64,000 nucleotides of DNA from an uncultured Akkermansia sp. GTDB lineage: Bacteria > Verrucomicrobiota > Verrucomicrobiia > Verrucomicrobiales > Akkermansiaceae. The position numbers were made by a program, and so were the translations under genes. The notes beneath the pieces are model-generated. The model was not told where the DNA came from and searched no databases. It saw only the letters and a program-made list of their open reading frames with translations. Shown one piece after another: positions 1-64,000 of the stretch (positions are counted from its first letter, which is position 1; every line of letters begins with the position of its first letter). Location: positions 1-64,000 of the forward strand of contig CALXRG010000006.1 of assembly GCA_944390825.1 (NCBI GenBank), read 5' to 3'.

Positions 1-329
1 AGCAGTTCATGCCACACGCGGCGCGTCACGTGCACCTTGAGGCGCGGTTTGCGTTCCGTTTCCCCTTCCGCTTTCTTCCCGGTCTCTGTTGCTGCCTTGG
101 GCTCCTCTTTCGGCTCTTCAGGCAGCGGCTTTTCCTCCACCGTGACAATCCAGTCGCCTTTTTCTGTCTTCTCGCTGCTGGAGCCAAACAGCATGCGGCG
201 CATGCGCTCGATTTCCTCCTCAAGCGCAATGATTCTGTCTCTAAGGTGGCGGTTATCATCACGCAGCATCTGCACCTTATCCTCCTCGGAAAAGGGCAAT
301 TCCGCCTGTCTGAAAATAGCTGCGCTCAC
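1..329 (-). CDS. tnpC: IS66 transposase TnpC, N-terminal part (runs off left edge)
   Basis: The minus-strand frame from a GTG at 329 reads an N-terminal coiled-coil (LRDDNRHLRDRIIALEEEIE) followed by RMRRMLFGSSSEKT. That is the leucine-zipper-like segment and FG-SSEK motif typical of IS66 DDE transposases. An acidic/lysine-rich stretch follows, then the start of the zinc-binding region (VHVTRRVWHEL). The catalytic domain lies outside the window. It sits 41 bases downstream of tnpB, in the normal IS66 order. The GTG start is a choice; the ATG at 272 inside the coiled coil is an alternative. Function is DNA strand transfer for the element. Confidence 0.8.
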   Translation of the reverse strand, partial: MSAAIFRQAELPFSEEDKVQMLRDDNRHLRDRIIALEEEIERMRRMLFGSSSEKTEKGDWIVTVEEKPLPEEPKEEPKAATETGKKAEGETERKPRLKVHVTRRVWHEL

Positions 330-370
330 GCGCGCGATTATACACCAAAACCCTTGATTTTTCAAGCAAA

Positions 371-724
371 TTATGCCTCATACCACGCTTTTTTCATGCA
401 TTGTTTCAGCTCGATTCCATCCAGCAGAAGACTCAGGGCCGAGGGGGTGATTTGCATCCATTTTTCCTCACTGATGGAGGCCGGTTGAGGCCAGGTGAAG
501 GTTCCTTTTTCCAGCCGTTTGCAAAAGAGGCACAGCCCGGTGCCGTCGAACCAGACGGCCTTGAGCAGGCTGTGCCCTTTGTTAATGAAAAAGTAGAAAG
601 CACCCCGGGGCATGGGCTGCTGCATGAGCTGAGCAATGACTCCCTGAAGGCGGAACATGCCGTAGCGCATGTCGATGGGTTCCTTGAGCAGGTAGGCGAT
701 GGTGTTTTGAGGCAATGTAAACAT
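371..724 (-). CDS. tnpB: IS66 accessory protein TnpB (Orf2)
   Basis: This 117-residue protein has the diagnostic TnpB pattern: an N-terminal P-x-DMRYGMFRLQG segment (residues about 16-28), an FxFINKGHSLLKAVWFDGTG core, and CKRLEKGTFTWP near residue 70-80. The family normally has DMRKSFDGL, YRLEKGxFxWP and a length of about 115, so it is full length. TnpB is required with TnpC for IS66 transposition, but its biochemical role is unsettled. It is followed by tnpC, and the IS terminus lies about 50 bases upstream of its start. Confidence 0.9.
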   Translation of the reverse strand: MFTLPQNTIAYLLKEPIDMRYGMFRLQGVIAQLMQQPMPRGAFYFFINKGHSLLKAVWFDGTGLCLFCKRLEKGTFTWPQPASISEEKWMQITPSALSLLLDGIELKQCMKKAWYEA

Positions 725-771
725 AGGCCTCTATTTTCGCACGCCTGCCTACAATGGTTTTGGTTGAGTGC

Positions 772-1800
772 TTACGTAGCCACAGAAGCCCGCAAACTGT
801 GGAAAGTCTTACTATGCCAAGTCCTCCGTTTTCCGCCGGCATGCTCGCCACGAAGCCCGATACCGTGCATGCGAACCAACTGCGTAAACTCCGTGGACGG
901 ATTCGTATGTAAACGCAAGCGCGGCAACACCCACACCGCGGCATCACCACCTGCCGCCACAGCCGCCTGAAACCGGGCGAAAGCCCAATCATAAAAATCC
1001 GGCATCATCGGCTGCTCCATCAAGCGGCGGGTCTTACCCGTCACCATACGCACCATCCTAGCATCCCAATCAAACTGCTCCCATTTTAGAGAAAGGACAT
1101 CATGCAAACGCTGTCCGAAGGTACCGACACAGCACCTTACCGCCGCTGACCACTCATCCGGAAGCTTATCAACAAGAAGCCTAATCTCCTCTAGAGAAAA
1201 CGCCTCATGTACAACCTTTTCATCCTTCGTATCAGGCTGCACCCTCACATTCAAAAAAGGATTAGAATCAATCAACTCAGCATCGACAGCCCAAGCAAAA
1301 GCCGACCTTAAAGCAACCAAAGCCTTTCTGCACGTATTTGCGCGCACCAGAGCCCTCCTGGCCGCGACCCAAGCAAGAACATCAGAACGCTTCACCAAGC
1401 GGGCCGGAGCATCAGCCCTCTTACCAAGCCAGTCACAAAACAAAGCATAATCGGTACGAGCGTTCTTATAAGTCGCAACAGATACCCGGCCCAGCTTTCC
1501 ATCCAGCATCAAACGGCAAAGCTCGCGCACCGAAACATTCTTCTCCTGCTCAACCTCCTGCTCAACCTCCTTGGCAATTTCAAAAGCCACCATCAGAGCC
1601 CTACTTTTTGCCTGCTTTTTATTCAGTATCTCGCCATCGAAGCATCCGCCATCGACGGGAACCCTAGTAGACCGTCTTTTCCGGCTGCCGTCCGGAGCAT
1701 TAAACTGCGCTATCCAAAACGGAGAGCGCTTCTCCTGGCACACAATGATATTGCGGCTACCCGTTGTGCTGCGGGTTGTGCTAAAGTTGTGCTTGTCCAT
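772..1800 (-). pseudogene. Tyrosine recombinase/integrase, truncated by IS66
   Basis: The reading frame starts at an ATG at 1800, 4 bases after AAGGTGG, a good ribosome-binding site. It carries an SAM-like core-binding domain (about residues 75-175) and a catalytic domain with box I Arg (GTFGQRLHDVLSLKW), the beta-hairpin Lys (MVTGKTRR) and the H-x-x-R of box II (FHSLRASVAT). The frame stops there at the IS66 end, so the later His/Trp and the nucleophilic Tyr are missing. Its start is about 80 bases from the 3' end of tRNA-Leu, the usual arrangement for a tRNA-integrated island or phage. As it stands the integrase should be inactive. Confidence 0.85.
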
Positions 1801-1816
1801 GTGCCACCTTGTATCA

Positions 1817-1852
1817 CATTAGTGCTCATAAATCCAATTAAATCAACTAATG
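1817..1852. repeat. 7-bp inverted repeat between integrase and tRNA-Leu
   Basis: CATTAGT (1817-1823) and ACTAATG (1846-1852) form an inverted repeat just upstream of the integrase start, in an AT-rich patch of an otherwise GC-rich region. The position suits integrase arm-type or autoregulatory binding, but this is inferred from location only. Confidence 0.35.
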
Positions 1853-1878
1853 AGGCGCGAGGTGAAACGTTAAGAGAA

Positions 1879-1962
1879 TACCACAGACGGGACTCGAACC
1901 CGTACAGTACAAAATACCGGGAGATTTTAAGTCTCCTGCGTCTACCATTCCGCCACTGTGGC
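1879..1962 (-). tRNA. tRNA-Leu (anticodon UAA)
   Basis: The minus strand folds as a class II tRNA. The 7-bp acceptor stem is GCCACAG with CTGTGGT (one G-U pair at the end) and discriminator A. The anticodon stem GGAGA/TCTCC encloses the loop CTTAAAA, giving anticodon TAA. A long variable arm follows, and a T arm GTACGGGTTCGAGTCCCGT. The 3' CCA is not encoded. The 3' end faces the disrupted integrase, so this tRNA is the likely integration target, with the T arm and acceptor as the att core. Confidence 0.95.
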
Positions 1963-1976
1963 TCCATCGCTGCGGT

Positions 1977-2005
1977 ATTCAACCATATTTCCAACACCCT
2001 GGCAA
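1977..2005 (-). promoter_or_regulatory. Predicted promoter of tRNA-Leu
   Basis: On the minus strand, TTGCCA (2005-2000) is followed after 17 bases by TTGAAT (1982-1977), 14 bases before the mature 5' end of the tRNA. Spacing and sequence match a sigma-70-type promoter. Confidence 0.6.
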
Positions 2006-2375
2006 GAAAAAACAGGAAATTACCCGACTCTTGATTTACCCCGTGCTTTAGATAAGTCCCACACTGGAGAAGCTCAAAAGGACCCCCTCTCTCTCTGCCT
2101 TCCATGCTCCCATGTCCCCGTCCTCACCATTTGCATGATTTCATTGCATACCATTCTCTCTATAGTACAGCCCCCCATTCGGCATACAGACCTTCCAATG
2201 CGGACAGGTAGACGCGATAGACTCATCTGTTGGTTCAACTCACTGCAAGGACAATGCACCTGTTTCCAGTTATTTTCAACGTGATGAGTAACGTTGCAGC
2301 ACGCATGGCCACAGGTTATATTTCCACGTATTAATTACTGATGGAACACAGGCGGCTTGGACTGACAGAGAGCAG
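2006..2375. other. Intergenic region, no gene seen
   Basis: This divergent spacer lies between tRNA-Leu and the metal-uptake operon. Short frames cross it on both strands, but none has family character or a ribosome-binding site. Nothing else was recognised in it. Confidence 0.5.
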
Positions 2376-2406
2376 GGTTGACGTGTCAACCGTCCGAGAG
2401 TACAAT
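2376..2406 (+). promoter_or_regulatory. Promoter with overlapping palindromic operator candidate for metal ABC operon
   Basis: GGTTGAC (2376-2382) and GTCAACC (2385-2391) are perfect 7-base inverted arms separated by GT. The left arm contains the -35 box TTGACG (2378-2383). Seventeen bases later comes TACAAT (2401-2406), and the operon's start codon is 9 bases beyond. A repressor on the palindrome would block RNA polymerase. Because the operon imports divalent metal, a DtxR/MntR- or Fur-family metalloregulator is the natural candidate; that identity is inference. Confidence 0.65.
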
Positions 2407-2415
2407 GTCTCGCGT

Positions 2416-3426
2416 ATGAAGACGTTTGTGTGCGCAGTAGCGTGGCTGTGCCTGATGCTGATGGTACAGGCTGCCCCGGTGAAGGTGGCGAGTCTGCACC
2501 CGCTGCTGAGTGATATGGCACGGGTGATCGGGGGAGATGAAGTAAAGGTTGTGGACTTATTCCCGGCAAATGGGTCGCTGCATGCGTTTGAGCCGAGCAC
2601 ACGGGAGCTGTCGATGGCGATGGGCTCGAAGCTGCTGCTGGCCATGGGGAAGAATGTGGAGCCGTACCTGGCGGATTTGCGGGAGAATATGCCGGGCTCG
2701 ACGAAGTTTGTGGTGCTGGGTGAGGATATTCCGGACGTGATGCTGCCGGGGACTCAGACGCCGGATCCTCACTGGTGGAATTCCCCGGCGAATATGAAGA
2801 GGGCGTCGCGCTCACTGCTGGCTGAGCTGAGCGCGGCAGCGCCCGAGCACGCCGCAGATTTTGCAAAACGGCAGCGGGCGTACGCATCTGACATGGATGA
2901 GTTGCTGCTGCTTGGCCGGATACTGCTGGGGAGGCTGCCGCAGGAGCGCCGGGTGCTGGTGACAGAGCATGCGGCGATGTGCCATTTTTGTGAGGCATTC
3001 CGCCTCACTCCGCTGGCAATTCAGGGGGTGGCCGCAGAGAGTCAGGGGGATGCGGCGTCGCTGGCCAGGCTGGTGGCAGACTTGCGCGCCAAAAACGTCT
3101 CCTGCCTCTTCAGCGAGTACAACGGTTCACCGCGTCACGTACGAGTAATTGCGGCACAGCTTGGAGCATCATTCATGCCTCTGGTGATGGATGGGATCGC
3201 ACCGGATATGCCAAGTTACAAAAAAATGATGACTTACAATATCGGCGTGGTGGCCGGAGGTTTGGGCGATACACCCAAAAAGCCCGCGCAGATGCCGGCT
3301 TCGGAAGGGGAGGACCTGGCCCGTCTCTTCGCGGAAATTCAACAGCGTGCCATGCAGCAGGCTCAGCATGAGCTGCAGGAGGAAGCGGCTGCCAGGCAGA
3401 AACACAGCGGGGCCTGCCAGCACTGA
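2416..3426 (+). CDS. Zn/Mn-type ABC transporter substrate-binding protein (ZnuA/TroA family)
   Basis: This is a 336-residue periplasmic metal-binding protein that delivers Zn2+ or Mn2+ to the permease encoded downstream. The start at 2416 gives a clean signal peptide (MKTFVCAVAWLCLMLMVQAA, cleaved before APVKVAS); an upstream in-frame ATG would lie before the promoter. Cluster A-I features are visible: VASLHPLL, LFPANGSLHAFEPS with the first ligand His, the TPDPHWWNSP His, TEHAAMCHFCEAF with a third His, and an acidic residue in LFSEYNGSP. The loop is short, without the long His-rich loop of many ZnuA proteins. The C-terminus is Gln/Glu-rich and ends SGACQH. Metal specificity cannot be decided from sequence. 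Confidence 0.85.
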   Translation: MKTFVCAVAWLCLMLMVQAAPVKVASLHPLLSDMARVIGGDEVKVVDLFPANGSLHAFEPSTRELSMAMGSKLLLAMGKNVEPYLADLRENMPGSTKFVVLGEDIPDVMLPGTQTPDPHWWNSPANMKRASRSLLAELSAAAPEHAADFAKRQRAYASDMDELLLLGRILLGRLPQERRVLVTEHAAMCHFCEAFRLTPLAIQGVAAESQGDAASLARLVADLRAKNVSCLFSEYNGSPRHVRVIAAQLGASFMPLVMDGIAPDMPSYKKMMTYNIGVVAGGLGDTPKKPAQMPASEGEDLARLFAEIQQRAMQQAQHELQEEAAARQKHSGACQH

Positions 3427-3442
3427 AGAGCTGCTGATTCTG

Positions 3443-3919
3443 ATGGTCATGACACCCAAATGCACTTTTTTGCTGACATTGCTCGGGGTAGCTGCCGCCG
3501 GGGTTCCGCTGCTGTGGCTGACCCGCCCTGCCCCGCATCCCGCCGTGGCGACTGAGCAGGCAGGGACGGCCCCGGCAGGTGGGACCGGGCCCCGCCCGGA
3601 GCTGGTGCCCGTGTATGCCCGGGTGCAGTTCACGGGCTCGCCCGAAATGCTGCGGCTGAGTGTCCAGGGCAAGTTACAGGCTGAGCTTTCAGGGGAGGCT
3701 GCCGGCGGCACTCTTCCCGAGCCAGGGGTTTGGGAGACAGAACTGATGCTGCCGCTGCCGCTCAACAGCTTGGAACTGGAGGTACAGGCGCAGTGGAAGG
3801 ATGAGGAGCCGCAGGCGGTGACAGTGACGGTGGAGCCGCCGAGGCAGCCCGCCCGCAAGGAGACGCTCTGGTCTGCGCCGGGGGGAGTCCTGTACGATTT
3901 CTGTGCCCTGGTCTGGTGA
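3443..3919 (+). CDS. Hypothetical membrane-anchored protein in metal ABC operon
   Basis: This frame of about 158 residues lies 16 bases after the substrate-binding gene and 60 before the ATPase, so it is probably part of the operon. It has one N-terminal hydrophobic segment (CTFLLTLLGVAAAGVPLLWL), a Pro/Ala/Gly-rich linker, then a beta-rich stretch (VYARVQFTGSPEMLRLSVQG and LNSLELEVQAQWKDEEPQAV) suggesting a small extracytoplasmic beta-sandwich. No family was recognised. ATG 3449 is an alternative start. A role in metal delivery or transporter assembly is guilt by association only. Confidence 0.6.
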   Translation: MVMTPKCTFLLTLLGVAAAGVPLLWLTRPAPHPAVATEQAGTAPAGGTGPRPELVPVYARVQFTGSPEMLRLSVQGKLQAELSGEAAGGTLPEPGVWETELMLPLPLNSLELEVQAQWKDEEPQAVTVTVEPPRQPARKETLWSAPGGVLYDFCALVW

Positions 3920-3979
3920 ATTTGATGCGGGAGTGCTGAGGCGTGCGATGATGTGGCGAGGTGTTAACTGCTGAGACGA

Positions 3980-4801
3980 ATGAACAAGATGGAAGATCAT
4001 ATATGCTGGGGAGCGGGTCACCACCACGAGGGCGGGCATGTGCTGAGTGTGCAGGGGGTGTGCGCCGGTTATGGACGGGTGGAGGCGCTGCATGAGTTGA
4101 GTTTTGCGGTTTGCTGCGGTCGCACGCTGGCTCTGGTAGGGCCCAATGGGGCGGGTAAGTCTACCTTGCTCAATCTGCTGGCCGGTTTGCTGCGTCCACG
4201 GAGCGGTGAGATTCTGTGGAACGGGCACCCACTGACGGAAAACCGCCACGAGATCGCCTACGTTCCTCAGCGTTCGGAGGTGGATTGGCGCTTTCCGCTG
4301 ACAGTGCGCGGGCTGGTGGAGATGGGACGCTTCCCGGCCGCGGGTCTTTGGGGGGCACTCAACGCTCACGACCGCGGGATCGTGGATCGGGCGCTGGAGC
4401 TGATGGGACTCGGGGATTTGCAGCAACGACAGATTGGGGCGCTATCCGGGGGCCAGCAGCAGCGCTGTTTTCTGGCTCGGGCACTGGCGCAGGAAGCTCA
4501 TATCTTGCTGCTCGATGAGCCATTCACCGGGTTGGATGTGCCGGGTACGGAGTCTCTCGCGGAGATGCTGCGTACGCTGGCCGGCGAGGGGCGTCTGGTC
4601 ATTGCTTCTCACCATGACCTGCATACGGCTCCCGCGATTTTTGATGACTGTCTGCTACTGAAACGCCGGATGATTGCTTTTGGTCCGACTGCCGAGGTAC
4701 TGACACCGCCGAATCTCGAGCGTGCGTTCGGCGCACTCCTTCCGCTTCATCCGGCGCTCCCGGGACTTTGTCACGTTGCACCTTCTGCCAGCCATGAATG
4801 A
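3980..4801 (+). CDS. Metal ABC transporter ATP-binding protein (ZnuC/MntB family)
   Basis: This 273-residue ATPase energises Zn/Mn import. Visible motifs are Walker A GPNGAGKST (about residues 54-62), Q-loop YVPQRSEVDW, signature LSGGQQQR, Walker B ILLLDEPFTGLD and the switch His in VIASHHDL. The WRFPLTV stretch after the Q-loop is typical of the ZnuC/TroB/SitB group. The extreme N-terminus carries an extra His-rich patch (GHHHEGGH) before the first beta strand, possibly metal sensing or incidental. The last 8 bases overlap the permease gene, indicating translational coupling. Confidence 0.92.
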   Translation: MNKMEDHICWGAGHHHEGGHVLSVQGVCAGYGRVEALHELSFAVCCGRTLALVGPNGAGKSTLLNLLAGLLRPRSGEILWNGHPLTENRHEIAYVPQRSEVDWRFPLTVRGLVEMGRFPAAGLWGALNAHDRGIVDRALELMGLGDLQQRQIGALSGGQQQRCFLARALAQEAHILLLDEPFTGLDVPGTESLAEMLRTLAGEGRLVIASHHDLHTAPAIFDDCLLLKRRMIAFGPTAEVLTPPNLERAFGALLPLHPALPGLCHVAPSASHE

Positions 4802-5633
4802 ACTGCTCCAATTTCTCCAGGAACCCATCGCTCAGCGCAGTCTGTGGGCTTGCGCCGTGATCGGTTTTTCCAACGGTTTCATGAGTGCCCTGGTGGTACT
4901 GCGCCGCTCTGCCCTCCAGATCGGCACACTGAGCTGCGCTTTACTGCCCGGCATTGCACTGGCGATTCTGCTCTTCGGACTGGTTCAGCTCAGCATCCTG
5001 CTTGGGGCGGTCCTGGCCGGACTCATGGTGGGACTCGGGTCTCTCTTCGTATCGCGGACCTCGCGCATGGAGCACGACACCGCGCTGTCCATCCTGCATA
5101 CTACAGCATTTGCAGTCGGCTATATCATCCTGGTGCAGCTTGGGCTCCAGCAAAAAGTGGACGACTGGCTCTTTGGCAATATCATGAGCATGAGCAACCT
5201 CGACCTCACCATTGCATATGCGACAGGTGCTATCGCCGTACTCGGCGTCACCGTCCTGCGGCGCCCTCTGATACTCTACCTCTTCGACCCGCGGGCCGCC
5301 GCCACAATGGGCATCCCCGCCCGAGCGTTCAGCTACGGCATCTTTGCGCTGCTGATCCTGGTGCTGGTGTCATCGCTTCAGGCGGTGGGGGCCTTTCTCA
5401 CCCTTGGCCTGCTGGTAGCACCGGCTGCAACCGTATACCTGCTGACCGACCGCATCGGCTGGATGTTCTGGGGAGGCGGGCTGATCGGCGGCTTGGGATC
5501 CGTGGCGGCCTTCTTCCTCTCCTTTCCGCTGGGCTGGCACTTAGGTGCCACCATCATTCTGGTGCTGGGGGTGATCTTCCTTACCGCCTACATTTTTTCT
5601 CCAAAATACGGACTGCTGAGTCGCAGGAAGTAA
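4794..5633 (+). CDS. Metal ABC transporter permease (ZnuB/MntC family)
   Basis: This inner-membrane permease of about 279 residues has eight or more hydrophobic helices. It starts at ATG 4794, overlapping the ATPase stop (ATGAATGA). Family marks are the early segment ALVVLRRSALQIGTLSCALLPGIAL, a conserved DPRAAATMGIPARAFSYG loop that contacts the ATPase, and SSLQAVGAFLTLGLLVAPAATVYLL near the end. It forms the translocation path for the metal bound by the first gene product. It is the last gene of the operon; no strong terminator hairpin follows. Confidence 0.92.
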   Translation: MNELLQFLQEPIAQRSLWACAVIGFSNGFMSALVVLRRSALQIGTLSCALLPGIALAILLFGLVQLSILLGAVLAGLMVGLGSLFVSRTSRMEHDTALSILHTTAFAVGYIILVQLGLQQKVDDWLFGNIMSMSNLDLTIAYATGAIAVLGVTVLRRPLILYLFDPRAAATMGIPARAFSYGIFALLILVLVSSLQAVGAFLTLGLLVAPAATVYLLTDRIGWMFWGGGLIGGLGSVAAFFLSFPLGWHLGATIILVLGVIFLTAYIFSPKYGLLSRRK

Positions 5634-5703
5634 AACGCAGGCAATTTCCATGCCCGACATACAACAAAAAGAAACCCGGAAATTGATTTTAAACTCTTTC
5701 TGC

Positions 5704-5733
5704 TTGCCTTCCCCGTCCGGCCTGTGATAGAGT
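5704..5733 (+). promoter_or_regulatory. Predicted promoter of first pseudopilin gene
   Basis: TTGCCT (5704-5709) and TAGAGT (5728-5733) are separated by 18 bases. The -10 ends 8 bases before the start codon, so the transcript would have almost no leader. Confidence 0.55.
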
Positions 5734-5741
5734 AGCTCTGT

Positions 5742-6491
5742 ATGAAAGCCACGTTACACAACCGTCCCCGCAAGGGCTTCACACTGATTGAGCTTTTGAT
5801 CGTAATAGCCATTCTCGCTTCGTTGGGCGGCATTGGCTACGGCGTCTACTTTAGCATGTTCGACAGGGGAAAGGCATCTGCCGCCAAGCAAGTATGCGTG
5901 CAGCTCTCAACGGCCTCCGAAACGTTCTTCCAGGATCACGCCATCCCGCCATTCGACCTCAATAAGTTCGACAGCCAGGAGGAGCAGCTCCACTTCGCCA
6001 CTGACGGCCAGGCAGACGGCGGCATGATCACCGTCCTGCTCGGCGAGGAAGAAGAAGATGCAGAAGGTCGCCGCCTCAACCCCACCAAACAGCAGTACAT
6101 CACTGGCAACATCCAGGAGCAGGCCGCTGACGGCCTCTACCAGACACAGGATGGCACCATGGCCTACTATGACCCCTGGGGGTCGCCTTATTACGTGATC
6201 TACAGCGAGAGCGACCGCGGCGCGGTGGACCCTTTCATCGAGAAGAGCCGCCCGCTTCGGGGCAAACATTTCCTCGTCTACAGCCTGGGGCCTGATCAGG
6301 ATGGTCTTGCTCCCATTTCTCAAGAGGTGCAAGACGCCAAGAAAGAGGCCAAGAAGCAAGAACGCAAGGAGCGTAAGAAGAGTAAGAAAATGACCAAGAA
6401 GGAGAAAGAGGCTGCTAAGGAACAGGCCCGCATCGCCGCAGAAGACGAAAAAGCAGCCTACGAGGACAACGTGTTCTCCTGGAAGAATTGA
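5742..6491 (+). CDS. Type II secretion-like pseudopilin with Lys/Glu-rich C-terminal insert
   Basis: The protein has 249 residues. Residues 8-31 form a prepilin signal: a basic leader ending in KG, then FTLIELLIVIAILASLGG, cut by prepilin peptidase between G and F with Glu at +5. The body has GspG-like features (YYDPWGSPYYVIYSESD, then FLVYSLGPDQDG). Normally the chain ends shortly after this in an acidic Ca-binding tail. Here about 50 residues of KKEAKKQERKERKKSKK-type charged helix are inserted before the final EDNVFSWKN. The protein should be exported and assembled at the inner membrane by a type II secretion or pilus machine encoded elsewhere. The DAHP synthase gene follows 9 bases later. 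Confidence 0.8.
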   Translation: MKATLHNRPRKGFTLIELLIVIAILASLGGIGYGVYFSMFDRGKASAAKQVCVQLSTASETFFQDHAIPPFDLNKFDSQEEQLHFATDGQADGGMITVLLGEEEEDAEGRRLNPTKQQYITGNIQEQAADGLYQTQDGTMAYYDPWGSPYYVIYSESDRGAVDPFIEKSRPLRGKHFLVYSLGPDQDGLAPISQEVQDAKKEAKKQERKERKKSKKMTKKEKEAAKEQARIAAEDEKAAYEDNVFSWKN

Positions 6492-6500
6492 GACGCCTCC

Positions 6501-7571
6501 ATGAATAATACATTCATTACTGATGACGTACGGATCACGGATATCCGCCCGCTGATTTCGCCGGCTATTCTGATGCAGGATTTTCCTGCCAGCGCAGGAG
6601 CCAGCAAGATGGTGTTTGAGACGCGTGAGGAGTTCCGCCGGATTCTCAAGAAGGAAGATGATCGCCTGGCAGTGATGGTCGGGCCCTGCTCGATCCACGA
6701 CACGGTAGCGGCAATCGACTATGCGGGCAGACTCGCAGCTGCCCGGAAGCATTATGAGGAGGATCTGCTGCTGATCATGCGCGTTTACTTTGAAAAGCCG
6801 CGCACAACGGTGGGCTGGAAGGGGCTGATCAACGACCCCTTCATGGACGAAACCTACAACATCAACAGCGGCTTGCGCATGGCCCGCGGCCTGCTGCTGC
6901 GCCTTGCGGAGATGGGCGTGCCGGCCGCAACCGAGTTTCTCGACACCATCACACCGCAGTACATCAGCGACCTCATTGCCTGGGGCGCCATCGGTGCCCG
7001 TACGACGGAAAGCCAGGTGCACCGTGAGCTCGCCAGCGGGCTTTCCATGCCCATTGGCTTCAAAAACGGCACCACAGGTTCCGTGCAGATTGCGGTGGAT
7101 GGCATCATCTCCGCCGCGCACCCTCACTGTTTCCTCTCGGTGACCAAGCAAGGGGTATCGGCCATCGTCTCCACGGCAGGCAACGACAGCTGCCACCTCA
7201 TTCTGCGGGGTTCCTCGCAGGGGCCGAATTACAGCAGCGAGCACGTGAAGCGAGCGATAGAAGTCCAAAAGAAAGCTGGCATCGCCAACCGCCTGATGGT
7301 GGATTGCTCCCACGGCAACAGCCACAAACGCTGGCAGGAGCAGCACCTGGTAGCCGAGGACATTGCCAGCCAGCTTGCCGCAGGCGAGGATGGTATCGGG
7401 TCAGTCATGATTGAAAGCAACATCAACGCCGGCAACCAGAAGATCGTCAAGCCACTGCAGTACGGCGTCAGTGTGACAGATGCCTGCGTGGATTGGGAAG
7501 GCACCGTTGCGATGCTCGATACGCTGGCCCAAGGTGTGAGGGACCGCCGCAAGGCTAAGGCACGCGGCTAA
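6501..7571 (+). CDS. aroG: 3-deoxy-7-phosphoheptulonate synthase, class I (AroF/G/H type)
   Basis: This 356-residue cytoplasmic enzyme condenses phosphoenolpyruvate and erythrose 4-phosphate, the first step of the shikimate pathway. Diagnostic segments are VMVGPCSIHD (residues about 58-67, with metal-ligand Cys and PEP-site residues), MRVYFEKPRTTVGWKG, GARTTESQVHRELASGLS, PIGFKNGTTG, LILRGSS and VDCSHGNSHK with the metal His. Length equals the E. coli-type enzymes, including an N-terminal extension that carries feedback sites in that group. The start is 9 bases after the pseudopilin stop, so co-transcription is likely despite unrelated roles. A terminator hairpin follows. Confidence 0.95.
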   Translation: MNNTFITDDVRITDIRPLISPAILMQDFPASAGASKMVFETREEFRRILKKEDDRLAVMVGPCSIHDTVAAIDYAGRLAAARKHYEEDLLLIMRVYFEKPRTTVGWKGLINDPFMDETYNINSGLRMARGLLLRLAEMGVPAATEFLDTITPQYISDLIAWGAIGARTTESQVHRELASGLSMPIGFKNGTTGSVQIAVDGIISAAHPHCFLSVTKQGVSAIVSTAGNDSCHLILRGSSQGPNYSSEHVKRAIEVQKKAGIANRLMVDCSHGNSHKRWQEQHLVAEDIASQLAAGEDGIGSVMIESNINAGNQKIVKPLQYGVSVTDACVDWEGTVAMLDTLAQGVRDRRKAKARG

Positions 7572-7633
7572 GGCGCGCGGCTAAGGAAAGCCTGGTACCG
7601 GACTGCCCGTACCTGTCCCATATTCCGCTTTAG

Positions 7634-7664
7634 CTCCCGGTTTGCCGGTCAGGCGAACCGGGAG
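7634..7664. terminator. Bidirectional terminator between aroG and terL
   Basis: CTCCCGGTT (7634-7642) pairs perfectly with AACCGGGAG (7656-7664) around a 13-base loop. A short T run follows on the plus strand and an A-containing flank serves the minus strand. It separates two converging transcripts. Confidence 0.7.
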
Positions 7665-7686
7665 TTTAGTATACAAGCCGGCAGCA

Positions 7687-9291
7687 CTACATAATTGCAC
7701 GCCGCGCCGGCAAGCGGGTCTGCACCGGGGAGACCATCCCGTGGGCCCAAGCCTCGGCGAACATCCGGGCGGCATCGGCACTGTGTGAACTCGCATCATG
7801 CAGCGGCGTATCCCGCATACTGCCGGAAGCCCCCGCGGGAGCACTCCGGTACATCTCCAGGCAGCTGAAACCGGATGGCTCCTTCTCCCCGCGCATATTC
7901 GTGCGCTGCATCAGCGTGTCCCGGTGGAACCAACTGCGCTCCAGCAGCCCACGCAAAGCATTAATACCACGCCATATATCCGGCGTGCGCGGCACCACCC
8001 TCACCGCATGAATCCCCTGCATCGCCAAACTCTCCACATACGAATGGCCGTGCGGGTCCCGGTGAGCCGCATCGTGCGGCAGGAAATGAGCGGCGATCGC
8101 ACCGTATGCCTGCTCCCACTGCTGGATTTTACCGGCATAGTGTTCCAGCGGCAACTGATTAGCAGCGTAGTGATTCAGCCAATAAACCTGGCCCCCGTAC
8201 TGTTGCACCAACCAAATAGCCGTGTAATCGCTCAACCCCAAATCCCAAGCCGTATACAGCGGTTCCTCTGCCCTGTAATCAAACTCAACCCCCACGCGCC
8301 CCTTCTCCCGCAAAGAAGAAAGCTGAGCGCCGTAGATCGCCGCATCATTACCCATGGAAAACGCCTCCTCAGGCGAGGACGGATACTCCTGCCGCATCGC
8401 ACTTCCCATCGTGCGCTCCATCCTGGAATACCAAAGCTTCTGGCCGGTAGACAACCGCGTCCCCTGCTGCTCCAGCTTCTCAAAGTACGCCGCAGTCGCA
8501 GCACCCCAGCCGGGGCGCCCCTCCAGCGAATAATCCGGATTATCAAACCAGCTGAAGAAAAAAAACCGGAAATCCAGCGGCAGCAGTTCCGGCTTCGCCC
8601 TATTCTCCATCGCCTGCACCATCATCTCATAATTCACCCCATAGCGACCGCCCTCATGCGTACTTTCCAGGATGATCGTACCATCCGCCGCCACTGTATT
8701 GATCGCCCCGCTGCGAATCTCCCGGGCGCGCCAGGGAGCATGCACCGACACGTGAGCCAACTCCGACACATGCAGCAACTGCAGCGTACCGCCGCGCAGC
8801 GTCGTGCCAAGCCTCACATCGCTGCCGTTACTGAAACCGAGTCTCGTCCGCGCATCCGACACCGGCTTCCAGACACCGGATTTGCACAGCCCGGTACGCT
8901 CCTTGAGCATCGCCCCCAGGCAACCCAAAGCACGGGCACTTTCATCTGCATCAGGCGGCACATAATCCAAATGCTCCCAGGCAAAACGCAGCTTCTCCAG
9001 CTTCTGCTCCGCATCCGGCAGCGTCTTATCGATAATACCCGCGTGGAAATTCGGCGTAAACAAACAGCGATCCAGCATCAGCAGCGCCACGTACGTCGAA
9101 ATCCCCAACTGGCGCGCCTTCAGCACAGCATTGCGGTACCACAACCCGCGGTGCAGACGCCTCTGCGCGGCATTGAGGCAAAAGCGCTGCATCCGTCCCG
9201 CCTTATTCTCGATCCAATACAAATGCTGAAGGCGCCACAGCGGGTCGTCCAAGCGCCCCCTCAAGCTCGGTAACAACACCATGTCCTGCAC
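7687..9291 (-). CDS. Phage terminase large subunit (TerL)
   Basis: This 534-residue packaging motor appears complete. The ATPase domain shows the TerL-type Walker A LKARQLGIST (about residues 57-66), with ADP-site residues in WRLQHLYWIENKAG upstream, and Walker B with catalytic Glu in LLHVSELAHV. The RNase H-like nuclease shows its acidic residues in YTAWDLGLSDYTA, HFLPHDAAHRD and the C-terminal ASSHSADAARMF. TerL cleaves concatemeric DNA and pumps it into a procapsid. The start is GTG 9291 (ATG 9282 is in frame), 10 bases after the giant-protein stop. No small terminase or portal gene adjoins it. All motor and nuclease motifs are retained, arguing against simple decay. Confidence 0.88.
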   Translation of the reverse strand: MQDMVLLPSLRGRLDDPLWRLQHLYWIENKAGRMQRFCLNAAQRRLHRGLWYRNAVLKARQLGISTYVALLMLDRCLFTPNFHAGIIDKTLPDAEQKLEKLRFAWEHLDYVPPDADESARALGCLGAMLKERTGLCKSGVWKPVSDARTRLGFSNGSDVRLGTTLRGGTLQLLHVSELAHVSVHAPWRAREIRSGAINTVAADGTIILESTHEGGRYGVNYEMMVQAMENRAKPELLPLDFRFFFFSWFDNPDYSLEGRPGWGAATAAYFEKLEQQGTRLSTGQKLWYSRMERTMGSAMRQEYPSSPEEAFSMGNDAAIYGAQLSSLREKGRVGVEFDYRAEEPLYTAWDLGLSDYTAIWLVQQYGGQVYWLNHYAANQLPLEHYAGKIQQWEQAYGAIAAHFLPHDAAHRDPHGHSYVESLAMQGIHAVRVVPRTPDIWRGINALRGLLERSWFHRDTLMQRTNMRGEKEPSGFSCLEMYRSAPAGASGSMRDTPLHDASSHSADAARMFAEAWAHGMVSPVQTRLPARRAIM

Positions 9292-9300
9292 ATCATCGTT

Positions 9301-12300
9301 TTACTCATCATCCGGGGATTCCCCCGGCAGCGGGCCATCCCCCGACGCCGCATCCGCAGCCGGCTCCTGCTCACCATCACCCCGCACGCGATCCGCCACC
9401 GCGCTGAGAAGCGCCTGCTCCACCTCAGCCTTGCCCTGAAGCTCGTGCGAAGACCTGCGGCGCAAACGCTCCCGCGTGAACGCCTCATTTCCCCGCAGCA
9501 GCGTATTGAGCAGTGTTTGGTGCATCTCCGGGTTATCCCTGACAAGCGACATCAGCTCGTGCAACCGCCCCGGAGCCAGGGGATCCGTCCCACTGCAGCA
9601 AAGCATCAGCTCGCGTGCAATTCCCAAAGCCAGGCACTCACCGGCATCCAGCTGCTCAGGCTGCTTCTGCCGCACCGACCAGCTGAATCCCGTATCCTCG
9701 CACAAGCGCATCAGCAACTCCCGGTACCCCAAGTCAAACGCCGAATCCGGGCGGCGGGCACCAATCTCCGCGCGCTCAGCAATACCATCCAGCGTATACT
9801 CTACCCCGCGGAGTGCCAACTGGCCCATTGTCTTCTGATTGTAAGGGCGACGCTCAAACACGTGGAAATCCCGCAGGGGATTCATCGCCTCCGACACCTC
9901 CCCGGGCTCCCGGACAGCCTCGCGTTTCGGCACCTTCAGGTACATGCCGTTCCAGCAAACGATCACGTACGGACTGCGCATCGTACCGCTGGCGGCATAA
10001 GCATCACCGGGCATCAGGCGGTAAATCATCTCCGCCTGGGAAGGATCCCGGTAAACCGTAACCGTACGCCAGGGCAACCCGTCTATCAGCCCGGCACTGG
10101 GCCGCATCTCCACACCGCACAGCTTCACCGACTCCGTCCCCTGATCGCGGATCAGCTCATCCACCCGTTCCAGCACATTGAGCACACCGGTGAGCGGCTG
10201 ATCCTGCACCCAACTGGCAGGAATTCCCTCCGGCCGGGCACCGCGCTTACCGCCATAAAGCCGGTTGTGCATCCAGATACCGTCCTCTGTAGCATACGGC
10301 TGATCCACCACAAAACTGCGGAGCTGGTCCAACGTACGCAACGCCGTCAGCACCCGCTCATCGCCCCGCATAAACTCAGGCAAAGGCTGCATATCACCCA
10401 CGACAAACTCATCCCGCACCCTGCCATACCATGGCTCCATGGCGAAAGGACGGCTGCCCCGGAGATTCAGCTTCTCCCGGGCCGGGTCAGGCAAGCGCGG
10501 AACATCGCCCGGCGAAGGCTCCCCGAGCCGCATCTCATACACCACCCCCAGATCATCAGAGCGCAGAGCATACCGGTGCAACTCGGGGTGTTCCCTAAGC
10601 ACCCCATCCAGGTTCAGAATCAGCTCATGCACCAGATCAGCCCCCGACTGCTGAGCCTGAGCCTCCATCACCTCCGGCAAGCCACTGCGGGCTGCGGCAG
10701 CCGACATCGTACGGCGCAAATCATCCTTCTGGCCCTCACTCAAGCGATTCCAGGCCGCAGCCGGCTCCTGCAACAAATCCCAGTACACCTGGTGAGCCGC
10801 GAACTGTCGCGGATCGCGCAGCTTGCTCAAACTCCAGGCCTGCTCGAGCATCACCGCCTCATTCTGCCCCACAGAAGCATCCAAATGCCACTGCATGCGC
10901 TCATCCAGCGGCGGCTGCTGACGGAAGTTCTCCAACTGCCCGGCATACGCCCGGATCTTATTCATACTGCGCCGGTTCGCCCACCGCATCAGCTGCGACA
11001 TACCAGCCCCCAGCGGCACACGGAAGCGCCGGTTCCCCTCCCGGAAGAACTCGTGATTCTCCGCCTCCAACGGGCAGAACACCGCCAGCGAAAGCCATTC
11101 GCGGGCACTCTCCGGCAGAGCCAGCCGGTCCCCCTGCGCCAGCACATAATGCGTACTCAAATCCGTCAGAGCACGCGCCAGCGACACATTGCACAACTCC
11201 CGCCGGGCAGCCAGCACATCCTGCGCCGACTGGTGGCGGCGCAAACGCATAGGCCGACCGAGCACATTCTGCAGGTTCTCCCACTCACGGGGCTGCAAAT
11301 ATCCCCGCTCCACGAGCATACGCCCCGCCTCCGACGCATCCAGCGAGCCACTGCTCAGGCATCGGCGCCAATACGTCATAAAGCGAGCCTGCATCAGCGA
11401 CAGCGGCGTCACCACCGAATGCTGATCCACGCGGTACGTTCCGCCGGCGCGATCTGCCGGCTGCATCAGCGGCGTCACCCCGTCCGTCCCCTGCGAGGAA
11501 GCGAACTGTTTACTCACCTGCGTCACATCCATCCCCGGCTGCATCCGCAAAGCAGACCCCAGCCAATAGCGCGACATATCCTCCGTTGCCTTGCGGCAGA
11601 GCCGGTCATACACCGTAAACCCATCCTGCTGCACCGGCAGCCAGCTACAGAAATCGAAGTCCCCCCGAGCCGCATAATCCTGCAACAACCGGCGCAGCGA
11701 CGCACCGTACTCCATGAAGGAAAGCGAAGCCGACGATGCCACATCATTCACGGCATACTCGGGCTTCTCATGCCAGCGGGTATACTGTCCATCCGCGCGG
11801 CGGGCCCGCCAGTACGTCACCCCATCCGCGCCCACCGTACGCTCCACATCGCGACCGGTCAGCTTGCGGTACAGATCGAAACACTCACCATTGCGTCGTG
11901 AATAATCCAGCATCCGCCCGCTGTCCGCCCCTTGGAAAACAGCCTCCTGCGGATACCCGGGAATCTTTCCCGGGTCGATTTGCAATTCCCTTGCCGCCAG
12001 ATGAGAATACGCCTGCAACGGCGTCATCCCCCTGGACAAAGCCGTACGGAAATCCTCTGTTTGGGGCAGCAGTTCATAAAGCATCGCAGCACAGGACTCC
12101 ACCCCCTGCATCACGCGCATTGACTGCAAGTACTCAGGCGGCACATCATCCAAGCCCACCTTGCGGGCCCTCTCCACGTACTCATCCATCGCAGAAAGCA
12201 TACGGCCGGGCACCCTGTCCATCCACACAGGAGCGAAAGCACGCTTACGGCGCCGCACCAGCATATCGCCCCATCCTCTCTCGAACGCCCGGAGAATTTC

Positions 12301-15171
12301 GCTGCGGTTCTCACCGGCGGCCATACGCATCAGCAGCTTCGCCGCCTCACCCAGCATCACATGACGGCTCTGCTCGGTATTCATGCGCAAGCGCTCAGGC
12401 GAACTGTTCACCCGGATCAGCGAATCCAGGGAATACACATTGAGCAAATGCTGGTAGGAAAGGTCCAAAATCTCAGCGAAACGATCCTGCACCATCATGC
12501 GGCGTTCCTTCTCCGCCAGCCTCACCTGGGCACCCACCGCATCACGGTACTGAGGGGCGAGCTGCTCGGGGTGCTCCATATCCTTTGCATAGCGCACGCG
12601 CCTTTCCCAGCTGTTGCGCAACCACTGCACCCGCAACGCACGGGAAGACTCCTCGCCCCCACCGAGCAAATGCGACTTGGCCCACCACTCATCCCACAAC
12701 GGCAGCACCGATGCCAAACGCGAATGACTCTTGATCGTCCCCGCCCCCGGACGCTGCAACACGCGGCTGACCGACTCCGGGTCATCAGGCCTCATCAACT
12801 CCTGCCCCCGGGGAAGCGCCGCGCTCTCCGACGGCAACCTCAGGAAATCGCGCACCACCTCCGGCTGCGAAAACCCCTTGAAATAATCCGTATTCAGCAA
12901 ACGCATCGCCCGCATCGCCTCATCCATAAACCCCGCACCGCCCCAGCGTGCACTGTTGCGCAACGCATCGCGGAGCATCGCCCCCTGAGCATCCGGATTG
13001 GACTCCTTCATAATTGCCTCGCAGCGCTCCTCACTGATACCCCACTCCCGCAGAGCACCACCATCACCCAAGACCATACCCGGAGAGCGGAAATGCCTCA
13101 ACGCCACGCGCCCCGACCCAATCAAAAAGAACGGCAGCATCATCGCGGCCTCGCGCATATTCGCCTCCACATCCGTCAAATTATCGCCAAACGCCTGCCA
13201 ATCAATATTCGAAGCCGTGCGGTCCACGCGAGCAGCCAACTCCTGCATACCCAAATCAGCAGCCTGAGCAGCCTTACCGCCCAGCAGCAAACCGGCACTC
13301 TCCCCTGTCAGCATCCCCAAACTGCGCAACGCCGCCATAGAATAACCGCCCACACCACCGCCCCGGGCACGGGCAAACGCCGCGATCGACTGCTCCATCG
13401 CCTTACCGCCCAACTTACTCATCGACGAGAAAATCCCCGCCTGAAGCGTCCCGGCAATCACCCCGGCAGCAGTCTGCAACTGCTGATCGCCCTGCGGCGC
13501 CCGCTGCCTGGCCTCTGCGATCGCCTCACCCACACCATGGAGCGTCAGACCGGCGAACCCTGCCCCACCGCAAAAAGCCGCCACTGCGGCCGGCGTCGCC
13601 CCGGCAGCATCCACCAGGAACTGCTCCGCCCGGAACTCACCCGGCCCCGGCTCCAAGCTGTACACCTCATCCTGAGCCACGCGGCGCATCTCCTCCAGCA
13701 CCCGCAAACGCCTGTCCATCGCATCAGCCGTCCCCCTCATATCCGTACCGAGCGCACCATCCAGCTGCTCGCCCAGATTTCCGACCACACTCGCCGCGAC
13801 ATTACCAACCGCCTGCGCCGCACCGAAACTCAAACCCAGCGCCCCGCGTCTCACACTGCGCACTGTCCTGCTGAGCAACGACTCATCCTCCGGCAGCTGC
13901 GGCGCCAACCCCCTGGCCAGGTAATACACCACCCGGCGGTCCTCAGCAGGCAACGCCGCCAGCTCATCCACCGCCATCAGCACCTCAGGAGCCGAGCCCA
14001 GCACCTCCGGCGCAGAAAACGCCTGATTTTCCGTTGCATACACCGCACCCAACCCGGCGGACACCTTCTCAGCCAGCGGCAAAAAACGATCGCGCAACGC
14101 GCCGCCATCCATCGCCGCCTGGAGCTCCACCTGGCGCAAGCGCCGCGCCGTCTCTGCATCAACACCATCAAACCGGGACAAACCCGCGTCATCCGCCGTC
14201 CCCTCCAACCCCGCCTGGTAAGCCCGCCTGTACACATCGCGAGCCTGAGCCCTCAGCTTCTCCTCCGAAGCCCGCAGCGAAATTGCCCGGAACACCTCCT
14301 GCTCATCATCAGCCGCCCCCAACTGTGAAGCCAGCATCGAGCGCAAACTCCCCCACCGCGACCGCACCTGGTCACGCGACAAACCACTGTGATCCGCCAC
14401 CCAGGAGCGGTTAATCACCGAAGCCAAACGGTAAGCACTTGCCTCCTCATCCAACGCAGCATCATTCGCCCCGGCCCTCTCCACCACATCGGCAGGCACC
14501 TCACTCAAATCACCCGTCAGCACACGCGCCCAATAAGCAGCACGCGCCGCCTCATCCCCGGGCTCGCGAGACAGCCCCCCCAAACGTTCAGCCACAGGGT
14601 CCCCACGGTGCACCTCAGCCCCCCTCCCGGGAGGCGCATCATCGCCGCCCTCCTCAGAAGGAGCACCAACCCCGGCGGACACAGATGCCCCCGCCTTCTG
14701 CTCCCGCTCCGCTCCGGCATCCGCAGCCGACTCCGGAGTCGCGCCCGACAGCACAGCAACCGCGGACCCGGCATCCCGCAATCCCCCGTCCCCCGGCCCA
14801 TCCTCCAGCGGCGCACCATCCCGAAGCCGCCCCCCATCCTGGGGAGCCACATCCAACGCCGTTTCTGCAAACATCTGCCCCAGCGCCTGAGCCGCCTCCT
14901 CCGGCACCAGCATCTCCTCCGGCAGCGGCTCAGCCTGCTCATCGCCCCTCCGGACCGCCTCAGCCGGAGACATCTCGGCAGCAGTCAAGCCCACTGCCGC
15001 CCCATCATCCACCTCCCGGAGCCTGGCAGCAGTCACCCCGCCACTCGCCGCAGACGCCGGCAATTCCCCGGCATCCTGTCCCTCCCCATGCTCAGACTCC
15101 CACGCCTGCGCATCCGCCACCCGGGAGTCATCCTCCCCCAACATCCGATTTCTATCCTGATTTGTATTCAT
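9301..15171 (-). CDS. Giant 1,956-residue phage-like protein, putative DNA-ejection/internal virion protein
   Basis: The start at 15171 is preceded by a strong AAGGAG site that overlaps the upstream stop codon; the earlier ATG at 15192 lies before that site. Residues 1-210 are acidic and Ala/Gly/Glu-rich, probably disordered. Residues about 440-695 hold several Gly/Ala-rich amphipathic or hydrophobic stretches (SFGAAQAVGNVAASVVGNL, AAFCGGAGFAGLTLHGVG, AAGVIAGTLQAGIFSSM, AAMMLPFFLIGSG). The remaining 1,200 residues are Arg-rich and helical. Very large size, disordered N-terminus, membrane-active centre and location next to TerL resemble podovirus internal virion proteins such as T7 gp16, or phage polyvalent proteins. 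No catalytic motif was recognised, so function is inference. Confidence 0.6.
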   Translation of the reverse strand: MNTNQDRNRMLGEDDSRVADAQAWESEHGEGQDAGELPASAASGGVTAARLREVDDGAAVGLTAAEMSPAEAVRRGDEQAEPLPEEMLVPEEAAQALGQMFAETALDVAPQDGGRLRDGAPLEDGPGDGGLRDAGSAVAVLSGATPESAADAGAEREQKAGASVSAGVGAPSEEGGDDAPPGRGAEVHRGDPVAERLGGLSREPGDEAARAAYWARVLTGDLSEVPADVVERAGANDAALDEEASAYRLASVINRSWVADHSGLSRDQVRSRWGSLRSMLASQLGAADDEQEVFRAISLRASEEKLRAQARDVYRRAYQAGLEGTADDAGLSRFDGVDAETARRLRQVELQAAMDGGALRDRFLPLAEKVSAGLGAVYATENQAFSAPEVLGSAPEVLMAVDELAALPAEDRRVVYYLARGLAPQLPEDESLLSRTVRSVRRGALGLSFGAAQAVGNVAASVVGNLGEQLDGALGTDMRGTADAMDRRLRVLEEMRRVAQDEVYSLEPGPGEFRAEQFLVDAAGATPAAVAAFCGGAGFAGLTLHGVGEAIAEARQRAPQGDQQLQTAAGVIAGTLQAGIFSSMSKLGGKAMEQSIAAFARARGGGVGGYSMAALRSLGMLTGESAGLLLGGKAAQAADLGMQELAARVDRTASNIDWQAFGDNLTDVEANMREAAMMLPFFLIGSGRVALRHFRSPGMVLGDGGALREWGISEERCEAIMKESNPDAQGAMLRDALRNSARWGGAGFMDEAMRAMRLLNTDYFKGFSQPEVVRDFLRLPSESAALPRGQELMRPDDPESVSRVLQRPGAGTIKSHSRLASVLPLWDEWWAKSHLLGGGEESSRALRVQWLRNSWERRVRYAKDMEHPEQLAPQYRDAVGAQVRLAEKERRMMVQDRFAEILDLSYQHLLNVYSLDSLIRVNSSPERLRMNTEQSRHVMLGEAAKLLMRMAAGENRSEILRAFERGWGDMLVRRRKRAFAPVWMDRVPGRMLSAMDEYVERARKVGLDDVPPEYLQSMRVMQGVESCAAMLYELLPQTEDFRTALSRGMTPLQAYSHLAARELQIDPGKIPGYPQEAVFQGADSGRMLDYSRRNGECFDLYRKLTGRDVERTVGADGVTYWRARRADGQYTRWHEKPEYAVNDVASSASLSFMEYGASLRRLLQDYAARGDFDFCSWLPVQQDGFTVYDRLCRKATEDMSRYWLGSALRMQPGMDVTQVSKQFASSQGTDGVTPLMQPADRAGGTYRVDQHSVVTPLSLMQARFMTYWRRCLSSGSLDASEAGRMLVERGYLQPREWENLQNVLGRPMRLRRHQSAQDVLAARRELCNVSLARALTDLSTHYVLAQGDRLALPESAREWLSLAVFCPLEAENHEFFREGNRRFRVPLGAGMSQLMRWANRRSMNKIRAYAGQLENFRQQPPLDERMQWHLDASVGQNEAVMLEQAWSLSKLRDPRQFAAHQVYWDLLQEPAAAWNRLSEGQKDDLRRTMSAAAARSGLPEVMEAQAQQSGADLVHELILNLDGVLREHPELHRYALRSDDLGVVYEMRLGEPSPGDVPRLPDPAREKLNLRGSRPFAMEPWYGRVRDEFVVGDMQPLPEFMRGDERVLTALRTLDQLRSFVVDQPYATEDGIWMHNRLYGGKRGARPEGIPASWVQDQPLTGVLNVLERVDELIRDQGTESVKLCGVEMRPSAGLIDGLPWRTVTVYRDPSQAEMIYRLMPGDAYAASGTMRSPYVIVCWNGMYLKVPKREAVREPGEVSEAMNPLRDFHVFERRPYNQKTMGQLALRGVEYTLDGIAERAEIGARRPDSAFDLGYRELLMRLCEDTGFSWSVRQKQPEQLDAGECLALGIARELMLCCSGTDPLAPGRLHELMSLVRDNPEMHQTLLNTLLRGNEAFTRERLRRRSSHELQGKAEVEQALLSAVADRVRGDGEQEPAADAASGDGPLPGESPDDE

Positions 15172-15181
15172 AAAAAACTCC

Positions 15182-16411
15182 TTAAGATTCATAACATACC
15201 CAGCACAACCCCGTCTCGCGCTGCTGCTTCAGCCAAGCCGCGGAAGCCTCCGAGCCCCCCGACCGCAGCACCGGCATCCCCTCCTGCTGCAAAGCCAAGT
15301 AACGCCGGCACGCCTGCTCATCAGCCGGATTACCCAAGCCACCCTCCACAAACAACCGGTAGAGCCCCCGACTGAGCGCCCGTCGATCTGCGACAGACAC
15401 CTCCCCGGACTCACGCAAACGTCTGAGCATCGACGCCCGCTCCGCCACCGGCAGCGGAGCCGTCACCAGATCCAGCGCCATCCCCGTCCGGCTCTCCTCA
15501 TCATCCGGGCACTCATCCACCAGGCGCAACCAGCGGCTCCGGCTGCGCACATCATCCGCCAGACCGCCGGGCTGCACACCATCGCGCTGCGACTCCGTCA
15601 GCAACCCGGCAGCAAAAGCAACCTCCGCCTCACGGGCATCCGGCAAGTGTCCCTGCTCCACCCCCTGCACCCAGCGCTCCGTCAACCCGCGCCGGGCACT
15701 GCGGCGAGTCTGCGCCTCCAGCTCCGTCAGACTGTGTGCATCCTCCTCCCGCCCGGGCAATGCGTCAGCCTGCGCCCGCCCCAGCTCCGCGAGAGTCTCC
15801 AGCGGCTGCCTATCCAACGCCTCCCTCCAGCGCGACAAACAACTGCGGCTCATCACCGCGCTCTTTGTCCTTTCCATCTCAGACTCCGGCACAAACACGC
15901 GCTCCCCCAAACTCAGCCACTGCTGCGCCTGAGCATCATCACCACGGGCCACCGCCCGGTCCAGCTCCTGCTGCCAGCGCTGGCGGGCCTGATCAATCTG
16001 CGACAGCTCATGATCCCTGCGGACCTCCAAAGAAGCCTGTCTGTTATAAAGTGAAGCCAACTTCCGGCCAGCCTCCCTGCGCTCAGGCGGCAACTCATCC
16101 ACCACCTCAGCCACCCTGCCGGCACTGGCCTGCTGCCAGGCATAATCCCAATCCCGCACCTCAGCATCCTGCATATCCAGAGCCGTCTCATCACGCACCG
16201 ACTGCATACGGGAAGCCAGCTGAGCCTGCTCCGCCACCTGGTCCACCTCCTCCTTCTGCCGGAGCCACTCCGCACCGGCATCGAACAACTGCTGGAGACC
16301 TCTCCCCATGCGTCGGGCCTCCTCATCCCAGCCAAGCATCCCCTCCACCGGAATCTGCACACGACGTCCCGGCGCACTCAGCATACCCCACTCTCTCATG
16401 CGTATCGCCAT
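15182..16411 (-). CDS. Coiled-coil/helical phage-like structural protein
   Basis: From ATG 16411 this gives 409 residues (ATG 16399 is also possible; the frame is open further upstream but that part is Cys/Trp-rich and unlike protein). The sequence is almost entirely helical, with charged repeats such as HELSQIDQARQRWQQELDRA followed by VARGDDAQAQQWLSLGERVF. That helix pattern is common in podovirus internal or ejection proteins. It is first in a tightly packed minus-strand operon with the giant protein and TerL. The stop codon overlaps the giant gene's ribosome-binding site. No enzyme motif is visible and the exact family is not recognised. Confidence 0.6.
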   Translation of the reverse strand: MAIRMREWGMLSAPGRRVQIPVEGMLGWDEEARRMGRGLQQLFDAGAEWLRQKEEVDQVAEQAQLASRMQSVRDETALDMQDAEVRDWDYAWQQASAGRVAEVVDELPPERREAGRKLASLYNRQASLEVRRDHELSQIDQARQRWQQELDRAVARGDDAQAQQWLSLGERVFVPESEMERTKSAVMSRSCLSRWREALDRQPLETLAELGRAQADALPGREEDAHSLTELEAQTRRSARRGLTERWVQGVEQGHLPDAREAEVAFAAGLLTESQRDGVQPGGLADDVRSRSRWLRLVDECPDDEESRTGMALDLVTAPLPVAERASMLRRLRESGEVSVADRRALSRGLYRLFVEGGLGNPADEQACRRYLALQQEGMPVLRSGGSEASAAWLKQQRETGLCWVCYES

Positions 16412-16547
16412 GCCCCCAGCATGCCCGCATCCCCCGCATGCGTCAATCCCAGTGCATCCGCAGCAAATCCGTTTCACCGGCGGCACCATACGGCGGCGTC
16501 TCTTTCCCGCCACCAGCCACCGCAAAAAACTCTCCCCAACCCACCAC

Positions 16548-16583
16548 AAAAAAAGCCGCTCCCCGCACACAGCGGAGAGCGGC
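16548..16583 (-). terminator. Terminator of glyQS
   Basis: On the minus strand GCCGCTC (16583-16577) pairs with GAGCGGC (16561-16555), followed by seven T residues (16554-16548). It isolates the phage-like operon from the tRNA-synthetase transcript, so that operon must start within 16412-16547. Confidence 0.85.
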
Positions 16584-16610
16584 CCGGAAATTCTCCGGCG
16601 GAGACCCGGC

Positions 16611-18194
16611 TCAGTGGATACGCTTAAGCAGCCAGTGCAGCAAATCACTGATTGCCACACGCTCCTGCTCCATCGAATCACGGTGGCGAATCGTCACCGT
16701 ATCCTTCAGAGCAGGCTCACCCTCCTCACCCAGCGTCTCAAAGTCCACCGTGATGCAGAAAGGCGTACCCACCTCATCCTGCCGGCGGTAGCGGCGACCC
16801 ACAGCACCGGCCTCATCGTAGAACACATTCATGAACGGGCGCAGCATCTGCTCGATCTCGTGAGCGATGCGCACCTGCTGCGCGTTCTTCTTAAGCAGCG
16901 GGAAAATCGCCGCCTTGATGGGAGCCATACGCGGGTGGAAGCGCATCACCGTACGGACATCGCTCTTACCATCCTTCCCCAGCTCCTCCTCATCGAACGC
17001 CTCGCAAATCACCGCCAGCACCGTACGGTCACAGCCGGCGGACGGCTCGACCACGTGCGGGATAAACTTCTCACGCGTTGCCTCATCGAAATACTCCATA
17101 GGCTTACCCGACCCCTCCTGGTGGCGAGTCAGGTCATAATCCGTGCGGTAAGCGATACCCTGGAGCTCCTGCACACCGAACGGGAACGCATACTCCAGGT
17201 CATACGTCTTTTTCGAATAGAACGCACGCTCACCATCCGGCACATCCAGGATATGAATCTTATCCCGCGGGATACCGATATTCTCGTAAAACGTCAGGCA
17301 AGTCTCCAGCCACTCATCCGTCAGGCGCAAGCCATCCTCCGCACGGCAGAAATACTCGATCTCCATCTGCTCAAACTCACGCGAGCGGAACGTAAAATTG
17401 CGCGGATTAATCTCATTGCGGAACGATTTGCCGATCTGAGCAATACCGAACGGCAACTTCATCCGCGACGAATCCAGAATATTCTTATACTGGCAGAAAA
17501 TACTCTGAGCCGTCTCCGGGCGCAGCCAACCGATACTCGCCGGGTCATTTTCATCCGAAGCCGCTCCAATCGTCGTCTTAAACATCAGATTAAACGACCG
17601 GGCCTCCGTCACAAGCGATCCATTGGCCGGGTTATAACGAGTACTGTCCGTCACCGTCTCCGTACGCTCGCCGAGCAACTCGATATCCGCAGCCGTTGCG
17701 CCGCTGCCACAGATCTGGCTGTAATACTGAGCCGCCCCCTTGCGGGCCGTCTTAGCATCCTTCTCACCATCGGTTGGCACCAGCATCGAAAACTCCTTCT
17801 TCGTACTCCAGGAACCATCCTTGCGCGACGCCCCGCTCCACCAGTACGCGATGCCGCTCTGCGCCGGGATCTGGTCAGCGCGCAAACGCTCCTTACTCAG
17901 CAAGCAATCGCAGAGCGGGTCAGAAAACCCGCCCACGTGTCCGGAAGCCGTCAGCACCGCATTGTGCGTCAGGATGGCGCCGTCCATTCCCACGACATCG
18001 GGGCGCTCCTGCACGTGAACACGCCACCAGTAGTCCTTGAGATTACGCTTCAACTCCGCACCGAGAGGACCGTAGTCCCAGCAGCCGTTGAGGCCGCCAT
18101 AAATCTCAGCTGCCTGAAAAATAAACCCCCTGCGCTTGCAAAGGCTCACAATTTTCTCCATCCGGACGGGATCAGTCTGTGTACGGTCTGCCAT
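16611..18194 (-). CDS. glyQS: Glycyl-tRNA synthetase, single-chain class II
   Basis: This 527-residue alpha2-type enzyme charges tRNA-Gly. It begins with MEKIVSLCKRRGFIFQAAEIYGGLNG and YDYGPLG-like WDYGPLGAELKRNLKDYWW, the hallmark N-terminus of eukaryote/Thermus-type GlyRS. Class II motif 2 is FRNEINPRNFTFRSREFEQMEIEYF. Motif 3 is seen around VVEPSAGCDRTVLAVICEAF. The anticodon-binding domain follows (APIKAAIFPLL, YDEAGAVGRRYRRQDEVGTPFC). Length is somewhat longer than usual because of an insert around residues 90-200 (GASRKDGSWSTKKEF onward). A terminator follows the gene. Confidence 0.95.
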   Translation of the reverse strand: MADRTQTDPVRMEKIVSLCKRRGFIFQAAEIYGGLNGCWDYGPLGAELKRNLKDYWWRVHVQERPDVVGMDGAILTHNAVLTASGHVGGFSDPLCDCLLSKERLRADQIPAQSGIAYWWSGASRKDGSWSTKKEFSMLVPTDGEKDAKTARKGAAQYYSQICGSGATAADIELLGERTETVTDSTRYNPANGSLVTEARSFNLMFKTTIGAASDENDPASIGWLRPETAQSIFCQYKNILDSSRMKLPFGIAQIGKSFRNEINPRNFTFRSREFEQMEIEYFCRAEDGLRLTDEWLETCLTFYENIGIPRDKIHILDVPDGERAFYSKKTYDLEYAFPFGVQELQGIAYRTDYDLTRHQEGSGKPMEYFDEATREKFIPHVVEPSAGCDRTVLAVICEAFDEEELGKDGKSDVRTVMRFHPRMAPIKAAIFPLLKKNAQQVRIAHEIEQMLRPFMNVFYDEAGAVGRRYRRQDEVGTPFCITVDFETLGEEGEPALKDTVTIRHRDSMEQERVAISDLLHWLLKRIH

Positions 18195-18203
18195 AACGCG
18201 ATC

Positions 18204-18231
18204 ATTCTACCCCATTACCCTGCTTTTGCAA
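18204..18231 (-). promoter_or_regulatory. Predicted promoter of glyQS
   Basis: On the minus strand TTGCAA (18231-18226), a 16-base spacer and TAGAAT (18209-18204) end 9 bases before the ATG, leaving almost no leader. No T-box-like structure is present for this synthetase. Confidence 0.6.
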
Positions 18232-18470
18232 GCACAAACCTCGCTATCAAACCAGCCTGTGCAGCGGGCACCCCGGAGCAGCACCCCAATCCCCACCCTG
18301 AGCGCCAGCGCGCAGGCGCCCGGTCTGTGTTGCGCCCGCCGATTTTTGTTTCGAGCGGGGGTTTCCCCGCGGACCCCGAGTCCACCGGCACGCGGGCCCC
18401 AAGTCCGCGGTCACTCGTGCCCGTGCGCACCCGCACGCGCACGCGAGAGCGCGAAAGCACGTATTAAACC
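18232..18470. other. GC-rich intergenic stretch, no gene seen
   Basis: This divergent spacer lies between glyQS and a lipoprotein gene. From about 18330 to 18460 it is very GC-rich, with alternating GCGCAC-like runs. Reading frames through it give low-complexity Arg/Val or Pro/Arg strings. No RNA gene was recognised. Confidence 0.4.
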
Positions 18471-18499
18471 TTGCCAGTCATCCCGGCAAATGCTACAAT
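18471..18499 (+). promoter_or_regulatory. Predicted promoter of lipoprotein gene
   Basis: TTGCCA (18471-18476), a 17-base spacer and TACAAT (18494-18499). The start codon is 10 bases past the -10. Confidence 0.65.
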
Positions 18500-18509
18500 A
18501 CCCCCCAGC

Positions 18510-19400
18510 ATGAAACCGACATTGTTCCTCACCTGCGTGCTCAGCGCCCTGCTCGTATCATGCCAAAGCGAGCCGGACTACGCGAGCAACTACCGTCTGC
18601 CTGCCACCAGCAGCAGCACGTCGCAGCCGCAGACACATCTGGCTCTTCCCGGCCAGGCAGCAGTCGCCGTTGATTCCTCGGTCGACGATGCCTTTGACCG
18701 GCAGGCTCAAGCCTACACCAGCAGCACCGCTGGCTCCACGGGCAACGGCTACACCCCGCCAGCCCCCGCAAAACCCGCAACAGACCCTCTCGTTGCGGAT
18801 GCCCTGAGCACCCTTTCCGGCACCCAATCGGGAGCCACAACCGCGCCCTACGGCACAACCGGCTATAACACAACCGCCTCCACCACCCCGGCGCCGGCGG
18901 TACCAGCCACAGTCACCCCCGGAGTGACACCCTCCGCCGCGGTGCCCGCACCGGCGGCCCCCACATACAACGTGCAACCCGCCGCGCCCGCAGCTCCCAC
19001 CGTCATCACCCAGCCCCAGGCTAGCATCACGCCGCAGCCTGTCCAGAGCGCCATTCCGGGCGGCCCCATTGACTACTCCGTCAAAATCATCAACACCACC
19101 ACGGGCCGTCTCTTTGTCGAAGCGCAAGACGCCGCCGGCGAGATCTACCCCGTCGGCTTCCTGACCTCCGGCACCAGCAGCACCATCAACAAAACCCAGG
19201 CTGCCCCCATCAAAGGACCGATTACCGTCGTCATCCGTGACCCGGACAAACCGGACACCCCCGAGATTCGGCGCTACAAAGTCGAGCTGCCCACCGAGAG
19301 CTACGCCAACAAAACCCTGGGCATCTCCATCGTACCCGGCGGCATCTACCATGCCAGCCTCGATGGCCGGGTCTACTACACCTCGCCGGGCGAACGCTAA
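18510..19400 (+). CDS. Putative lipoprotein with Pro/Ala/Thr-rich linker
   Basis: This 296-residue protein starts at ATG 18510 with a lipoprotein signal: MKPTLFLTCVLSALLVSC, lipobox LVSC, Cys at about 18. Residues 20-190 are a low-complexity Ser/Thr/Pro/Ala linker. The C-terminal 105 residues form a compact beta-rich domain (DYSVKIINTTTGRLFVEAQD, YPVGFLTSGTSSTIN, GPITVVIRDPDKPDTPEIRRYKVELP, ISIVPGGIYHASLDGRVYY). No family was identified. It is likely tethered to a membrane with the linker spanning the periplasm. The earlier in-frame ATG overlaps the promoter and was not used. A strong terminator follows. Confidence 0.7.
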   Translation: MKPTLFLTCVLSALLVSCQSEPDYASNYRLPATSSSTSQPQTHLALPGQAAVAVDSSVDDAFDRQAQAYTSSTAGSTGNGYTPPAPAKPATDPLVADALSTLSGTQSGATTAPYGTTGYNTTASTTPAPAVPATVTPGVTPSAAVPAPAAPTYNVQPAAPAAPTVITQPQASITPQPVQSAIPGGPIDYSVKIINTTTGRLFVEAQDAAGEIYPVGFLTSGTSSTINKTQAAPIKGPITVVIRDPDKPDTPEIRRYKVELPTESYANKTLGISIVPGGIYHASLDGRVYYTSPGER

Positions 19401-19432
19401 CCCCCGCCCGGCCCCTGCACTTCCGACCCTCC

Positions 19433-19470
19433 GCAGATGCGTTCCCCCCCGGGTACGCATCTGCTTTTTT
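19433..19470 (+). terminator. Terminator of lipoprotein gene
   Basis: GCAGATGCG (19433-19441) pairs with CGCATCTGC (19456-19464), followed by six T residues. Confidence 0.9.
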
Positions 19471-19481
19471 GCACCCGGTGC

Positions 19482-19510
19482 TTGGCAACAGCAACACCCG
19501 CGTCTATAAG
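19482..19510 (+). promoter_or_regulatory. Predicted promoter of holin-like gene
   Basis: TTGGCA (19482-19487), a 17-base spacer and TATAAG (19505-19510). The ATG begins 7 bases after the -10 ends, which is where transcription would start, so the message is predicted leaderless. Confidence 0.65.
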
Positions 19511-19516
19511 CAAGGC

Positions 19517-19729
19517 ATGTGCAAACCATTCCGTGATTACCTGAACATCGTACGTGACTACACGCGAGAAATCATCACCTTCGGCGGCCTCTGCCTCATG
19601 TGCTTCGTCTACACAGACTTCCGCCAGCTGGCCAAAGACCAATCCGTCACCGCCGCCCAAACAGTCGAAGTCCTGCGAGCCATGGACACCCGGCTCCGCA
19701 ACCTGGAACTCCAACTTGCCAACCACTGA
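19517..19729 (+). CDS. Small single-span membrane protein, holin-like
   Basis: This 70-residue protein has one hydrophobic segment (IITFGGLCLMCFVYT, about residues 21-35), a charged N-terminus (KPFRDYLNIVRDYTRE) and a short amphipathic C-terminal helix (VEVLRAMDTRLRNLELQL). The start ATG 19517 is set by the adjacent promoter. It lies 9 bases before an M15 peptidase gene. That pairing and the size are typical of phage holin/endolysin cassettes, where the holin releases the peptidase to the wall. Small holins have no reliable sequence signature, so the role rests on context. Confidence 0.6.
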   Translation: MCKPFRDYLNIVRDYTREIITFGGLCLMCFVYTDFRQLAKDQSVTAAQTVEVLRAMDTRLRNLELQLANH

Positions 19730-19738
19730 ATCCCCCCC

Positions 19739-20323
19739 ATGAAAACCGAAATCATCCGCATCCAGAAACATCTGGGCGTCGATGCCGACGGCATCATCGG
19801 CCCGGTCACCATCCAAGCCATCAGTCGCGCCCTGGGGCTTCCCGCTGTCACCGCATGGCCCACCCAGGCCCAAGTCAGGAGCGGCAGCAGCATCTTTGGC
19901 AAACCCGGCAACGAATCCGCCCTCATCTCCATCACGCCGCCCTACACCCTCTACTACGAAGGCTCTCCCGTCCGCACCATCCGCGTCCACAAACTCATTG
20001 CCGACGCCGTGCAGCAAGCCCTCAGCGAAGTCCTGGCCCACTATGGCTGCGAAGAAATCCACCGTCTGGGACTGGACATTTACGGCGGCAGCTACAACTA
20101 CCGCAGCACGAGCAGCGGCTCCGCGCTCTCCATGCACGCCTGGGGCATTGCCCTGGACTTCGCCCCCGAGACGAACGCCTACAGCACCCACGCACCGCAA
20201 GCAACCCTCTCGCACCCGGACTGCCAGGCCTGGTGGGACATCTGGGAATCCCACGGAGCCACCTCCCTGGGACGCGAGCGGGACATCGACTGGATGCACC
20301 TGCAATTTGCCCGTCTGGGCTGA
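19739..20323 (+). CDS. Peptidase M15 family endolysin-like protein with N-terminal PG-binding motif
   Basis: This is a 194-residue zinc peptidase. Residues 5-35 resemble a short peptidoglycan-binding motif (IQKHLGVDADGIIGPVTIQA). The catalytic domain contains SGSALSMHAWGIALDF, matching the S-x-H-x-x-G-x-x-x-D zinc motif, and DWMHLQF with the third ligand. M15C members cleave L-Ala-D-Glu or D-Ala-D-Ala bonds and include many phage endolysins. There is no signal peptide, consistent with holin-dependent release, and a holin-like gene sits directly upstream. A chromosomal wall-remodelling role cannot be excluded. Confidence 0.8.
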   Translation: MKTEIIRIQKHLGVDADGIIGPVTIQAISRALGLPAVTAWPTQAQVRSGSSIFGKPGNESALISITPPYTLYYEGSPVRTIRVHKLIADAVQQALSEVLAHYGCEEIHRLGLDIYGGSYNYRSTSSGSALSMHAWGIALDFAPETNAYSTHAPQATLSHPDCQAWWDIWESHGATSLGRERDIDWMHLQFARLG

Positions 20324-20378
20324 CACCTCACCGCCCCCTCAGCCTCCTTTGCGTTGTGGGGGACACCGGCACTTCATC

Positions 20379-20453
20379 AACACAACAATCCTATTTCAAC
20401 ACGACATTCCTATTTTAACACAGCCTTCCAATTTCAACGCGCATTTCAGTATC
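20379..20453 (+). repeat. Four imperfect 19-bp tandem repeats ending at a start codon
   Basis: Units AACACAACAATCCTATTTC, AACACGACATTCCTATTTT, AACACAGCCTTCCAATTTC and a shorter AACGCGCATTTCAGTATC follow one another at 20379, 20398, 20417 and 20436. They run right up to the ATG at 20454. They are AT-rich in a GC-rich setting. Role unknown; a leader or binding-site array is possible. Confidence 0.75.
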
Positions 20454-20636
20454 ATGAACATAGCCACCATTATTTCGAAAGCCTACGCCGTCACCACCGC
20501 CAGCGGCTGCACCGTGACCACCGCCAGTGGCATCACCATTCTCACCGTTCCGGCCAACACCCAAGCCTGCTTCATCGCCCCCACGGCCGAAGTCATCATC
20601 TCAGACGACTCCGCCATCATCACGCCCCTATCCTGA
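20454..20636 (+). CDS. Small hypothetical protein, 60 residues
   Basis: The frame from ATG 20454 encodes a Thr/Ile/Ala-rich, beta-type protein (AYAVTTASGCTVTTASGITI, then TVPANTQACFIAPTAEVIIS). It has an internal repeat TTASGC/TTASGI and few charged residues. It starts right after the 19-bp repeat array and ends before a strong terminator, 131 bases downstream of the endolysin-like gene. It may be a small phage structural or lysis accessory protein; no family is recognised. Confidence 0.5.
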   Translation: MNIATIISKAYAVTTASGCTVTTASGITILTVPANTQACFIAPTAEVIISDDSAIITPLS

Positions 20637-20680
20637 AGCTCATCCGCCTGCCCCCATCACCGGGGACAACCGGGCAGCAG

Positions 20681-20713
20681 AAAGCCGGAGCCCCACCCGG
20701 GGGCTCCGGCTTT
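20681..20713. terminator. Bidirectional terminator between lysis-like genes and glnN
   Basis: AAAGCCGGAGCCCC (20681-20694) pairs with GGGGCTCCGGCTTT (20700-20713), a 14-bp stem with A and T flanks that can serve both converging strands. Confidence 0.9.
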
Positions 20714-20776
20714 CTTTGCGCTGCATTGCAGGCCTTCGTATCATAACGAGCGGCCTATGGCCGCCCGGGACAAAGC

Positions 20777-22882
20777 TCACTTGCTGTGGATATTAAGCAT
20801 CTCCGCATAAGTCGGCACCGGCCACAGATCAGCGTCCACGATGGTCTCCAGCGTATCCACAGTCACGCGTGCAGCCGCCATACAATCAAGCTCCGCCTGC
20901 GTGCACCCCTTCTCAATCGCGGAAGCAAGCTCCGCCGTCCGGTCAAGCATCTCATCGTAGAGAGCGCCCACCCTCTCCGCCTTATCCGTTGCGGCCCTGA
21001 GCCCTGCCCTGATACCGGCAGACTGAATAGCCGCCACCGTACCGCAAATCTCAGTCATCTGCTCCGCGATAGCCGGCTTGTAAATCGTCTCCAGCATGTT
21101 AAGGCACGTCTTCGCCTCGATATCGATAAGCTTCACATAACTCTCCACCTGGATCTCCTTTCGGGCCAGCAGCTCCGCCTCCGTCAGCACACCATACTTC
21201 TGGAAAAGCGCGATCGTATCCGGGCGGGAAAGCACCTCCAGCGCCTCCAGTGTCGTCCTGATATGCGGCAACCCGCGCCGCTCAGCTTCTGCCACCCACT
21301 CCTCGGAGTAACCATTGCCATTGAACAGCACACGGTCGTGCTTCACCACCATCTCGGTGACCAGCTCCATCGCCTTGGCGCGGAACTCCGGCGTCCCCGC
21401 ATAAGGCTCCAGCTTCGTCGCCACCTCATCGAGCGTTTCCGCCACAATCGTATTGAGAATCGACATCGGCCACGCGCACGTCTGGGAAGACCCCACCGCG
21501 CGGAACTCGAATTTATTGCCCGTGAACGCGAACGGCGACGTACGGTTGCGATCCGTCGCATCCTTGGGCAGCACCGGCAGCGTATCCACGCCCAGCTCCA
21601 TCATCGTCTTGCCGGCCGAGCTCTTCGCCCCGCCGTGCTTGATCTGCTCGATGATATCCATCAGCTGATCGCCCAGGAAAATTGAAATAATCGCAGGCGG
21701 AGCCTCCTGCGCCCCGAGGCGGTGATCATTGCCCGCCTTGGAAATCGACGCACGCAGCAAATCCGCATGCAAATCGATCGCGCGAATCACACTCGCCAGG
21801 AACGTCAGGAACAGCAAATTACTGTGCGGCGTCTTACCCGGGCTGAGCAGCGATCCCAGCTCCGGCGTCGACAGAGACCAGTTGTTGTGCTTGCCCGAGC
21901 CATTGACACCGGCATACGGCTTCTCGTGCAACAGGCACACCAGGTTAAACTTCAACGCCTGGCGCTCCAGGATATCCATAATCATCACATTGTGATCCAC
22001 CGCCACATTGCTCGGCTCGAAAAGCGGCGCCAGCTCGAACTGCCCCGGAGCCACCTCATTGTGGCGGGTCTTCGCCGGCACACCGAGCGCCCACAGCTCA
22101 CGGTCCACCGCCGCCATAAACTCCAGCACACGCTCCTTGATCGAGCCAAAATAGTGATCCTCCATCTGCTGATGCTTCGGCGGCAGGCAACCGAACAGCG
22201 TGCGCCCCGTCTCAATCAGATCCGGGCGCTGCAAATACAAATCGCGATCAATCAGGAAATACTCCTGCTCCGCCCCGAGATTCGACTCCACCACACTCGG
22301 CTCGATACCAAAGCAATTCAACACACGCGTCGCCTGGCGGGCCACCGCCGCCATCGAGCGCAGCAGCGGCGTCTTCTTATCCAGCGCCTCACCCGTATAC
22401 GAACAAAACGCCGTCGGGATACACAGCGTCGCCGTATTCGCCGTACGCTTGATAAAAGCCGGAGAAGTCGGATCCCACGCCGTATAGCCGCGCGCCTCGA
22501 ACGTCGCACGGATACCACCGGATGGGAACGACGACGCATCCGGCTCCCCCTGGATCAGCGACTTACCGGTAAACTCACAGATCATCCCGCCTTTACCGTC
22601 CGGCTCCACGAACGAGTCATGCTTCTCCGCCGTCGCCTCCGACAGCGGCTGGAACCAGTGCGTATAATGCGTAGCCCCCTTGGAGATAGCCCACACCATC
22701 ATCGCCTGAGCCACCTCATCAGCGATAGTCGGATCCAGGCGCCCACCCTTCTCGATGGTCGTCATCATCTTCCTGAAAGCATCCTTGGACAGGTACTTTT
22801 TCATCGTCTTGACGCCGAAAGTCTCACTGCCGTAAAGGCTCTCGAGCTGCTCAGCGGAATTCGTCGGTGTATTAGTCTGCAT
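20777..22882 (-). CDS. glnN: Glutamine synthetase type III
   Basis: This 701-residue enzyme makes glutamine from glutamate, ammonia and ATP. Length and order fit GSIII: an N-terminal region ([20 protein letters not shown]), GSIII-type [12 protein letters not shown] and [16 protein letters not shown], the active-site segment [44 protein letters not shown] for the ATP/glutamate site, and [13 protein letters not shown]. The long helical C-terminal part is typical. GSIII is common in Bacteroidota and Verrucomicrobiota and is usually nitrogen-regulated. No clear promoter was seen in the 77-base gap after lipA. Confidence 0.95.
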
Positions 22883-22959
22883 GGTCGGAGGTATTAAAAG
22901 TGAGAAGACTCAGTAATGGGTAAGCGAAACTCAGTAGTACTCGATGGGGGAAGAAAACA

Positions 22960-23898
22960 TCAGGGTTCAGGCGCAGGCTCAGCGGGCAACTCACCGCGGC
23001 GGCGCAAATCCTCATTGATCGCCTCCAGAATATCCAACTCCGGGCGGAAGTTCGCATCATGGTGAGACGACCGGATCAACGGACCGCTTGCCACATGGCG
23101 GAACCCCTTTGCCAGCGCCACCTCGCGCAACTCATCAAACACCTCAGGGCGCAAGTAATCAATCACCGGCAAATGGCGGGGAGAGGGGCGGAGGTACTGC
23201 CCCATCGTCAGCACAGACACGCCCTGCTCCAGCAAATCATCCATACTGCGTTCCACCTCGGCACGCGTCTCGCCCAGTCCCAGCATGATACCGCTCTTCG
23301 TCACCACCATACCGGGAGCCATCTCAAGCGCACGCCGCAGCATATGCAGCGAGCGGCGGTACTGCGCCCGGAAACGCACCATCGGCGTCAACCGCTCCAC
23401 CGTCTCCAGATTATGATTAAAAATATGCGGGCGGGCATCGATCACACACGCCAGAGCCTGCTCATTACCGTTAAAATCGGACGTCAGCACCTCGATAATC
23501 GTCTCCGGGCTTGCCTGGCGAATCGCACGGATCGTCTCCGCGATATGCCCGGCCGCGCCATCCGGCAAATCATCACGCGTCACCATCGTCACCACCGTAT
23601 GACTCAGCTTCATGTGAGCCACGGCCTCCGCCACCTTGCGAGGCTCCTCCGGATCGAGCGGCCCCGGCTTCGCCGTACGCGTCGCACAGAACCCGCAAGC
23701 ACGCGTGCACACCTCCCCGCAAACCATGAACGTCGCCGTACCATGGCTCCAGCACTCACCGCGGTTTGGGCAGAGCGCCTCCTCGCACACCGTCACCAGC
23801 GCATTTCCCTTCACCAGCCTCTGCACATCCTTATACACCTGCCCCTTCGGCAGCTTCACCTTAAGCCAGGCAGGCTTGTGCTTCGGTTCTTCCGTCAT
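22960..23898 (-). CDS. lipA: Lipoyl synthase (radical SAM)
   Basis: This 312-residue enzyme inserts two sulfurs into octanoyl-protein to form lipoyl cofactors of 2-oxoacid dehydrogenases and the glycine cleavage system. Both iron-sulfur motifs are present: the auxiliary cluster C-x4-C-x5-C in CEEALCPNRGECW, and the radical SAM C-x3-C-x2-C in CTRACGFC. The latter is usually RCPFC, so the Arg-Cys-Pro context is altered while the cysteines are kept. The final conserved serine lies in LIRSSHHDA (RSSYHA in most). GLGET and LRPSPRHLPV also fit. The start is 10 bases after a predicted -10 box. Confidence 0.95.
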   Translation of the reverse strand: MTEEPKHKPAWLKVKLPKGQVYKDVQRLVKGNALVTVCEEALCPNRGECWSHGTATFMVCGEVCTRACGFCATRTAKPGPLDPEEPRKVAEAVAHMKLSHTVVTMVTRDDLPDGAAGHIAETIRAIRQASPETIIEVLTSDFNGNEQALACVIDARPHIFNHNLETVERLTPMVRFRAQYRRSLHMLRRALEMAPGMVVTKSGIMLGLGETRAEVERSMDDLLEQGVSVLTMGQYLRPSPRHLPVIDYLRPEVFDELREVALAKGFRHVASGPLIRSSHHDANFRPELDILEAINEDLRRRGELPAEPAPEP

Positions 23899-23908
23899 GA
23901 CGCCCCCT

Positions 23909-23937
23909 CTTATGCCCTATTTCCGCCATAAAATCAA
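23909..23937 (-). promoter_or_regulatory. Predicted promoter of lipA
   Basis: On the minus strand TTGATT (23937-23932), 17 bases and CATAAG (23914-23909), ending 10 bases before the ATG. Confidence 0.5.
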
Positions 23938-24037
23938 GGTTAAACACACCGCCGCCGCAAAAAAGCCACACAGCTCAACCCATCCTCAACCCATCCTCCG
24001 GTCACCAGCCCCCAGCCTCCCCCTTCTCTTCCGGGCC

Positions 24038-25114
24038 TCACATCCGGCGCCTGCGCCGTGCAGCCAGCCCAGCCAGCCCCAGCAGGCTCAACATCGCCGT
24101 CGCCGGCTCCGGCACCACCCCGTCCGAACTCATCAGCGTCCAGCCCAAATCCTGAAACATCGCCAAATCCAGCTCAGTAAAACCCCGCGCCGCCCCGGGA
24201 TTCTGCGTACCATCCTGCATCAGCAACCCCGCAGGAGTACGCACATGAGGGTCATATCCGGAATCCCCCGGCATCAACTGCACCTCCGTCCCCCCATTCA
24301 ACGCCGTCGCCGTCTCCCCGGTAAAAAGCCACTCCGTACCGCCTCCCGGCCGCGAACTCAGGCGGGCATCCGTCATCAAATCCAGCATACTCACACTGCC
24401 GAAGCCCGTGCCGGTATGGAAACCCAGCGCGTGCCCCATCTCATGCAGCGTAATCGTCTCCACATCGTACTGACCCGTTCGGTAACCACCGGCATCCTCC
24501 CCCACATAAAACGAACCGAAAGCGCCACCCGAATACGCAACAGGACTTCTGAAAGTAATCTGCACATCATACCCACCCGAGTCACCACCGTCATTCATCC
24601 CATACTTCCACACGTACTCGATCTTGTTAACCCGAGCGACCGTATCCGCACTCACACCCTCCACCCCGAGATCGCCGTAAGTCAAGCGGGTCCCGCCGCC
24701 ATTATCATCCTGCCACCAGGGATCAGCCGAAGCCCCCTGCGTCCTTCCGCTGTCAACAGCAAACACAACCTGCACCTGAAGCTGCCTGGACGCCTTATTC
24801 GCGAACGTACCCTCAAGCGTATGAAACGCCCGAACCACCGAACGGGTAAAGTCAGCATAATACTCCGAATTCGGATCGAGCTGCGACCCCCGCTCCCCAT
24901 ACACCGTAACCCATTTGCCCGTATCGTAGTCAAAATCATCCCCCAGGATCTCCCTGAACTCCCCGAACGTTACCGAAAACGCACCGCCCGGCGATTCCAC
25001 CGTCATATCCGGAGCGAAAACAATATCGCCCGCCAGACACTCAGTCCCAAAAGCCGACATCAGCATAACAGCTTCTGCCAACAAACACACCTTCCCATGT
25101 ACACTTCTCATCAT
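24038..25114 (-). CDS. PEP-CTERM secreted metalloprotease-like protein
   Basis: This 358-residue exported protein starts at ATG 25114, 4 bases after GGAG; the next codon is also ATG. A signal peptide covers about residues 1-27 (LLAEAVMLMSAFGTECLAG). Around residue 230 the zinc motif HEMGHALGFH matches HExxHxxGxxH of metzincin peptidases. The C-terminus VVPEPATAMLSLLGLAGLAA followed by RRRRRM is a canonical PEP-CTERM tripartite signal for exosortase processing. This implies delivery to the cell surface or matrix. Substrate is unknown. Similar tails are frequent in Akkermansia. Confidence 0.85.
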   Translation of the reverse strand: MMRSVHGKVCLLAEAVMLMSAFGTECLAGDIVFAPDMTVESPGGAFSVTFGEFREILGDDFDYDTGKWVTVYGERGSQLDPNSEYYADFTRSVVRAFHTLEGTFANKASRQLQVQVVFAVDSGRTQGASADPWWQDDNGGGTRLTYGDLGVEGVSADTVARVNKIEYVWKYGMNDGGDSGGYDVQITFRSPVAYSGGAFGSFYVGEDAGGYRTGQYDVETITLHEMGHALGFHTGTGFGSVSMLDLMTDARLSSRPGGGTEWLFTGETATALNGGTEVQLMPGDSGYDPHVRTPAGLLMQDGTQNPGAARGFTELDLAMFQDLGWTLMSSDGVVPEPATAMLSLLGLAGLAARRRRRM

Positions 25115-25250
25115 GTCACTCCAAAGTACTTCATTGACCTCCAAGAAATCGGAATCTCCAATCTTTATCATCAACAGACACAACCCGTCAAGCCAATTCC
25201 TATCATAACAGCAGGAAATTGAATTTTTCCTGCATATCCCTGCAAATGTA

Positions 25251-25279
25251 TTGCCAAATTTCCGCAAGAAGCATAAAAT
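25251..25279 (+). promoter_or_regulatory. Predicted promoter of alr
   Basis: TTGCCA (25251-25256), 17 bases, TAAAAT (25274-25279), then 6 bases to the ATG. The predicted start point coincides with the start codon. Confidence 0.7.
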
Positions 25280-25285
25280 AGACAC

Positions 25286-26392
25286 ATGCAGGACACCTCT
25301 CTCTACCGCGCGTGGGCCCAAGTAGACACAGACGCCATGCGTCACAATCTGCGAGTCGTCAAGCGCGTACTGCCGGGACACAAACAAATGGCCATTGTCA
25401 AGGCGGAAGCTTACGGTCACGGCATTGAAGGCGTCGTCAAAGCACTGGATAACGAAGACATCGCCTTCTTTGGGGTAGCGACCATAGCGGAAGCCCAGCG
25501 GGTGCATGACGCCGGCTGCAGGATCTGCCCCTTCATCCTAGGTCCCTGCTTTCCGGCGGAGCGGGAAATCATCGTCCAGCACGGCTGGCGGGCTGCACTT
25601 TCCAGCCTGGAAGAAGCAGAGCACTTCAACAGCCTGGGCCGCCTGTACAACAAAAAAGTGCATCTGCATATCAGCGTAGACACCGGCATGGGTCGCGCCG
25701 GCCTGCTGCCCAACGACCTGCCAGGCATCGGCGAAGCACTGGGCAACTGTGAGCACCTGGACATCGAAGGCGTCTACTCACACCTCTCCGCCGCCTCGGA
25801 CGACATCTCCTTCACCCACCGGCAAATCCGCAGCTTTGAACGCGCCGTCAAGGAACTGCAAACCAGCCTGGCCCTCCCCTACCGCCACCTCTGCAGCAGC
25901 TCTGCCGTCTTCAACTACAGCGCCCCCAGCACCAACATGGTACGGCTTGGGCGCATCCTCTACGGCTACTCGCCCATGCCCTCGCCCTACAACAAAGAAC
26001 TGCGCAACACCCTGACACTTTACAGCCGCGTCACCCTCGTACGCACCCTGCCGGACAACCACGGCGTCTCCTACAACCACACCTACATCACCACCGGCCC
26101 CACGCGGGTTGCCACCATAGGCATCGGCTTTGGCGACGGCTACCTGCACTACCTCTCCAACACCGGAGCGCGCGTCTACCTCAACGGCTCCTACTGTCCC
26201 GTACTGGGGCGCATCACCATGGATCAAATCATGGTGGACGTCTCCCACCTCAGCGCCGTAGAGCCCGGCGACGTTGCCGAAATCATGGGAGAAAACGTTC
26301 CCTGGCAAGAACTGACCACCCGCGCACGCACCATCCCGAGCAACGTCATCACCAGCATCTCTGCCCGCGTTCCCCGCGTCTACGTCCCCTGA
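25286..26392 (+). CDS. alr: Alanine racemase
   Basis: This 368-residue PLP enzyme interconverts L- and D-alanine for peptidoglycan. The Schiff-base lysine lies in [12 protein letters not shown] (about residue 39). The PLP-phosphate and barrel segments are visible ([22 protein letters not shown]). The Tyr of the opposite active-site face is in [10 protein letters not shown], followed by [17 protein letters not shown] and [13 protein letters not shown]. Length is typical. It is monocistronic by context, divergent from the PEP-CTERM gene and convergent with recG. Confidence 0.95.
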
Positions 26393-26465
26393 CCCACCCC
26401 TCCCATCCGGGACAGAATCCCCGAAGCGGCCTTCCCCCGGCAACCCAGCCAACTACCCCGGCAAC

Positions 26466-28709
26466 TCAACCAACCACCGCCGTCTCCCCCTCACCCGAGA
26501 CCAGAGCCCGCAGCGCCGCATGCTCCGGACGGGACAGCTCCGGGTCCGTCCTCAGCACCGCCTCCGCCTCACGTCTGGCACGATGAATCAGGCGCGCATC
26601 ACTCAACCACTCTGCGTACTGCACACTGCCGAGGCCACTCTGAGCCGTACCGAGCACATCACCCGGTCCGCGCAAGCGGAAATCCTCCTCAGCAATCTCG
26701 AACCCATTGAGCGTGCGGCACAAAATCTCCAGCTTAGCGTATCCCGGCTCGCCCTGCTTCGAGCGCGACAACAGGATGCAGTAACTCCGGTGAGAGCCGC
26801 GGCCGATACGCCCGCGCAACTGATGAAGCTGCGACAAACCGAAACTCTCCGCATCATTGATCAGCATCAGCGTCGCATTGGGCACATCCACCCCCACCTC
26901 CACCACCGACGTCGCCACGAGCACCTGCGTCTCATTCGACTGGAACGCCCCCATCACCGCTGACTTCTCCTCCGCGGACAACCTTCCGTGCAGCAATCCC
27001 ACCGACGCCTCCGGGAACTCAGCTCGCCAGCGCTCGAGCTCCGTAACCGCCGCCGAACGCTCATGCCTGGCAGAGTCCCTCGTTCCGCCGCCCCTCGTTC
27101 CGCCGCCCCCCGTTCCGGCAGCGCTCATCGCTGCACCCTTCCTCACCCCGTCGGCATCCTCGCGGGACTCGCGCTCCTCGATCAGCGGAGACACGATGTA
27201 AATCTGCCGGCCGGCTGCCAGCTCGGAGTGCATAAAGCGGATCACGCGCTTCATGTGATCCGGGTTCCGCAGCGCCGTGACAATCTTCCCGCGTTGCGCG
27301 GGCAACTCATCAATCACCGACACATCCAAATCCCCGTACATCGTCAGCGTAAGCGTACGGGGAATCGGCGTCGCCGTCATCACCAGCACATCCGGGCAAT
27401 CCCCACTGTTAATAAAACGCTCCCGCTGCTCCACACCAAACTTGTGCTGCTCATCAATCACCGCCAGGCCCAGGCGAGCCGGGCGATTTTTATTGTACAG
27501 CAACGCATGAGTCCCCACCACAAGGCGGGGCGCTCCATCATCCGCATCCGGTGCCTCCAGCACCAGGCCGGAATCATCCACCCGATCAGCCGTGCGCAGC
27601 GACAAGCGCACATCCATCCCATGGAGCAAACGTCGGAAACGGTGATAATGCTGCTCGGCAAGGATCTGCGTCGGCGCGAGCATCGCCGCCGTCTTCCCGC
27701 TCTCCACCGCCAACAGCATCGCGCAAAGAGCCACCAGAGTCTTACCGCTGCCCACATCGCCCTGCAAGAGCCGGTTCATCGGCCGCGGCACCTCCATATC
27801 AGCCCGAATCTCCGACAGGCAACGCTGCTGAGCCCCCGTCAACGCAAACGGCAACCCAGCCAGCAACTCCTCCACATAACCATCCGTCGTCGCCGTCACC
27901 TGACCGGGGCGGGCCAGCGTCCTCATACGCCTCCAGGCCACGCGAAACTGCTGCCCAAAGCACTCCCCCAGCGCCAGTCGCAAGCGCGCCTTGCGCATCG
28001 CCTCCATCTCCGCCGGAAAATGCAAATCCCTCAGCGCCTCGCCATACGGGTACGCCGGTGCGACATCATAGCCAAGGGGCTCCACATCCGCCGGCAAACG
28101 CTGCAACAGCTCCCACACCAGCTGGCGCAACGAGCGCGGCGACACCCCGACGACAGCACGGTAAATCGGCACAATACGCCCCGTGTGCACAGACGCAGCT
28201 GGCTGCGGCTCCGCCCCGCCTGGCGTCTGCACCATCTCATCCGGCGTCTCGCCCAAAGCAACAGCCGCCAAGCGGTGGCCGGTATCCTCATCCTCCATCA
28301 CCTCGAAATCGGGATTAATCATGCACATCCTGCCCGCGAAAAACCTCACGCGTCCGTACACACTCAACCTCATTCCCACCGCCAGCAACTTCGCCACGTA
28401 GGGCATATTGAACCACCGCAGCAAAAGACGCACCCCGTGCGGATCGCCGATATTTCCCGCCGACACCTCAAAATACCGCTTATAGGAAAACCTCCATCCG
28501 GCACTGTAAGCATGCAGCCGCAGGCACACAGTCTCCCCCTCCGCCAACCCGGCGAGTTCACGCTGAATCCGTCTGTCCTCATAGCGGCGCGGAGCACGCA
28601 ACAAAAGATCCGCCACCGTATGCAACTGCGCAGCAGCCAAAGCCTGGCGTTCACGCACGGGGAGCGTCACCGCCTCGTGCAACGCATCGCTGAGTCTCAG
28701 CCCGGCCAT
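26466..28709 (-). CDS. recG: ATP-dependent DNA helicase RecG
   Basis: RecG remodels stalled replication forks and branched DNA. From ATG 28709 the protein has about 747 residues (an in-frame ATG at 28748 is possible, overlapping the upstream amidase). A wedge/OB domain (VCLRLHAYSAGWRFSYKRYF) is followed by helicase motifs: I LLQGDVGSGKT, Ia MLAPTQILAEQHYH, II VIDEQHKFGVEQRE (DEQH, as in RecG), III MTATPIPRT, V SVVEVGVDVPNATLM and VI QLHQLRGRIGRG. The TRG region appears near the end (DFRLRGPGDVLGTAQSG). Between VSPLIEE and LERWRAEFP lies an extra low-complexity stretch (TGGGGTRGGGTRDSARHERS), absent from typical RecG. Confidence 0.95.
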   Translation of the reverse strand: MAGLRLSDALHEAVTLPVRERQALAAAQLHTVADLLLRAPRRYEDRRIQRELAGLAEGETVCLRLHAYSAGWRFSYKRYFEVSAGNIGDPHGVRLLLRWFNMPYVAKLLAVGMRLSVYGRVRFFAGRMCMINPDFEVMEDEDTGHRLAAVALGETPDEMVQTPGGAEPQPAASVHTGRIVPIYRAVVGVSPRSLRQLVWELLQRLPADVEPLGYDVAPAYPYGEALRDLHFPAEMEAMRKARLRLALGECFGQQFRVAWRRMRTLARPGQVTATTDGYVEELLAGLPFALTGAQQRCLSEIRADMEVPRPMNRLLQGDVGSGKTLVALCAMLLAVESGKTAAMLAPTQILAEQHYHRFRRLLHGMDVRLSLRTADRVDDSGLVLEAPDADDGAPRLVVGTHALLYNKNRPARLGLAVIDEQHKFGVEQRERFINSGDCPDVLVMTATPIPRTLTLTMYGDLDVSVIDELPAQRGKIVTALRNPDHMKRVIRFMHSELAAGRQIYIVSPLIEERESREDADGVRKGAAMSAAGTGGGGTRGGGTRDSARHERSAAVTELERWRAEFPEASVGLLHGRLSAEEKSAVMGAFQSNETQVLVATSVVEVGVDVPNATLMLINDAESFGLSQLHQLRGRIGRGSHRSYCILLSRSKQGEPGYAKLEILCRTLNGFEIAEEDFRLRGPGDVLGTAQSGLGSVQYAEWLSDARLIHRARREAEAVLRTDPELSRPEHAALRALVSGEGETAVVG

Positions 28710-28728
28710 AGCGCGGGAACCCAGCACC

Positions 28729-29424
28729 TCAACGTCGCGATACACCATTATTCAAGCAACGGAAATAATAATCCACGCGCGACAAATACCAAGCCCACTT
28801 CGCACCCGGGCGCCCATTCGTCATCAGCGGAGCGGGGCAATTCTTTCCCGTCCAGTGATAGTGGGGCACCACGCGGCGCAAATTAATATTAAACCGCTTC
28901 ATGAGCACCGCCGTCAACTTCGCCGCCCGATCCCAAGTACGGAAATGATTGGCACCGCGATTCTCGCACTCACACATCTCGATACCGATCGAGTGGTGAT
29001 TACCCGCCTGCGAACCGGCGTGCCAAGCCGTCTCATTCACGGGCAAATTCTGCACCACCATGAACTGATCCACCGTGAAATGCCAGCTGCGGTTCGTGAA
29101 CGCCCCATTGCACAACGCGAGAGAATGCTGCATAGCCGTCGAACTCGCCGAGTGATTAGCCGTGCTGTGGATCGTAATAAACGTCGGCCGCATCCTCTTG
29201 GCTCGACTGCGCTGCAAAGAATTCGACGGGATGATACGCGTACGGATATTAATCTCACGCGCCATCTGAGTCATCGTCCGCGGCAGAATCGGCCCGGGTA
29301 CAGGCTTAAACTTAACCGCCCGGGGCGTCCGCAGATACGAATTGGAGCCCTGTCCCTGGCATCCAAGCATCACAGCCGCAAACACCAACGCAAAGACAGC
29401 AACAATTCTAAAGCGGAAACCCAT
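28729..29424 (-). CDS. N-acetylmuramoyl-L-alanine amidase, lipoprotein
   Basis: This 231-residue protein has a lipoprotein signal (MGFRFRIVAVFALVFAAVMLGC, Cys about 22) and an Amidase_2/PGRP domain. The zinc ligands are apparent in FITIHSTANHSA and HYHWTGKNCPAP; WHFTVDQF, AWHAGSQAGNHHSIGIEMCE also fit. It would cut the muramic acid-L-Ala bond of peptidoglycan in the periplasm. The frame stays open upstream of 29424, but the lipobox and a promoter ending 6 bases before this ATG fix the start. Its 3' end overlaps the alternative recG start. A phage-lysin origin is possible; the lipobox favours a cellular recycling or division role. Confidence 0.85.
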   Translation of the reverse strand: MGFRFRIVAVFALVFAAVMLGCQGQGSNSYLRTPRAVKFKPVPGPILPRTMTQMAREINIRTRIIPSNSLQRSRAKRMRPTFITIHSTANHSASSTAMQHSLALCNGAFTNRSWHFTVDQFMVVQNLPVNETAWHAGSQAGNHHSIGIEMCECENRGANHFRTWDRAAKLTAVLMKRFNINLRRVVPHYHWTGKNCPAPLMTNGRPGAKWAWYLSRVDYYFRCLNNGVSRR

Positions 29425-29737
29425 GGGCGTATATTGCCACTGCATTGCATTTTTGGCAAGCTCAAAACGCGACTGTTGGAGCATTCCCGAAAGGAAAATC
29501 CACCACGGCACAAGCCACAGCAGCAAACGCCCCCTCCGTCCCACCTCCCGGAAACAGCAGCACCCCAACAGCACCCCGGCAACAACATCCCGGCACAAGT
29601 CATACTGGGGGGGGGAAAACCCGCCCCCCGGGAGCAGAAACAGCAAAGCGCCCCCGGCCTGCAACAGCGCAGACATCGGGGGCGCGGGAACCACCCCGGG
29701 GGGGGGCACTCCCCCGGGAGCAAACTCAACGTCGCAC
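29425..29737. other. Spacer with long G/C tracts between amidase and glyA
   Basis: Runs of nine or ten identical G bases lie near 29608-29617 and 29698-29707, with flanking C runs, and could form quadruplex or strong hairpin structures; one may end glyA transcription. A minus-strand frame, open into the amidase, encodes two hydrophobic segments but has no convincing start or ribosome site. No gene is called. Confidence 0.4.
29431..29459 (-). promoter_or_regulatory. Predicted promoter of amidase gene
   Basis: On the minus strand TTGCCA (29459-29454), 17 bases, CAATAT (29436-29431), then 6 bases to the ATG; a leaderless mRNA is predicted. Confidence 0.65.
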
Positions 29738-31423
29738 TTACGGCATCGGGAACTGGCTGTTGAACGCCGTGACCTCAGCCCGCAACTCATCGTAAGCGCC
29801 CGGCGTCTCACAGACCTTCTGAGCCGCGAGAATCGCGAGGCAGCGGCCGATAAACTCAGCCACCTGGCAGACATCCTGCTCCTTCATGCCGCGGGTCGTC
29901 ACAGCCGGCGTACCGATACGGATACCGGACGGCGTAGACGTCGTCCCCTTATCGAAAGGAATCGCGTTCTTATTAACCGTGATACCCACCTTATCGAGAG
30001 CTACCTGAGCCTCGGCCCCATTGAGGCCCTTGCCACTGAGGTCGACGAGGAAGCAATGGTTATCCGTACCTCCGGCCACGATGCGGAAGCCCAGCTGCTT
30101 GAGCTTATCAGCCATCGCCTTGGCATTCTTCACCACCTGCTTGGCGTACTCCTTGAACTCTGGCCGGAGAGCCTCACCCAAGCAAGCCGCCTTCGCAGCA
30201 ATCACGTGCATGAGGGGGCCACCCTGCATTCCCGGGAACGTCGCGGCATTGAGCTTCTTGGCCCACTTCTCCTTGCACAGCACCATACCACCGCGCGGAC
30301 CGCGCAGACTCTTATGCGTCGTCGTCGACACAAAATCCGCGTACGGCACCGGGGACGGGTGCACACCCGCAGCCACGAGCCCGGCAATGTGAGCCATATC
30401 CACAAACATAATCGCGCCCACCTCATCACAAATCCGGCGCAAGCGCGCAAAATCAATCGTACGGGAATAAGCAGAAGCACCGGCCAGGATCAGCGCGGGC
30501 TTGATCTCCTTAGCCTTAGCCTCCAGCGCATCGTAATCGATGCACTCTGTCTCGGGATTCACCCCATAATGCTCCACCTTGTAAAGCTTGCCCGAGAAAT
30601 TGGCAAAGAAACCGTGCGTCAAATGCCCGCCATGGGACAGGTCCATCGACAAAATCGTATCACCGGGCTGCAGGCAAGCCAAATACACCGACATATTAGC
30701 CTGCGAACCCGAGTGAGCCTGCACATTAGCATGATCACAACCGAACAACGCCTTCGCACGGTCAATCGCCAGCTGCTCCACCTTATCGACCACCTCGCAA
30801 CCGCCATACCAGCGCTTGCCGGGGTAACCCTCAGCATACTTATTCGTCAGCACACTGCCCTGAGCCTCCATCACCGAAGGCGACGTAAAGTTCTCCGAAG
30901 CGATCAGCTCGATATTATTGTTCTGGCGCAGCCGTTCCTCCTCGATATACCCGGCCAGCTCAGGATCCGTCACCGCAAGAGGAGAACCCGAAGCCTTGAG
31001 CAAACGGGGAATATGGCGGCCACCCTCAAACTCCGCCGCTAACCAGGCGTGCAGCACATTATCCAAATCCTCCGGCGTCACGAAAGCCGCCGCGAGGCAC
31101 ATCACATTAGAATTATTATGCAGGCGGGAAAGCTCCGCCACCTGAGGCGAGCGGGTCAGCGTCGCGCGGATCCCCCTGAAACGGTTGGCGGCAATACTCA
31201 TTCCCAACCCCGTAAAGCAAATCAGAATACCGCGGTCAGCCCGGCCATCAATAATCCGGCGGCACACCGCCTTGGCGTAATCGGCGTAGTCACAAGCCTC
31301 CTTTGTATAAGTGCCTACATCCTCGACCTCGTAGCCCCAGCTCCTCAGGAGCTCCACCGCAGCTTCCTTCAGATCCACGCCCTTGTGGTCTGAACCGATG
31401 ACAATGCGAAGTTTCGTATTCAT
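29738..31423 (-). CDS. glyA: Fusion of ribose-5-phosphate isomerase B and serine hydroxymethyltransferase
   Basis: This is a 561-residue bifunctional protein. Residues 1-145 are Rpi[20 protein letters not shown], catalytic Cys in [17 protein letters not shown], and [14 protein letters not shown]. Residues about 155-561 are complete [49 protein letters not shown], and [14 protein letters not shown] with the PLP lysine. RpiB converts ribose 5-phosphate to ribulose 5-phosphate, and SHMT makes glycine and methylene-tetrahydrofolate from serine. Both feed purine synthesis, which may explain the fusion. ATG 31423 was chosen over an upstream ATG inside the promoter. RpiB's usual GTGIG loop reads FTGLG here. 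Confidence 0.93.
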
Positions 31424-31450
31424 GAGAGGTTTTATTGCCTGACGCCGCAC

Positions 31451-31479
31451 AATCTAGCACAGCCCACCCCGAGAAGCAA
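31451..31479 (-). promoter_or_regulatory. Predicted promoter of rpiB-glyA
   Basis: On the minus strand TTGCTT (31479-31474), 17 bases, TAGATT (31456-31451). The leader is about 20 bases and lacks a purine-rich ribosome site. Confidence 0.6.
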
Positions 31480-31639
31480 GTTTAATCATCTGACATCACA
31501 CCGTTTCTCCGACATCACCCCCATCCTGCACTCACCCCTCCCGCCCTTCCCGCATCCGGAACAGGCGAACACGAAATCAACAGCGGCACCCCCACCCCAC
31601 CGGCGACACACCCACCCCCCGCAGCCCCGAGGATTATGC

Positions 31640-31668
31640 TTGCAAAGCCCCCCAAAATCCGCTATGCT
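31640..31668 (+). promoter_or_regulatory. Predicted promoter of obgE
   Basis: TTGCAA (31640-31645), 17 bases, TATGCT (31663-31668), then 6 bases to the ATG at 31675; leaderless predicted. The -35 overlaps an in-frame upstream ATG, which is therefore not the start. Confidence 0.65.
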
Positions 31669-31674
31669 CCGGCC

Positions 31675-32712
31675 ATGTTCGTCGACAACATCAGAATCTT
31701 CGCCAAAGCCGGCAAAGGCGGCAACGGCCTCGCCAGCTTCCGCCGCGAGAAATTTGTACCCCGCGGCGGCCCCGATGGCGGCGACGGCGGCGACGGCGGC
31801 AGCGTCATCCTGGAAGTCAGCAACGGCACCAACGACCTGCGTCAATACTTCTACGACCCCAAACTCATCGCCACCGACGGCATGCCCGGCATGCACGCCC
31901 GCAAGCACGGGCGCGACGGCAAAACCGTCATCGGCAAAGTACCACCCGGCACCATTGTCTACCGCAGCAACGCCGCCACCATGCAGGAAGCCACGTGGCT
32001 CGAGCGCGAAGGCGACGGCATCGAACTGGAGCAAATCGCCGACCTCACCGAACCCGGCGAACGCTTCGTCCTCTGCCAGGGCGGCAAAGGCGGCCGGGGC
32101 AACTGGCACTTCCGCACCGCCACCAACCAGGCCCCCATCGAATTCGAATACGGCACAGAAGCCGAATCCGGCGTCTTCTTCTTCGAACTGCGGCGCATCG
32201 CCGACGCCGGCCTCGTCGGCTACCCGAACGCCGGGAAAAGCACCCTGCTGAGCGCCATCTCCCGAGCTACTCCGAAAATCGCCAGCTACCCCTTCACCAC
32301 CCTGCAACCCATCGTCGGCGTCGTCGAATACCCGGACTACGCCCGCGCCATCGTCGCAGACATCCCCGGCATCATCGAAGGCGCCTCCGAAAACCGCGGA
32401 CTCGGCCATGAGTTCCTCCGGCACATCATGCGCTGCCACCTCCTCCTCTTCGTCGTCGACATGACCGGCCTCGAGCACGACCCCGTCGAAGCCATCCAAA
32501 CCCTTCGCAAAGAAATCAAACTCTATTCCGAAGAACTCGCCGCGCGTCCCTGGATCATCCTCGCCAACAAAATGGACGACCCCACCTCCACAGAAAACCT
32601 GGCGATCCTGCGGCAGCGCTTCCCCAAGCAGGAAATCATCCCCATCTCCGCCGCCATGGGTGACGGCATCCCTGCCTTCAAAGAACGCCTCCGCCAACTG
32701 CTCCAGAAATAA
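31675..32712 (+). CDS. obgE: GTPase ObgE/CgtA
   Basis: This is a 345-residue essential ribosome-assembly and stress GTPase. The Gly-rich Obg fold is clear (FVDNIRIFAKAGKGGNGLAS, RGGPDGGDGGDGGSVIL, then GGKGGRGNWHFRTATNQAP). The G domain has G1 GYPNAGKSTLL, switch SYPFTTLQP, G3 DIPGIIEGA, G4 NKMD and G5 PISAAMG. There is no C-terminal OCT extension; the protein ends at QLLQK. The start is set by the promoter geometry. Confidence 0.95.
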   Translation: MFVDNIRIFAKAGKGGNGLASFRREKFVPRGGPDGGDGGDGGSVILEVSNGTNDLRQYFYDPKLIATDGMPGMHARKHGRDGKTVIGKVPPGTIVYRSNAATMQEATWLEREGDGIELEQIADLTEPGERFVLCQGGKGGRGNWHFRTATNQAPIEFEYGTEAESGVFFFELRRIADAGLVGYPNAGKSTLLSAISRATPKIASYPFTTLQPIVGVVEYPDYARAIVADIPGIIEGASENRGLGHEFLRHIMRCHLLLFVVDMTGLEHDPVEAIQTLRKEIKLYSEELAARPWIILANKMDDPTSTENLAILRQRFPKQEIIPISAAMGDGIPAFKERLRQLLQK

Positions 32713-32781
32713 CGCCCCCATTTCTCCGGGAGCCCCCATTTCTCCAGAAAACAAGTTCCCCGTTCCCGTCGCACCGCCCCC

Positions 32782-33531
32782 ATGCTTGCCATCCTGTCAG
32801 ATGTGCACGCCAACCTCGAAGCCCTGCAAGCCGTCCTGACCGACGCCCGCGACCACGGAGCCGCCACCTGCATCAGCCTGGGAGACCACATCGGCTTCAA
32901 CGGCGACCCGGCAGCCTGCCTGGATCTGCTCATACCCCGGCTAAGCGCCGCCGTCCAGGGCAACCACGAAGCCGAACTCCTGCACCCCGGCACCTTCGGC
33001 GTCCCCCTCTACGAGCACATGATGCAGCGCACCGCCGCCATGCTATCCCCCTGGCACATGGACTGGCTGGCCCAACTGCCCCTCACCCGCAGCTACGGCA
33101 GCCTGCACCTGCTGCATGCCCCCACCGACGGGCACCGCTGGAAGCGCATCAGCACCCCCAGCCAAGCCGCCGCCCTCCTCCGCAGCCAACCGCAGCCTCT
33201 CATCCTCACCGGCCACACCCACAGGCCAGCCGTCTTCACCCAGCGCGGCAGCACCACCACCCAAGTCCCCCTCTGCTACGACGCAACCGGCACCTGCAAG
33301 CTCACGCTGGAAACAACAGCACGCTACCTCATCAACCCCGGCTCCGTCGGGCAACCCCGCGACGGCGATCCCCGCGCCGCCTACGGCCTCCTCTCCCTCC
33401 CCGACCACACCCTCATCCTGCGGCGCGTCCCCTACGACACCCAAACCGCCGCCGCCAAAATCGCCCGCACCGGCCTCCCCGCCACCTTCGCTCAAGCCCT
33501 CCTGCACGGCAGCTCCCCCACCGGCGACTGA
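32782..33531 (+). CDS. Calcineurin-like metallophosphoesterase
   Basis: This 249-residue cytoplasmic phosphoesterase resembles the YfcE/MJ0936-type group. The dimetal motif series is complete: D-x-H in ILSDVHANLEAL, GDHIGFNG (the second Asp region), GNHE, a His in LHLLHAPTD, and GHTH in ILTGHTHRP. INPGSVGQPRDGDPRAAYG is the typical C-terminal signature of this group. Substrate is unknown. It lies 69 bases after obgE and may share its transcript. Two copies of GCCCCCATTTCTCC occur in the gap. Confidence 0.85.
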   Translation: MLAILSDVHANLEALQAVLTDARDHGAATCISLGDHIGFNGDPAACLDLLIPRLSAAVQGNHEAELLHPGTFGVPLYEHMMQRTAAMLSPWHMDWLAQLPLTRSYGSLHLLHAPTDGHRWKRISTPSQAAALLRSQPQPLILTGHTHRPAVFTQRGSTTTQVPLCYDATGTCKLTLETTARYLINPGSVGQPRDGDPRAAYGLLSLPDHTLILRRVPYDTQTAAAKIARTGLPATFAQALLHGSSPTGD

Positions 33532-33648
33532 AAGCCCCCACCCCCACATCATTCCCGCACAACCTCGCCACATCCATCGCGCCACCCAAAGCAACCGCGG
33601 CACCGCCCCAGGCCCCGCCCATCTGCCAGTGACGCCACACGCCCAAAA

Positions 33649-33678
33649 CCGCGGAACCGCAACCCGCGGCCTTTTTTT
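33649..33678 (+). terminator. Likely terminator after phosphoesterase gene
   Basis: CCGCGG (33649-33654) pairs with CCGCGG (33664-33669), followed closely by seven T residues (33672-33678). Confidence 0.6.
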
Positions 33679-33679
33679 C

Positions 33680-33708
33680 TTGACCTGCCCCTTGAAGTCT
33701 GGCAGCAT
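33680..33708 (+). promoter_or_regulatory. Possible promoter of sulfatase gene
   Basis: TTGACC (33680-33685), 17 bases, weak -10 CAGCAT (33703-33708), 9 bases before the ATG. The good -35 and spacing support it; the -10 is poor. Confidence 0.4.
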
Positions 33709-33717
33709 GATTACGCC

Positions 33718-35529
33718 ATGAAAATACCTCATCCTCTGAAAACAGCTGCGGCAGTACTGCTCACCGCAGTGCAATGCGCCGTAGCAGCAGACGACCGGCC
33801 GAACATCCTCTTCATCGTCTCAGACGACCACGCCGCCGCTGCACTCGGCACCTGCGACAAAGACTCCCCCGTCCCCCTGCCCGGCTTGCGCCGCCTCGCC
33901 AACGAAGGCATGGTCTTTGACCGCTCCTACTGCACCAACTCCCTCTGCGGCCCCTCGCGCGCCTGCATGCTCACCGGCCGCCACTCCCACAACAACGGCT
34001 TCCTCTTCAACGACGGCGGCCCCGACTTTGACGGCAGCCAACCTACCTACCCCAAAATGCTCCAAAAAGCCGGCTACCAAACCGGCATCATCGGCAAATG
34101 GCACCTCCAATCCCAGCCCACCGGCTTTGACAACTGGCAAATCTTCCACAACCAGGGCGAATACTGGAACCCCAACTTCCTGACAGCCGACGCCAACGGG
34201 AAAACCGTAGCCCTCCAGGAACGCGGCTACGTCTCCGACATCATCACCTCCAAAGCCATCAGCTGGTTGCACAACCGCGACAAAACCCGGCCGTTCGCCC
34301 TCATCGTCGGGCACAAAGCCCCCCACCGCAACTGGCTCATGCCCCTGCGCCACCTCTCCAAAATCCGCGGCTACGTCGCCAAACTCACCCCGCCGGACAA
34401 CCTGATGGAAACCTGGGAAAACCTGCCCGAGTTCTTCACCGGCAACCGCCAAAGCATCCTTCGTGACCTCTGCAACTGGAACGACAATCACCTCCTGCAC
34501 GACATGATACCCTTCGACGTCATGAAGGAAATCGTCCCCAAAGCCCAACTCAGGCAGTGGATCAAACAAGGCCGCTTCAAAGGCGAAATCCCCGCGGACT
34601 TTGACATCGACAAACACGAACCCAAGTTTGCACCTCTCACCAACCTCTGGTTCAACGTCGACGCCATCTCCGACCCCGGCACCGCCTCGGTCTACCGCAA
34701 ATTCTTCGGTGACCGCACCCGCGAATTCGTCAACAACTTCCGCGCCGGCAAATACAAAACCGAAAAAGACATGGCCGAACAGCGCTGGCGCTGGTACATG
34801 GAAGACTACCTCGGCAGCATCATGGGGGTAGACGACTCCGTCAACACCCTGCTCACCTACCTTGACCAGCAAGGACTGTCCGACAACACCCTCGTCGTCT
34901 ACGTTGGCGACCAAAGCTTCTACATGGGCGAACACGGCCTCTACGACAAACGCCTCATCTTTGAGGAATCCATGCGCATGCCCCTCATCATGCGCTGGAA
35001 AGGGCACATCCCCGCCGGCGTACGCTCCCAAGCCATCGTGCAAAACATCGACTACGCTCCCACCTTTGTCGAACTGGGCAAAGCCGACACCCCCGAAAAC
35101 ATGCGCACCTTCGACGGTATCTCGCTGACCCCACTCTTCAAAACCGGTGATGCCCCCGCCTTCCGCGACCGCGTCCTCTACTACGCCTTCTACGAGCAGC
35201 CGGGAGAGCACAACGCCCCGCGTCACGACGGCATCCGCACCCCGCGTTACACCTTTGCCCACATCTGGACCCCCACCCCGGAAGAACGCAAAACCGGCGT
35301 ACGCAAACCCTCCAACGAATGGCTGCTGCTCGACAACGCCAAAGACCCCAAGCAAGCAACCAACGTCTCCCAGGATCCCGCCTACGCCGGTGAATTCGCC
35401 AAGCTGAAAGCTCTCTACGAAGCCCAGCGTGCGAAGTACCGCGTCCCGGCGGACCTGCCCGGCGACAGCCCGGAAAAACCCACCGTCAAAGCCAGCTGGG
35501 GCCCGGGCCCGAACGATCGCGTCAAATAA
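33718..35529 (+). CDS. Secreted S1-family sulfatase
   Basis: This 603-residue exported sulfatase has a signal peptide over about residues 1-24 (AAAVLLTAVQCAVAA). The first metal site is in NILFIVSDDHAAAA. The formylglycine motif C-x-P-x-R is CGPSR in NSLCGPSRACMLTGRHSHNN, so a formylglycine-generating enzyme must act on it. GIIGKWHLQ and VVYVGDQSFYMGEHGLYDKR carry the other active-site residues. It removes sulfate esters from glycans; the arrangement resembles mucin-degrading S1 sulfatases, but subfamily and substrate are not assignable by eye. It is monocistronic between terminators. Confidence 0.92.
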   Translation: MKIPHPLKTAAAVLLTAVQCAVAADDRPNILFIVSDDHAAAALGTCDKDSPVPLPGLRRLANEGMVFDRSYCTNSLCGPSRACMLTGRHSHNNGFLFNDGGPDFDGSQPTYPKMLQKAGYQTGIIGKWHLQSQPTGFDNWQIFHNQGEYWNPNFLTADANGKTVALQERGYVSDIITSKAISWLHNRDKTRPFALIVGHKAPHRNWLMPLRHLSKIRGYVAKLTPPDNLMETWENLPEFFTGNRQSILRDLCNWNDNHLLHDMIPFDVMKEIVPKAQLRQWIKQGRFKGEIPADFDIDKHEPKFAPLTNLWFNVDAISDPGTASVYRKFFGDRTREFVNNFRAGKYKTEKDMAEQRWRWYMEDYLGSIMGVDDSVNTLLTYLDQQGLSDNTLVVYVGDQSFYMGEHGLYDKRLIFEESMRMPLIMRWKGHIPAGVRSQAIVQNIDYAPTFVELGKADTPENMRTFDGISLTPLFKTGDAPAFRDRVLYYAFYEQPGEHNAPRHDGIRTPRYTFAHIWTPTPEERKTGVRKPSNEWLLLDNAKDPKQATNVSQDPAYAGEFAKLKALYEAQRAKYRVPADLPGDSPEKPTVKASWGPGPNDRVK

Positions 35530-35563
35530 CACCCCACTGCATCCAAAACATTCATGAGCATCA

Positions 35564-35597
35564 GCCGCCGCAGGTTGCGCCTGCGGCGGCTTCTTTT
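35564..35597 (+). terminator. Terminator of sulfatase gene
   Basis: GCCGCCGCAGG (35564-35574) pairs with CCTGCGGCGGC (35580-35590) around TTGCG, followed by TTCTTTT. Confidence 0.9.
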
Positions 35598-35599
35598 GC

Positions 35600-35627
35600 T
35601 TGCAATCCTGTCCACCCGCGCTATACT
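35600..35627 (+). promoter_or_regulatory. Predicted promoter of SAH-hydrolase-like gene
   Basis: TTGCAA (35600-35605), 16 bases, TATACT (35622-35627), then GGTGGGGAA and the ATG 9 bases on. The gap is G-rich, so a very short Shine-Dalgarno-bearing leader is possible. Confidence 0.65.
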
Positions 35628-35636
35628 GGTGGGGAA

Positions 35637-36701
35637 ATGAACGAGCAAGCAGAAAAACTCCGCGAATACCTGTTGCAGTACTACCCGGCACAAGAATGGC
35701 CCACCCTCATTGCCCAAGCCGAAGAATGGTCACAAACGCGCCCCCTCCAAGGCCTGAAAGTTCTCGACTCCACCCCCCTCTACCGCAACACCCTGGCCAA
35801 GTTCATGGCCCTCATCGCCGCCGGGGCGGAAGTTTACGCTCCCACCCGCACCCAAATGCCGGTTGACACCAGCATCCGCTCCCTGCTTCCCGATTTCGGC
35901 ATCAAACTGGCCGAGAAAAAAGACAACCCCTTTGACATCATCCTCGACTGCTCGGGCCAATTCTCCCACCTCCAGCCCACCCTCGGCTACGTCGAACTCA
36001 CCCGCTCCGGCGTACCCCGCTACGAGCGAGCGCACAAGCCCGTCTTCATCGTTGACTTCAGCCGCATCAAACGCCTCGAAGCCGTTCTGGGCACAGGGGA
36101 CGGCTTCTTCCGGGCCATGAAACAACTCGGCTACGACGACTTCGCCGGCAGGCCCCTGCTCGTCGTCGGCTACGGCAAGGTCGGCCACGGCATCACCTAC
36201 TACGCCAGGAAATACGGCATGAAAGTCACCGTTGCAGACGCCGTCGACAAATCCGGTGAACTGCCCGGCGACGTCGCCTTCGTCAACAGCTCCGATAACG
36301 CCGCCCTCAACGAAGCCGTCCTGCACTCCTGGTGCGTCGTCACCGCCACCGGCAAAATCAGCGCCATGCGCAACAAACTCAACCTGCCGGACCTCATGAC
36401 CTCACCCGTCCTGCTGGCCAACATGGGCGTCGAAGACGAATACAGCTCAGACGTCCCCGCCGAGCGCGTACTCAACCGCAAACACCCCATCAACTTCGTC
36501 CTGGAAGACCCCACGGCCATGCGCTTCATCGAAACCACCATGGCCCTGCACAACGCATGCGCACTCGACCTGCTCATCCAGGACCTGCCGCACAAATGCC
36601 TTTCCCCCTGCCGGGACACCGAAGAACGCCTGCTGCGCATCGCCATCAGCCAGGGCACCATCGGCGCCGACGTCGAGCTGCTCAACTCCGAAATCCTCTG
36701 A
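35637..36701 (+). CDS. S-adenosylhomocysteine hydrolase-like NAD-binding protein
   Basis: The protein has 354 residues, against about 430-470 for true SAH hydrolases. The Rossmann segment is well kept (RPLLVVGYGKVGHGITYYAR with GxGxxGxG, then KVTVADAVDK). The flanking architecture follows SahH: KVLDSTPLYRNTLAKFMALI, AAGAEVYAP, DIILDCSGQFSH in place of the usual D-D-G segment, and an AMRNKLNLPDLM stretch. The classic active-site DQ/E/KxxxD pattern and the C-terminal K-x4-Y lid are not evident. It is probably a diverged NAD-dependent enzyme of unknown substrate; SAH hydrolysis should not be assumed. Confidence 0.65.
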   Translation: MNEQAEKLREYLLQYYPAQEWPTLIAQAEEWSQTRPLQGLKVLDSTPLYRNTLAKFMALIAAGAEVYAPTRTQMPVDTSIRSLLPDFGIKLAEKKDNPFDIILDCSGQFSHLQPTLGYVELTRSGVPRYERAHKPVFIVDFSRIKRLEAVLGTGDGFFRAMKQLGYDDFAGRPLLVVGYGKVGHGITYYARKYGMKVTVADAVDKSGELPGDVAFVNSSDNAALNEAVLHSWCVVTATGKISAMRNKLNLPDLMTSPVLLANMGVEDEYSSDVPAERVLNRKHPINFVLEDPTAMRFIETTMALHNACALDLLIQDLPHKCLSPCRDTEERLLRIAISQGTIGADVELLNSEIL

Positions 36702-36722
36702 ACGCCCACCCAGCACCCCGGC

Positions 36723-37835
36723 ATGGCTACGCGCATCCTCACGGCCCTGCGGCTGCTGCTGGCTCTAGTCTGCGCCGCCGCCCTGCTCTACGCCCTCTCC
36801 TACCCGGACAGCATCATCCCGCGCCATCCCGCACGCAGCGCAGAAAGCGGCAGCGTCACCCTTGACACCCTGCGGCCCTACCTCATGTGGCTGCCCGGCC
36901 TGGCTCTCCTGATCGTCAGCAGCGGGCGGCACGCCAGCCGCATCCTCTTCACCGCCCTGGGGAGCATCCTCGCCGTCGCACTCATCGCGTGGCCCCTTCT
37001 GGAAGCCCACCGACCGGAGCTGCTCTACCGTACCTTCAGCTACCAGACCGGCATGCTGGCCTGGGGACTCATGCAGTACAGCATCTTCATCATCGGTGCA
37101 GCCCTGCTCATGGGATTCATCCGCTACTTCACACCCGAGCCCCCTGAGCCCACACACGAAGCCAACATGATCGATGCCGACGACCTCGCCCCGGAAAAAG
37201 GGCGCACCGTCCAGGAAATCCTCGCCAACCCGGTGCACGCAGCTCCGCGATTCCTCTTTGGATCCCCGGACATGGCACTCATCGACCGCTTCCGCTGCTT
37301 CCTCGGCGCACTCCAACGCCGCAAAGCCCTGAAATGGAGCATCGTCTGCCTCCTCCTCCTCGCCCTCATCACCTGGTTTTTCGCCTACCCCCGGCCGGAT
37401 GAGCAGCAGGCCCTTCAGCGGGATCTGGCCCTCATGTACCAGACCCGCCCGGGAAGCAACTCCACCTGCCTGGCCACCAATGCCGCCCTGCATGCCGCCT
37501 ACCGCGTCATGCTCTACGCCCAGGAGCACGACACCCTGAGCGGCCTGACGCGCGAGCAGGCCGAAGCCTGGCTGCAACTCGACAAACTCCCGGCCGACCA
37601 GCGACGACAACTCCGCGACGAATCCCCCATCGAGCTGAGCTCCGTCGATGACCTGCATGACTTCCGCACCCGCTTCCTCACCATCACCGACGGCAAACGC
37701 TACGCCGTCCTCTTCATCCGCACCGACGCCGATGACCACATCATCAACGTCGCTGAAGTTCAAGACGCCGGCTGGGACGCCATCGCCGACGAAAACCGCA
37801 AGTACTACGGCAACGCCGTGCGCGTCCACTACTAA
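36723..37835 (+). CDS. Hypothetical polytopic membrane protein
   Basis: This 370-residue protein has hydrophobic segments at about residues 5-25, 52-66, 76-92, 108-130 and 204-219 (WSIVCLLLLALITWFFAYP). The last 150 residues look soluble and helical (QQALQRDLALMYQ, AYRVMLYAQEHDTL), ending in a beta-rich stretch (RYAVLFIRTDADDHIINVAEVQ). It lies 21 bases after the SAH-hydrolase-like gene, so the two are probably co-transcribed. No family or function recognised. Confidence 0.65.
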   Translation: MATRILTALRLLLALVCAAALLYALSYPDSIIPRHPARSAESGSVTLDTLRPYLMWLPGLALLIVSSGRHASRILFTALGSILAVALIAWPLLEAHRPELLYRTFSYQTGMLAWGLMQYSIFIIGAALLMGFIRYFTPEPPEPTHEANMIDADDLAPEKGRTVQEILANPVHAAPRFLFGSPDMALIDRFRCFLGALQRRKALKWSIVCLLLLALITWFFAYPRPDEQQALQRDLALMYQTRPGSNSTCLATNAALHAAYRVMLYAQEHDTLSGLTREQAEAWLQLDKLPADQRRQLRDESPIELSSVDDLHDFRTRFLTITDGKRYAVLFIRTDADDHIINVAEVQDAGWDAIADENRKYYGNAVRVHY

Positions 37836-37922
37836 ACCGCGGGCATCCGCCACAGAATCTTCCACGACCACCCCCAACAGCGGCGCCCACTCACTCCCGC
37901 CACCGCCGCCCCCACCACCGGC

Positions 37923-38357
37923 ATGACAAAACTCGCCCACCACACCCAGGTTGCCTTCCACCACACCGACGCCGCCGGCATCGTACACTTTGCCAACTAC
38001 TTCCTCTTTGCCGAAGAAGCAGAGACCCGAGCCCTGGCCACCCTGGGCCTGCCGGGCCCGGCACAGGGAGCCTTCTATCCCCGCGTCCACGTCAGCGCCA
38101 CCTACACCGCCCCCCTGCACTTCAGCGACCCCATCACCATCATCCCCTCCCTCACCCGCATCGGCAACAGCTCCCTTCACTGGCAATTCCTCATCGATGG
38201 CCCGCGCGGCACAGCCGCCACCGTCACCGCCATCGCCGCACGCCGCGACGCCGCCAACGCCCCCTTCCCCTTCACCCCAAAAGAAAAAGAACTTCTCGCC
38301 CCCCTTCTGCCCACCCCAATCCCCCCCGCCACAGCTTCACCCCCCACCCCATCCTGA
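37923..38357 (+). CDS. Hotdog-fold acyl-CoA thioesterase (YbgC/4-hydroxybenzoyl-CoA type)
   Basis: This protein of about 144 residues has the signature VAFHHTDAAGIVHFANYFLFAEEAE. The D-x-x-G-x-V-H-x-x-N-Y-x-x-x-x-E pattern of 4HBT thioesterases includes the catalytic Asp and helix-N residues. A beta-sheet half follows (VSATYTAPLHFSDPITI). It hydrolyses acyl-CoA thioesters; substrate unknown. The last 20 residues are Pro/Thr-rich. The gap from the membrane-protein gene is 87 bases. Confidence 0.8.
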   Translation: MTKLAHHTQVAFHHTDAAGIVHFANYFLFAEEAETRALATLGLPGPAQGAFYPRVHVSATYTAPLHFSDPITIIPSLTRIGNSSLHWQFLIDGPRGTAATVTAIAARRDAANAPFPFTPKEKELLAPLLPTPIPPATASPPTPS

Positions 38358-38387
38358 AAAAAATTACCCCACATTCGCAAATTTGGA

Positions 38388-38416
38388 TTGCCAAGCAGGA
38401 AAAAGTCGTGTATACT
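38388..38416 (+). promoter_or_regulatory. Predicted promoter of rplS
   Basis: TTGCCA (38388-38393), 17 bases, TATACT (38411-38416). Unlike most promoters in this window it leaves a leader of about 70 bases, containing a small GAGCC/GGCTC hairpin and an AGAAGGAGA ribosome site before the ATG at 38493. The leader may carry ribosomal-protein regulation. Confidence 0.75.
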
Positions 38417-38492
38417 GCCGCACCCACCCGAGCCGAGAGGCTCTGTATAATCATTCTCTGCAAAACCATTTACACAATCAGAAGGAGACAAG

Positions 38493-38837
38493 ATGAACAT
38501 TCTCGATACAATCGATAAGGAACAACAGAAGGACGCCGTAACGCCCTTCAACGTTGGCGACACCGTCAAGGTACATTGCCGCGTGATTGAAGGTGGCAAG
38601 GAACGTGTGCAGGTCTTCCAGGGCATCGTGATTGCCAAGCGCGGTTCCGGCGTCAACGAGGCCTTCACCGTCCGCAAGATCGCCTATGGCGAAGGCGTAG
38701 AGCGCTCCTTCCCGCTGCACACCCCCAAGATCGCCAAAATCGAAGTCGTGACCCGCGGCAAAGTACGCCGCGCCAAGCTTCACTACCTTCGCAACCGCGT
38801 GGGCAAGGAGGCTGTGACGGTTAAAACCGCTCGCTGA
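38493..38837 (+). CDS. rplS: 50S ribosomal protein L19
   Basis: L19 has 114 residues and the standard family sequence: [60 protein letters not shown] and [13 protein letters not shown]. It sits at the 30S-50S interface. It is preceded by a strong Shine-Dalgarno sequence and followed by a strong terminator, so it is monocistronic here instead of in the usual rpsP-rimM-trmD-rplS operon. Confidence 0.98.
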
Positions 38838-38861
38838 TTCCTGCACGGGCAACCGGATTTC

Positions 38862-38894
38862 ATCCCTCCTTTACGCGCATCGTAAAGGAGGGAT
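38862..38894. terminator. Terminator of rplS
   Basis: The plus strand at 38862-38875 (core CCCTCCTTTACG) pairs with 38881-38894 (CGTAAAGGAGGG) around CGCAT, a 12-14-bp stem followed by ATTATCATTT. Confidence 0.85.
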
Positions 38895-39038
38895 TATCAT
38901 TTCACCGCACCCCAACCGCACATTTTCCAGTCACCTCCCCCGCGAGTCCCACCCCTCGGCCCGGGCAGCATGTTATCCTGCCATTCTTCAACCCACCAGC
39001 CACGCCCGGCATAAACTCCCTGCTCCCCCTGAGCCCCC

Positions 39039-39497
39039 ATGTACCGCATCTGTAAACGCATTGAACTCGAAAGCGGCCACCTGCTCTCCAAGCACCCCGG
39101 CAACTGTCAATTCCCGCACGGACACACCCGCAGCGTCGAACTCATCTTTGCCGCCGACTCACTGGACAGCAACGACATGGTGATAGACTTCAAACTCATC
39201 AAAGAAATGCTCGGCGACTTTCTGGAGCGCTTCGACCATGCCCTCTGCATGAACACCGATGACGCCAACTACGAACTCTTCCGCCAAAGCTATGGCGAGC
39301 GCATCATCCCCTTCGAGCACCAGGATCCCACCAGCGAAGCCATGGCCTACACCGTCTTCCGCCACGCTCAGGAAGCCCTTCGCCGAGCCATCGAAGGCGA
39401 ATTCAGCTATCGAGCCCGGGCCTGCGTACGCCTGGAACGCGTGCGCATCTGGGAAACCAGCTCATGCTGGGCCGAATACGACGGAGAAGACAACTAA
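39039..39497 (+). CDS. queD: 6-carboxytetrahydropterin synthase / PTPS family (QueD)
   Basis: This 152-residue zinc enzyme acts in queuosine precursor synthesis, converting dihydroneopterin triphosphate to 6-carboxytetrahydropterin. Zinc and catalytic residues appear in ESGHLLSKHPGNCQFPHGHT: an early His, the catalytic Cys, then H-G-H. DFKLIKEMLGDFLERFDHALC is the conserved second block, and PTSEAMAYTVF with WETSSCWAEY near the end has the Glu that anchors the pterin. It is slightly longer than E. coli QueD. Other que genes are not nearby. Confidence 0.88.
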   Translation: MYRICKRIELESGHLLSKHPGNCQFPHGHTRSVELIFAADSLDSNDMVIDFKLIKEMLGDFLERFDHALCMNTDDANYELFRQSYGERIIPFEHQDPTSEAMAYTVFRHAQEALRRAIEGEFSYRARACVRLERVRIWETSSCWAEYDGEDN

Positions 39498-39655
39498 CCC
39501 CTCTTCCTTCCCCCCCACCGGCTTTTCCCCCACCGCCTTCCCCGCCACTGTTTGCCCCCCGCCACCGCCAATCCCCAGCCGTCAGCCAACAGCCACCGGC
39601 CCTCCCCAGCGCCCCAGGCACCCCCACCGCCCACCACCGGCCCAGACACCAGGAC

Positions 39656-40870
39656 ATGCCACACTCCGCCCCTGCCGACACCCTCGACGCACGCCTCCAT
39701 ACCGAGCTCGCCGCCCTGGAACAAACCGGCAACACCCGCACCCTGCGCACCGTGCGCCCCGACGGTCTCCACCTCTGGCACCAGGGCAAACGCTACCTCA
39801 ACCTCTCCACCAACGACTACCTCGGCCTCACCGCCACCCCCTACGCACAGCTCCCCCTCACCGACTACTGGCAGCAAACCTTCGGCACCGAAGCCACCAC
39901 CCCCTACCCGCACGGCAATCCCGCCTCCCGCCTCATGACCGGCAACAGCCCGGAGTACACCATACTGGAGGACGAACTTGCCAGCCTCTTCCCCGGCAAA
40001 GAAGCCCTCGTCCTCTCCTGCGGCTACATGGTCAACAGCGGCCTCATGCCCGCCCTCACCACCCCGGATGACCTCATCCTGGCCGACAAACTCGTCCACG
40101 CGAGCATCATCGAAGGCCTCCATCACAGCCCCGCCCCCTTCCGACGCTTCCGGCACAACGACCTCAACCACCTCGAAACCCTCCTGAAAAGCGCCAAGCC
40201 CGGGCAAACCGTCTGGGTCATCGTCGAGTCCATCTACAGCATGGACGGCGACCTGGCCCCCCTGCGCGACATCCTAACCCTGCGGGAGCGCTACCCCTTC
40301 CGACTCTACATCGACGAAGCCCACTCCTTTGGCGTACGGGGTCCCCATGGCGCCGGCCACTGTGCCGAACTGGGCATTGCAGACCAGGTTGACCTCATCG
40401 TCTGCACCTTTGGCAAAGCGCTCGCCGGCGCAGGAGCCTGCGTCCTGTGTTCACCGCTGATGCGACGCTACCTCATCAACCGCATGCGGCCGCTCATCTT
40501 CTCCACCGCCCTGCCCCCCTGCACCCTGCAGTGGGACGCCATCGTCGTGCACGAAATGCGCACCGCAACCCTGGCATCCCGAGGCTACCCAAGCCTCGCC
40601 ACCCTGCGTCAACAACTCGCAGACCACATCACCCGGCTGAGCGGACTCACCTCCCTAAGCCCCACCTCCCAAATCATTCCCCTGCCCGCCGGCAGCAACG
40701 AACGCGCCCTCGCCATAGCCCGGCACGGACTCGAGCAAGGTCTCTGGCTCACCGCCATCCGCCACCCCACGGTACCGCAAGGCTCCGCTCGCATCCGACT
40801 CTCCCTCAACGCCGGACTCACCACCGAACACATCAGCACCATCGCCGCCATATGCAACAATCCTGGCTAA
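39656..40870 (+). CDS. bioF: 8-amino-7-oxononanoate synthase
   Basis: This 404-residue PLP enzyme condenses pimeloyl-ACP with L-alanine in biotin synthesis. Family marks are NLSTNDYLGLTA, GNPASRLMTGNSPEYTILED, ALVLSCGYMVNSG, LYIDEAHSFGVRGPHGAGHC and the PLP lysine in CTFGKALAGAGACVLC. The start at 39656 follows 158 bases of C-rich, promoter-poor DNA after queD, so it may be read through from queD. Its last 19 bases overlap bioG. Confidence 0.92.
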   Translation: MPHSAPADTLDARLHTELAALEQTGNTRTLRTVRPDGLHLWHQGKRYLNLSTNDYLGLTATPYAQLPLTDYWQQTFGTEATTPYPHGNPASRLMTGNSPEYTILEDELASLFPGKEALVLSCGYMVNSGLMPALTTPDDLILADKLVHASIIEGLHHSPAPFRRFRHNDLNHLETLLKSAKPGQTVWVIVESIYSMDGDLAPLRDILTLRERYPFRLYIDEAHSFGVRGPHGAGHCAELGIADQVDLIVCTFGKALAGAGACVLCSPLMRRYLINRMRPLIFSTALPPCTLQWDAIVVHEMRTATLASRGYPSLATLRQQLADHITRLSGLTSLSPTSQIIPLPAGSNERALAIARHGLEQGLWLTAIRHPTVPQGSARIRLSLNAGLTTEHISTIAAICNNPG

Positions 40871-41499
40871 TCCAACAAGGCAATCCCGACCTCGTCCTCT
40901 ACATGCTCGGCTGGGCCGCCACCCCCAACGCCGTCCACCACATCCGGCCCACCCACTGCGACGTACTCGCCTGCTACGATCACCGCAGCATCGCTCCGCT
41001 CCAAGCCGCAGACTTCACCGCCTACCGCCGCATCTACCTCTTCGCCTGGTCCTTTGGCGTCTGGGTTGCCGAGCAATGCTGCCGGGAACTCCCACTCCAC
41101 AAAGCCATCGCCCTCAACGGCACACCCTTCCCCGTCGACGACCGCTACGGCATGCGCCTGCGCGTCGTCCTGCGCACTATGCAAGGTCTCGCGCGCGTCG
41201 GCATGAACCCCTTCAATGAAAAAGCCTACGGCGGCGTCCGCTACATCCCGGACGGTCCCTTCCCCGACCGCACCATCCAGGAAAAAATCGACGAACTCAA
41301 CCTCCTGGCCGACTGGAGCAAAGCCAACTCCGCCGCCAACCTCCACTGGGACGCCGCCTACATCGGTGACAAAGACGAAATCTTCCCCCCCGCCAAAATG
41401 TGGGCATATTGGCAAAGCGTCGGTCTGGGCACCGGCTTCGAAAGCTACCACTACCCCTTTGCCAACCCAGCCATCGTCCTGGACCAACTCGACACCTGA
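40852..41499 (+). CDS. bioG: Pimeloyl-ACP methyl ester esterase BioG
   Basis: This 215-residue alpha/beta hydrolase of the BioG/DUF452 family has LVLYMLGWAATP at the oxyanion-hole end, LFAWSFGVWVA as the G-x-S-x-G-like nucleophile elbow (W-S-F-G), IALNGTPFPVDDRYG, and a catalytic His in YHYPF near the C-terminus. BioG frees pimeloyl-ACP from its methyl ester, replacing BioH. It starts inside bioF, and its stop TGA shares a base with the bioC ATG (TGATG), indicating coupled translation. Confidence 0.88.
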   Translation: MQQSWLIQQGNPDLVLYMLGWAATPNAVHHIRPTHCDVLACYDHRSIAPLQAADFTAYRRIYLFAWSFGVWVAEQCCRELPLHKAIALNGTPFPVDDRYGMRLRVVLRTMQGLARVGMNPFNEKAYGGVRYIPDGPFPDRTIQEKIDELNLLADWSKANSAANLHWDAAYIGDKDEIFPPAKMWAYWQSVGLGTGFESYHYPFANPAIVLDQLDT

Positions 41500-42275
41500 T
41501 GGCCACCGGCACCGACAAAGTAGGAGCAACCTTTGCCCGGCACTATGCCCGGTACGACACCCATGCCGTCGTCCAGCGCAGCATCGCCGAGCAACTTGAC
41601 GCAGCACTGGGAACTCACTGCTCCCGCCACACCGTTCACCGAGCCTTGGAAATCGGCATTGGCACAGGCTTTCTCACGCGGCTTGTCACCGCCCGCTACC
41701 CCGCCGCCGAGTGGTACTTCAACGACCTCACACCAGCCGCCTTCGACTGGATTCCTGCCGGTCTGCGGCAAGCCAGCACCCTGCCCGGCGACGCCGAAGC
41801 CATCCCCTACCCGAACCGCCTCGATCTCATAGCCAGCGCCTCAGCCCTGCAGTGGTTTGACAACCTGCCCGGATTCTTCACCAAAGCTCGAGGCGTCATG
41901 CATCCCGGAGCCATCCTGGCCATCGCCACCTTCACCGAAGGCCACTTTGCCGAGCTTGCCCGCCTCACAGAATCCCCCCTCCAGTACCCGACCACCCAAC
42001 AACTCGCCGCCATGGCCCGGGACGCCGGGTTCACTCTGCTGCACACCAGTGCCTGCACCCAAACCCTCACCTTTCCCTCAGCCCGCGACCTACTGGCTCA
42101 TCTGCGCTGCACCGGTGTCAACGGAAGATCCGCAGCAGCCATACGGACATCAGCCCAGCTGAATTGCTTTGAAACGCGCTACAGGCAAGCCTGTCCCAGT
42201 CCGAACAACGAGCTTCCACTCACCTACATGGCCGCCATCCTCATCGCGAAACTTCCCGGAGAGCAAGCCTCCTGA
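41499..42275 (+). CDS. bioC: Malonyl-ACP O-methyltransferase BioC
   Basis: This SAM-dependent methyltransferase of about 258 residues methylates malonyl-ACP to start pimelate synthesis. It begins VGATFARHYARYDTHAVVQ, the BioC N-terminal pattern (F...A..Y...A.vQ). SAM motif I is ALEIGIGTGFLTRLV; ASALQWFDNLPGFF is the BioC-specific post-motif. With bioF and bioG it forms the early biotin pathway in one overlapping unit. bioA, bioB and bioD are not in the window. Confidence 0.9.
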   Translation: MATGTDKVGATFARHYARYDTHAVVQRSIAEQLDAALGTHCSRHTVHRALEIGIGTGFLTRLVTARYPAAEWYFNDLTPAAFDWIPAGLRQASTLPGDAEAIPYPNRLDLIASASALQWFDNLPGFFTKARGVMHPGAILAIATFTEGHFAELARLTESPLQYPTTQQLAAMARDAGFTLLHTSACTQTLTFPSARDLLAHLRCTGVNGRSAAAIRTSAQLNCFETRYRQACPSPNNELPLTYMAAILIAKLPGEQAS

Positions 42276-42330
42276 CCGTCCCTCATCCTCAAGGAAATCA
42301 TCGCACTCAGCGACTCTAACAAAGCCCGTT

Positions 42331-42366
42331 AAGAAGCCCCGGCTGCACGCAAGAAGCCCCGGGCTG
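42331..42366. repeat. Two-copy direct repeat between convergent genes
   Basis: AAGAAGCCCCGG occurs at 42331 and 42351, 20 bases apart. The second copy extends into the palindrome AGCCCCGGGCT, which may help end transcription of bioC and of the opposing gene. Confidence 0.45.
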
Positions 42367-42381
42367 GAAAAACTCAGCCCA

Positions 42382-43926
42382 TCACCGAAGTCCGTCGCCC
42401 CGGACTGCTCCCAAGCCCTGTTCTCTCTGTGGGCGCTGTATAAGGGGCACATATATTTTGCGTGAGAACAGCGGCTTGAGCACCCCCTCCTCACGGGCTA
42501 TACAATACACCACCTTTCCCAAAGCAGCTTGAGTCATCAGGCCAAAAACCCCGGGAATCGTTCCGGCCGACAAATAAAACACAGCCACACCACCCGCAAT
42601 AGGCGCCAGGAAATACAGGTAATAAAACTGCACCCTCTGGCCCTGGTACGCATGGCAAGCCCGCGCAACGATACAAAGGGAGCACAGGATAAATAAGCTC
42701 AGCACACACAAGCCCACAATTCCAACGCGATGGATAGCCGTAATGGGACCATTGTGCCAGGTACCGGTCCTCGCAAAACGCTTGTTAAGCTGAGGGTCAT
42801 TGGATGTTCCTCGGTACTGGGAACGCATTGACCGGGCATCCTCTGCCATATCAACGCCAAAGCCATCCCCCCAGACATAATCACGAATATACCCTGTTCG
42901 GGGATCCAGCGCCCATTTCCACATGACGACACGCCATGACGAAGAATGTCTGGTCTCTCGCTCGACGGCCCGGTCCACTTCGACACCGGGAATGATACTC
43001 AGAGACCGTTGAATACCAAACGGCATATCCTTGATCACCTCCGTTGAACTCAGAAGCAAAACGGCACCATACATCAGCGCCGCCAACGCCGACACCGACA
43101 CGAACTCTCTGCGGATCGCCGCCACAAACAGCATGACACATACCATCATGACAAAAGTCTCACGGAATCCGCACATCAGCACCATGAGCGCGCCAGCAAC
43201 CAATATGCCCATGCGTACCGGAGACAAAAGAATCTCGATGATCCGGTAACGGCAAAACGTGATCAGCACCATCACCATCCCGACTCCGGAAAAAAGAGCA
43301 AAACGTTTCGTAGCAGCACTCTCGGCAAGCGCCGAAACAGACGACTGCGAGACACTCTGCAAGGTACTCAAAACGCTAAACACCACCACAAGCCAAAGCG
43401 ACCACCTCAGCACACGCTCCAGCTCCGATTTCGAACACGGTATCAGACTCAGCGAGATATAGTAGATACAGGCAAACGCGCACCACAGGTACTCCTGACC
43501 GCCCACCACAGTTTCATCAAAGTCAGCAAAGTACCCCATGATAACCGGGTGGCAGATGTACGAATACACGAAGAGCAGGAAAACCAGTGCGACCACAAAG
43601 TCCATCACCGGCAGGCTTCTCCATTTCATCCGTACAGCCCCGATCATGCTTAGCATAACCCAATACATCATCACGGCTCCACCGACAGCGAAACCGACAG
43701 GCATACGCTGGACAATACCCAGCGGAACCAGATTGAGAAGGGGCGGAGCCAGGAAAATAAGCCACCAGCACCGCCTCCCCAGCATGACGACAAACGCCAC
43801 AGACGCCACGGCTCCCACGAAAATGAGGGAGCCCGCGCGGCTCTCCGCCACCATGGAGCCCGCGATGAAAGCCAGCACGATGAGCACGAATGCCACAATC
43901 GTCTTCTGGATGACACCGGACTCCAT
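42382..43926 (-). CDS. O-antigen ligase / Wzy-polymerase-like membrane protein
   Basis: This 514-residue protein has about ten to twelve hydrophobic helices. The large extracytoplasmic loop late in the protein holds RETRHSSSWRVVMWKWAL and GTWHNGPITAIHRVGIVG, matching the Arg-rich and H-N-x-x-L/G motifs of WaaL/Wzy-type GT-C enzymes. It would join or polymerise lipid-linked glycans at the periplasmic face. It lies 35 bases downstream of ilvB on the same strand, but no other envelope-glycan gene adjoins it. Substrate unknown. Confidence 0.75.
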   Translation of the reverse strand: MESGVIQKTIVAFVLIVLAFIAGSMVAESRAGSLIFVGAVASVAFVVMLGRRCWWLIFLAPPLLNLVPLGIVQRMPVGFAVGGAVMMYWVMLSMIGAVRMKWRSLPVMDFVVALVFLLFVYSYICHPVIMGYFADFDETVVGGQEYLWCAFACIYYISLSLIPCSKSELERVLRWSLWLVVVFSVLSTLQSVSQSSVSALAESAATKRFALFSGVGMVMVLITFCRYRIIEILLSPVRMGILVAGALMVLMCGFRETFVMMVCVMLFVAAIRREFVSVSALAALMYGAVLLLSSTEVIKDMPFGIQRSLSIIPGVEVDRAVERETRHSSSWRVVMWKWALDPRTGYIRDYVWGDGFGVDMAEDARSMRSQYRGTSNDPQLNKRFARTGTWHNGPITAIHRVGIVGLCVLSLFILCSLCIVARACHAYQGQRVQFYYLYFLAPIAGGVAVFYLSAGTIPGVFGLMTQAALGKVVYCIAREEGVLKPLFSRKIYVPLIQRPQREQGLGAVRGDGLR

Positions 43927-43961
43927 GACGGACTTGTTGAGCTCTCAGAAGGTCAGGCGAT

Positions 43962-45812
43962 TTAGAGGGCAGAGGGAATCTCCTTACCCAGGTCAGAGGC
44001 CTTGCGTCCCTTGCCGTCACCCGCGATGCGCTCCAACACCACATCGCGGTAGCACATACCGCCGGGAATCATGGGCAGTACATGGACATCATGGGGCACC
44101 ATCACATCCAGCACATACGCTTCCTTGGAGGCCAGCATGCGCTCAATGGCCGCAGGCAGCTCCGAAGGCTCGACGACGCGCTCGCATTTGATGCCGAAGC
44201 CCGCGCAGAGGACAGGGAAGTTCGGATAAAGCACCTCCGGCGTATGGTGAGTCGGATCATACGTCACATCCGGGTCAGCCAGGAAGGTATTGGCGCGGTT
44301 GGAATCATACTTCAAGTCCTCCCACTGCACGACCATACCCAAGTGCTGGTTATCCAAAATGATGCACTTAATCGGCATCTTCTCGATCTTGATGGTAGCC
44401 AGCTCCTGCACATTCATCAGGAACGAGCCGTCACCGTCTACATTAATCACGGGTTTATCAGGATACGCGACGTGGGCTCCCATGGCGGCGGGCAGTCCAT
44501 AGCCCATCGATCCCAAACCGCCGGAAGTCGACAGACGGCGCGGCTTATCAAAGGGGAAGAACTGAGCCGTGAACATCTGGTGCTGGCCCACACCTGTGCA
44601 AATAATTGCATCCTGACCCTCAAGCTGGCGATGCAGCTCTTCAATCACCGACTGAGGAGCAATCTCATGCTCTCGCTTCTCATAGCAGAACGGGTAGCGT
44701 TCCTTCCACTGGCGGATGATGCCGAACCACTCAGGGCGGTTACTTTCAGCATACGCCTTCACCGGGTACCCCATCTCCTCCAAGCGCTCGTTCAGGTAGG
44801 CCAGCGCCTTCTTTGCATCAGCTCGCACGGCGAATTCGACGCGTTTGTTCTTGTTGAGCTCAGCAGCATCCAAGTCGATATGGATAATACGGGCATGCTC
44901 GCAGAAGGTCTTGACAGCACCGGTGACACGATCATCAAAGCGCGTACCGACGGCAATCACCACATCTGCCTCATTCACCGTATTGTTGGCATACACGGCG
45001 CCGTGCATTCCCAACCAACGCACCGACAGCGGGTGGCTCTCCGGCATGGCGCCGATACCCATCAGCGACGTTGCCACAGGGATCTGCAACCGCTCGGCGA
45101 ACTCGCGCAACTCCCCGGCAGCCTCCGCAATCACGACACCGCCACCCGCATAAATGGCGGGGCGCTTCGCCGCCAGAATCACAGGCAGCACCTCATCCAA
45201 AGCTTTCTCATTGAGCTCAATTTCGGGACGGTAGCCAGGCAGGTCCATCGGCGCATCAAAATCGGGCACAAACAGCCCCTCCTGGAAGTTCTTTGGCACA
45301 TCAATCACCACCGGTCCCGGGCGTCCCGTGCGGGCGATGTAAAACGCCTCGCGCACAATGCGGGGAATGTCCTCAAGCTTTGTCACGAGGTAACTGTGCT
45401 TGACAATCGGAGCCGTCATACCAAACACATCCGTCTCCTGGAAAGCCGAGCTGCCAATCAGCGAACTGCCCACCTGGGCTGTGAAAGCCACCAGCGGGAT
45501 AGAATCGAGGAAAGCATCCGCGATACCCGTAATCATATTCGTCGCGCCCGGACCGGAGGTAGACATACACACACCCACCTTACCTGTCACGCGGCCGTAT
45601 CCCTCCGCTGCAAAAGCACCTCCCTGCTCATGGCGCGGCAGGATGGTCCGGATCGACGGCTCATGGCTCAATGCCTGGTGAATCGGCATACTCGCGCCGC
45701 CGGGATAAGCGAATACCACATCCACACCCTCGCGCACTAGGCTCTGCACAAGAGCCTCAGCTCCGGTCATCATTTTACCTGCAGCATTCTGTGAGTGTGG
45801 TTGTTCAGTCAT
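43962..45812 (-). CDS. ilvB: Acetolactate synthase, large (catalytic) subunit
   Basis: This TPP enzyme of about 616 residues acts first in valine/leucine biosynthesis (and in isoleucine synthesis). It has MTGAEALVQSLVREGVDVVFAYPGG with the FAYPGG region, the catalytic Glu in ILPRHEQGGAFAAEGYGR, SGPGATNMITGIADA, and AFQETDVFGMTAPIVKHS as in AHAS. The ThDP motif is GDGSFLMNVQELATIKIEKM with LDNQHLGMVVQWE. ATG 45812 was chosen; ATG 45848 and 45842 are in-frame alternatives. No small regulatory subunit gene (ilvN) is adjacent, which is unusual. Confidence 0.93.
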   Translation of the reverse strand: MTEQPHSQNAAGKMMTGAEALVQSLVREGVDVVFAYPGGASMPIHQALSHEPSIRTILPRHEQGGAFAAEGYGRVTGKVGVCMSTSGPGATNMITGIADAFLDSIPLVAFTAQVGSSLIGSSAFQETDVFGMTAPIVKHSYLVTKLEDIPRIVREAFYIARTGRPGPVVIDVPKNFQEGLFVPDFDAPMDLPGYRPEIELNEKALDEVLPVILAAKRPAIYAGGGVVIAEAAGELREFAERLQIPVATSLMGIGAMPESHPLSVRWLGMHGAVYANNTVNEADVVIAVGTRFDDRVTGAVKTFCEHARIIHIDLDAAELNKNKRVEFAVRADAKKALAYLNERLEEMGYPVKAYAESNRPEWFGIIRQWKERYPFCYEKREHEIAPQSVIEELHRQLEGQDAIICTGVGQHQMFTAQFFPFDKPRRLSTSGGLGSMGYGLPAAMGAHVAYPDKPVINVDGDGSFLMNVQELATIKIEKMPIKCIILDNQHLGMVVQWEDLKYDSNRANTFLADPDVTYDPTHHTPEVLYPNFPVLCAGFGIKCERVVEPSELPAAIERMLASKEAYVLDVMVPHDVHVLPMIPGGMCYRDVVLERIAGDGKGRKASDLGKEIPSAL

Positions 45813-45872
45813 AATCTTACGTATCGTTAGCTTGTTACTCATCTGCACGGGCGTCTTGACCGTGCTTCAACC

Positions 45873-45900
45873 TATATAGCACACCCACCATCGTTTGAAA
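45873..45900 (-). promoter_or_regulatory. Possible promoter of ilvB
   Basis: On the minus strand TTTCAA (45900-45895), 16 bases, TATATA (45878-45873). The leader would be about 55 bases to ATG 45812. No leader peptide rich in branched-chain codons is apparent. Confidence 0.45.
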
Positions 45901-46034
45901 AGCCTTTTTTCGCCGAGATTTTGTTTTCCGCTTCGGGCGCAGCGAACGGGCAGGAACACGAAGCCCGCCGCATTCCCTCAGCAGTCCACCAACGCACAAT
46001 CGCCCCCGCAAGCAGGTACCGCCCATCATCAGGC

Positions 46035-46063
46035 TTGCTAAAAGCCCCCAACTGTGCTAGTTT
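46035..46063 (+). promoter_or_regulatory. Predicted promoter of feoAB
   Basis: TTGCTA (46035-46040), 17 bases, TAGTTT (46058-46063), then 6 bases to the ATG at 46070; leaderless predicted. No Fur-like palindrome was recognised beside it. Confidence 0.6.
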
Positions 46064-46069
46064 ACCCCC

Positions 46070-46480
46070 ATGAAGCAACACCCCAGACACGGGTGGTTCA
46101 GCCGCCTTCTGCGCCGACTGTTTTCCGCCGGATGCCACTGCGGTTGCGGGCACTGCCACGGCGCCTGCCATCCCGACACCCCATGCCCGGGCAGCTGCCG
46201 CCAGCGCTGTGACAATGCGGAAAAATGCGGGCACGAAATGTCCCTGGCAGAGATGCACGTCGGACAAAGCGGCCGCATCATCGAAGTAGGAGACGGCGAC
46301 CAGGATCTCATCAACCGCTTCGCAGACCACGGTCTTGTACGCGGCGTCGACATCGTCCTGCACGAGCAGGCACTCTTTGGGGGGCCACTCCTCGTCGCCG
46401 TCCAGGGCACCATGGTAGCCCTGCGACTCAACGAAGCCCGGATGATTCGGGTCTGTCTGCGCCCAGCATCCAACACCTGA
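46070..46480 (+). CDS. feoA: FeoA-domain protein with Cys/His-rich N-terminal extension
   Basis: This protein has 136 residues; FeoA alone is about 75-85. Residues 57-132 are the FeoA SH3-like domain (MSLAEMHVGQSGRIIEVGDG, INRFADHGLVRGVDIVLHEQ, GPLLVAVQGTMVALRLNEA). Residues about 22-55 contain nine cysteines and several histidines (CHCGCGHCHGAC, then PCPGSCRQRCDNAEKCGHE), a probable metal or iron-sulfur site. FeoA assists the Fe2+ transporter FeoB encoded 15 bases downstream. The extension resembles Cys-rich FeoC-like or metallochaperone segments in idea, but no family match was made. Confidence 0.85.
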   Translation: MKQHPRHGWFSRLLRRLFSAGCHCGCGHCHGACHPDTPCPGSCRQRCDNAEKCGHEMSLAEMHVGQSGRIIEVGDGDQDLINRFADHGLVRGVDIVLHEQALFGGPLLVAVQGTMVALRLNEARMIRVCLRPASNT

Positions 46481-46495
46481 CCCCCGGAACGCCGC

Positions 46496-48589
46496 ATGAA
46501 CGACCTCCCGCAAGCCATCCTTCTGGGCATGCCCCACAGCGGCAAAACCGCCCTCTTCAACCTGCTCACCGGCACCAACCGGCCCGTCGGCATGACCGTC
46601 GAAGAAGTGCATGAAACCCTGCACACCGACAGCGGCGACGTCGATCTCATCGACCTGCCCGGCGTCTACCGCCTCGGCGAAAGCTCCCCCGAAGAAGCCC
46701 TGACCATGCACTGCCTGTGCCGCCACACGCCGAGACTCGTCATCAGCGTTGTTGACAGCACCAACCTGGACGTCCAGCTCTACCTCACCCTCCAGCTCTG
46801 GCACTTTGGCTGGCAAGTTCTCCTCGTCCTCAACATGGCAGACGCCGCAGCCTCAGCAGGACTGCGCTTTGACATCCGGCGGATGGAAGAACTGCTGGGC
46901 GTACGGGTTCTGCGGACCGACGCCTTCCACGGCACAGGCATCAACCGCCTGCGGCGCCTCATTGGCCGCATCTGCTACGGGCAAGCGCAAAGCGGCACCA
47001 TCCGGCGACCGGAATACGGCGAAGCTGTCGACCGCATCTTCCACATCCTCACCCACGCCTACGAAAGCGCAGGATTCCCCCCGCACGACGAACCCGCCAG
47101 CTACATTGCCTCGCGCCTGCTGGAAGGCAACAGCCGCATGATCGCCCACTTCGCCCACCACGGCGAACAAGGCCGGCGCTTCCTGCAAATCGTCGACGAC
47201 TGCCGCGACTCAATCAGCCGCGAATTCAACACCACCCCGGCCGAGTTCCTGACCGACAAACGCTACGGCATCATCCACGGTCTCATCGGTGAAGTTTCCG
47301 TCGGTCACGGGCAAGAATGGGACTCCCGCCGCATGACCCAAGCCCTCGACCGCCTGCTCACACACCGCTATTTTGGCATGATGATCTTCATCTTCATCAT
47401 GTTTTTCATCTTCTACATCTCCTTCACCCTGGGCAACCCCATGGTCGAAGCCGTCCAGCACGCCTTTGATGCCCTGGGCTCATGGATCGGGAGTCTGATG
47501 AACACCCACCCCCTCATCCGCTCCCTCATCACGGATGGCATCATCGGCGGCGCCGGCGGCGTCGCGAGCTTTGTCCCCACCATCGTCATCCTGTTTGCCT
47601 GCCTCTCCCTACTGGAATCCACCGGCTACATGGCGCGCGTCGCCTTCCTCATGGACCGCTTTATGCACAAAATGGGACTGCACGGCAAAAGCTTTATTCC
47701 CATGCTGCTCGGGTTCAGCTGCAACGTCCCCGCCATCCTCGCCACCCGCAGCATCGAAAGCCGCAAAGACCGCCTGGTCACCATGTTCGTCATTCCGTGG
47801 ATGAACTGCTCCGCCCGGCTGGTCGTCTTCACCCTCATCATCCAGGCCCTGATTCCCGAGCCCTGGCGTGCCGTCACCCTCTGGGGACTCTACCTGCTCG
47901 GCGTGGCCATCGCCGTTCTTGTCGCCCGACTGCTCAAGAGCACAATCTTCCGGGGAGGGGACGAGCTTTTCATCATGGAGCTGCCCCCCTACCGTCTCCC
48001 TGCATGGCGCGGCTACCTGCTCAGCGTCTGGGACAAAGCCAGCGGTTACCTCAAAAAAGCCGCCACCTTCATCCTCTTCGGCTCCATTCTGCTCTGGTGC
48101 TTCAACACCTTTCCCCTCAGGCACGACGACAACGGCACTCCCCTAGGCGCTGAAGTCGCGCACCGCGACTGCTATGCCGCCCAGGTTGGCCGCTTCTTTG
48201 AGCCAGTCTCCCAATATGCCGGCATGGACTGGCAAGCCAACTCAGCCATGATCGGCGCCTTCTCCGCCAAAGAACTCCTCGTCACCCAACTCTGTATTCT
48301 CTTCCAAGCCAGGCCCGACCCCCTGCTGGAGGCCTCCATGGACGACGCCGAACGGGACGAGTACGAAGAAAACCTCAAGCGCGACGCGATTGCCAACCAC
48401 TACACCATTCCGCAAGCACTCGGCATCATGGTCTTTGCCCTGCTGGCCCTGCCCTGCATCGGCACAGTCGCTGTCATCCGCAAAGAATCCGGCAGCTGGC
48501 TCTTCACCATCCTGCACTTCATCGCGTTCAACATCATCGGATTCTGCGTCGCCGTCCTAACCTTCCAAATCGCGAGTCTCTTCTCCTGA
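46496..48589 (+). CDS. feoB: Ferrous iron transporter FeoB
   Basis: This 697-residue inner-membrane Fe2+ transporter has an N-terminal G domain: G1 GMPHSGKTALFN (usually GNPNxGKT), G3 DLPGVYRL, G4 NMAD. The switch I region normally reading VGNWPGVTVE is shortened to VGMTVEE. The membrane part has two Gate motifs (GGVASFVPTIVILFACLSLL, with ESTGYMARVAFLMDRFMHKM and GFSCNVPAILATR) and conserved Cys (MNCSARLVVF). SAKELLVTQLCIL and the final PCIGTVAVIRKESGSW also fit. It is in an operon with feoA. The altered GTPase motifs may change nucleotide kinetics. Confidence 0.93.
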   Translation: MNDLPQAILLGMPHSGKTALFNLLTGTNRPVGMTVEEVHETLHTDSGDVDLIDLPGVYRLGESSPEEALTMHCLCRHTPRLVISVVDSTNLDVQLYLTLQLWHFGWQVLLVLNMADAAASAGLRFDIRRMEELLGVRVLRTDAFHGTGINRLRRLIGRICYGQAQSGTIRRPEYGEAVDRIFHILTHAYESAGFPPHDEPASYIASRLLEGNSRMIAHFAHHGEQGRRFLQIVDDCRDSISREFNTTPAEFLTDKRYGIIHGLIGEVSVGHGQEWDSRRMTQALDRLLTHRYFGMMIFIFIMFFIFYISFTLGNPMVEAVQHAFDALGSWIGSLMNTHPLIRSLITDGIIGGAGGVASFVPTIVILFACLSLLESTGYMARVAFLMDRFMHKMGLHGKSFIPMLLGFSCNVPAILATRSIESRKDRLVTMFVIPWMNCSARLVVFTLIIQALIPEPWRAVTLWGLYLLGVAIAVLVARLLKSTIFRGGDELFIMELPPYRLPAWRGYLLSVWDKASGYLKKAATFILFGSILLWCFNTFPLRHDDNGTPLGAEVAHRDCYAAQVGRFFEPVSQYAGMDWQANSAMIGAFSAKELLVTQLCILFQARPDPLLEASMDDAERDEYEENLKRDAIANHYTIPQALGIMVFALLALPCIGTVAVIRKESGSWLFTILHFIAFNIIGFCVAVLTFQIASLFS

Positions 48590-48638
48590 CAGAGTCTGAA
48601 GGCAGCGCGCCCCGCTTGCATCTAACTGCCATTCCTTC

Positions 48639-48667
48639 CGTTAGAGAAAACTCACATTTCGTTAGAG
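48639..48667 (+). repeat. Direct repeat CGTTAGAG, 21-base spacing
   Basis: CGTTAGAG at 48639-48646 and 48660-48667 lie on the same DNA face, about two helical turns apart, some 105 bases upstream of the Cys/Pro repeat gene. AAAACTC and GAGTTTT here can also pair as a weak hairpin after feoB. Either an activator site or a feoB terminator is possible. Confidence 0.4.
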
Positions 48668-48771
48668 TTTTTCCCTTTACGCCTGCCGTAATCTGTGGTA
48701 GTGTCAGATCGTGGCACCAAGCCATATCTTCTTACTCCCGGTAAAGGGATAACCCAAACAAAAGGACAACC

Positions 48772-49392
48772 ATGAAAACATCTGCAATCATCAAGACGAT
48801 GGCTCTCCTGCTGGCCGTGGCACCGCTGACTATGGCCCAGGACGCCCCGGCACCCGCGCCGGCTCCGGCTCCCGCCGCTGCTCCGGCTGCAGCTCCGGCA
48901 CCGGCTCCTGCGCCCGAAGCAACACCTGCCCCAGCACCTGCACCGGCTCCGGTGTGCGACGCCCCCAAGCCCCCCTGCCCCGGCCCTGCCTGCGACGGAC
49001 CTAAGCCTGGTCCGAAGCCCTGCCCCACCTGTGGTCGCCCCATGCCCGGCCCTAAGGGTCCTGGCTGTGATGCGCCCAAGCCCCCCTGCCCGAAGGGTCC
49101 CGGCTGCGATGGCCCCAAGCCCCCCTGCCCGAAGGGTCCCGGCTGCGATGCTCCCAAGCCTCCCTGCCCGAAGGGTCCCGGCTGCGATGCTCCCAAGCCC
49201 CCCTGCCCGAAGGGTCCCGGCTGTGATGGTCCCAAGCCTCCCTGCCCGAAGGGTCCCGGCTGCGATGCTCCCAAGCCTCCCTGCCCTGGTCCTGCCTGCG
49301 AAGGGCCGGCTCCCGCTCCTGTAGCAGCACCGGCTCCTGCACCTGCACCTGCACCGGCTCCTGCACCGGCACCGGCTCCTGCTCAGGCATAA
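48772..49392 (+). CDS. Secreted low-complexity protein with six Cys/Pro/Gly repeats
   Basis: This 206-residue protein has a signal peptide at about residues 1-22 (MKTSAIIKTMALLLAVAPLTMA). Next comes a Pro-Ala dipeptide-rich segment. Residues 96-173 are six tandem 13-residue units of the form GPGCD(A/G)PKPPCPK, each with two Cys, and a second Pro-Ala segment follows. A degenerate Cys/Pro stretch (PTCGRPMPGPK) precedes the array. Regular C-x6-C spacing suggests a disulfide- or metal-linked extended rod in the envelope. GGACAACC precedes the start. No family or function recognised. Confidence 0.8.
   Translation: MKTSAIIKTMALLLAVAPLTMAQDAPAPAPAPAPAAAPAAAPAPAPAPEATPAPAPAPAPVCDAPKPPCPGPACDGPKPGPKPCPTCGRPMPGPKGPGCDAPKPPCPKGPGCDGPKPPCPKGPGCDAPKPPCPKGPGCDAPKPPCPKGPGCDGPKPPCPKGPGCDAPKPPCPGPACEGPAPAPVAAPAPAPAPAPAPAPAPAPAQA
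49057..49290 (+). repeat. Six tandem 39-bp coding repeats
   Basis: Six nearly identical 39-base units encode the 13-residue Cys/Pro repeat. Differences are mainly synonymous (GGT/GGC, CCT/CCC) or an Ala/Gly alternation, as expected of an array that changes copy number by slippage or recombination. Confidence 0.9.
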
Positions 49393-49413
49393 TCCGGCAA
49401 GCAGCATGTCTTC

Positions 49414-49446
49414 ACTCCTGCCTACCTCGGTAGGCAGGAGTATTTT
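49414..49446 (+). terminator. Terminator of Cys/Pro repeat gene
   Basis: ACTCCTGCCTAC (49414-49425) pairs with GTAGGCAGGAGT (49430-49441) around CTCG, followed by ATTTTT. Confidence 0.92.
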
Positions 49447-49466
49447 TGTCAACCTGAGCTTTGAAC

Positions 49467-49495
49467 TTGTCCCTCGGCTCCGGTTACGTTAGAAT
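49467..49495 (+). promoter_or_regulatory. Predicted promoter of sbcDC-addBA
   Basis: TTGTCC (49467-49472), 17 bases, TAGAAT (49490-49495). The leader to ATG 49533 is about 30 bases. The in-frame ATG at 49494 overlaps the -10 and is not the start. Confidence 0.6.
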
Positions 49496-49532
49496 GCCTG
49501 CATACCCCACCCCCCTCTGCACCACTGCCCGC

Positions 49533-50804
49533 ATGCGATTTCTTCACACCTCTGACTGGCACCTCGGCAACCGGCTCATGGAGCATTCCCGACACGAGGA
49601 GTTCGAAGCCTTTCTCAACTGGCTGCTCGGCGTCATGCAGTCACGGCGCGTCGACGTGCTACTGGTCAGCGGCGACATCTTTGACAATACAACCCCCAGT
49701 GACAGCACCCAAGCCCTCTACTGTGACTTCCTCAGCAAAGCCGACACCACGGGATGCAGGCACATCATCCTGACTGCCGGGAATCATGACGGCTGCACAC
49801 AACTGGAAAAAGCCAGGCCCCTGCTCACCCGTCACCATGTCAGCCTCAGCACCCGTCTTTCCCGGGAGGAACCACAGGCATGCCGGATACCCATCCCTGA
49901 TGACTCGGGGGCAGAATGCGCCACGGTCTATGCAGTTCCCTTTCTCCGCATTCCTGATGTTGCTCTCCCCGTTGCGGCTGATGCCGCCCGGGAGGAACGC
50001 GACACGGCCTACATACGCGGCATCGCCCAGTTCTACGCTGCCCTCGCGCAAGACGCCTGCAAGACCCGGCAGAAGCACTGCGGCCCCATCATCGCCATGG
50101 GACACCTTGCCGTCCAGGGTGCCACGCTCACGGGCAGCACCCGCAGCTGCATCGGTACGCTGGATACCGTTGGCGCCTCTGTTTTTGGGGATGCGTTCGA
50201 TTACGTGGCTCTCGGGCATATTCACCGCCCGTGCTGCCCCGCGACCGGTACCGACCGCATCCGCTACTCCGGCAGTCCCCTGCCGATGGGAATGGATGAA
50301 GCAGGTTACCCTCATGAGGTGCTGCTGATTGACATTGATGGGCAGGATGTCCGGATCACCCCCATTCCGGTGCCCCGCTTTGTCAATTTCGAGTCCTGCA
50401 CCTGCAGCACCCCCGATGAACTCCATGCTCTGCCTGCCCAGCTCAAAGCCCGTGCTCTGGAGCACGCTCAGCAGGATGGGCTGGAAGAAGCCCGCCCCAT
50501 CTGGCTGCACCTCTCCTACTCCGGCACGGACATGTCTCTCCATGCTCTCAACAGCTTCTTGGAGGCCATCGCCGCCGAGACTGGAATCGACCATTTCCGG
50601 GCGAGGCTCACGGAGCATCACCCGACCTCCCCTGCCGGGGAGAGCTCTTCTCTGACCCAGCTGACACCCGAGGACATTTTCCTGCGGCGCTTGGCCGAGG
50701 TGGACGGCAACCCTCCGCGCAGCGAAGAAGAGCGGCGCCATCTGTCCAAGCTTTTCTCTCACGTTCTCTCCGAGCTATCCGCGCTCTCCTCCCCGCAATC
50801 CTGA
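49533..50804 (+). CDS. sbcD: Exonuclease SbcD (Mre11-type nuclease subunit)
   Basis: This nuclease of about 423 residues carries the phosphoesterase motifs in order: HTSDWHLGN, VSGDIFDNTTP, LTAGNHDG, an AMGHLAVQGA His and LGHIHRP. With SbcC it forms the Mre11-Rad50-like complex that opens hairpins and trims protein-blocked double-strand ends. A capping domain and the C-terminal helices that bind the SbcC coiled coil follow. The sbcC gene starts 18 bases downstream. Confidence 0.93.
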   Translation: MRFLHTSDWHLGNRLMEHSRHEEFEAFLNWLLGVMQSRRVDVLLVSGDIFDNTTPSDSTQALYCDFLSKADTTGCRHIILTAGNHDGCTQLEKARPLLTRHHVSLSTRLSREEPQACRIPIPDDSGAECATVYAVPFLRIPDVALPVAADAAREERDTAYIRGIAQFYAALAQDACKTRQKHCGPIIAMGHLAVQGATLTGSTRSCIGTLDTVGASVFGDAFDYVALGHIHRPCCPATGTDRIRYSGSPLPMGMDEAGYPHEVLLIDIDGQDVRITPIPVPRFVNFESCTCSTPDELHALPAQLKARALEHAQQDGLEEARPIWLHLSYSGTDMSLHALNSFLEAIAAETGIDHFRARLTEHHPTSPAGESSSLTQLTPEDIFLRRLAEVDGNPPRSEEERRHLSKLFSHVLSELSALSSPQS

Positions 50805-50822
50805 TTCTTCCCGGTCACGTCC

Positions 50823-53800
50823 ATGAAAATCCTCGAGCTTCATTTCCGCAACATCAATTCCCTGGCCGGCGAGTTTTCCATCGACTTTACGCACCCCTCG
50901 CTCGCAGAAGCCGGGGTGTTCATGATTACCGGTCCGACGGGGGCCGGCAAAACAACGATTCTGGACGCCATTTCTTATGCTCTTTACGGACAAACACCAC
51001 GGCAAAAGGACATCACGCTCTCGGCCAATGAGGTCATGTCACGCAAGGCATCGGACTGTGAAGCCTCCGTTGTTTTTGAGTGCGGCGACCGGCGCTACCG
51101 GGCTCAGACCTCACAACGCCGCCGAAAAGCCCGAAGCTCGACCAAGGACCCCAAACCGTTTGCTGAGCCGAGGCGGAGTCTGGAAGTTCTGGGGCAGGAT
51201 GGCCTCTGGTATCCTCTGGGGACGCAGACTCAAAGCGTCCGGCAGCAGGTGAAAGAACTCAGCGGCCTTTCCTTTGAGAATTTCAAACGCTGCATGATGC
51301 TGCCTCAGGGTGACTTTGCGAACTTCCTCAAAGCGAGTGACAAAGACCGCAGTGAAGTTCTTTCCACCATCACGGGCACAGATATCTACCTGAGGATTGG
51401 CGAGTACGTGCATCAGAAAGTCAGCGATCTGGAACAGGCTCTTTCTGCCTACCGGGAGCAGGAAGTACTCAGCGATGAAGCTCGCCGGGAGCTCCGGGAG
51501 AACTGCGACCAGGCCCGTTTGAGTTTCTCCGGATACCGGCAGAGACACCGGGAACTCAGCGAGCTTATCGCTTGGCGCGACGCTTTGGAAAAAGAGCAGC
51601 TGGCCACAGACGCCGCCTTGGCTGAGCGGAGGGCAGCGGAGGTGGAGCTCCGGGGGTTTGAGTCGGACGGTCGTCTCGAGCACATGGTGCTGGGCCAGCG
51701 TGCCGCAAGAGTTGAAGCGGCAGAGCGTGACTGTCTCCTGCTGCAACGCCAGCTCCGTGAGGCCGGGGAGCATCTGTCCGTTTTGGATAACTCCCTCCGG
51801 GAGCTCGAGCCCCTTCTGCAGGAGGCGGGGCGCCTTCACTTCGGGGCGCAGCAGCGGCTTGAGGGTGAGGGCAAGGTGTTGCGGGAAGAACTGCAGCGTA
51901 TCGGGCAACAGCTGCGCCCCCTGGAAACTGAACGCGACTCGCTGGCGGCCGAGACCCGCAGTGCTTTTAAGGTCATGCAGGAGGCACAGCAGGACGCTGT
52001 GCGGGCTGAGAGTGAGGCTGTGCGCACCGGTCAGCTTCTCAAGCTGGCCGTTTATCAGGCGGGGCTGGCGCAGCAGCGTCTGGATGCACTGCAGGCGGAC
52101 AAGGATCTTCCTGCGGCGCTCAGCGGTATCGTGCAGGCCTGGCAACGGTGTATCCCCTACCGGGCTCTCGACCCGGAACTCACGCAGGACTCCGCGGACG
52201 GCGTTCAGGCGCGGCTTCAGGCCTTGGACTCGCAGCTCGGGGATGCGCTCAGCGACGCCTCTTTCGAGCAGCGTGTCTTGACCCTTGCCGAACTGCGCAA
52301 GCTCGCCGATCTGGAATCCGGTCTCGCCGATTCCGGGCAAAGACTCCAAGAGCTCACGCGGCAAGTGGGGCAGGCACAGGCCATTCAGAAAGCGCTTCCC
52401 TCTCTGGAGGAAGCCGGGCTTCGGGTGCAGCAGGCCCAGGAGTCCTATGACCTGATTAGCCACCAGTCATCCATCGAGGAAAAACTGGAACTGCTTTACC
52501 GCGAGTTTCGCGATGGCAAGCGGGATTGCTGCCCCTGCTGCGGAGCCACGACCTGCTCGGGGCGCCACCCCTTGTCCGGCAATGCGCTGTCCGAAGCCGA
52601 TGAGCGTTGCCGCGTCGCCCGGGAAGAACACCAACAGCTAATGCGCCGTCACGAGCAGGTCCTCCAGACCCTTCGGGAAGCAGAGCTCCAACTCCACACC
52701 GAACAGAATCAGCAGCGATCCAGGCAAGCCGAGTACCAGTCTCTCCTCTGCCGGCTGCACCTGCCCGATTCCCGTCCTGAAACGTCCGAGCTCATCCTCC
52801 GGCAAGAGGCTCAACTCCAGGAGCTCAATACGTGGCAGCAGGAACAGAAAAAGCTCCAGGCTCTCATCCCGGCTCTTCAGGCCCGCAACGCCTTTAACGC
52901 CGCCATCAGCCCCTTCACCGCGGATAAGCCCCGCACCTTTGCGGCTGCCCTCGCTTGCCTGTCCTCCCTGCAAGCCCGAAGCTCAGCCTACACCGAAGCT
53001 GCGGCAGCCCTGCAAAACGCAGGCCAGGAACAAGGCCGGGCGGCTCTGCTTGCCGACACAGCGCAACAGCAGCGCACCGAAAAGCACCAAGTCCTGCAAA
53101 ACGCCCTGCAAACCCACGACACACTCCAGCAAAAACTCAGCGCTCTGTGTGCTTCCCTTGAGCGCGACTGGGGCGCTACCAGCTCCGCCGAACGCATCTC
53201 CGCCATCACCCACCAACTCGACACCCTGCGCGAGGCCGAGAAAACAACCCGGGAGCAACTCAACGCCCTGCAAGCTGATCAGAAAAAGCAGCAGGGGCAG
53301 TACGAACAACAGAAGCAGCAGCAAAAGGCCCTGACCGCTGAACTGCAAAAAAGCCTGGACTCCTTCCGCTGCGCTCTGCGGCAGCAGCAATTTGACAGCC
53401 AAAGTGCCTACCTCAACGCCAAGCCTTTCATCGCCGACTGTGAGCAACTGCAGCGCGAGTATACCCAACGGCAGCAAACCCTCACAGAAAAACACGCTGC
53501 GGCCGGGGTCCGGCTGCAGCACCTGCGCGATCTCCAAACCCGCCACGCCTGCGATCTTCCCCGCCAGGAGCTCCAGCGACAGCTCGACGAGTGCTGCGCC
53601 GCTGAGCAAGCCGCAGAAGAACAACTTCAGCGACTCACCAGCGCCCTCTCCGTCGACGATCATCAGCGCGACGCCAACCGCCGGATCCGGCAGCAGGCAG
53701 TCCCCATCCGGGAGGAACTGGAACACTGGCGGCGACTCTACGCCATTCTCGGCGGCACCAAAGACTCCTTCCTGCGCTACGCCCAAGTCATCACCTTCCA

Positions 53801-54245
53801 ACAACTCATCCGGCATGCCAATACCCAGCTTGCCGAGCTCAACGACCGCTACACCCTTGTGCTGGATCCCAGGAATCCGCTGCAACTCTCCATCATCGAC
53901 AGCTACCAGGACGACGCCCCCCGCTCCTGCTCCAACCTCTCCGGCGGCGAATCCTTCATTGTCAGTCTGGCCCTTGCCCTGGGGCTCTCCCACATGACCG
54001 GCGACACCCGCATCGACTCCCTGTTCCTCGACGAAGGCTTCGGCACGCTGGATCACGACACGCTCGACAACGTCATGCACTGCCTGCAAATCCTCCGGCA
54101 AAAGGGCCGGCTGATCGGCATCATCACCCACGTCGAGCAACTCAAAGAATACATCCCGCACGGCATCGAAGTCCTGCCCTCCGGGCGCGAAGGCTACTCC
54201 ACCCTGGCCTCCCATCCTGCCATCACCATCAGTCCGTCTAGCTAA
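50823..54245 (+). CDS. sbcC: Exonuclease subunit SbcC (Rad50-type ATPase)
   Basis: The protein has 1,140 residues. Walker A GPTGAGKTTILDAI lies near residue 37, then the Q-loop MMLPQGDFANFL. Long coiled-coil arms rich in Gln, Leu and Arg flank a zinc-hook CPCCG near residue 568, with CSGRHPL after it. The signature NLSGGESFIVSLALALGLS is near 1038 and Walker B LFLDEGFGTLD near 1068. The arms tether DNA ends and the ATPase heads gate the SbcD nuclease. The gene is in the middle of a four-gene end-processing operon. Confidence 0.95.
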   Translation: MKILELHFRNINSLAGEFSIDFTHPSLAEAGVFMITGPTGAGKTTILDAISYALYGQTPRQKDITLSANEVMSRKASDCEASVVFECGDRRYRAQTSQRRRKARSSTKDPKPFAEPRRSLEVLGQDGLWYPLGTQTQSVRQQVKELSGLSFENFKRCMMLPQGDFANFLKASDKDRSEVLSTITGTDIYLRIGEYVHQKVSDLEQALSAYREQEVLSDEARRELRENCDQARLSFSGYRQRHRELSELIAWRDALEKEQLATDAALAERRAAEVELRGFESDGRLEHMVLGQRAARVEAAERDCLLLQRQLREAGEHLSVLDNSLRELEPLLQEAGRLHFGAQQRLEGEGKVLREELQRIGQQLRPLETERDSLAAETRSAFKVMQEAQQDAVRAESEAVRTGQLLKLAVYQAGLAQQRLDALQADKDLPAALSGIVQAWQRCIPYRALDPELTQDSADGVQARLQALDSQLGDALSDASFEQRVLTLAELRKLADLESGLADSGQRLQELTRQVGQAQAIQKALPSLEEAGLRVQQAQESYDLISHQSSIEEKLELLYREFRDGKRDCCPCCGATTCSGRHPLSGNALSEADERCRVAREEHQQLMRRHEQVLQTLREAELQLHTEQNQQRSRQAEYQSLLCRLHLPDSRPETSELILRQEAQLQELNTWQQEQKKLQALIPALQARNAFNAAISPFTADKPRTFAAALACLSSLQARSSAYTEAAAALQNAGQEQGRAALLADTAQQQRTEKHQVLQNALQTHDTLQQKLSALCASLERDWGATSSAERISAITHQLDTLREAEKTTREQLNALQADQKKQQGQYEQQKQQQKALTAELQKSLDSFRCALRQQQFDSQSAYLNAKPFIADCEQLQREYTQRQQTLTEKHAAAGVRLQHLRDLQTRHACDLPRQELQRQLDECCAAEQAAEEQLQRLTSALSVDDHQRDANRRIRQQAVPIREELEHWRRLYAILGGTKDSFLRYAQVITFQQLIRHANTQLAELNDRYTLVLDPRNPLQLSIIDSYQDDAPRSCSNLSGGESFIVSLALALGLSHMTGDTRIDSLFLDEGFGTLDHDTLDNVMHCLQILRQKGRLIGIITHVEQLKEYIPHGIEVLPSGREGYSTLASHPAITISPSS

Positions 54246-54325
54246 CGCCTTCACCGCCCAGCAACCCTCACCTCCCGCCAACCCTTACCACCTCTCACAG
54301 CCCCCTTCATCCTCTTGTCGTCTCC

Positions 54326-57277
54326 ATGTCCGCCACCACCCCACATCTCGTTTTTCTCGGCTGGGAACGCCCGGTTCTTGAACTCGTCACCAAGCGGCTG
54401 CTCCGCCTCAACACAGAGAACCCCGAGCTCTTCCGCCGGGCCATCGTCGTCGTCCCCACCCGGGAAAGCAGCCGCAGCCTGCGGGAAAACATCGCAGAAG
54501 CCGCGCCCCAGCGGGCGATTCTGATGCCGCGCATCATCGTTCCCCCTCAGATTCTGCCCCTCGACCCGAGCATCCTCGCCACAGATATCGAGCAATATGC
54601 CGCCTGGTTCAGCGAGCTGGATCCCGAGCACGTCAATGAACGCTATCCCTCCCTCTTCCCCGTACCGCCTGCCGCCGAACTGCGCCAGGACTGGCGGCTT
54701 TCCGTCGCCAGCCAGATGCAGCAACTGCGCTTCCGCCTCGATAACTTCCTGCTCTCCCCCCATAGCGTCCTCAATCAGCTCGAAGGAAATCTGGCGTCCC
54801 GACTCGGCAGCATGTCCGAGGAAGAAAGCAGCCGCTGGGCAGACCTGGTGCGCCTCTGTTCCCGCGTCGATAGCCGCCTTGCCTCCCATGGCAAAATCAG
54901 CCGCCTCGACGCCATCGGGAAAGCCCTTGATCACCTGCGCTGGCCCGGGCAGAGCCGCCTCATGATTCTGGCCTGTCTGCCGCAGCTGCCACCCTTCCTG
55001 CAACAAGCCGTCTCCCGCTTGCATGGCCGGGACGGCGGCACGGTAGAATCCTGGGTGCACGCCCCCGAATCCCTCCGCCACCGCTTCAACGCCTTCGGCC
55101 AGCCGGACGAAAGCTGGACGCAGGAAATGATTCCGCTGGAAGACACCCAGCTCCACATCGAAGCCCACGCCGTCGATCTGGCAGAAAAAGCCGTCGAGCT
55201 CGTCGCCCGGCGTATCCACCCGGGCAGCACGGTAACTCTCGGGGCCTGTGACCCGCGTTTTACCCCAGCCCTGGAGCAAGCCTTTGAGAGCCGGGGCTGG
55301 CACCTCTACAACCCCGGCGGGCGCAGTCTGAGCACCACAGAACTCGCCGCGCTGCCGGAACAGCTTCTCAATGCCGCCCTGCCCCCCGAACGGGCGCAGG
55401 CCCTGGACACCCTGCTGCGCAATCCGGTCATGCTCCGCCTGCACGGCATCAGCACCCCCGAACTCTGCTGCCGACAACTCGACCACATCGCCCAGGTTTA
55501 CTTTCCGGAATCAGCAGACAGCCTTGACATGTACTGTGAGCGACTCCAGCAGGAAAACAGCGCCTACAGCACCACCCTCCAATACCTCCGGGACGTCCGC
55601 TCTCTGGTACATCAACTGGCCGTCAGCACGACTCGTCCGGCAGCCCTGTCCAGCCTTGCGGACAGGCTGAACGCCTGTTACCCGGATACCGATCCGTACA
55701 GCCACTGCACCCATACCCTCGCCGATCTGCTGCGGGACATGGCCCGCTTCCTGGCGGGCAATCCTGACCGGCTCGACTTTTCCGCCGCTCTGCTTCTCAT
55801 CAGCAAACTCCTGAGCGACACCCATCTCCAGGAGCAGGAACACCACCTCTGCGCCATGGATATCCCCGGCTGGCTTGAACTGCCGTATGCCGCAGGCCGG
55901 CATCTGATCCTCACCGGCATGCACCATGGTTGCGTACCGGAAACCGGCAATGTCAATCCCCTCATGCCGGATTCCCTCTGCCAGGCACTTGGGCTGGAGC
56001 ACGAAGCCTCAGCCCTCGCCCGGGACAGTTATCTGCTGCGATCCCTGCTCGCATCACGCCCGGGCACACCCATCATCGTCGCCAGACAAACCCCCGATCT
56101 CGATCCCGTCATTCCCTCCAAACTGCTGCTTCGCTGCGAAGCATACCCCTCCCGGCAACTCGCCAACCGCGTCCAGCGCCTCTTCATCACCACCGAAGCA
56201 CCCGAGCAAAGCCCCGCCTACGACCGGGGCGACTGGTACGTACGCCAACCCGGCCACATACCACCGCCCGGCAGCGGGCAGCCCTATTCCCCGGCCCCCG
56301 CCCCCCTGCCGCCGGAACCCCTGGCACTCATCGCATCCCCCTCCGACAACCCCTGGGCCGATCCCCGCAAACCCCTTTCCCCCTCGGTACTGAGCAGCTT
56401 CCTGACCTGCCCCCTCCGATTCTGGCTCAAATATGCCCTCCGGCTCGATCCCGGAGAATCCTACATCGAGCACAAAGAAGAAGCAGACATCCGGGAAACG
56501 GGCACCCTGCTTCATGCCGTCATCTGTGAACTCACCGGCCACTTCACCACATGGCGCGAGGGGCTGACCGCCGCCGCCATCGCCGCAGAGGCACGCTCCC
56601 TCCTCGACACCGCCATCCGGCAACAGTACGGAGCAACACCTACAGTCGCCACACGCACACTCCAGCAGTTGATGGCCGACAAGCTTTGTGAGTTTGCCGA
56701 CCGCCACTGGGAAGACCTTAGCCAGGGATGGTCTGTGCTGGCGCGGGAACACCATGCCGTTTGGGAACCCGAACCAGGTCTGAGCTTCAGCATGTTCATC
56801 GACCGCATCGATCGCCACACCGACGGCCGCTTCCGTGTCATCGACTACAAATCCGGCACCAAAGCACCGTGGGATCGCCATCTTGAAACCATCAGCGATC
56901 CCGAGTCCTACCGCCGCCTCATGGGGGACATACCCCTCTGGGAAAATCAGCGGTGGCGCGACGTGCAACTGCCCCTGTATGCAGCCTACGTCCGGGAGCA
57001 GTGGGCAAACGGCCATCCCGTGGAAATAGCCTACTATCACATTCCCCTGGCAAAGAAACCCGTCGGCCGCACCCCCTGGGACATCAGTCCCGCCATGCAG
57101 GACTCGGCACTCCAGGCCGTGCGCGCAGCATCCCGGCTCATCCGTGCGGGGCGCTGCCTCATCCCGGCTGAAGCCTTCGGCGGCTCCGCCTACAGCGATT
57201 TCGGCGGGCTGTCACCGGAAGCCGACCTGCGGCACATGCTCCACCTTCCCCAGCTGGCGGCATCATCCGGCGACTGA
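54326..57277 (+). CDS. addB: AddB/RexB-like PD-(D/E)XK nuclease
   Basis: The protein has 983 residues. The N-terminal two-thirds follow an inactive superfamily 1 helicase layout (IVVVPTRESSRSLRENI, LILTGMHHGCVPETGNVNP) but lack a P-loop, as in some AddB/RexB lineages. The C-terminal nuclease shows LSPSVLSSFLTCPLRFWLKYAL with the leading Cys, TGTLLHAVI (G-x-x-x-H), SMFIDRID (Asp) and FRVIDYKSGTK (D-x-K, about residue 838). The trailing Cys cluster that completes the AddB iron-sulfur site is not seen. With AddA it should resect double-strand ends for RecA loading. Confidence 0.8.
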   Translation: MSATTPHLVFLGWERPVLELVTKRLLRLNTENPELFRRAIVVVPTRESSRSLRENIAEAAPQRAILMPRIIVPPQILPLDPSILATDIEQYAAWFSELDPEHVNERYPSLFPVPPAAELRQDWRLSVASQMQQLRFRLDNFLLSPHSVLNQLEGNLASRLGSMSEEESSRWADLVRLCSRVDSRLASHGKISRLDAIGKALDHLRWPGQSRLMILACLPQLPPFLQQAVSRLHGRDGGTVESWVHAPESLRHRFNAFGQPDESWTQEMIPLEDTQLHIEAHAVDLAEKAVELVARRIHPGSTVTLGACDPRFTPALEQAFESRGWHLYNPGGRSLSTTELAALPEQLLNAALPPERAQALDTLLRNPVMLRLHGISTPELCCRQLDHIAQVYFPESADSLDMYCERLQQENSAYSTTLQYLRDVRSLVHQLAVSTTRPAALSSLADRLNACYPDTDPYSHCTHTLADLLRDMARFLAGNPDRLDFSAALLLISKLLSDTHLQEQEHHLCAMDIPGWLELPYAAGRHLILTGMHHGCVPETGNVNPLMPDSLCQALGLEHEASALARDSYLLRSLLASRPGTPIIVARQTPDLDPVIPSKLLLRCEAYPSRQLANRVQRLFITTEAPEQSPAYDRGDWYVRQPGHIPPPGSGQPYSPAPAPLPPEPLALIASPSDNPWADPRKPLSPSVLSSFLTCPLRFWLKYALRLDPGESYIEHKEEADIRETGTLLHAVICELTGHFTTWREGLTAAAIAAEARSLLDTAIRQQYGATPTVATRTLQQLMADKLCEFADRHWEDLSQGWSVLAREHHAVWEPEPGLSFSMFIDRIDRHTDGRFRVIDYKSGTKAPWDRHLETISDPESYRRLMGDIPLWENQRWRDVQLPLYAAYVREQWANGHPVEIAYYHIPLAKKPVGRTPWDISPAMQDSALQAVRAASRLIRAGRCLIPAEAFGGSAYSDFGGLSPEADLRHMLHLPQLAASSGD

Positions 57278-57336
57278 GCCTGCTGCATCCGGCATTCTCC
57301 CCACCCCTTCCCCCGATCCCCCGCACACCGACTTCC

Positions 57337-60300
57337 ATGAGCCCCGACTCCTTCCCATCCGCTACAGGAAATCCCAACCGGCCGGCCCCCACAACCCGCC
57401 GCACAGCCTACCATTCCCCAACCGAGCAAATCACAAGCTGCATCATCGCCGCCTCAGCAGGCACAGGCAAAACCTACCAACTCTCGCTGCGCTTCATCGC
57501 ACTGCTCGCCTTGGGAGTACCGCCGGAGCACATGATTGCTCTGACCTTCACACGCAAAGCAGCCGGAGAGTTCTGCGACCGCATCCTGCGCGACCTGGCA
57601 GACGGAGCATCCTCCCCCGAACAAGCACGGAAACTGGCTGCCCGCATCCGCCTCGCCTGGCACGGAGACTCTGCCACAGTGCCGCTCTGCCCCGGGGCGG
57701 ATGAAACCCTCCATCCCCTCGACCGCGAGCACTTTCACCGCATGCTCTGCGACCTCACCGACGCACTCGGACGCGTCCGGCTCACCACACTCGACAGCTT
57801 CTTTTTCGGACTCCTGACCGTCAGCCTGTACGATCTCGGCATCGGCTCCATCGCCCTGCTGGATGACGCGGGCAAACAGCAGGCCCAAAGGCTCGCACTG
57901 GAATCTCTCTTCAACAGCATCAGCGACGACCCGCGCCAACTCCAAGCCTTTCAGGATCACTTCAGCGCCTTTACCAGCAGCCACCGGGGCAATATCCGCG
58001 AAGCCTTCGACGACATCATCCGCAGCCATGCCGAACTCTTCATGAGCGCACCGGATGAAACCCTCTGGCACAACCCGCAAGCCTTTCACCTGCCGGATCT
58101 GCTCAGCACCCCCCAACCCCCGCGCGATTTCTATACAAACGCCGCCCAGGAAATGCAAACCCTCGCCGACAGCTGCGGCGCCTCCAAATCACTGCGCCAG
58201 GGACTGCTTGCGTTTCCCGGTAAAATGGCCGCGCACGATTTCCGCTCCATCGCCACCGTCCTGAAAAACATCGCAACGCCACCGGCCGACGCCTCACCCA
58301 GCCTCGGGCGCATGCTGGAGCTGGCCAGCACCCTCTACGAAACAGCCCGCCGCGACATACTCCGCGAAAGCCAGCAACGCACCCTCGCCATCTTCCGGCT
58401 CATGCGGCAGTACCAGCAGCACTATCAGGCCCAAATCCGCAACACCGGCCAGCTGGACTTCGCTGACATCACGCGTTGCGTACCACGCCTGCTGGAAACA
58501 CAGGGAGCACCCACCCGCCTGGCGTACCGGCTTGACAGCACTCTGGAGCACTGGATGCTGGACGAATTCCAGGACACATCCCAGCAGCAATGGGAAGCCC
58601 TCCTGCCCCTGCTCAGCGAAATCCTCACAGAAGCGGGCCAGGCACCGGATCACGCAGCCACCCGCAGTCTCTTCATCGTCGGAGATACCAAGCAAAGCAT
58701 CTACGGATGGCGCGGAGCATCGGCCTCCATTTTCGAGCACCTGCAACAAACCCCCGGTCTGCAGCGCATGACCATGTCAACCAGCTGGCGATCTGCCCGG
58801 GAAGTACTCGACTTCGTCAACCACGTCTTCCGATACCATGGCACCGGGCAGGAACACAAACCGGCTCATACCGACCTGAGCGGTTACGTTCAGATCCGCA
58901 GCTACGATCCCACAGGAGAAACCGGCGACGACCTTTTTCAAAGCATTGCCGCCATACTCCACTCCCTTCCCGTCGCCGAAAAACGCATGAGCATCGGCAT
59001 CCTGACACGCTCCAACGACCAAGCCGTAGCCATCGTCCGGTGGCTACGGCAAAACACCGGCTACCACGTCGGCTCACTGAGCGACATCACCATCGGGACC
59101 GACTCCCCGCTCGGAGAAACACTCCTGAGCTTCTTCCGCTGGCTGGCGCACCCCAGCGACGCCTACAATCGTGCCGTCTGGTACACCTCACCGCTGCAAC
59201 CCGTGATCGAAGCCGGCGGCGCCTCCTGGCAAAGCTGGCGGCAGCATCTGGAAACCTGCGGCTATGCGGCCGTTCTCCGGAGCCTTCAAGCCGGTCTGGT
59301 ACAGGCGGGGGTACAACTCTCAGCCTTCCATCAATCGCGGATGGAGCATTGGCTGCTCTCAGCAGCAGCCTTTGACCGTTCGGGCGGGAGCCTGCCCCGT
59401 TGGATAGAAACCATGCAAGCACTCACCCAACGCGAAAACCCACCCAGGCACGTGATCCAAGTGCTCACCATCCACAAAAGCAAAGGCCTGGAGTATGACG
59501 CCGTCATCCTCCCGTTTCCCCACACCAAAGAACCCCAGAACACAAGCAAACTCAGCGTTCTGATAACCCGGAACGAGCAAAACAGCATCACAGGAATACT
59601 GGCACCGCCGCCCACCCAGGGCCAGCGGGACCTGTGGCCGCAGCTCGAACCCGCCGTCGAACACTGGAAAGAGCAACAGATCAGAGAAAACCGGAACCTG
59701 CTCTACGTCGCCCTCACGCGAGCCGCCCGAGCCAACTACATCCTGCTGAGCAATAAAGCCAAAGCCGGCAAAGAATACCACGCCAGCATCATTTTGGACA
59801 CCCTCAATCGCATCGCCAACCCCGCCACCCCCTCCGCAGCCCCCTCCGCAGGCCCCTCCCCCACCGATACCCCTGCCGACACCCCCGCAGCCGCGACGCA
59901 CCGCCCCCTTCCCATCAGCGAAGAAACAACCGGCGAACTCTTCCACATGGGGGACAGACAGTGGCACCAATCCCTGCCCGCCGCAGACGCACCCCCTCCG
60001 CCATCCGGCCGGGACCCCCTCCCCCCACCCACACCACGCAAAACCCGCGTAAGCCCCTCAGCAAGCACAGACCATCCTCAACCACCAACCGGGGAAGCAA
60101 ACACCATCCCCGAACTCGCCGCGACCCGGGCAAAAGCCATGCAACTCGGCACCGAAGTCCACGCCCTCATGGAACAGATTCTGTGGTGGAACCCCGACAC
60201 GGCGCCGACCTGGTACGAACGGCCTGCCACAGAAGCCGAGCGCATCGCCTCCGCCGCCCTGCACCACCCGGCCATCCAACCCCTCTTCACCCCGGTCCCG

Positions 60301-60618
60301 GGCGCAGAAGCCTACAACGAACAAAGACTCGAAGCCGTGACCGGCACCACCTGGACCTCAGCCGTCCTCGACCGGCTCATCCTCTACCCTGAGCAACAGC
60401 GGGCACACATCATCGACTACAAAACCAACCGTGATGCCACCGGCCTCAAAGAACTCTACCGACCGCAAATGCAAACCTACCGGAAGCTCGTCGCGCAAGC
60501 CACCGGCTACCCGCGGGACCACATCAGCGTCACCCTCATCCACCTCAGCGACCAACCCACCCTCCTCCACTACACAGAAAGCGACTGGAAAGCCCCGGCA
60601 GAACAAAATCAGAACTAA
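57337..60618 (+). CDS. addA: AddA/RecB-like helicase-nuclease
   Basis: This 1,093-residue UvrD-family helicase has a C-terminal nuclease. Motif I is AASAGTGKTYQL (about residues 39-50), Ia LTFTRKAAGEF, II LDEFQDTSQQQW, III VGDTKQSIYGWRGA, V VLTIHKSKGLEYDAV and VI LLYVALTRAARANY. A Pro-rich linker (about 830-920) leads to a RecB-type nuclease with GTEVHALME and AHIIDYKTNRDA. It unwinds and degrades DNA ends with AddB. It begins 59 bases after addB and is the last gene of the set. Confidence 0.9.
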   Translation: MSPDSFPSATGNPNRPAPTTRRTAYHSPTEQITSCIIAASAGTGKTYQLSLRFIALLALGVPPEHMIALTFTRKAAGEFCDRILRDLADGASSPEQARKLAARIRLAWHGDSATVPLCPGADETLHPLDREHFHRMLCDLTDALGRVRLTTLDSFFFGLLTVSLYDLGIGSIALLDDAGKQQAQRLALESLFNSISDDPRQLQAFQDHFSAFTSSHRGNIREAFDDIIRSHAELFMSAPDETLWHNPQAFHLPDLLSTPQPPRDFYTNAAQEMQTLADSCGASKSLRQGLLAFPGKMAAHDFRSIATVLKNIATPPADASPSLGRMLELASTLYETARRDILRESQQRTLAIFRLMRQYQQHYQAQIRNTGQLDFADITRCVPRLLETQGAPTRLAYRLDSTLEHWMLDEFQDTSQQQWEALLPLLSEILTEAGQAPDHAATRSLFIVGDTKQSIYGWRGASASIFEHLQQTPGLQRMTMSTSWRSAREVLDFVNHVFRYHGTGQEHKPAHTDLSGYVQIRSYDPTGETGDDLFQSIAAILHSLPVAEKRMSIGILTRSNDQAVAIVRWLRQNTGYHVGSLSDITIGTDSPLGETLLSFFRWLAHPSDAYNRAVWYTSPLQPVIEAGGASWQSWRQHLETCGYAAVLRSLQAGLVQAGVQLSAFHQSRMEHWLLSAAAFDRSGGSLPRWIETMQALTQRENPPRHVIQVLTIHKSKGLEYDAVILPFPHTKEPQNTSKLSVLITRNEQNSITGILAPPPTQGQRDLWPQLEPAVEHWKEQQIRENRNLLYVALTRAARANYILLSNKAKAGKEYHASIILDTLNRIANPATPSAAPSAGPSPTDTPADTPAAATHRPLPISEETTGELFHMGDRQWHQSLPAADAPPPPSGRDPLPPPTPRKTRVSPSASTDHPQPPTGEANTIPELAATRAKAMQLGTEVHALMEQILWWNPDTAPTWYERPATEAERIASAALHHPAIQPLFTPVPGAEAYNEQRLEAVTGTTWTSAVLDRLILYPEQQRAHIIDYKTNRDATGLKELYRPQMQTYRKLVAQATGYPRDHISVTLIHLSDQPTLLHYTESDWKAPAEQNQN

Positions 60619-60665
60619 AACACACAAAAAACACTCATTTGTCGCACCCGCATTCCATTTCATGC

Positions 60666-60694
60666 TTGCCGATGCACAACAACTGTGCTATATG
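60666..60694 (+). promoter_or_regulatory. Predicted promoter of second pseudopilin gene
   Basis: TTGCCG (60666-60671), 17 bases, TATATG (60689-60694). The leader is about 20 bases and has no Shine-Dalgarno sequence. Confidence 0.65.
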
Positions 60695-60720
60695 TGAAGC
60701 GTACGACGTACCTATTTAAC

Positions 60721-61479
60721 ATGAAAACAAACCTACTTCAAAAAACACGCCAGGGCTTCACCCTCATCGAGCTCATGGTCGTCATCGTGATTCTCGCCTC
60801 TCTGGGCGCCATCAGCTACAGCGTCATCCTCTCACAGAAAGACGCTGGTGAAATCGAAAAGACCCGCCAAAACCTGGGCAGCATCGGTAACGCGATGGAA
60901 AACTTCAAGACCGAGTACAAGAGCTACCCGAGCGACCGCACCGCGGAAACCATCCAGGAAAAAGCGGGCGACATCGACTATGGTGCACTTACCGGCGAGT
61001 TCTCCAACTGCTACCTGCGTCAGCTGCTCCACTCATCCTCCGGTGTAGAAGAAAAAACCTTCTACGCCTATGCCAACGCCGGTGGCGTCATGAGCAGCGA
61101 AGGCGACAACCGCATCGCCAAAGGCCGTGGTCTGGAAAAAGGCGAAACAGGCTTTGCCTACGTCATGCTCAAGGAAGACCGCCAGGATCCGTCCATGAAA
61201 GGAGCCGTCTCTGCCAAGAACCCGCTCGTCCTTGCTCCCGTCTATCCCTCCACCCAGCCCTATGACGGTGACAAAGTAGCCTTCGACATCACCTCCTACA
61301 AGGGCAAAGTATTCGTCTACCGCGCCGGCACCGGCAGTGTCGACACCGTCAGCGACCTCAAAGAAGACGAAACCGATGAAGATCGCGCCACCCTCAGCGA
61401 GGAAAGCAACTTCTATCCGGAAGACAAGCGCGGCCGCACCTTCCCCGAACGCTTCGTCATCCTGCCTCCCGAACTCTGA
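60721..61479 (+). CDS. Type II secretion-like pseudopilin (GspG-type)
   Basis: This 252-residue protein starts at ATG 60721 with a prepilin leader (MKTNLLQKTRQG) and then FTLIELMVVIVILASLGAIS, with Glu at +5; prepilin peptidase would cut after the G. The globular part has no Lys-rich insert, unlike the other pseudopilin here. It contains acidic patches (KEDETDEDRATLSEES) that could bind calcium, and GKVFVYRAGTG. No secretion ATPase or secretin gene is in the window. A strong terminator follows, so it is monocistronic. Confidence 0.8.
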   Translation: MKTNLLQKTRQGFTLIELMVVIVILASLGAISYSVILSQKDAGEIEKTRQNLGSIGNAMENFKTEYKSYPSDRTAETIQEKAGDIDYGALTGEFSNCYLRQLLHSSSGVEEKTFYAYANAGGVMSSEGDNRIAKGRGLEKGETGFAYVMLKEDRQDPSMKGAVSAKNPLVLAPVYPSTQPYDGDKVAFDITSYKGKVFVYRAGTGSVDTVSDLKEDETDEDRATLSEESNFYPEDKRGRTFPERFVILPPEL

Positions 61480-61534
61480 TTCTGTAGTCATCGCCATTTC
61501 CGGGTTGCGTTCACCTTTTCCCGGAAAAATCACA

Positions 61535-61570
61535 ACGGGGTGCTCCAGCCGGTGCACCCCGTCACTTTTT
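61535..61570 (+). terminator. Terminator of second pseudopilin gene
   Basis: ACGGGGTGC (61535-61543) pairs with GCACCCCGT (61554-61562), followed by CACTTTTT. Confidence 0.85.
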
Positions 61571-61841
61571 CCCCAAGCGCACAAAACCACGCACAACTCA
61601 CAGGAAGCACGCAAGATCTCCCTCCCGAACGCAGGGCACCCCCGTCGCATAAACAGATGCGGTCATAAACCAATCCTGCCTTGCCCTCCTCTGCACACAC
61701 CAGCAACAACACCGTCTCCAGGAGGCCAAGCACAGCATCTGCACCCCAACCACCGCTGACACACGAGGCGACAGCATCAATGGCTTCAGCTTCAGCGCAA
61801 ATCACAGCTTCAGCAAGCACAACACCATTGCCCTCAACCTC
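61571..61841. other. Intergenic region, no gene supported
   Basis: The frame of the downstream acyltransferase remains open for about 170 bases upstream of its ATG but has no start codon or ribosome site. No promoter matching the pattern seen elsewhere and no RNA gene was found. Confidence 0.4.
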
Positions 61842-62853
61842 ATGATTAGCTCAAAAGATCCCACTTCTTCATCCCCCCACAACAGCAACAAACGAGCAGA
61901 AATCCCCTCTCTCTACGCCCTCAAAGCGCTCTGTGCCCTATTCGTCGTCATTATCCACACCAACATGATCGGGAAAGAAGCTCTCTCCCCTCTCGTACGA
62001 ATTGCCGTACCAGTCTTCTATATCATCACAGGCTATTTCCTGTATACTGGCAACGCTGAAAACGAATGTGCCAAAGCCTGGAAATGGACGAAAAAAGCTT
62101 TCTTCCTAGCATTAGGCCTCAACATAATCTATTTTTTCTTCAGTTCCTTTACCTCGGGCGAGTGGCAAACGAGAACGTACAGAGGCCTGATACGGGCTGT
62201 TATCACCGGCACCGATTTTGCCCGAACACCTATGGTACTTAACCGCTCTCTGGGAAGCCCTCATAGCCTTCATCATCCTGCGCAAGTACTTCGCCCAACT
62301 CCTCCCCTACTGCATCCCGCTCATTGCGCTCAATCTAATTCTGGGGCGCTACTACTTCATCATTGACCCCTCCCCATATCCACTCAAGACTGCCATTCGT
62401 CTCAACTTTCTGACCGTTGCCCTGCCATGCCTGATTACTGGGTACTGCATACGCCGGTGGGAAAAACGAATTCTGCAAATACGTCATCCGGCAGTCTACA
62501 TGTTACTCTTTCTTCTGCTCCTCTACGCCGAAACGAGTATACTGAATTATCTCGAAATCAACAATAACGTATCCTACTGCATCTTCACCCTGCCGCTGGC
62601 AGTAACCTTCTTCATCTGCTTCCTGCGCAGCTCCATTAACATTCCCCAGAGCATCGTCACACTCGGCAAATACCACTCCGCCAACATCTACTACTATCAC
62701 GCGATCATCATCGGTCTACTCACCTACATACCCATCGCCTCAACATATTACAGCACCGTAGGCTCCCTGATTGTCTTTGTCCTCACCGCACTCCTATCAT
62801 ACATCATTCTGCTCATAGGACGAATCGTAGGACGAAGTAAGCACAGCACCTAA
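61842..62853 (+). pseudogene. Membrane acyltransferase (Acyltransferase_3), frameshifted
   Basis: Two overlapping frames make one protein of about 337 residues. The first (from ATG 61842) has the family start YALKALCALFVVIIHTNMIG and VPVFYIITGYFLY. It loses homology after GTDFA near 62220. The +1 frame continues with PEHLWYLTALWEALIAFIIL and further membrane helices to SKHST. A single extra base in the CCC at 62221-62223 would explain it. The intact enzyme would O-acetylate a surface polysaccharide. Either a real inactivating mutation or a sequencing error; no slippery programmed-frameshift context is evident. Confidence 0.75.
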
Positions 62854-62867
62854 TCGCGCATGCCGGC

Positions 62868-63692
62868 CTATAGCGGTTTAGGTTGAGCGTCTGTATCTTC
62901 CACATAAAGAACGCGCTTGAGCAGTCTGCACATGCAGCGCTTCTTGTACGACAGGTACCAAGTCCACAAGCGGCGAGTCAGCAGCTGGCGCAGATTCTGC
63001 CTGGTTGAACCGTCAAACGACAGTCGAACCTGATCGGCCGTGCTGATGGTGCTGGTTTCATTGTTGGGATTGGAGGTTCGCGCGATGTTCGGGTAAATAC
63101 CGCATACGGGGATATTTCCACCGAGCAGGATGCGTCCCCAATCGAAATCATAGGGATTGGAATACCGGCGGAAACCATCCAGCACGGCCTGTGCCCCCTT
63201 GCGTGTATAGAGGAGGCACACGGCCACGTAGATCACCTTGGAAGGGAAAACCAGCTCAAAAGGCGCACCAGGATGCGGGGGCAAAAGGTCAGTACGCTTG
63301 CCGCCGTGGTCGCTGTAGAGCCTCAGCACCTCCCAGCCACGGGTTTTAGTGATGGCGTACTCAAGTCCATCCCGAAATCCCGGCTCAAAAATGCAGTCGT
63401 CCTCGCAGATCAGGCCATACGGGGCGCCCGTGTCCAAGTAAGCCTTGAGCGCTCGCAAGTGACTGTGGACACAGGCATGCTCGTTGGGAATCAGGCCAAA
63501 GGGAAACTCATGCATGCGGGCCCGCTCGTCATAACGCTTGATGAGCTCGGGATCGAGGGCATCGCCCGTCGTTGCGCGGATGCGAGTAAAGTCGAGTCCC
63601 AGTTGAGCAATTTGGGATTCCATACTTTCCCGGCGGTCCGCTGCCCGGTCCAGATTAATGTAGAAGCATGTGACAGTGTCGTTCAGATTCAT
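62868..63692 (-). CDS. Glycosyltransferase family 25 protein
   Basis: This 274-residue glycosyltransferase starts at ATG 63692 with VTCFYINLDRAADRRESMESQIAQLG, the GT25 N-terminal signature (INLDxxxDRRxxM). Further GT25 marks are FTRIRATTGDAL, IPNEHACVHSHLRAL (G/E-x-x-C-x-x-S-H) and LICEDDCIFEPGF with an E-D-D acidic cluster. The family adds galactose or glucose to LPS or other surface glycans. It may cooperate with the convergent frameshifted acyltransferase in envelope glycan decoration. The Arg/Lys-rich C-terminus suggests peripheral membrane contact. Confidence 0.88.
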   Translation of the reverse strand: MNLNDTVTCFYINLDRAADRRESMESQIAQLGLDFTRIRATTGDALDPELIKRYDERARMHEFPFGLIPNEHACVHSHLRALKAYLDTGAPYGLICEDDCIFEPGFRDGLEYAITKTRGWEVLRLYSDHGGKRTDLLPPHPGAPFELVFPSKVIYVAVCLLYTRKGAQAVLDGFRRYSNPYDFDWGRILLGGNIPVCGIYPNIARTSNPNNETSTISTADQVRLSFDGSTRQNLRQLLTRRLWTWYLSYKKRCMCRLLKRVLYVEDTDAQPKPL

Positions 63693-63697
63693 GACCG

Positions 63698-63733
63698 TAC
63701 AGCATGATAGCCCATGCTGTATGGATTCGTCAA
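63698..63733 (-). promoter_or_regulatory. Promoter with 9-bp palindrome for GT25 gene
   Basis: TACAGCATG (63698-63706) and CATGCTGTA (63713-63721) are perfect inverted arms with a 6-base centre. They overlap a predicted minus-strand -10 TATCAT (63709-63704). The -35 TTGACG is at 63733-63728 with 18-base spacing. The start codon is 5 bases from the palindrome. A repressor operator is the likely reading; a 5' hairpin is the alternative. Confidence 0.55.
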
Positions 63734-63764
63734 CACAAAACCACCAACACAAAAGAAAGCACGC

Positions 63765-63799
63765 AAAAAGGAAGTGCCCGGCCATTCCGGGACACTTCC
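63765..63799 (-). terminator. Terminator of rpsO
   Basis: On the minus strand GGAAGTG (63799-63793) pairs with CACTTCC (63776-63770), with an inner CCCGG/CCGGG pairing and one bulge. Five T residues follow (63769-63765). Confidence 0.85.
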
Positions 63800-63853
63800 T
63801 TTCTGGGGTTAACACAGTCGGGCAGCTGGGAAGCTGCCCGGTGCAACAAACGA

Positions 63854-64000
63854 TCAGTGACGCAGGGAAAGACGCTGCAGCAGGCTCTGGTAGAGCTTCT
63901 CGTCCGTGCGCTTGGCATAGTTGAGCAGCTTGCGGCGCTTGGCCACCATCATCAGCAGACCGCGACGGGAAGCATGGTCATGCTTGTTCTCGATCAGGTG
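63854..64000 (-). CDS. rpsO: 30S ribosomal protein S15, C-terminal part (runs off right edge)
   Basis: The minus-strand frame from the right edge reads [20 protein letters not shown], then [20 protein letters not shown] and LQRLSLRH before TGA. This is the conserved second half of S15 (H-L-x-x-H-x-x-D-x-x-S-R-R-G-L). S15 binds the 16S rRNA central domain and nucleates 30S platform assembly. The N-terminal 40 or so residues lie outside the window. Confidence 0.97.

Follow-up and report, generated by a model that had tools for sequence, protein, structure and literature searches.

A probable podovirus-derived gene transfer agent dispersed over at least five loci in Akkermansia

Results

The trio and the lysis genes

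The window (the whole stretch of 64,000 nucleotides that was analysed) was found to contain three phage-like genes, encoding a helical protein, a giant protein and the large terminase subunit (TerL), transcribed in this order (Table 1, locus A). The gene of the helical protein overlapped that of the giant by 11 bp, and a gap of 9 bp separated the giant gene from the TerL gene. The sequence-only reading had described an intact, tightly spaced module, and this was confirmed, as all three frames were open and lay on the minus strand. The same reading had given the giant 1,956 residues; the giant is real, but it measures 1,963 aa from the first ATG, and the shorter length corresponds to a start seven codons further in. 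The module is flanked by aroG and glyQS, and glyQS was correctly said to have its own terminator, in the form of a strong terminator-like hairpin. A conserved position between aroG and glyQS, which had been proposed as a check, was not found; the flanks of the trio differed in the other species read out, where neither of the two genes adjoined it.

Table 1. Positions of the features described (window coordinates unless a genome or locus handle is given)
Feature	Locus	Position	Strand	Remarks
Tyrosine recombinase		772-1593	minus	PF00589, 3.7e-5
tRNA-Leu(TAA)		1879-1962		
aroG		6501-7571	plus	neighbour of locus A
TerL, 534 aa	A	7687-9291	minus	open frame; Pfam and PHROGs matches
Giant protein, 1,963 aa	A	9301-15192	minus	open frame
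Helical protein, 409 aa	A	15182-16411	minus	open frame; first gene of the locus
Terminator-like hairpin of glyQS		16553-16585	minus	14-pair stem and T run; strong; separates glyQS from the module
glyQS		16611-18194	minus	neighbour of locus A
Promoter-like site		18471-18499		upstream of the lipoprotein-like gene
Lipoprotein-like gene	E (membership uncertain)	18510-19400	plus	also precedes the holin in other species
Holin-like protein, 70 aa	E	19517-19729	plus	directly before the endolysin in most species
Endolysin, 194 aa	E	19739-20323	plus	M15-type peptidase; peptidoglycan-binding N-terminus
Portal cluster	B	G000:C16, 43.8-48.7 kb		portal, scaffold-like protein, gp11-like tail adaptor, small winged-helix protein, four small proteins
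Portal	B	G000:C16:45975-47549		PHROG_332, 9e-86; PDB 8ck0, 3e-47
gp11-like tail adaptor	B			PHROG_394, 2e-39
Scaffold-like protein	B			PHROG_3742, 1.6e-25
Winged-helix protein, 102 aa		L135:7998-8306	minus	conserved beside the tail-adaptor gene
Tail nozzle	C	G000:C10:59126-61111		solitary; PHROG_376, 9e-123; PDB 8ck1, 1e-85
Major capsid protein (MCP)	D	G000:C9:62454-63344		solitary; PF19821, 1.4e-78; PHROG_3437, 4.6e-52
Capsid leader, about 115 nt		L184:10357-10471 (= G000:C9:63357-63471)	minus (L184)	before the capsid gene

TerL matched Pfam Terminase_6C (1.2e-6) and PHROG_2 (7.9e-24), and its predicted model, of modest confidence (pLDDT 65), matched T4 gp17 and other terminases. The ATPase and nuclease residues, which had been reported as kept, were invariant in 23 orthologues; these are the Walker-A-like K58-T66, S176-E177, S210-G214, and D350, D407 and D506. 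A single TerL of the trio type was present in the window's genome (2.32 Mb, 47 contigs). The TerL orthologues of named public genomes were almost all recorded as Akkermansia or Akkermansiaceae, and a few as uncultured bacterium or uncultured Verrucomicrobiales. Their hosts were ruminants, horse, mouse and others, and records deposited as A. muciniphila were included.

The earlier account of the surroundings, which gave no portal, capsid, tail, small terminase, integrase or att site nearby and did not list lysis genes, had to be amended. Holin-like and endolysin genes were found 3 kb beyond the start of the module (locus E), and the tyrosine recombinase and tRNA-Leu genes 6 kb to its left, with host genes between. 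The holin-like protein contained one short hydrophobic stretch and gave weak PHROG matches. The endolysin matched PHROG_17001 (endolysin, 6e-48) and Peptidase_M15_4 (1.1e-5), and it co-occurred with the trio across genomes. The lipoprotein-like gene (cluster c4) was present beside the holin and endolysin genes in 20 loci. An ORF of 60 aa beside the endolysin gene (20454-20636, plus strand) resembles the N-terminus of 267-389-aa proteins adjoining the lysis genes of Akkermansia prophages; in genome G029 its counterpart also lies beside the same 701-aa host gene (20777-22882 in the window). At the left end of the window (1-1962), IS66-like transposase fragments accompany the tyrosine recombinase and tRNA-Leu(TAA), and an integrative element probably ends here, at a tRNA gene.

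Further loci in the same genome

Portal, nozzle and capsid alignments from the podoviral prophages of related genomes were used to search the window's genome (G000) and 59 relatives. A single-copy set of these three genes, distinct from those prophages and referred to here as of gene transfer agent (GTA) type, was found in the window's genome and in nearly every other trio-bearing genome. The window's genome contained one GTA-type portal, one nozzle, one MCP and one endolysin, each at its own locus. In locus B, which is conserved, one strand encodes a 75-aa protein, the winged-helix protein and the gp11-like tail adaptor, and the other strand a 126-aa protein, a 71-aa protein, the portal, a 94-aa protein and the scaffold-like protein. 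The PDB chains matched by the portal and the nozzle (8ck0 and 8ck1) are described as a portal protein and a tail nozzle, respectively. Host genes surround each of loci B, C and D, and genes for replication or integration were not found next to the loci read out.

In the complete genome G004 (3.18 Mb), the MCP, the trio, the nozzle and the portal were located at 0.35, 1.83, 2.86 and 3.06 Mb, respectively. Because the loci are up to megabases apart, no phage-sized fragment can hold all of them. Their flanks were common to close species and different in distant species, as is expected of old residents in rearranging chromosomes. The number of five loci is a lower bound and further parts may exist; no small terminase or receptor-binding protein was identified. 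The conserved winged-helix protein is a candidate regulator or small terminase.

Inspection by eye upstream of the loci revealed no common regulatory sequence or promoter motif. The leader that precedes the GTA capsid gene is conserved. When genomes were searched with a model built from it, 9 of the 10 with the GTA gave a single hit each, always at the capsid gene, and the four without the GTA gave none (0/4); the model also found L192 and L378, two loci outside its training set. No Rfam family was matched at gathering score. As it is present only at the capsid gene, the leader was rejected as a signal common to the loci, and it is perhaps a control element.

Distribution, inheritance and selection

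A search of relatives for the trio, and for capsid and portal genes elsewhere, had been proposed, and it found the system genus-wide, in 46 of the 59 Akkermansia species genomes; every part was absent in the other 13. Among the first 37 genomes, all five parts were present in 22, three or four in 7 (most of them incomplete or fragmented assemblies) and no GTA-type part in 8, followed by 17 of the further 22 genomes with TerL, MCP and portal and 5 with no GTA-type part. The GTA type and the prophage type were sorted by score and identity, and the trees back this sorting for the sequences read out. Metagenomes are the source of most of these genomes, so that single missing genes may be gaps. About three changes (losses) account for the absences on the RecG tree, which covers 57 genomes; they fall in one ten-species clade and two single lineages. 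This count is a safer figure than the Fisher p values for co-occurrence, which overstate independence owing to shared ancestry. As the loss events are few, the association rests on joint loss and correlated divergence together.

In our study, we found that TerL, portal, nozzle and capsid are inherited vertically with the host. The GTA-type sequences of each formed one clade apart from the compared prophages (SH-aLRT 98-100). Their distances were correlated with RecG distances (Mantel r of 0.92 for TerL, 0.93 for the portal, 0.945 for the nozzle and 0.88 for the capsid; 0 of 2000 permutations as high) and with each other (r 0.90-0.97). The RecG tree had 12-15 splits in common with the four gene trees, at most 3 being obtained by chance. 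Within the GTA clade, the TerL, portal and capsid sequences were separated by far smaller distances than their counterparts in Akkermansia prophages; for the nozzle, the difference was less pronounced.

The TerL, portal and capsid genes are under strong purifying selection. Calculation of dN/dS, which had been recommended, gave low pairwise values for these three (0.01-0.18 overall; TerL 0.03-0.13, portal 0.04-0.18, MCP 0.01-0.11). The values were 0.06-0.27 for the endolysin, 0.05-0.47 for the nozzle and 0.20 for the giant (one pair). TerL, portal and MCP are thus the most constrained parts, and the nozzle and the giant evolve faster.

Related podoprophages and the candidate ejection proteins

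The podoprophage of genome G075 (C1, about 2,439-2,467 kb; L366/L367) was found to contain all parts in one block, in the order TerL, portal, lysis-type genes, scaffold, capsid, gp11-like protein, nozzle, a 149-aa protein, a 567-aa protein and a giant of 3,385 aa. Its proteins were 45% (TerL), 37% (portal), about 71% (MCP) and 37% (nozzle) identical to the GTA proteins. It resembles the GTA set in having homologues of the helical protein and the giant, and differs from it in the contiguity of the parts and the length of its giant. A family of Akkermansia podoprophages is represented by L366/L367 and L356; its ejection-type giant measures 3,385 aa, and its capsid shares 60-71% identity with that of the GTA.

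In phage T7, gp15 and gp16 build the ejection channel, and the late genes are ordered gp15-gp16-gp19. A T7-like order had been read from the trio, and the succession of helical protein, giant and TerL in transcription agrees with it; the helical protein precedes the giant in 8 other species too. The helical profile matched (1.5e-15) the 567-aa protein that precedes the giant in the G075 podoprophage, and the giant profile matched the 3,385-aa giant itself (1.4e-28, over about 540 residues). In that prophage, the two homologues lie directly behind the tail genes, a position among the late genes as in T7. Because the profiles match prophage proteins at those positions, the helical protein and the giant occupy the places of gp15 and gp16, which supports the T7-like reading of the pair. 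They are candidate gp15-like and gp16-like ejection proteins, respectively.

The giant is a diverse protein, with orthologues 24-45% identical. Its C-terminal 374 aa were modelled at a pLDDT of 88. Foldseek comparison of this model with the PDB and with viral models gave no hit at E 0.001 or better; the best VIA-align Z was 4.4, which is not meaningful, and no known fold was matched convincingly. The giant profile found no match among PDB sequences, and a search of viral contigs yielded no homologue of this protein. No resemblance to ejection proteins of solved structure was seen in these comparisons. The helical and giant profiles did not match the partial prophage giants, whereas they did match the two proteins of the G075 prophage.

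In genome G071 (C1, about 560 kb; L368/L369), a second GTA-type capsid gene lies beside truncated nozzle and gp11 fragments and is a decayed copy. The capsid fragment groups with the GTA clade. Addition of the G075 prophage sequences to the MCP and portal trees made one or two extra label changes necessary. The prophage MCP with its identity of about 71% and the G071 fragment inside the GTA clade suggest that capsid genes may have moved between phage and GTA lineages.

The decayed MCP copy of G071, and the fact that a complete phage was present at none of the loci, would agree with chance survival of remnants of one or several decaying prophages, which the sequence-only reading had kept as its conservative alternative. 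We regard this as very improbable, in view of the retention of the set in 46/59 species, the open frames of the genes read out, the low dN/dS and the single clade per gene congruent with the host tree. Decay would not jointly spare, and then jointly lose, the capsid, portal, TerL and lysis genes. A phage satellite had also been proposed, and helper functions for podoprophages of the same genus may be considered with it, as related podoprophages occur in some of the same genomes and one has a close MCP. The system, however, has its own MCP, portal, nozzle and TerL, its parts are dispersed and not mobile as a unit, no integrase is present at the loci, and many system-bearing genomes, the window's included, yielded no related prophage TerL; a satellite or helper role is exceedingly improbable.

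Discussion

The trio is best explained as the locus for the ejection proteins and the packaging motor of a podovirus-derived GTA split over at least five loci, to which we assign a probability of roughly 80%. This reading is built on gene identity, dispersion, co-occurrence, vertical inheritance and purifying selection, as observed. A GTA-like system split over several loci was among the earlier proposals and is the one that fared best: portal, scaffold, capsid, nozzle, tail adaptor and lysis genes were found elsewhere in single copy, and the parts co-occur with the trio across the genus, under vertical inheritance and purifying selection. The ancestor would have been a podovirus of the T7/HTVC010P type, and its domestication would have taken place early in Akkermansia evolution.

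GTAs are defined by six features, including a particle too small for the agent's whole genome, the encapsidation of mostly random host DNA and its delivery to other cells (PMC9662315). Three of the six were found in this system, namely particle proteins of caudoviricete origin (portal, MCP, nozzle, gp11-like protein, scaffold-like protein, TerL and endolysin), full endogenization, at no fewer than five loci, and vertical inheritance with co-diversification with the host (PMC9662315). A functional prophage would be one contiguous genome with integration and replication genes; the genes found here form five loci among host genes.

We infer joint expression, particle assembly, packaging of host DNA and delivery, which may proceed as follows. 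Some cells would express all five loci, the capsid and scaffold proteins would assemble on the portal, and TerL would package fragments of the host chromosome. The gp11-like and nozzle proteins would make a short tail. The helical protein and the giant would be loaded and, on attachment, form a channel across the envelope of the recipient in the manner of T7 gp15/gp16, and the holin and endolysin would lyse the producer cell.

A phage-like particle without gene transfer might also package host DNA, and kill or signal to relatives, or deliver proteins such as the giant. Precedents are PBSX of Bacillus and possibly FpGTA (PMC12946183). The size of the giant is very large and its C-terminus lacks a known fold match, and the nozzle and the giant diverge fast, as cell-facing parts may. 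We nevertheless consider such a particle unlikely. TerL, with all its catalytic residues, the portal and the MCP are the most constrained parts, which indicates that DNA packaging itself is being kept. The ejection-type proteins are kept too, and comparisons with Pfam, PHROGs and PDB revealed nothing marking the giant as a toxin. On balance, we favour a functioning, independently evolved GTA of podovirus origin, the first in Verrucomicrobiota, with at least five loci, retained through most of Akkermansia evolution, human-gut species included, which would move host DNA between gut cells.

An indirect hint comes from the mouse gut, where contigs with transduction-like coverage patterns showed a 3.5-fold over-representation of Verrucomicrobia (PMC7667829). 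Neither Akkermansia nor Verrucomicrobia is mentioned in a survey that used long reads to study the packaged gut DNA of three donors. No report linking GTAs with Akkermansia was found in a literature search that left most subscription journals and preprints outside its scope.

Comparison with known systems

A podovirus-like GTA, FpGTA, was described from Faecalibacterium in 2026 (PMC12946183). Like the Akkermansia system, it has parts of short-tailed-phage type in separate loci, including a holin and an endolysin, is near-ubiquitous in its own genus, lacks replication genes and belongs to a gut anaerobe (PMC12946183). It differs in its Gram-positive host, in having two loci (10.5 and 5.5 kb) against at least five, and in the presence of TerL, portal, scaffold and MCP in one operon (PMC12946183). 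Particles and packaged DNA of ~9 kb were shown experimentally for FpGTA (PMC12946183), whereas those of the Akkermansia system are predicted. The two are compared here by description. With its other phylum and more scattered layout, the Akkermansia system is a candidate for a system separate from FpGTA.

The head-tail cluster of RcGTA is siphovirus-like and occupies one main locus. In the Akkermansia system, by contrast, the MCP, the nozzle, the portal cluster and the TerL locus all lie apart; the phage ancestors also differ. Similarities with RcGTA and other rhodogtaviriforms are a domesticated caudoviricete, several loci, vertical inheritance and slower evolution than that of phages (PMC9662315). 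BaGTA of Bartonella and BhGTA of Brachyspira are likewise independent phage exaptations packaging host DNA, each in one bacterial group, and are set apart, by description, by their different phage ancestors and phyla (PMC9662315). Among phages, the HTVC010P-type pelagiphage podoviruses have an MCP about 35% identical, and T7 has the same order of ejection proteins and TerL; both differ from the Akkermansia system in having contiguous genomes of their own.

GTAs are rare; they derive from phages that were domesticated independently, and few lineages are known to have their genes. If the reading given here is true, it extends GTA exaptation to a new phylum, with a podovirus as the source, and to a widely studied gut commensal with cultured strains. 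Particle-borne exchange of chromosomal genes in Akkermansia becomes testable, and the one-block prophage, which belongs to the same genus, offers a natural point of comparison for the way in which a phage is dismantled and yet kept. The system may also bear on the excess of Verrucomicrobia among transduced mouse-gut DNA (PMC7667829).

The results also give a warning that provirus callers take in parts of the system. The IMG/VR contig L031, with a TerL 79% identical, was rejected as a phage bearing the module; because a separate lambda-type terminase, portal and head protease are present, it is an unrelated prophage beside the chromosomal TerL. Four IMG/VR provirus entries (L357, L358, L359 and L360) contain the GTA portal gene. 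They may be mis-bounded, since the GTA portal cluster of G075 lies ~13 kb from the podoprophage. In L357 and L358, the two entries read out, the portal cluster accompanies the GTA portal gene.
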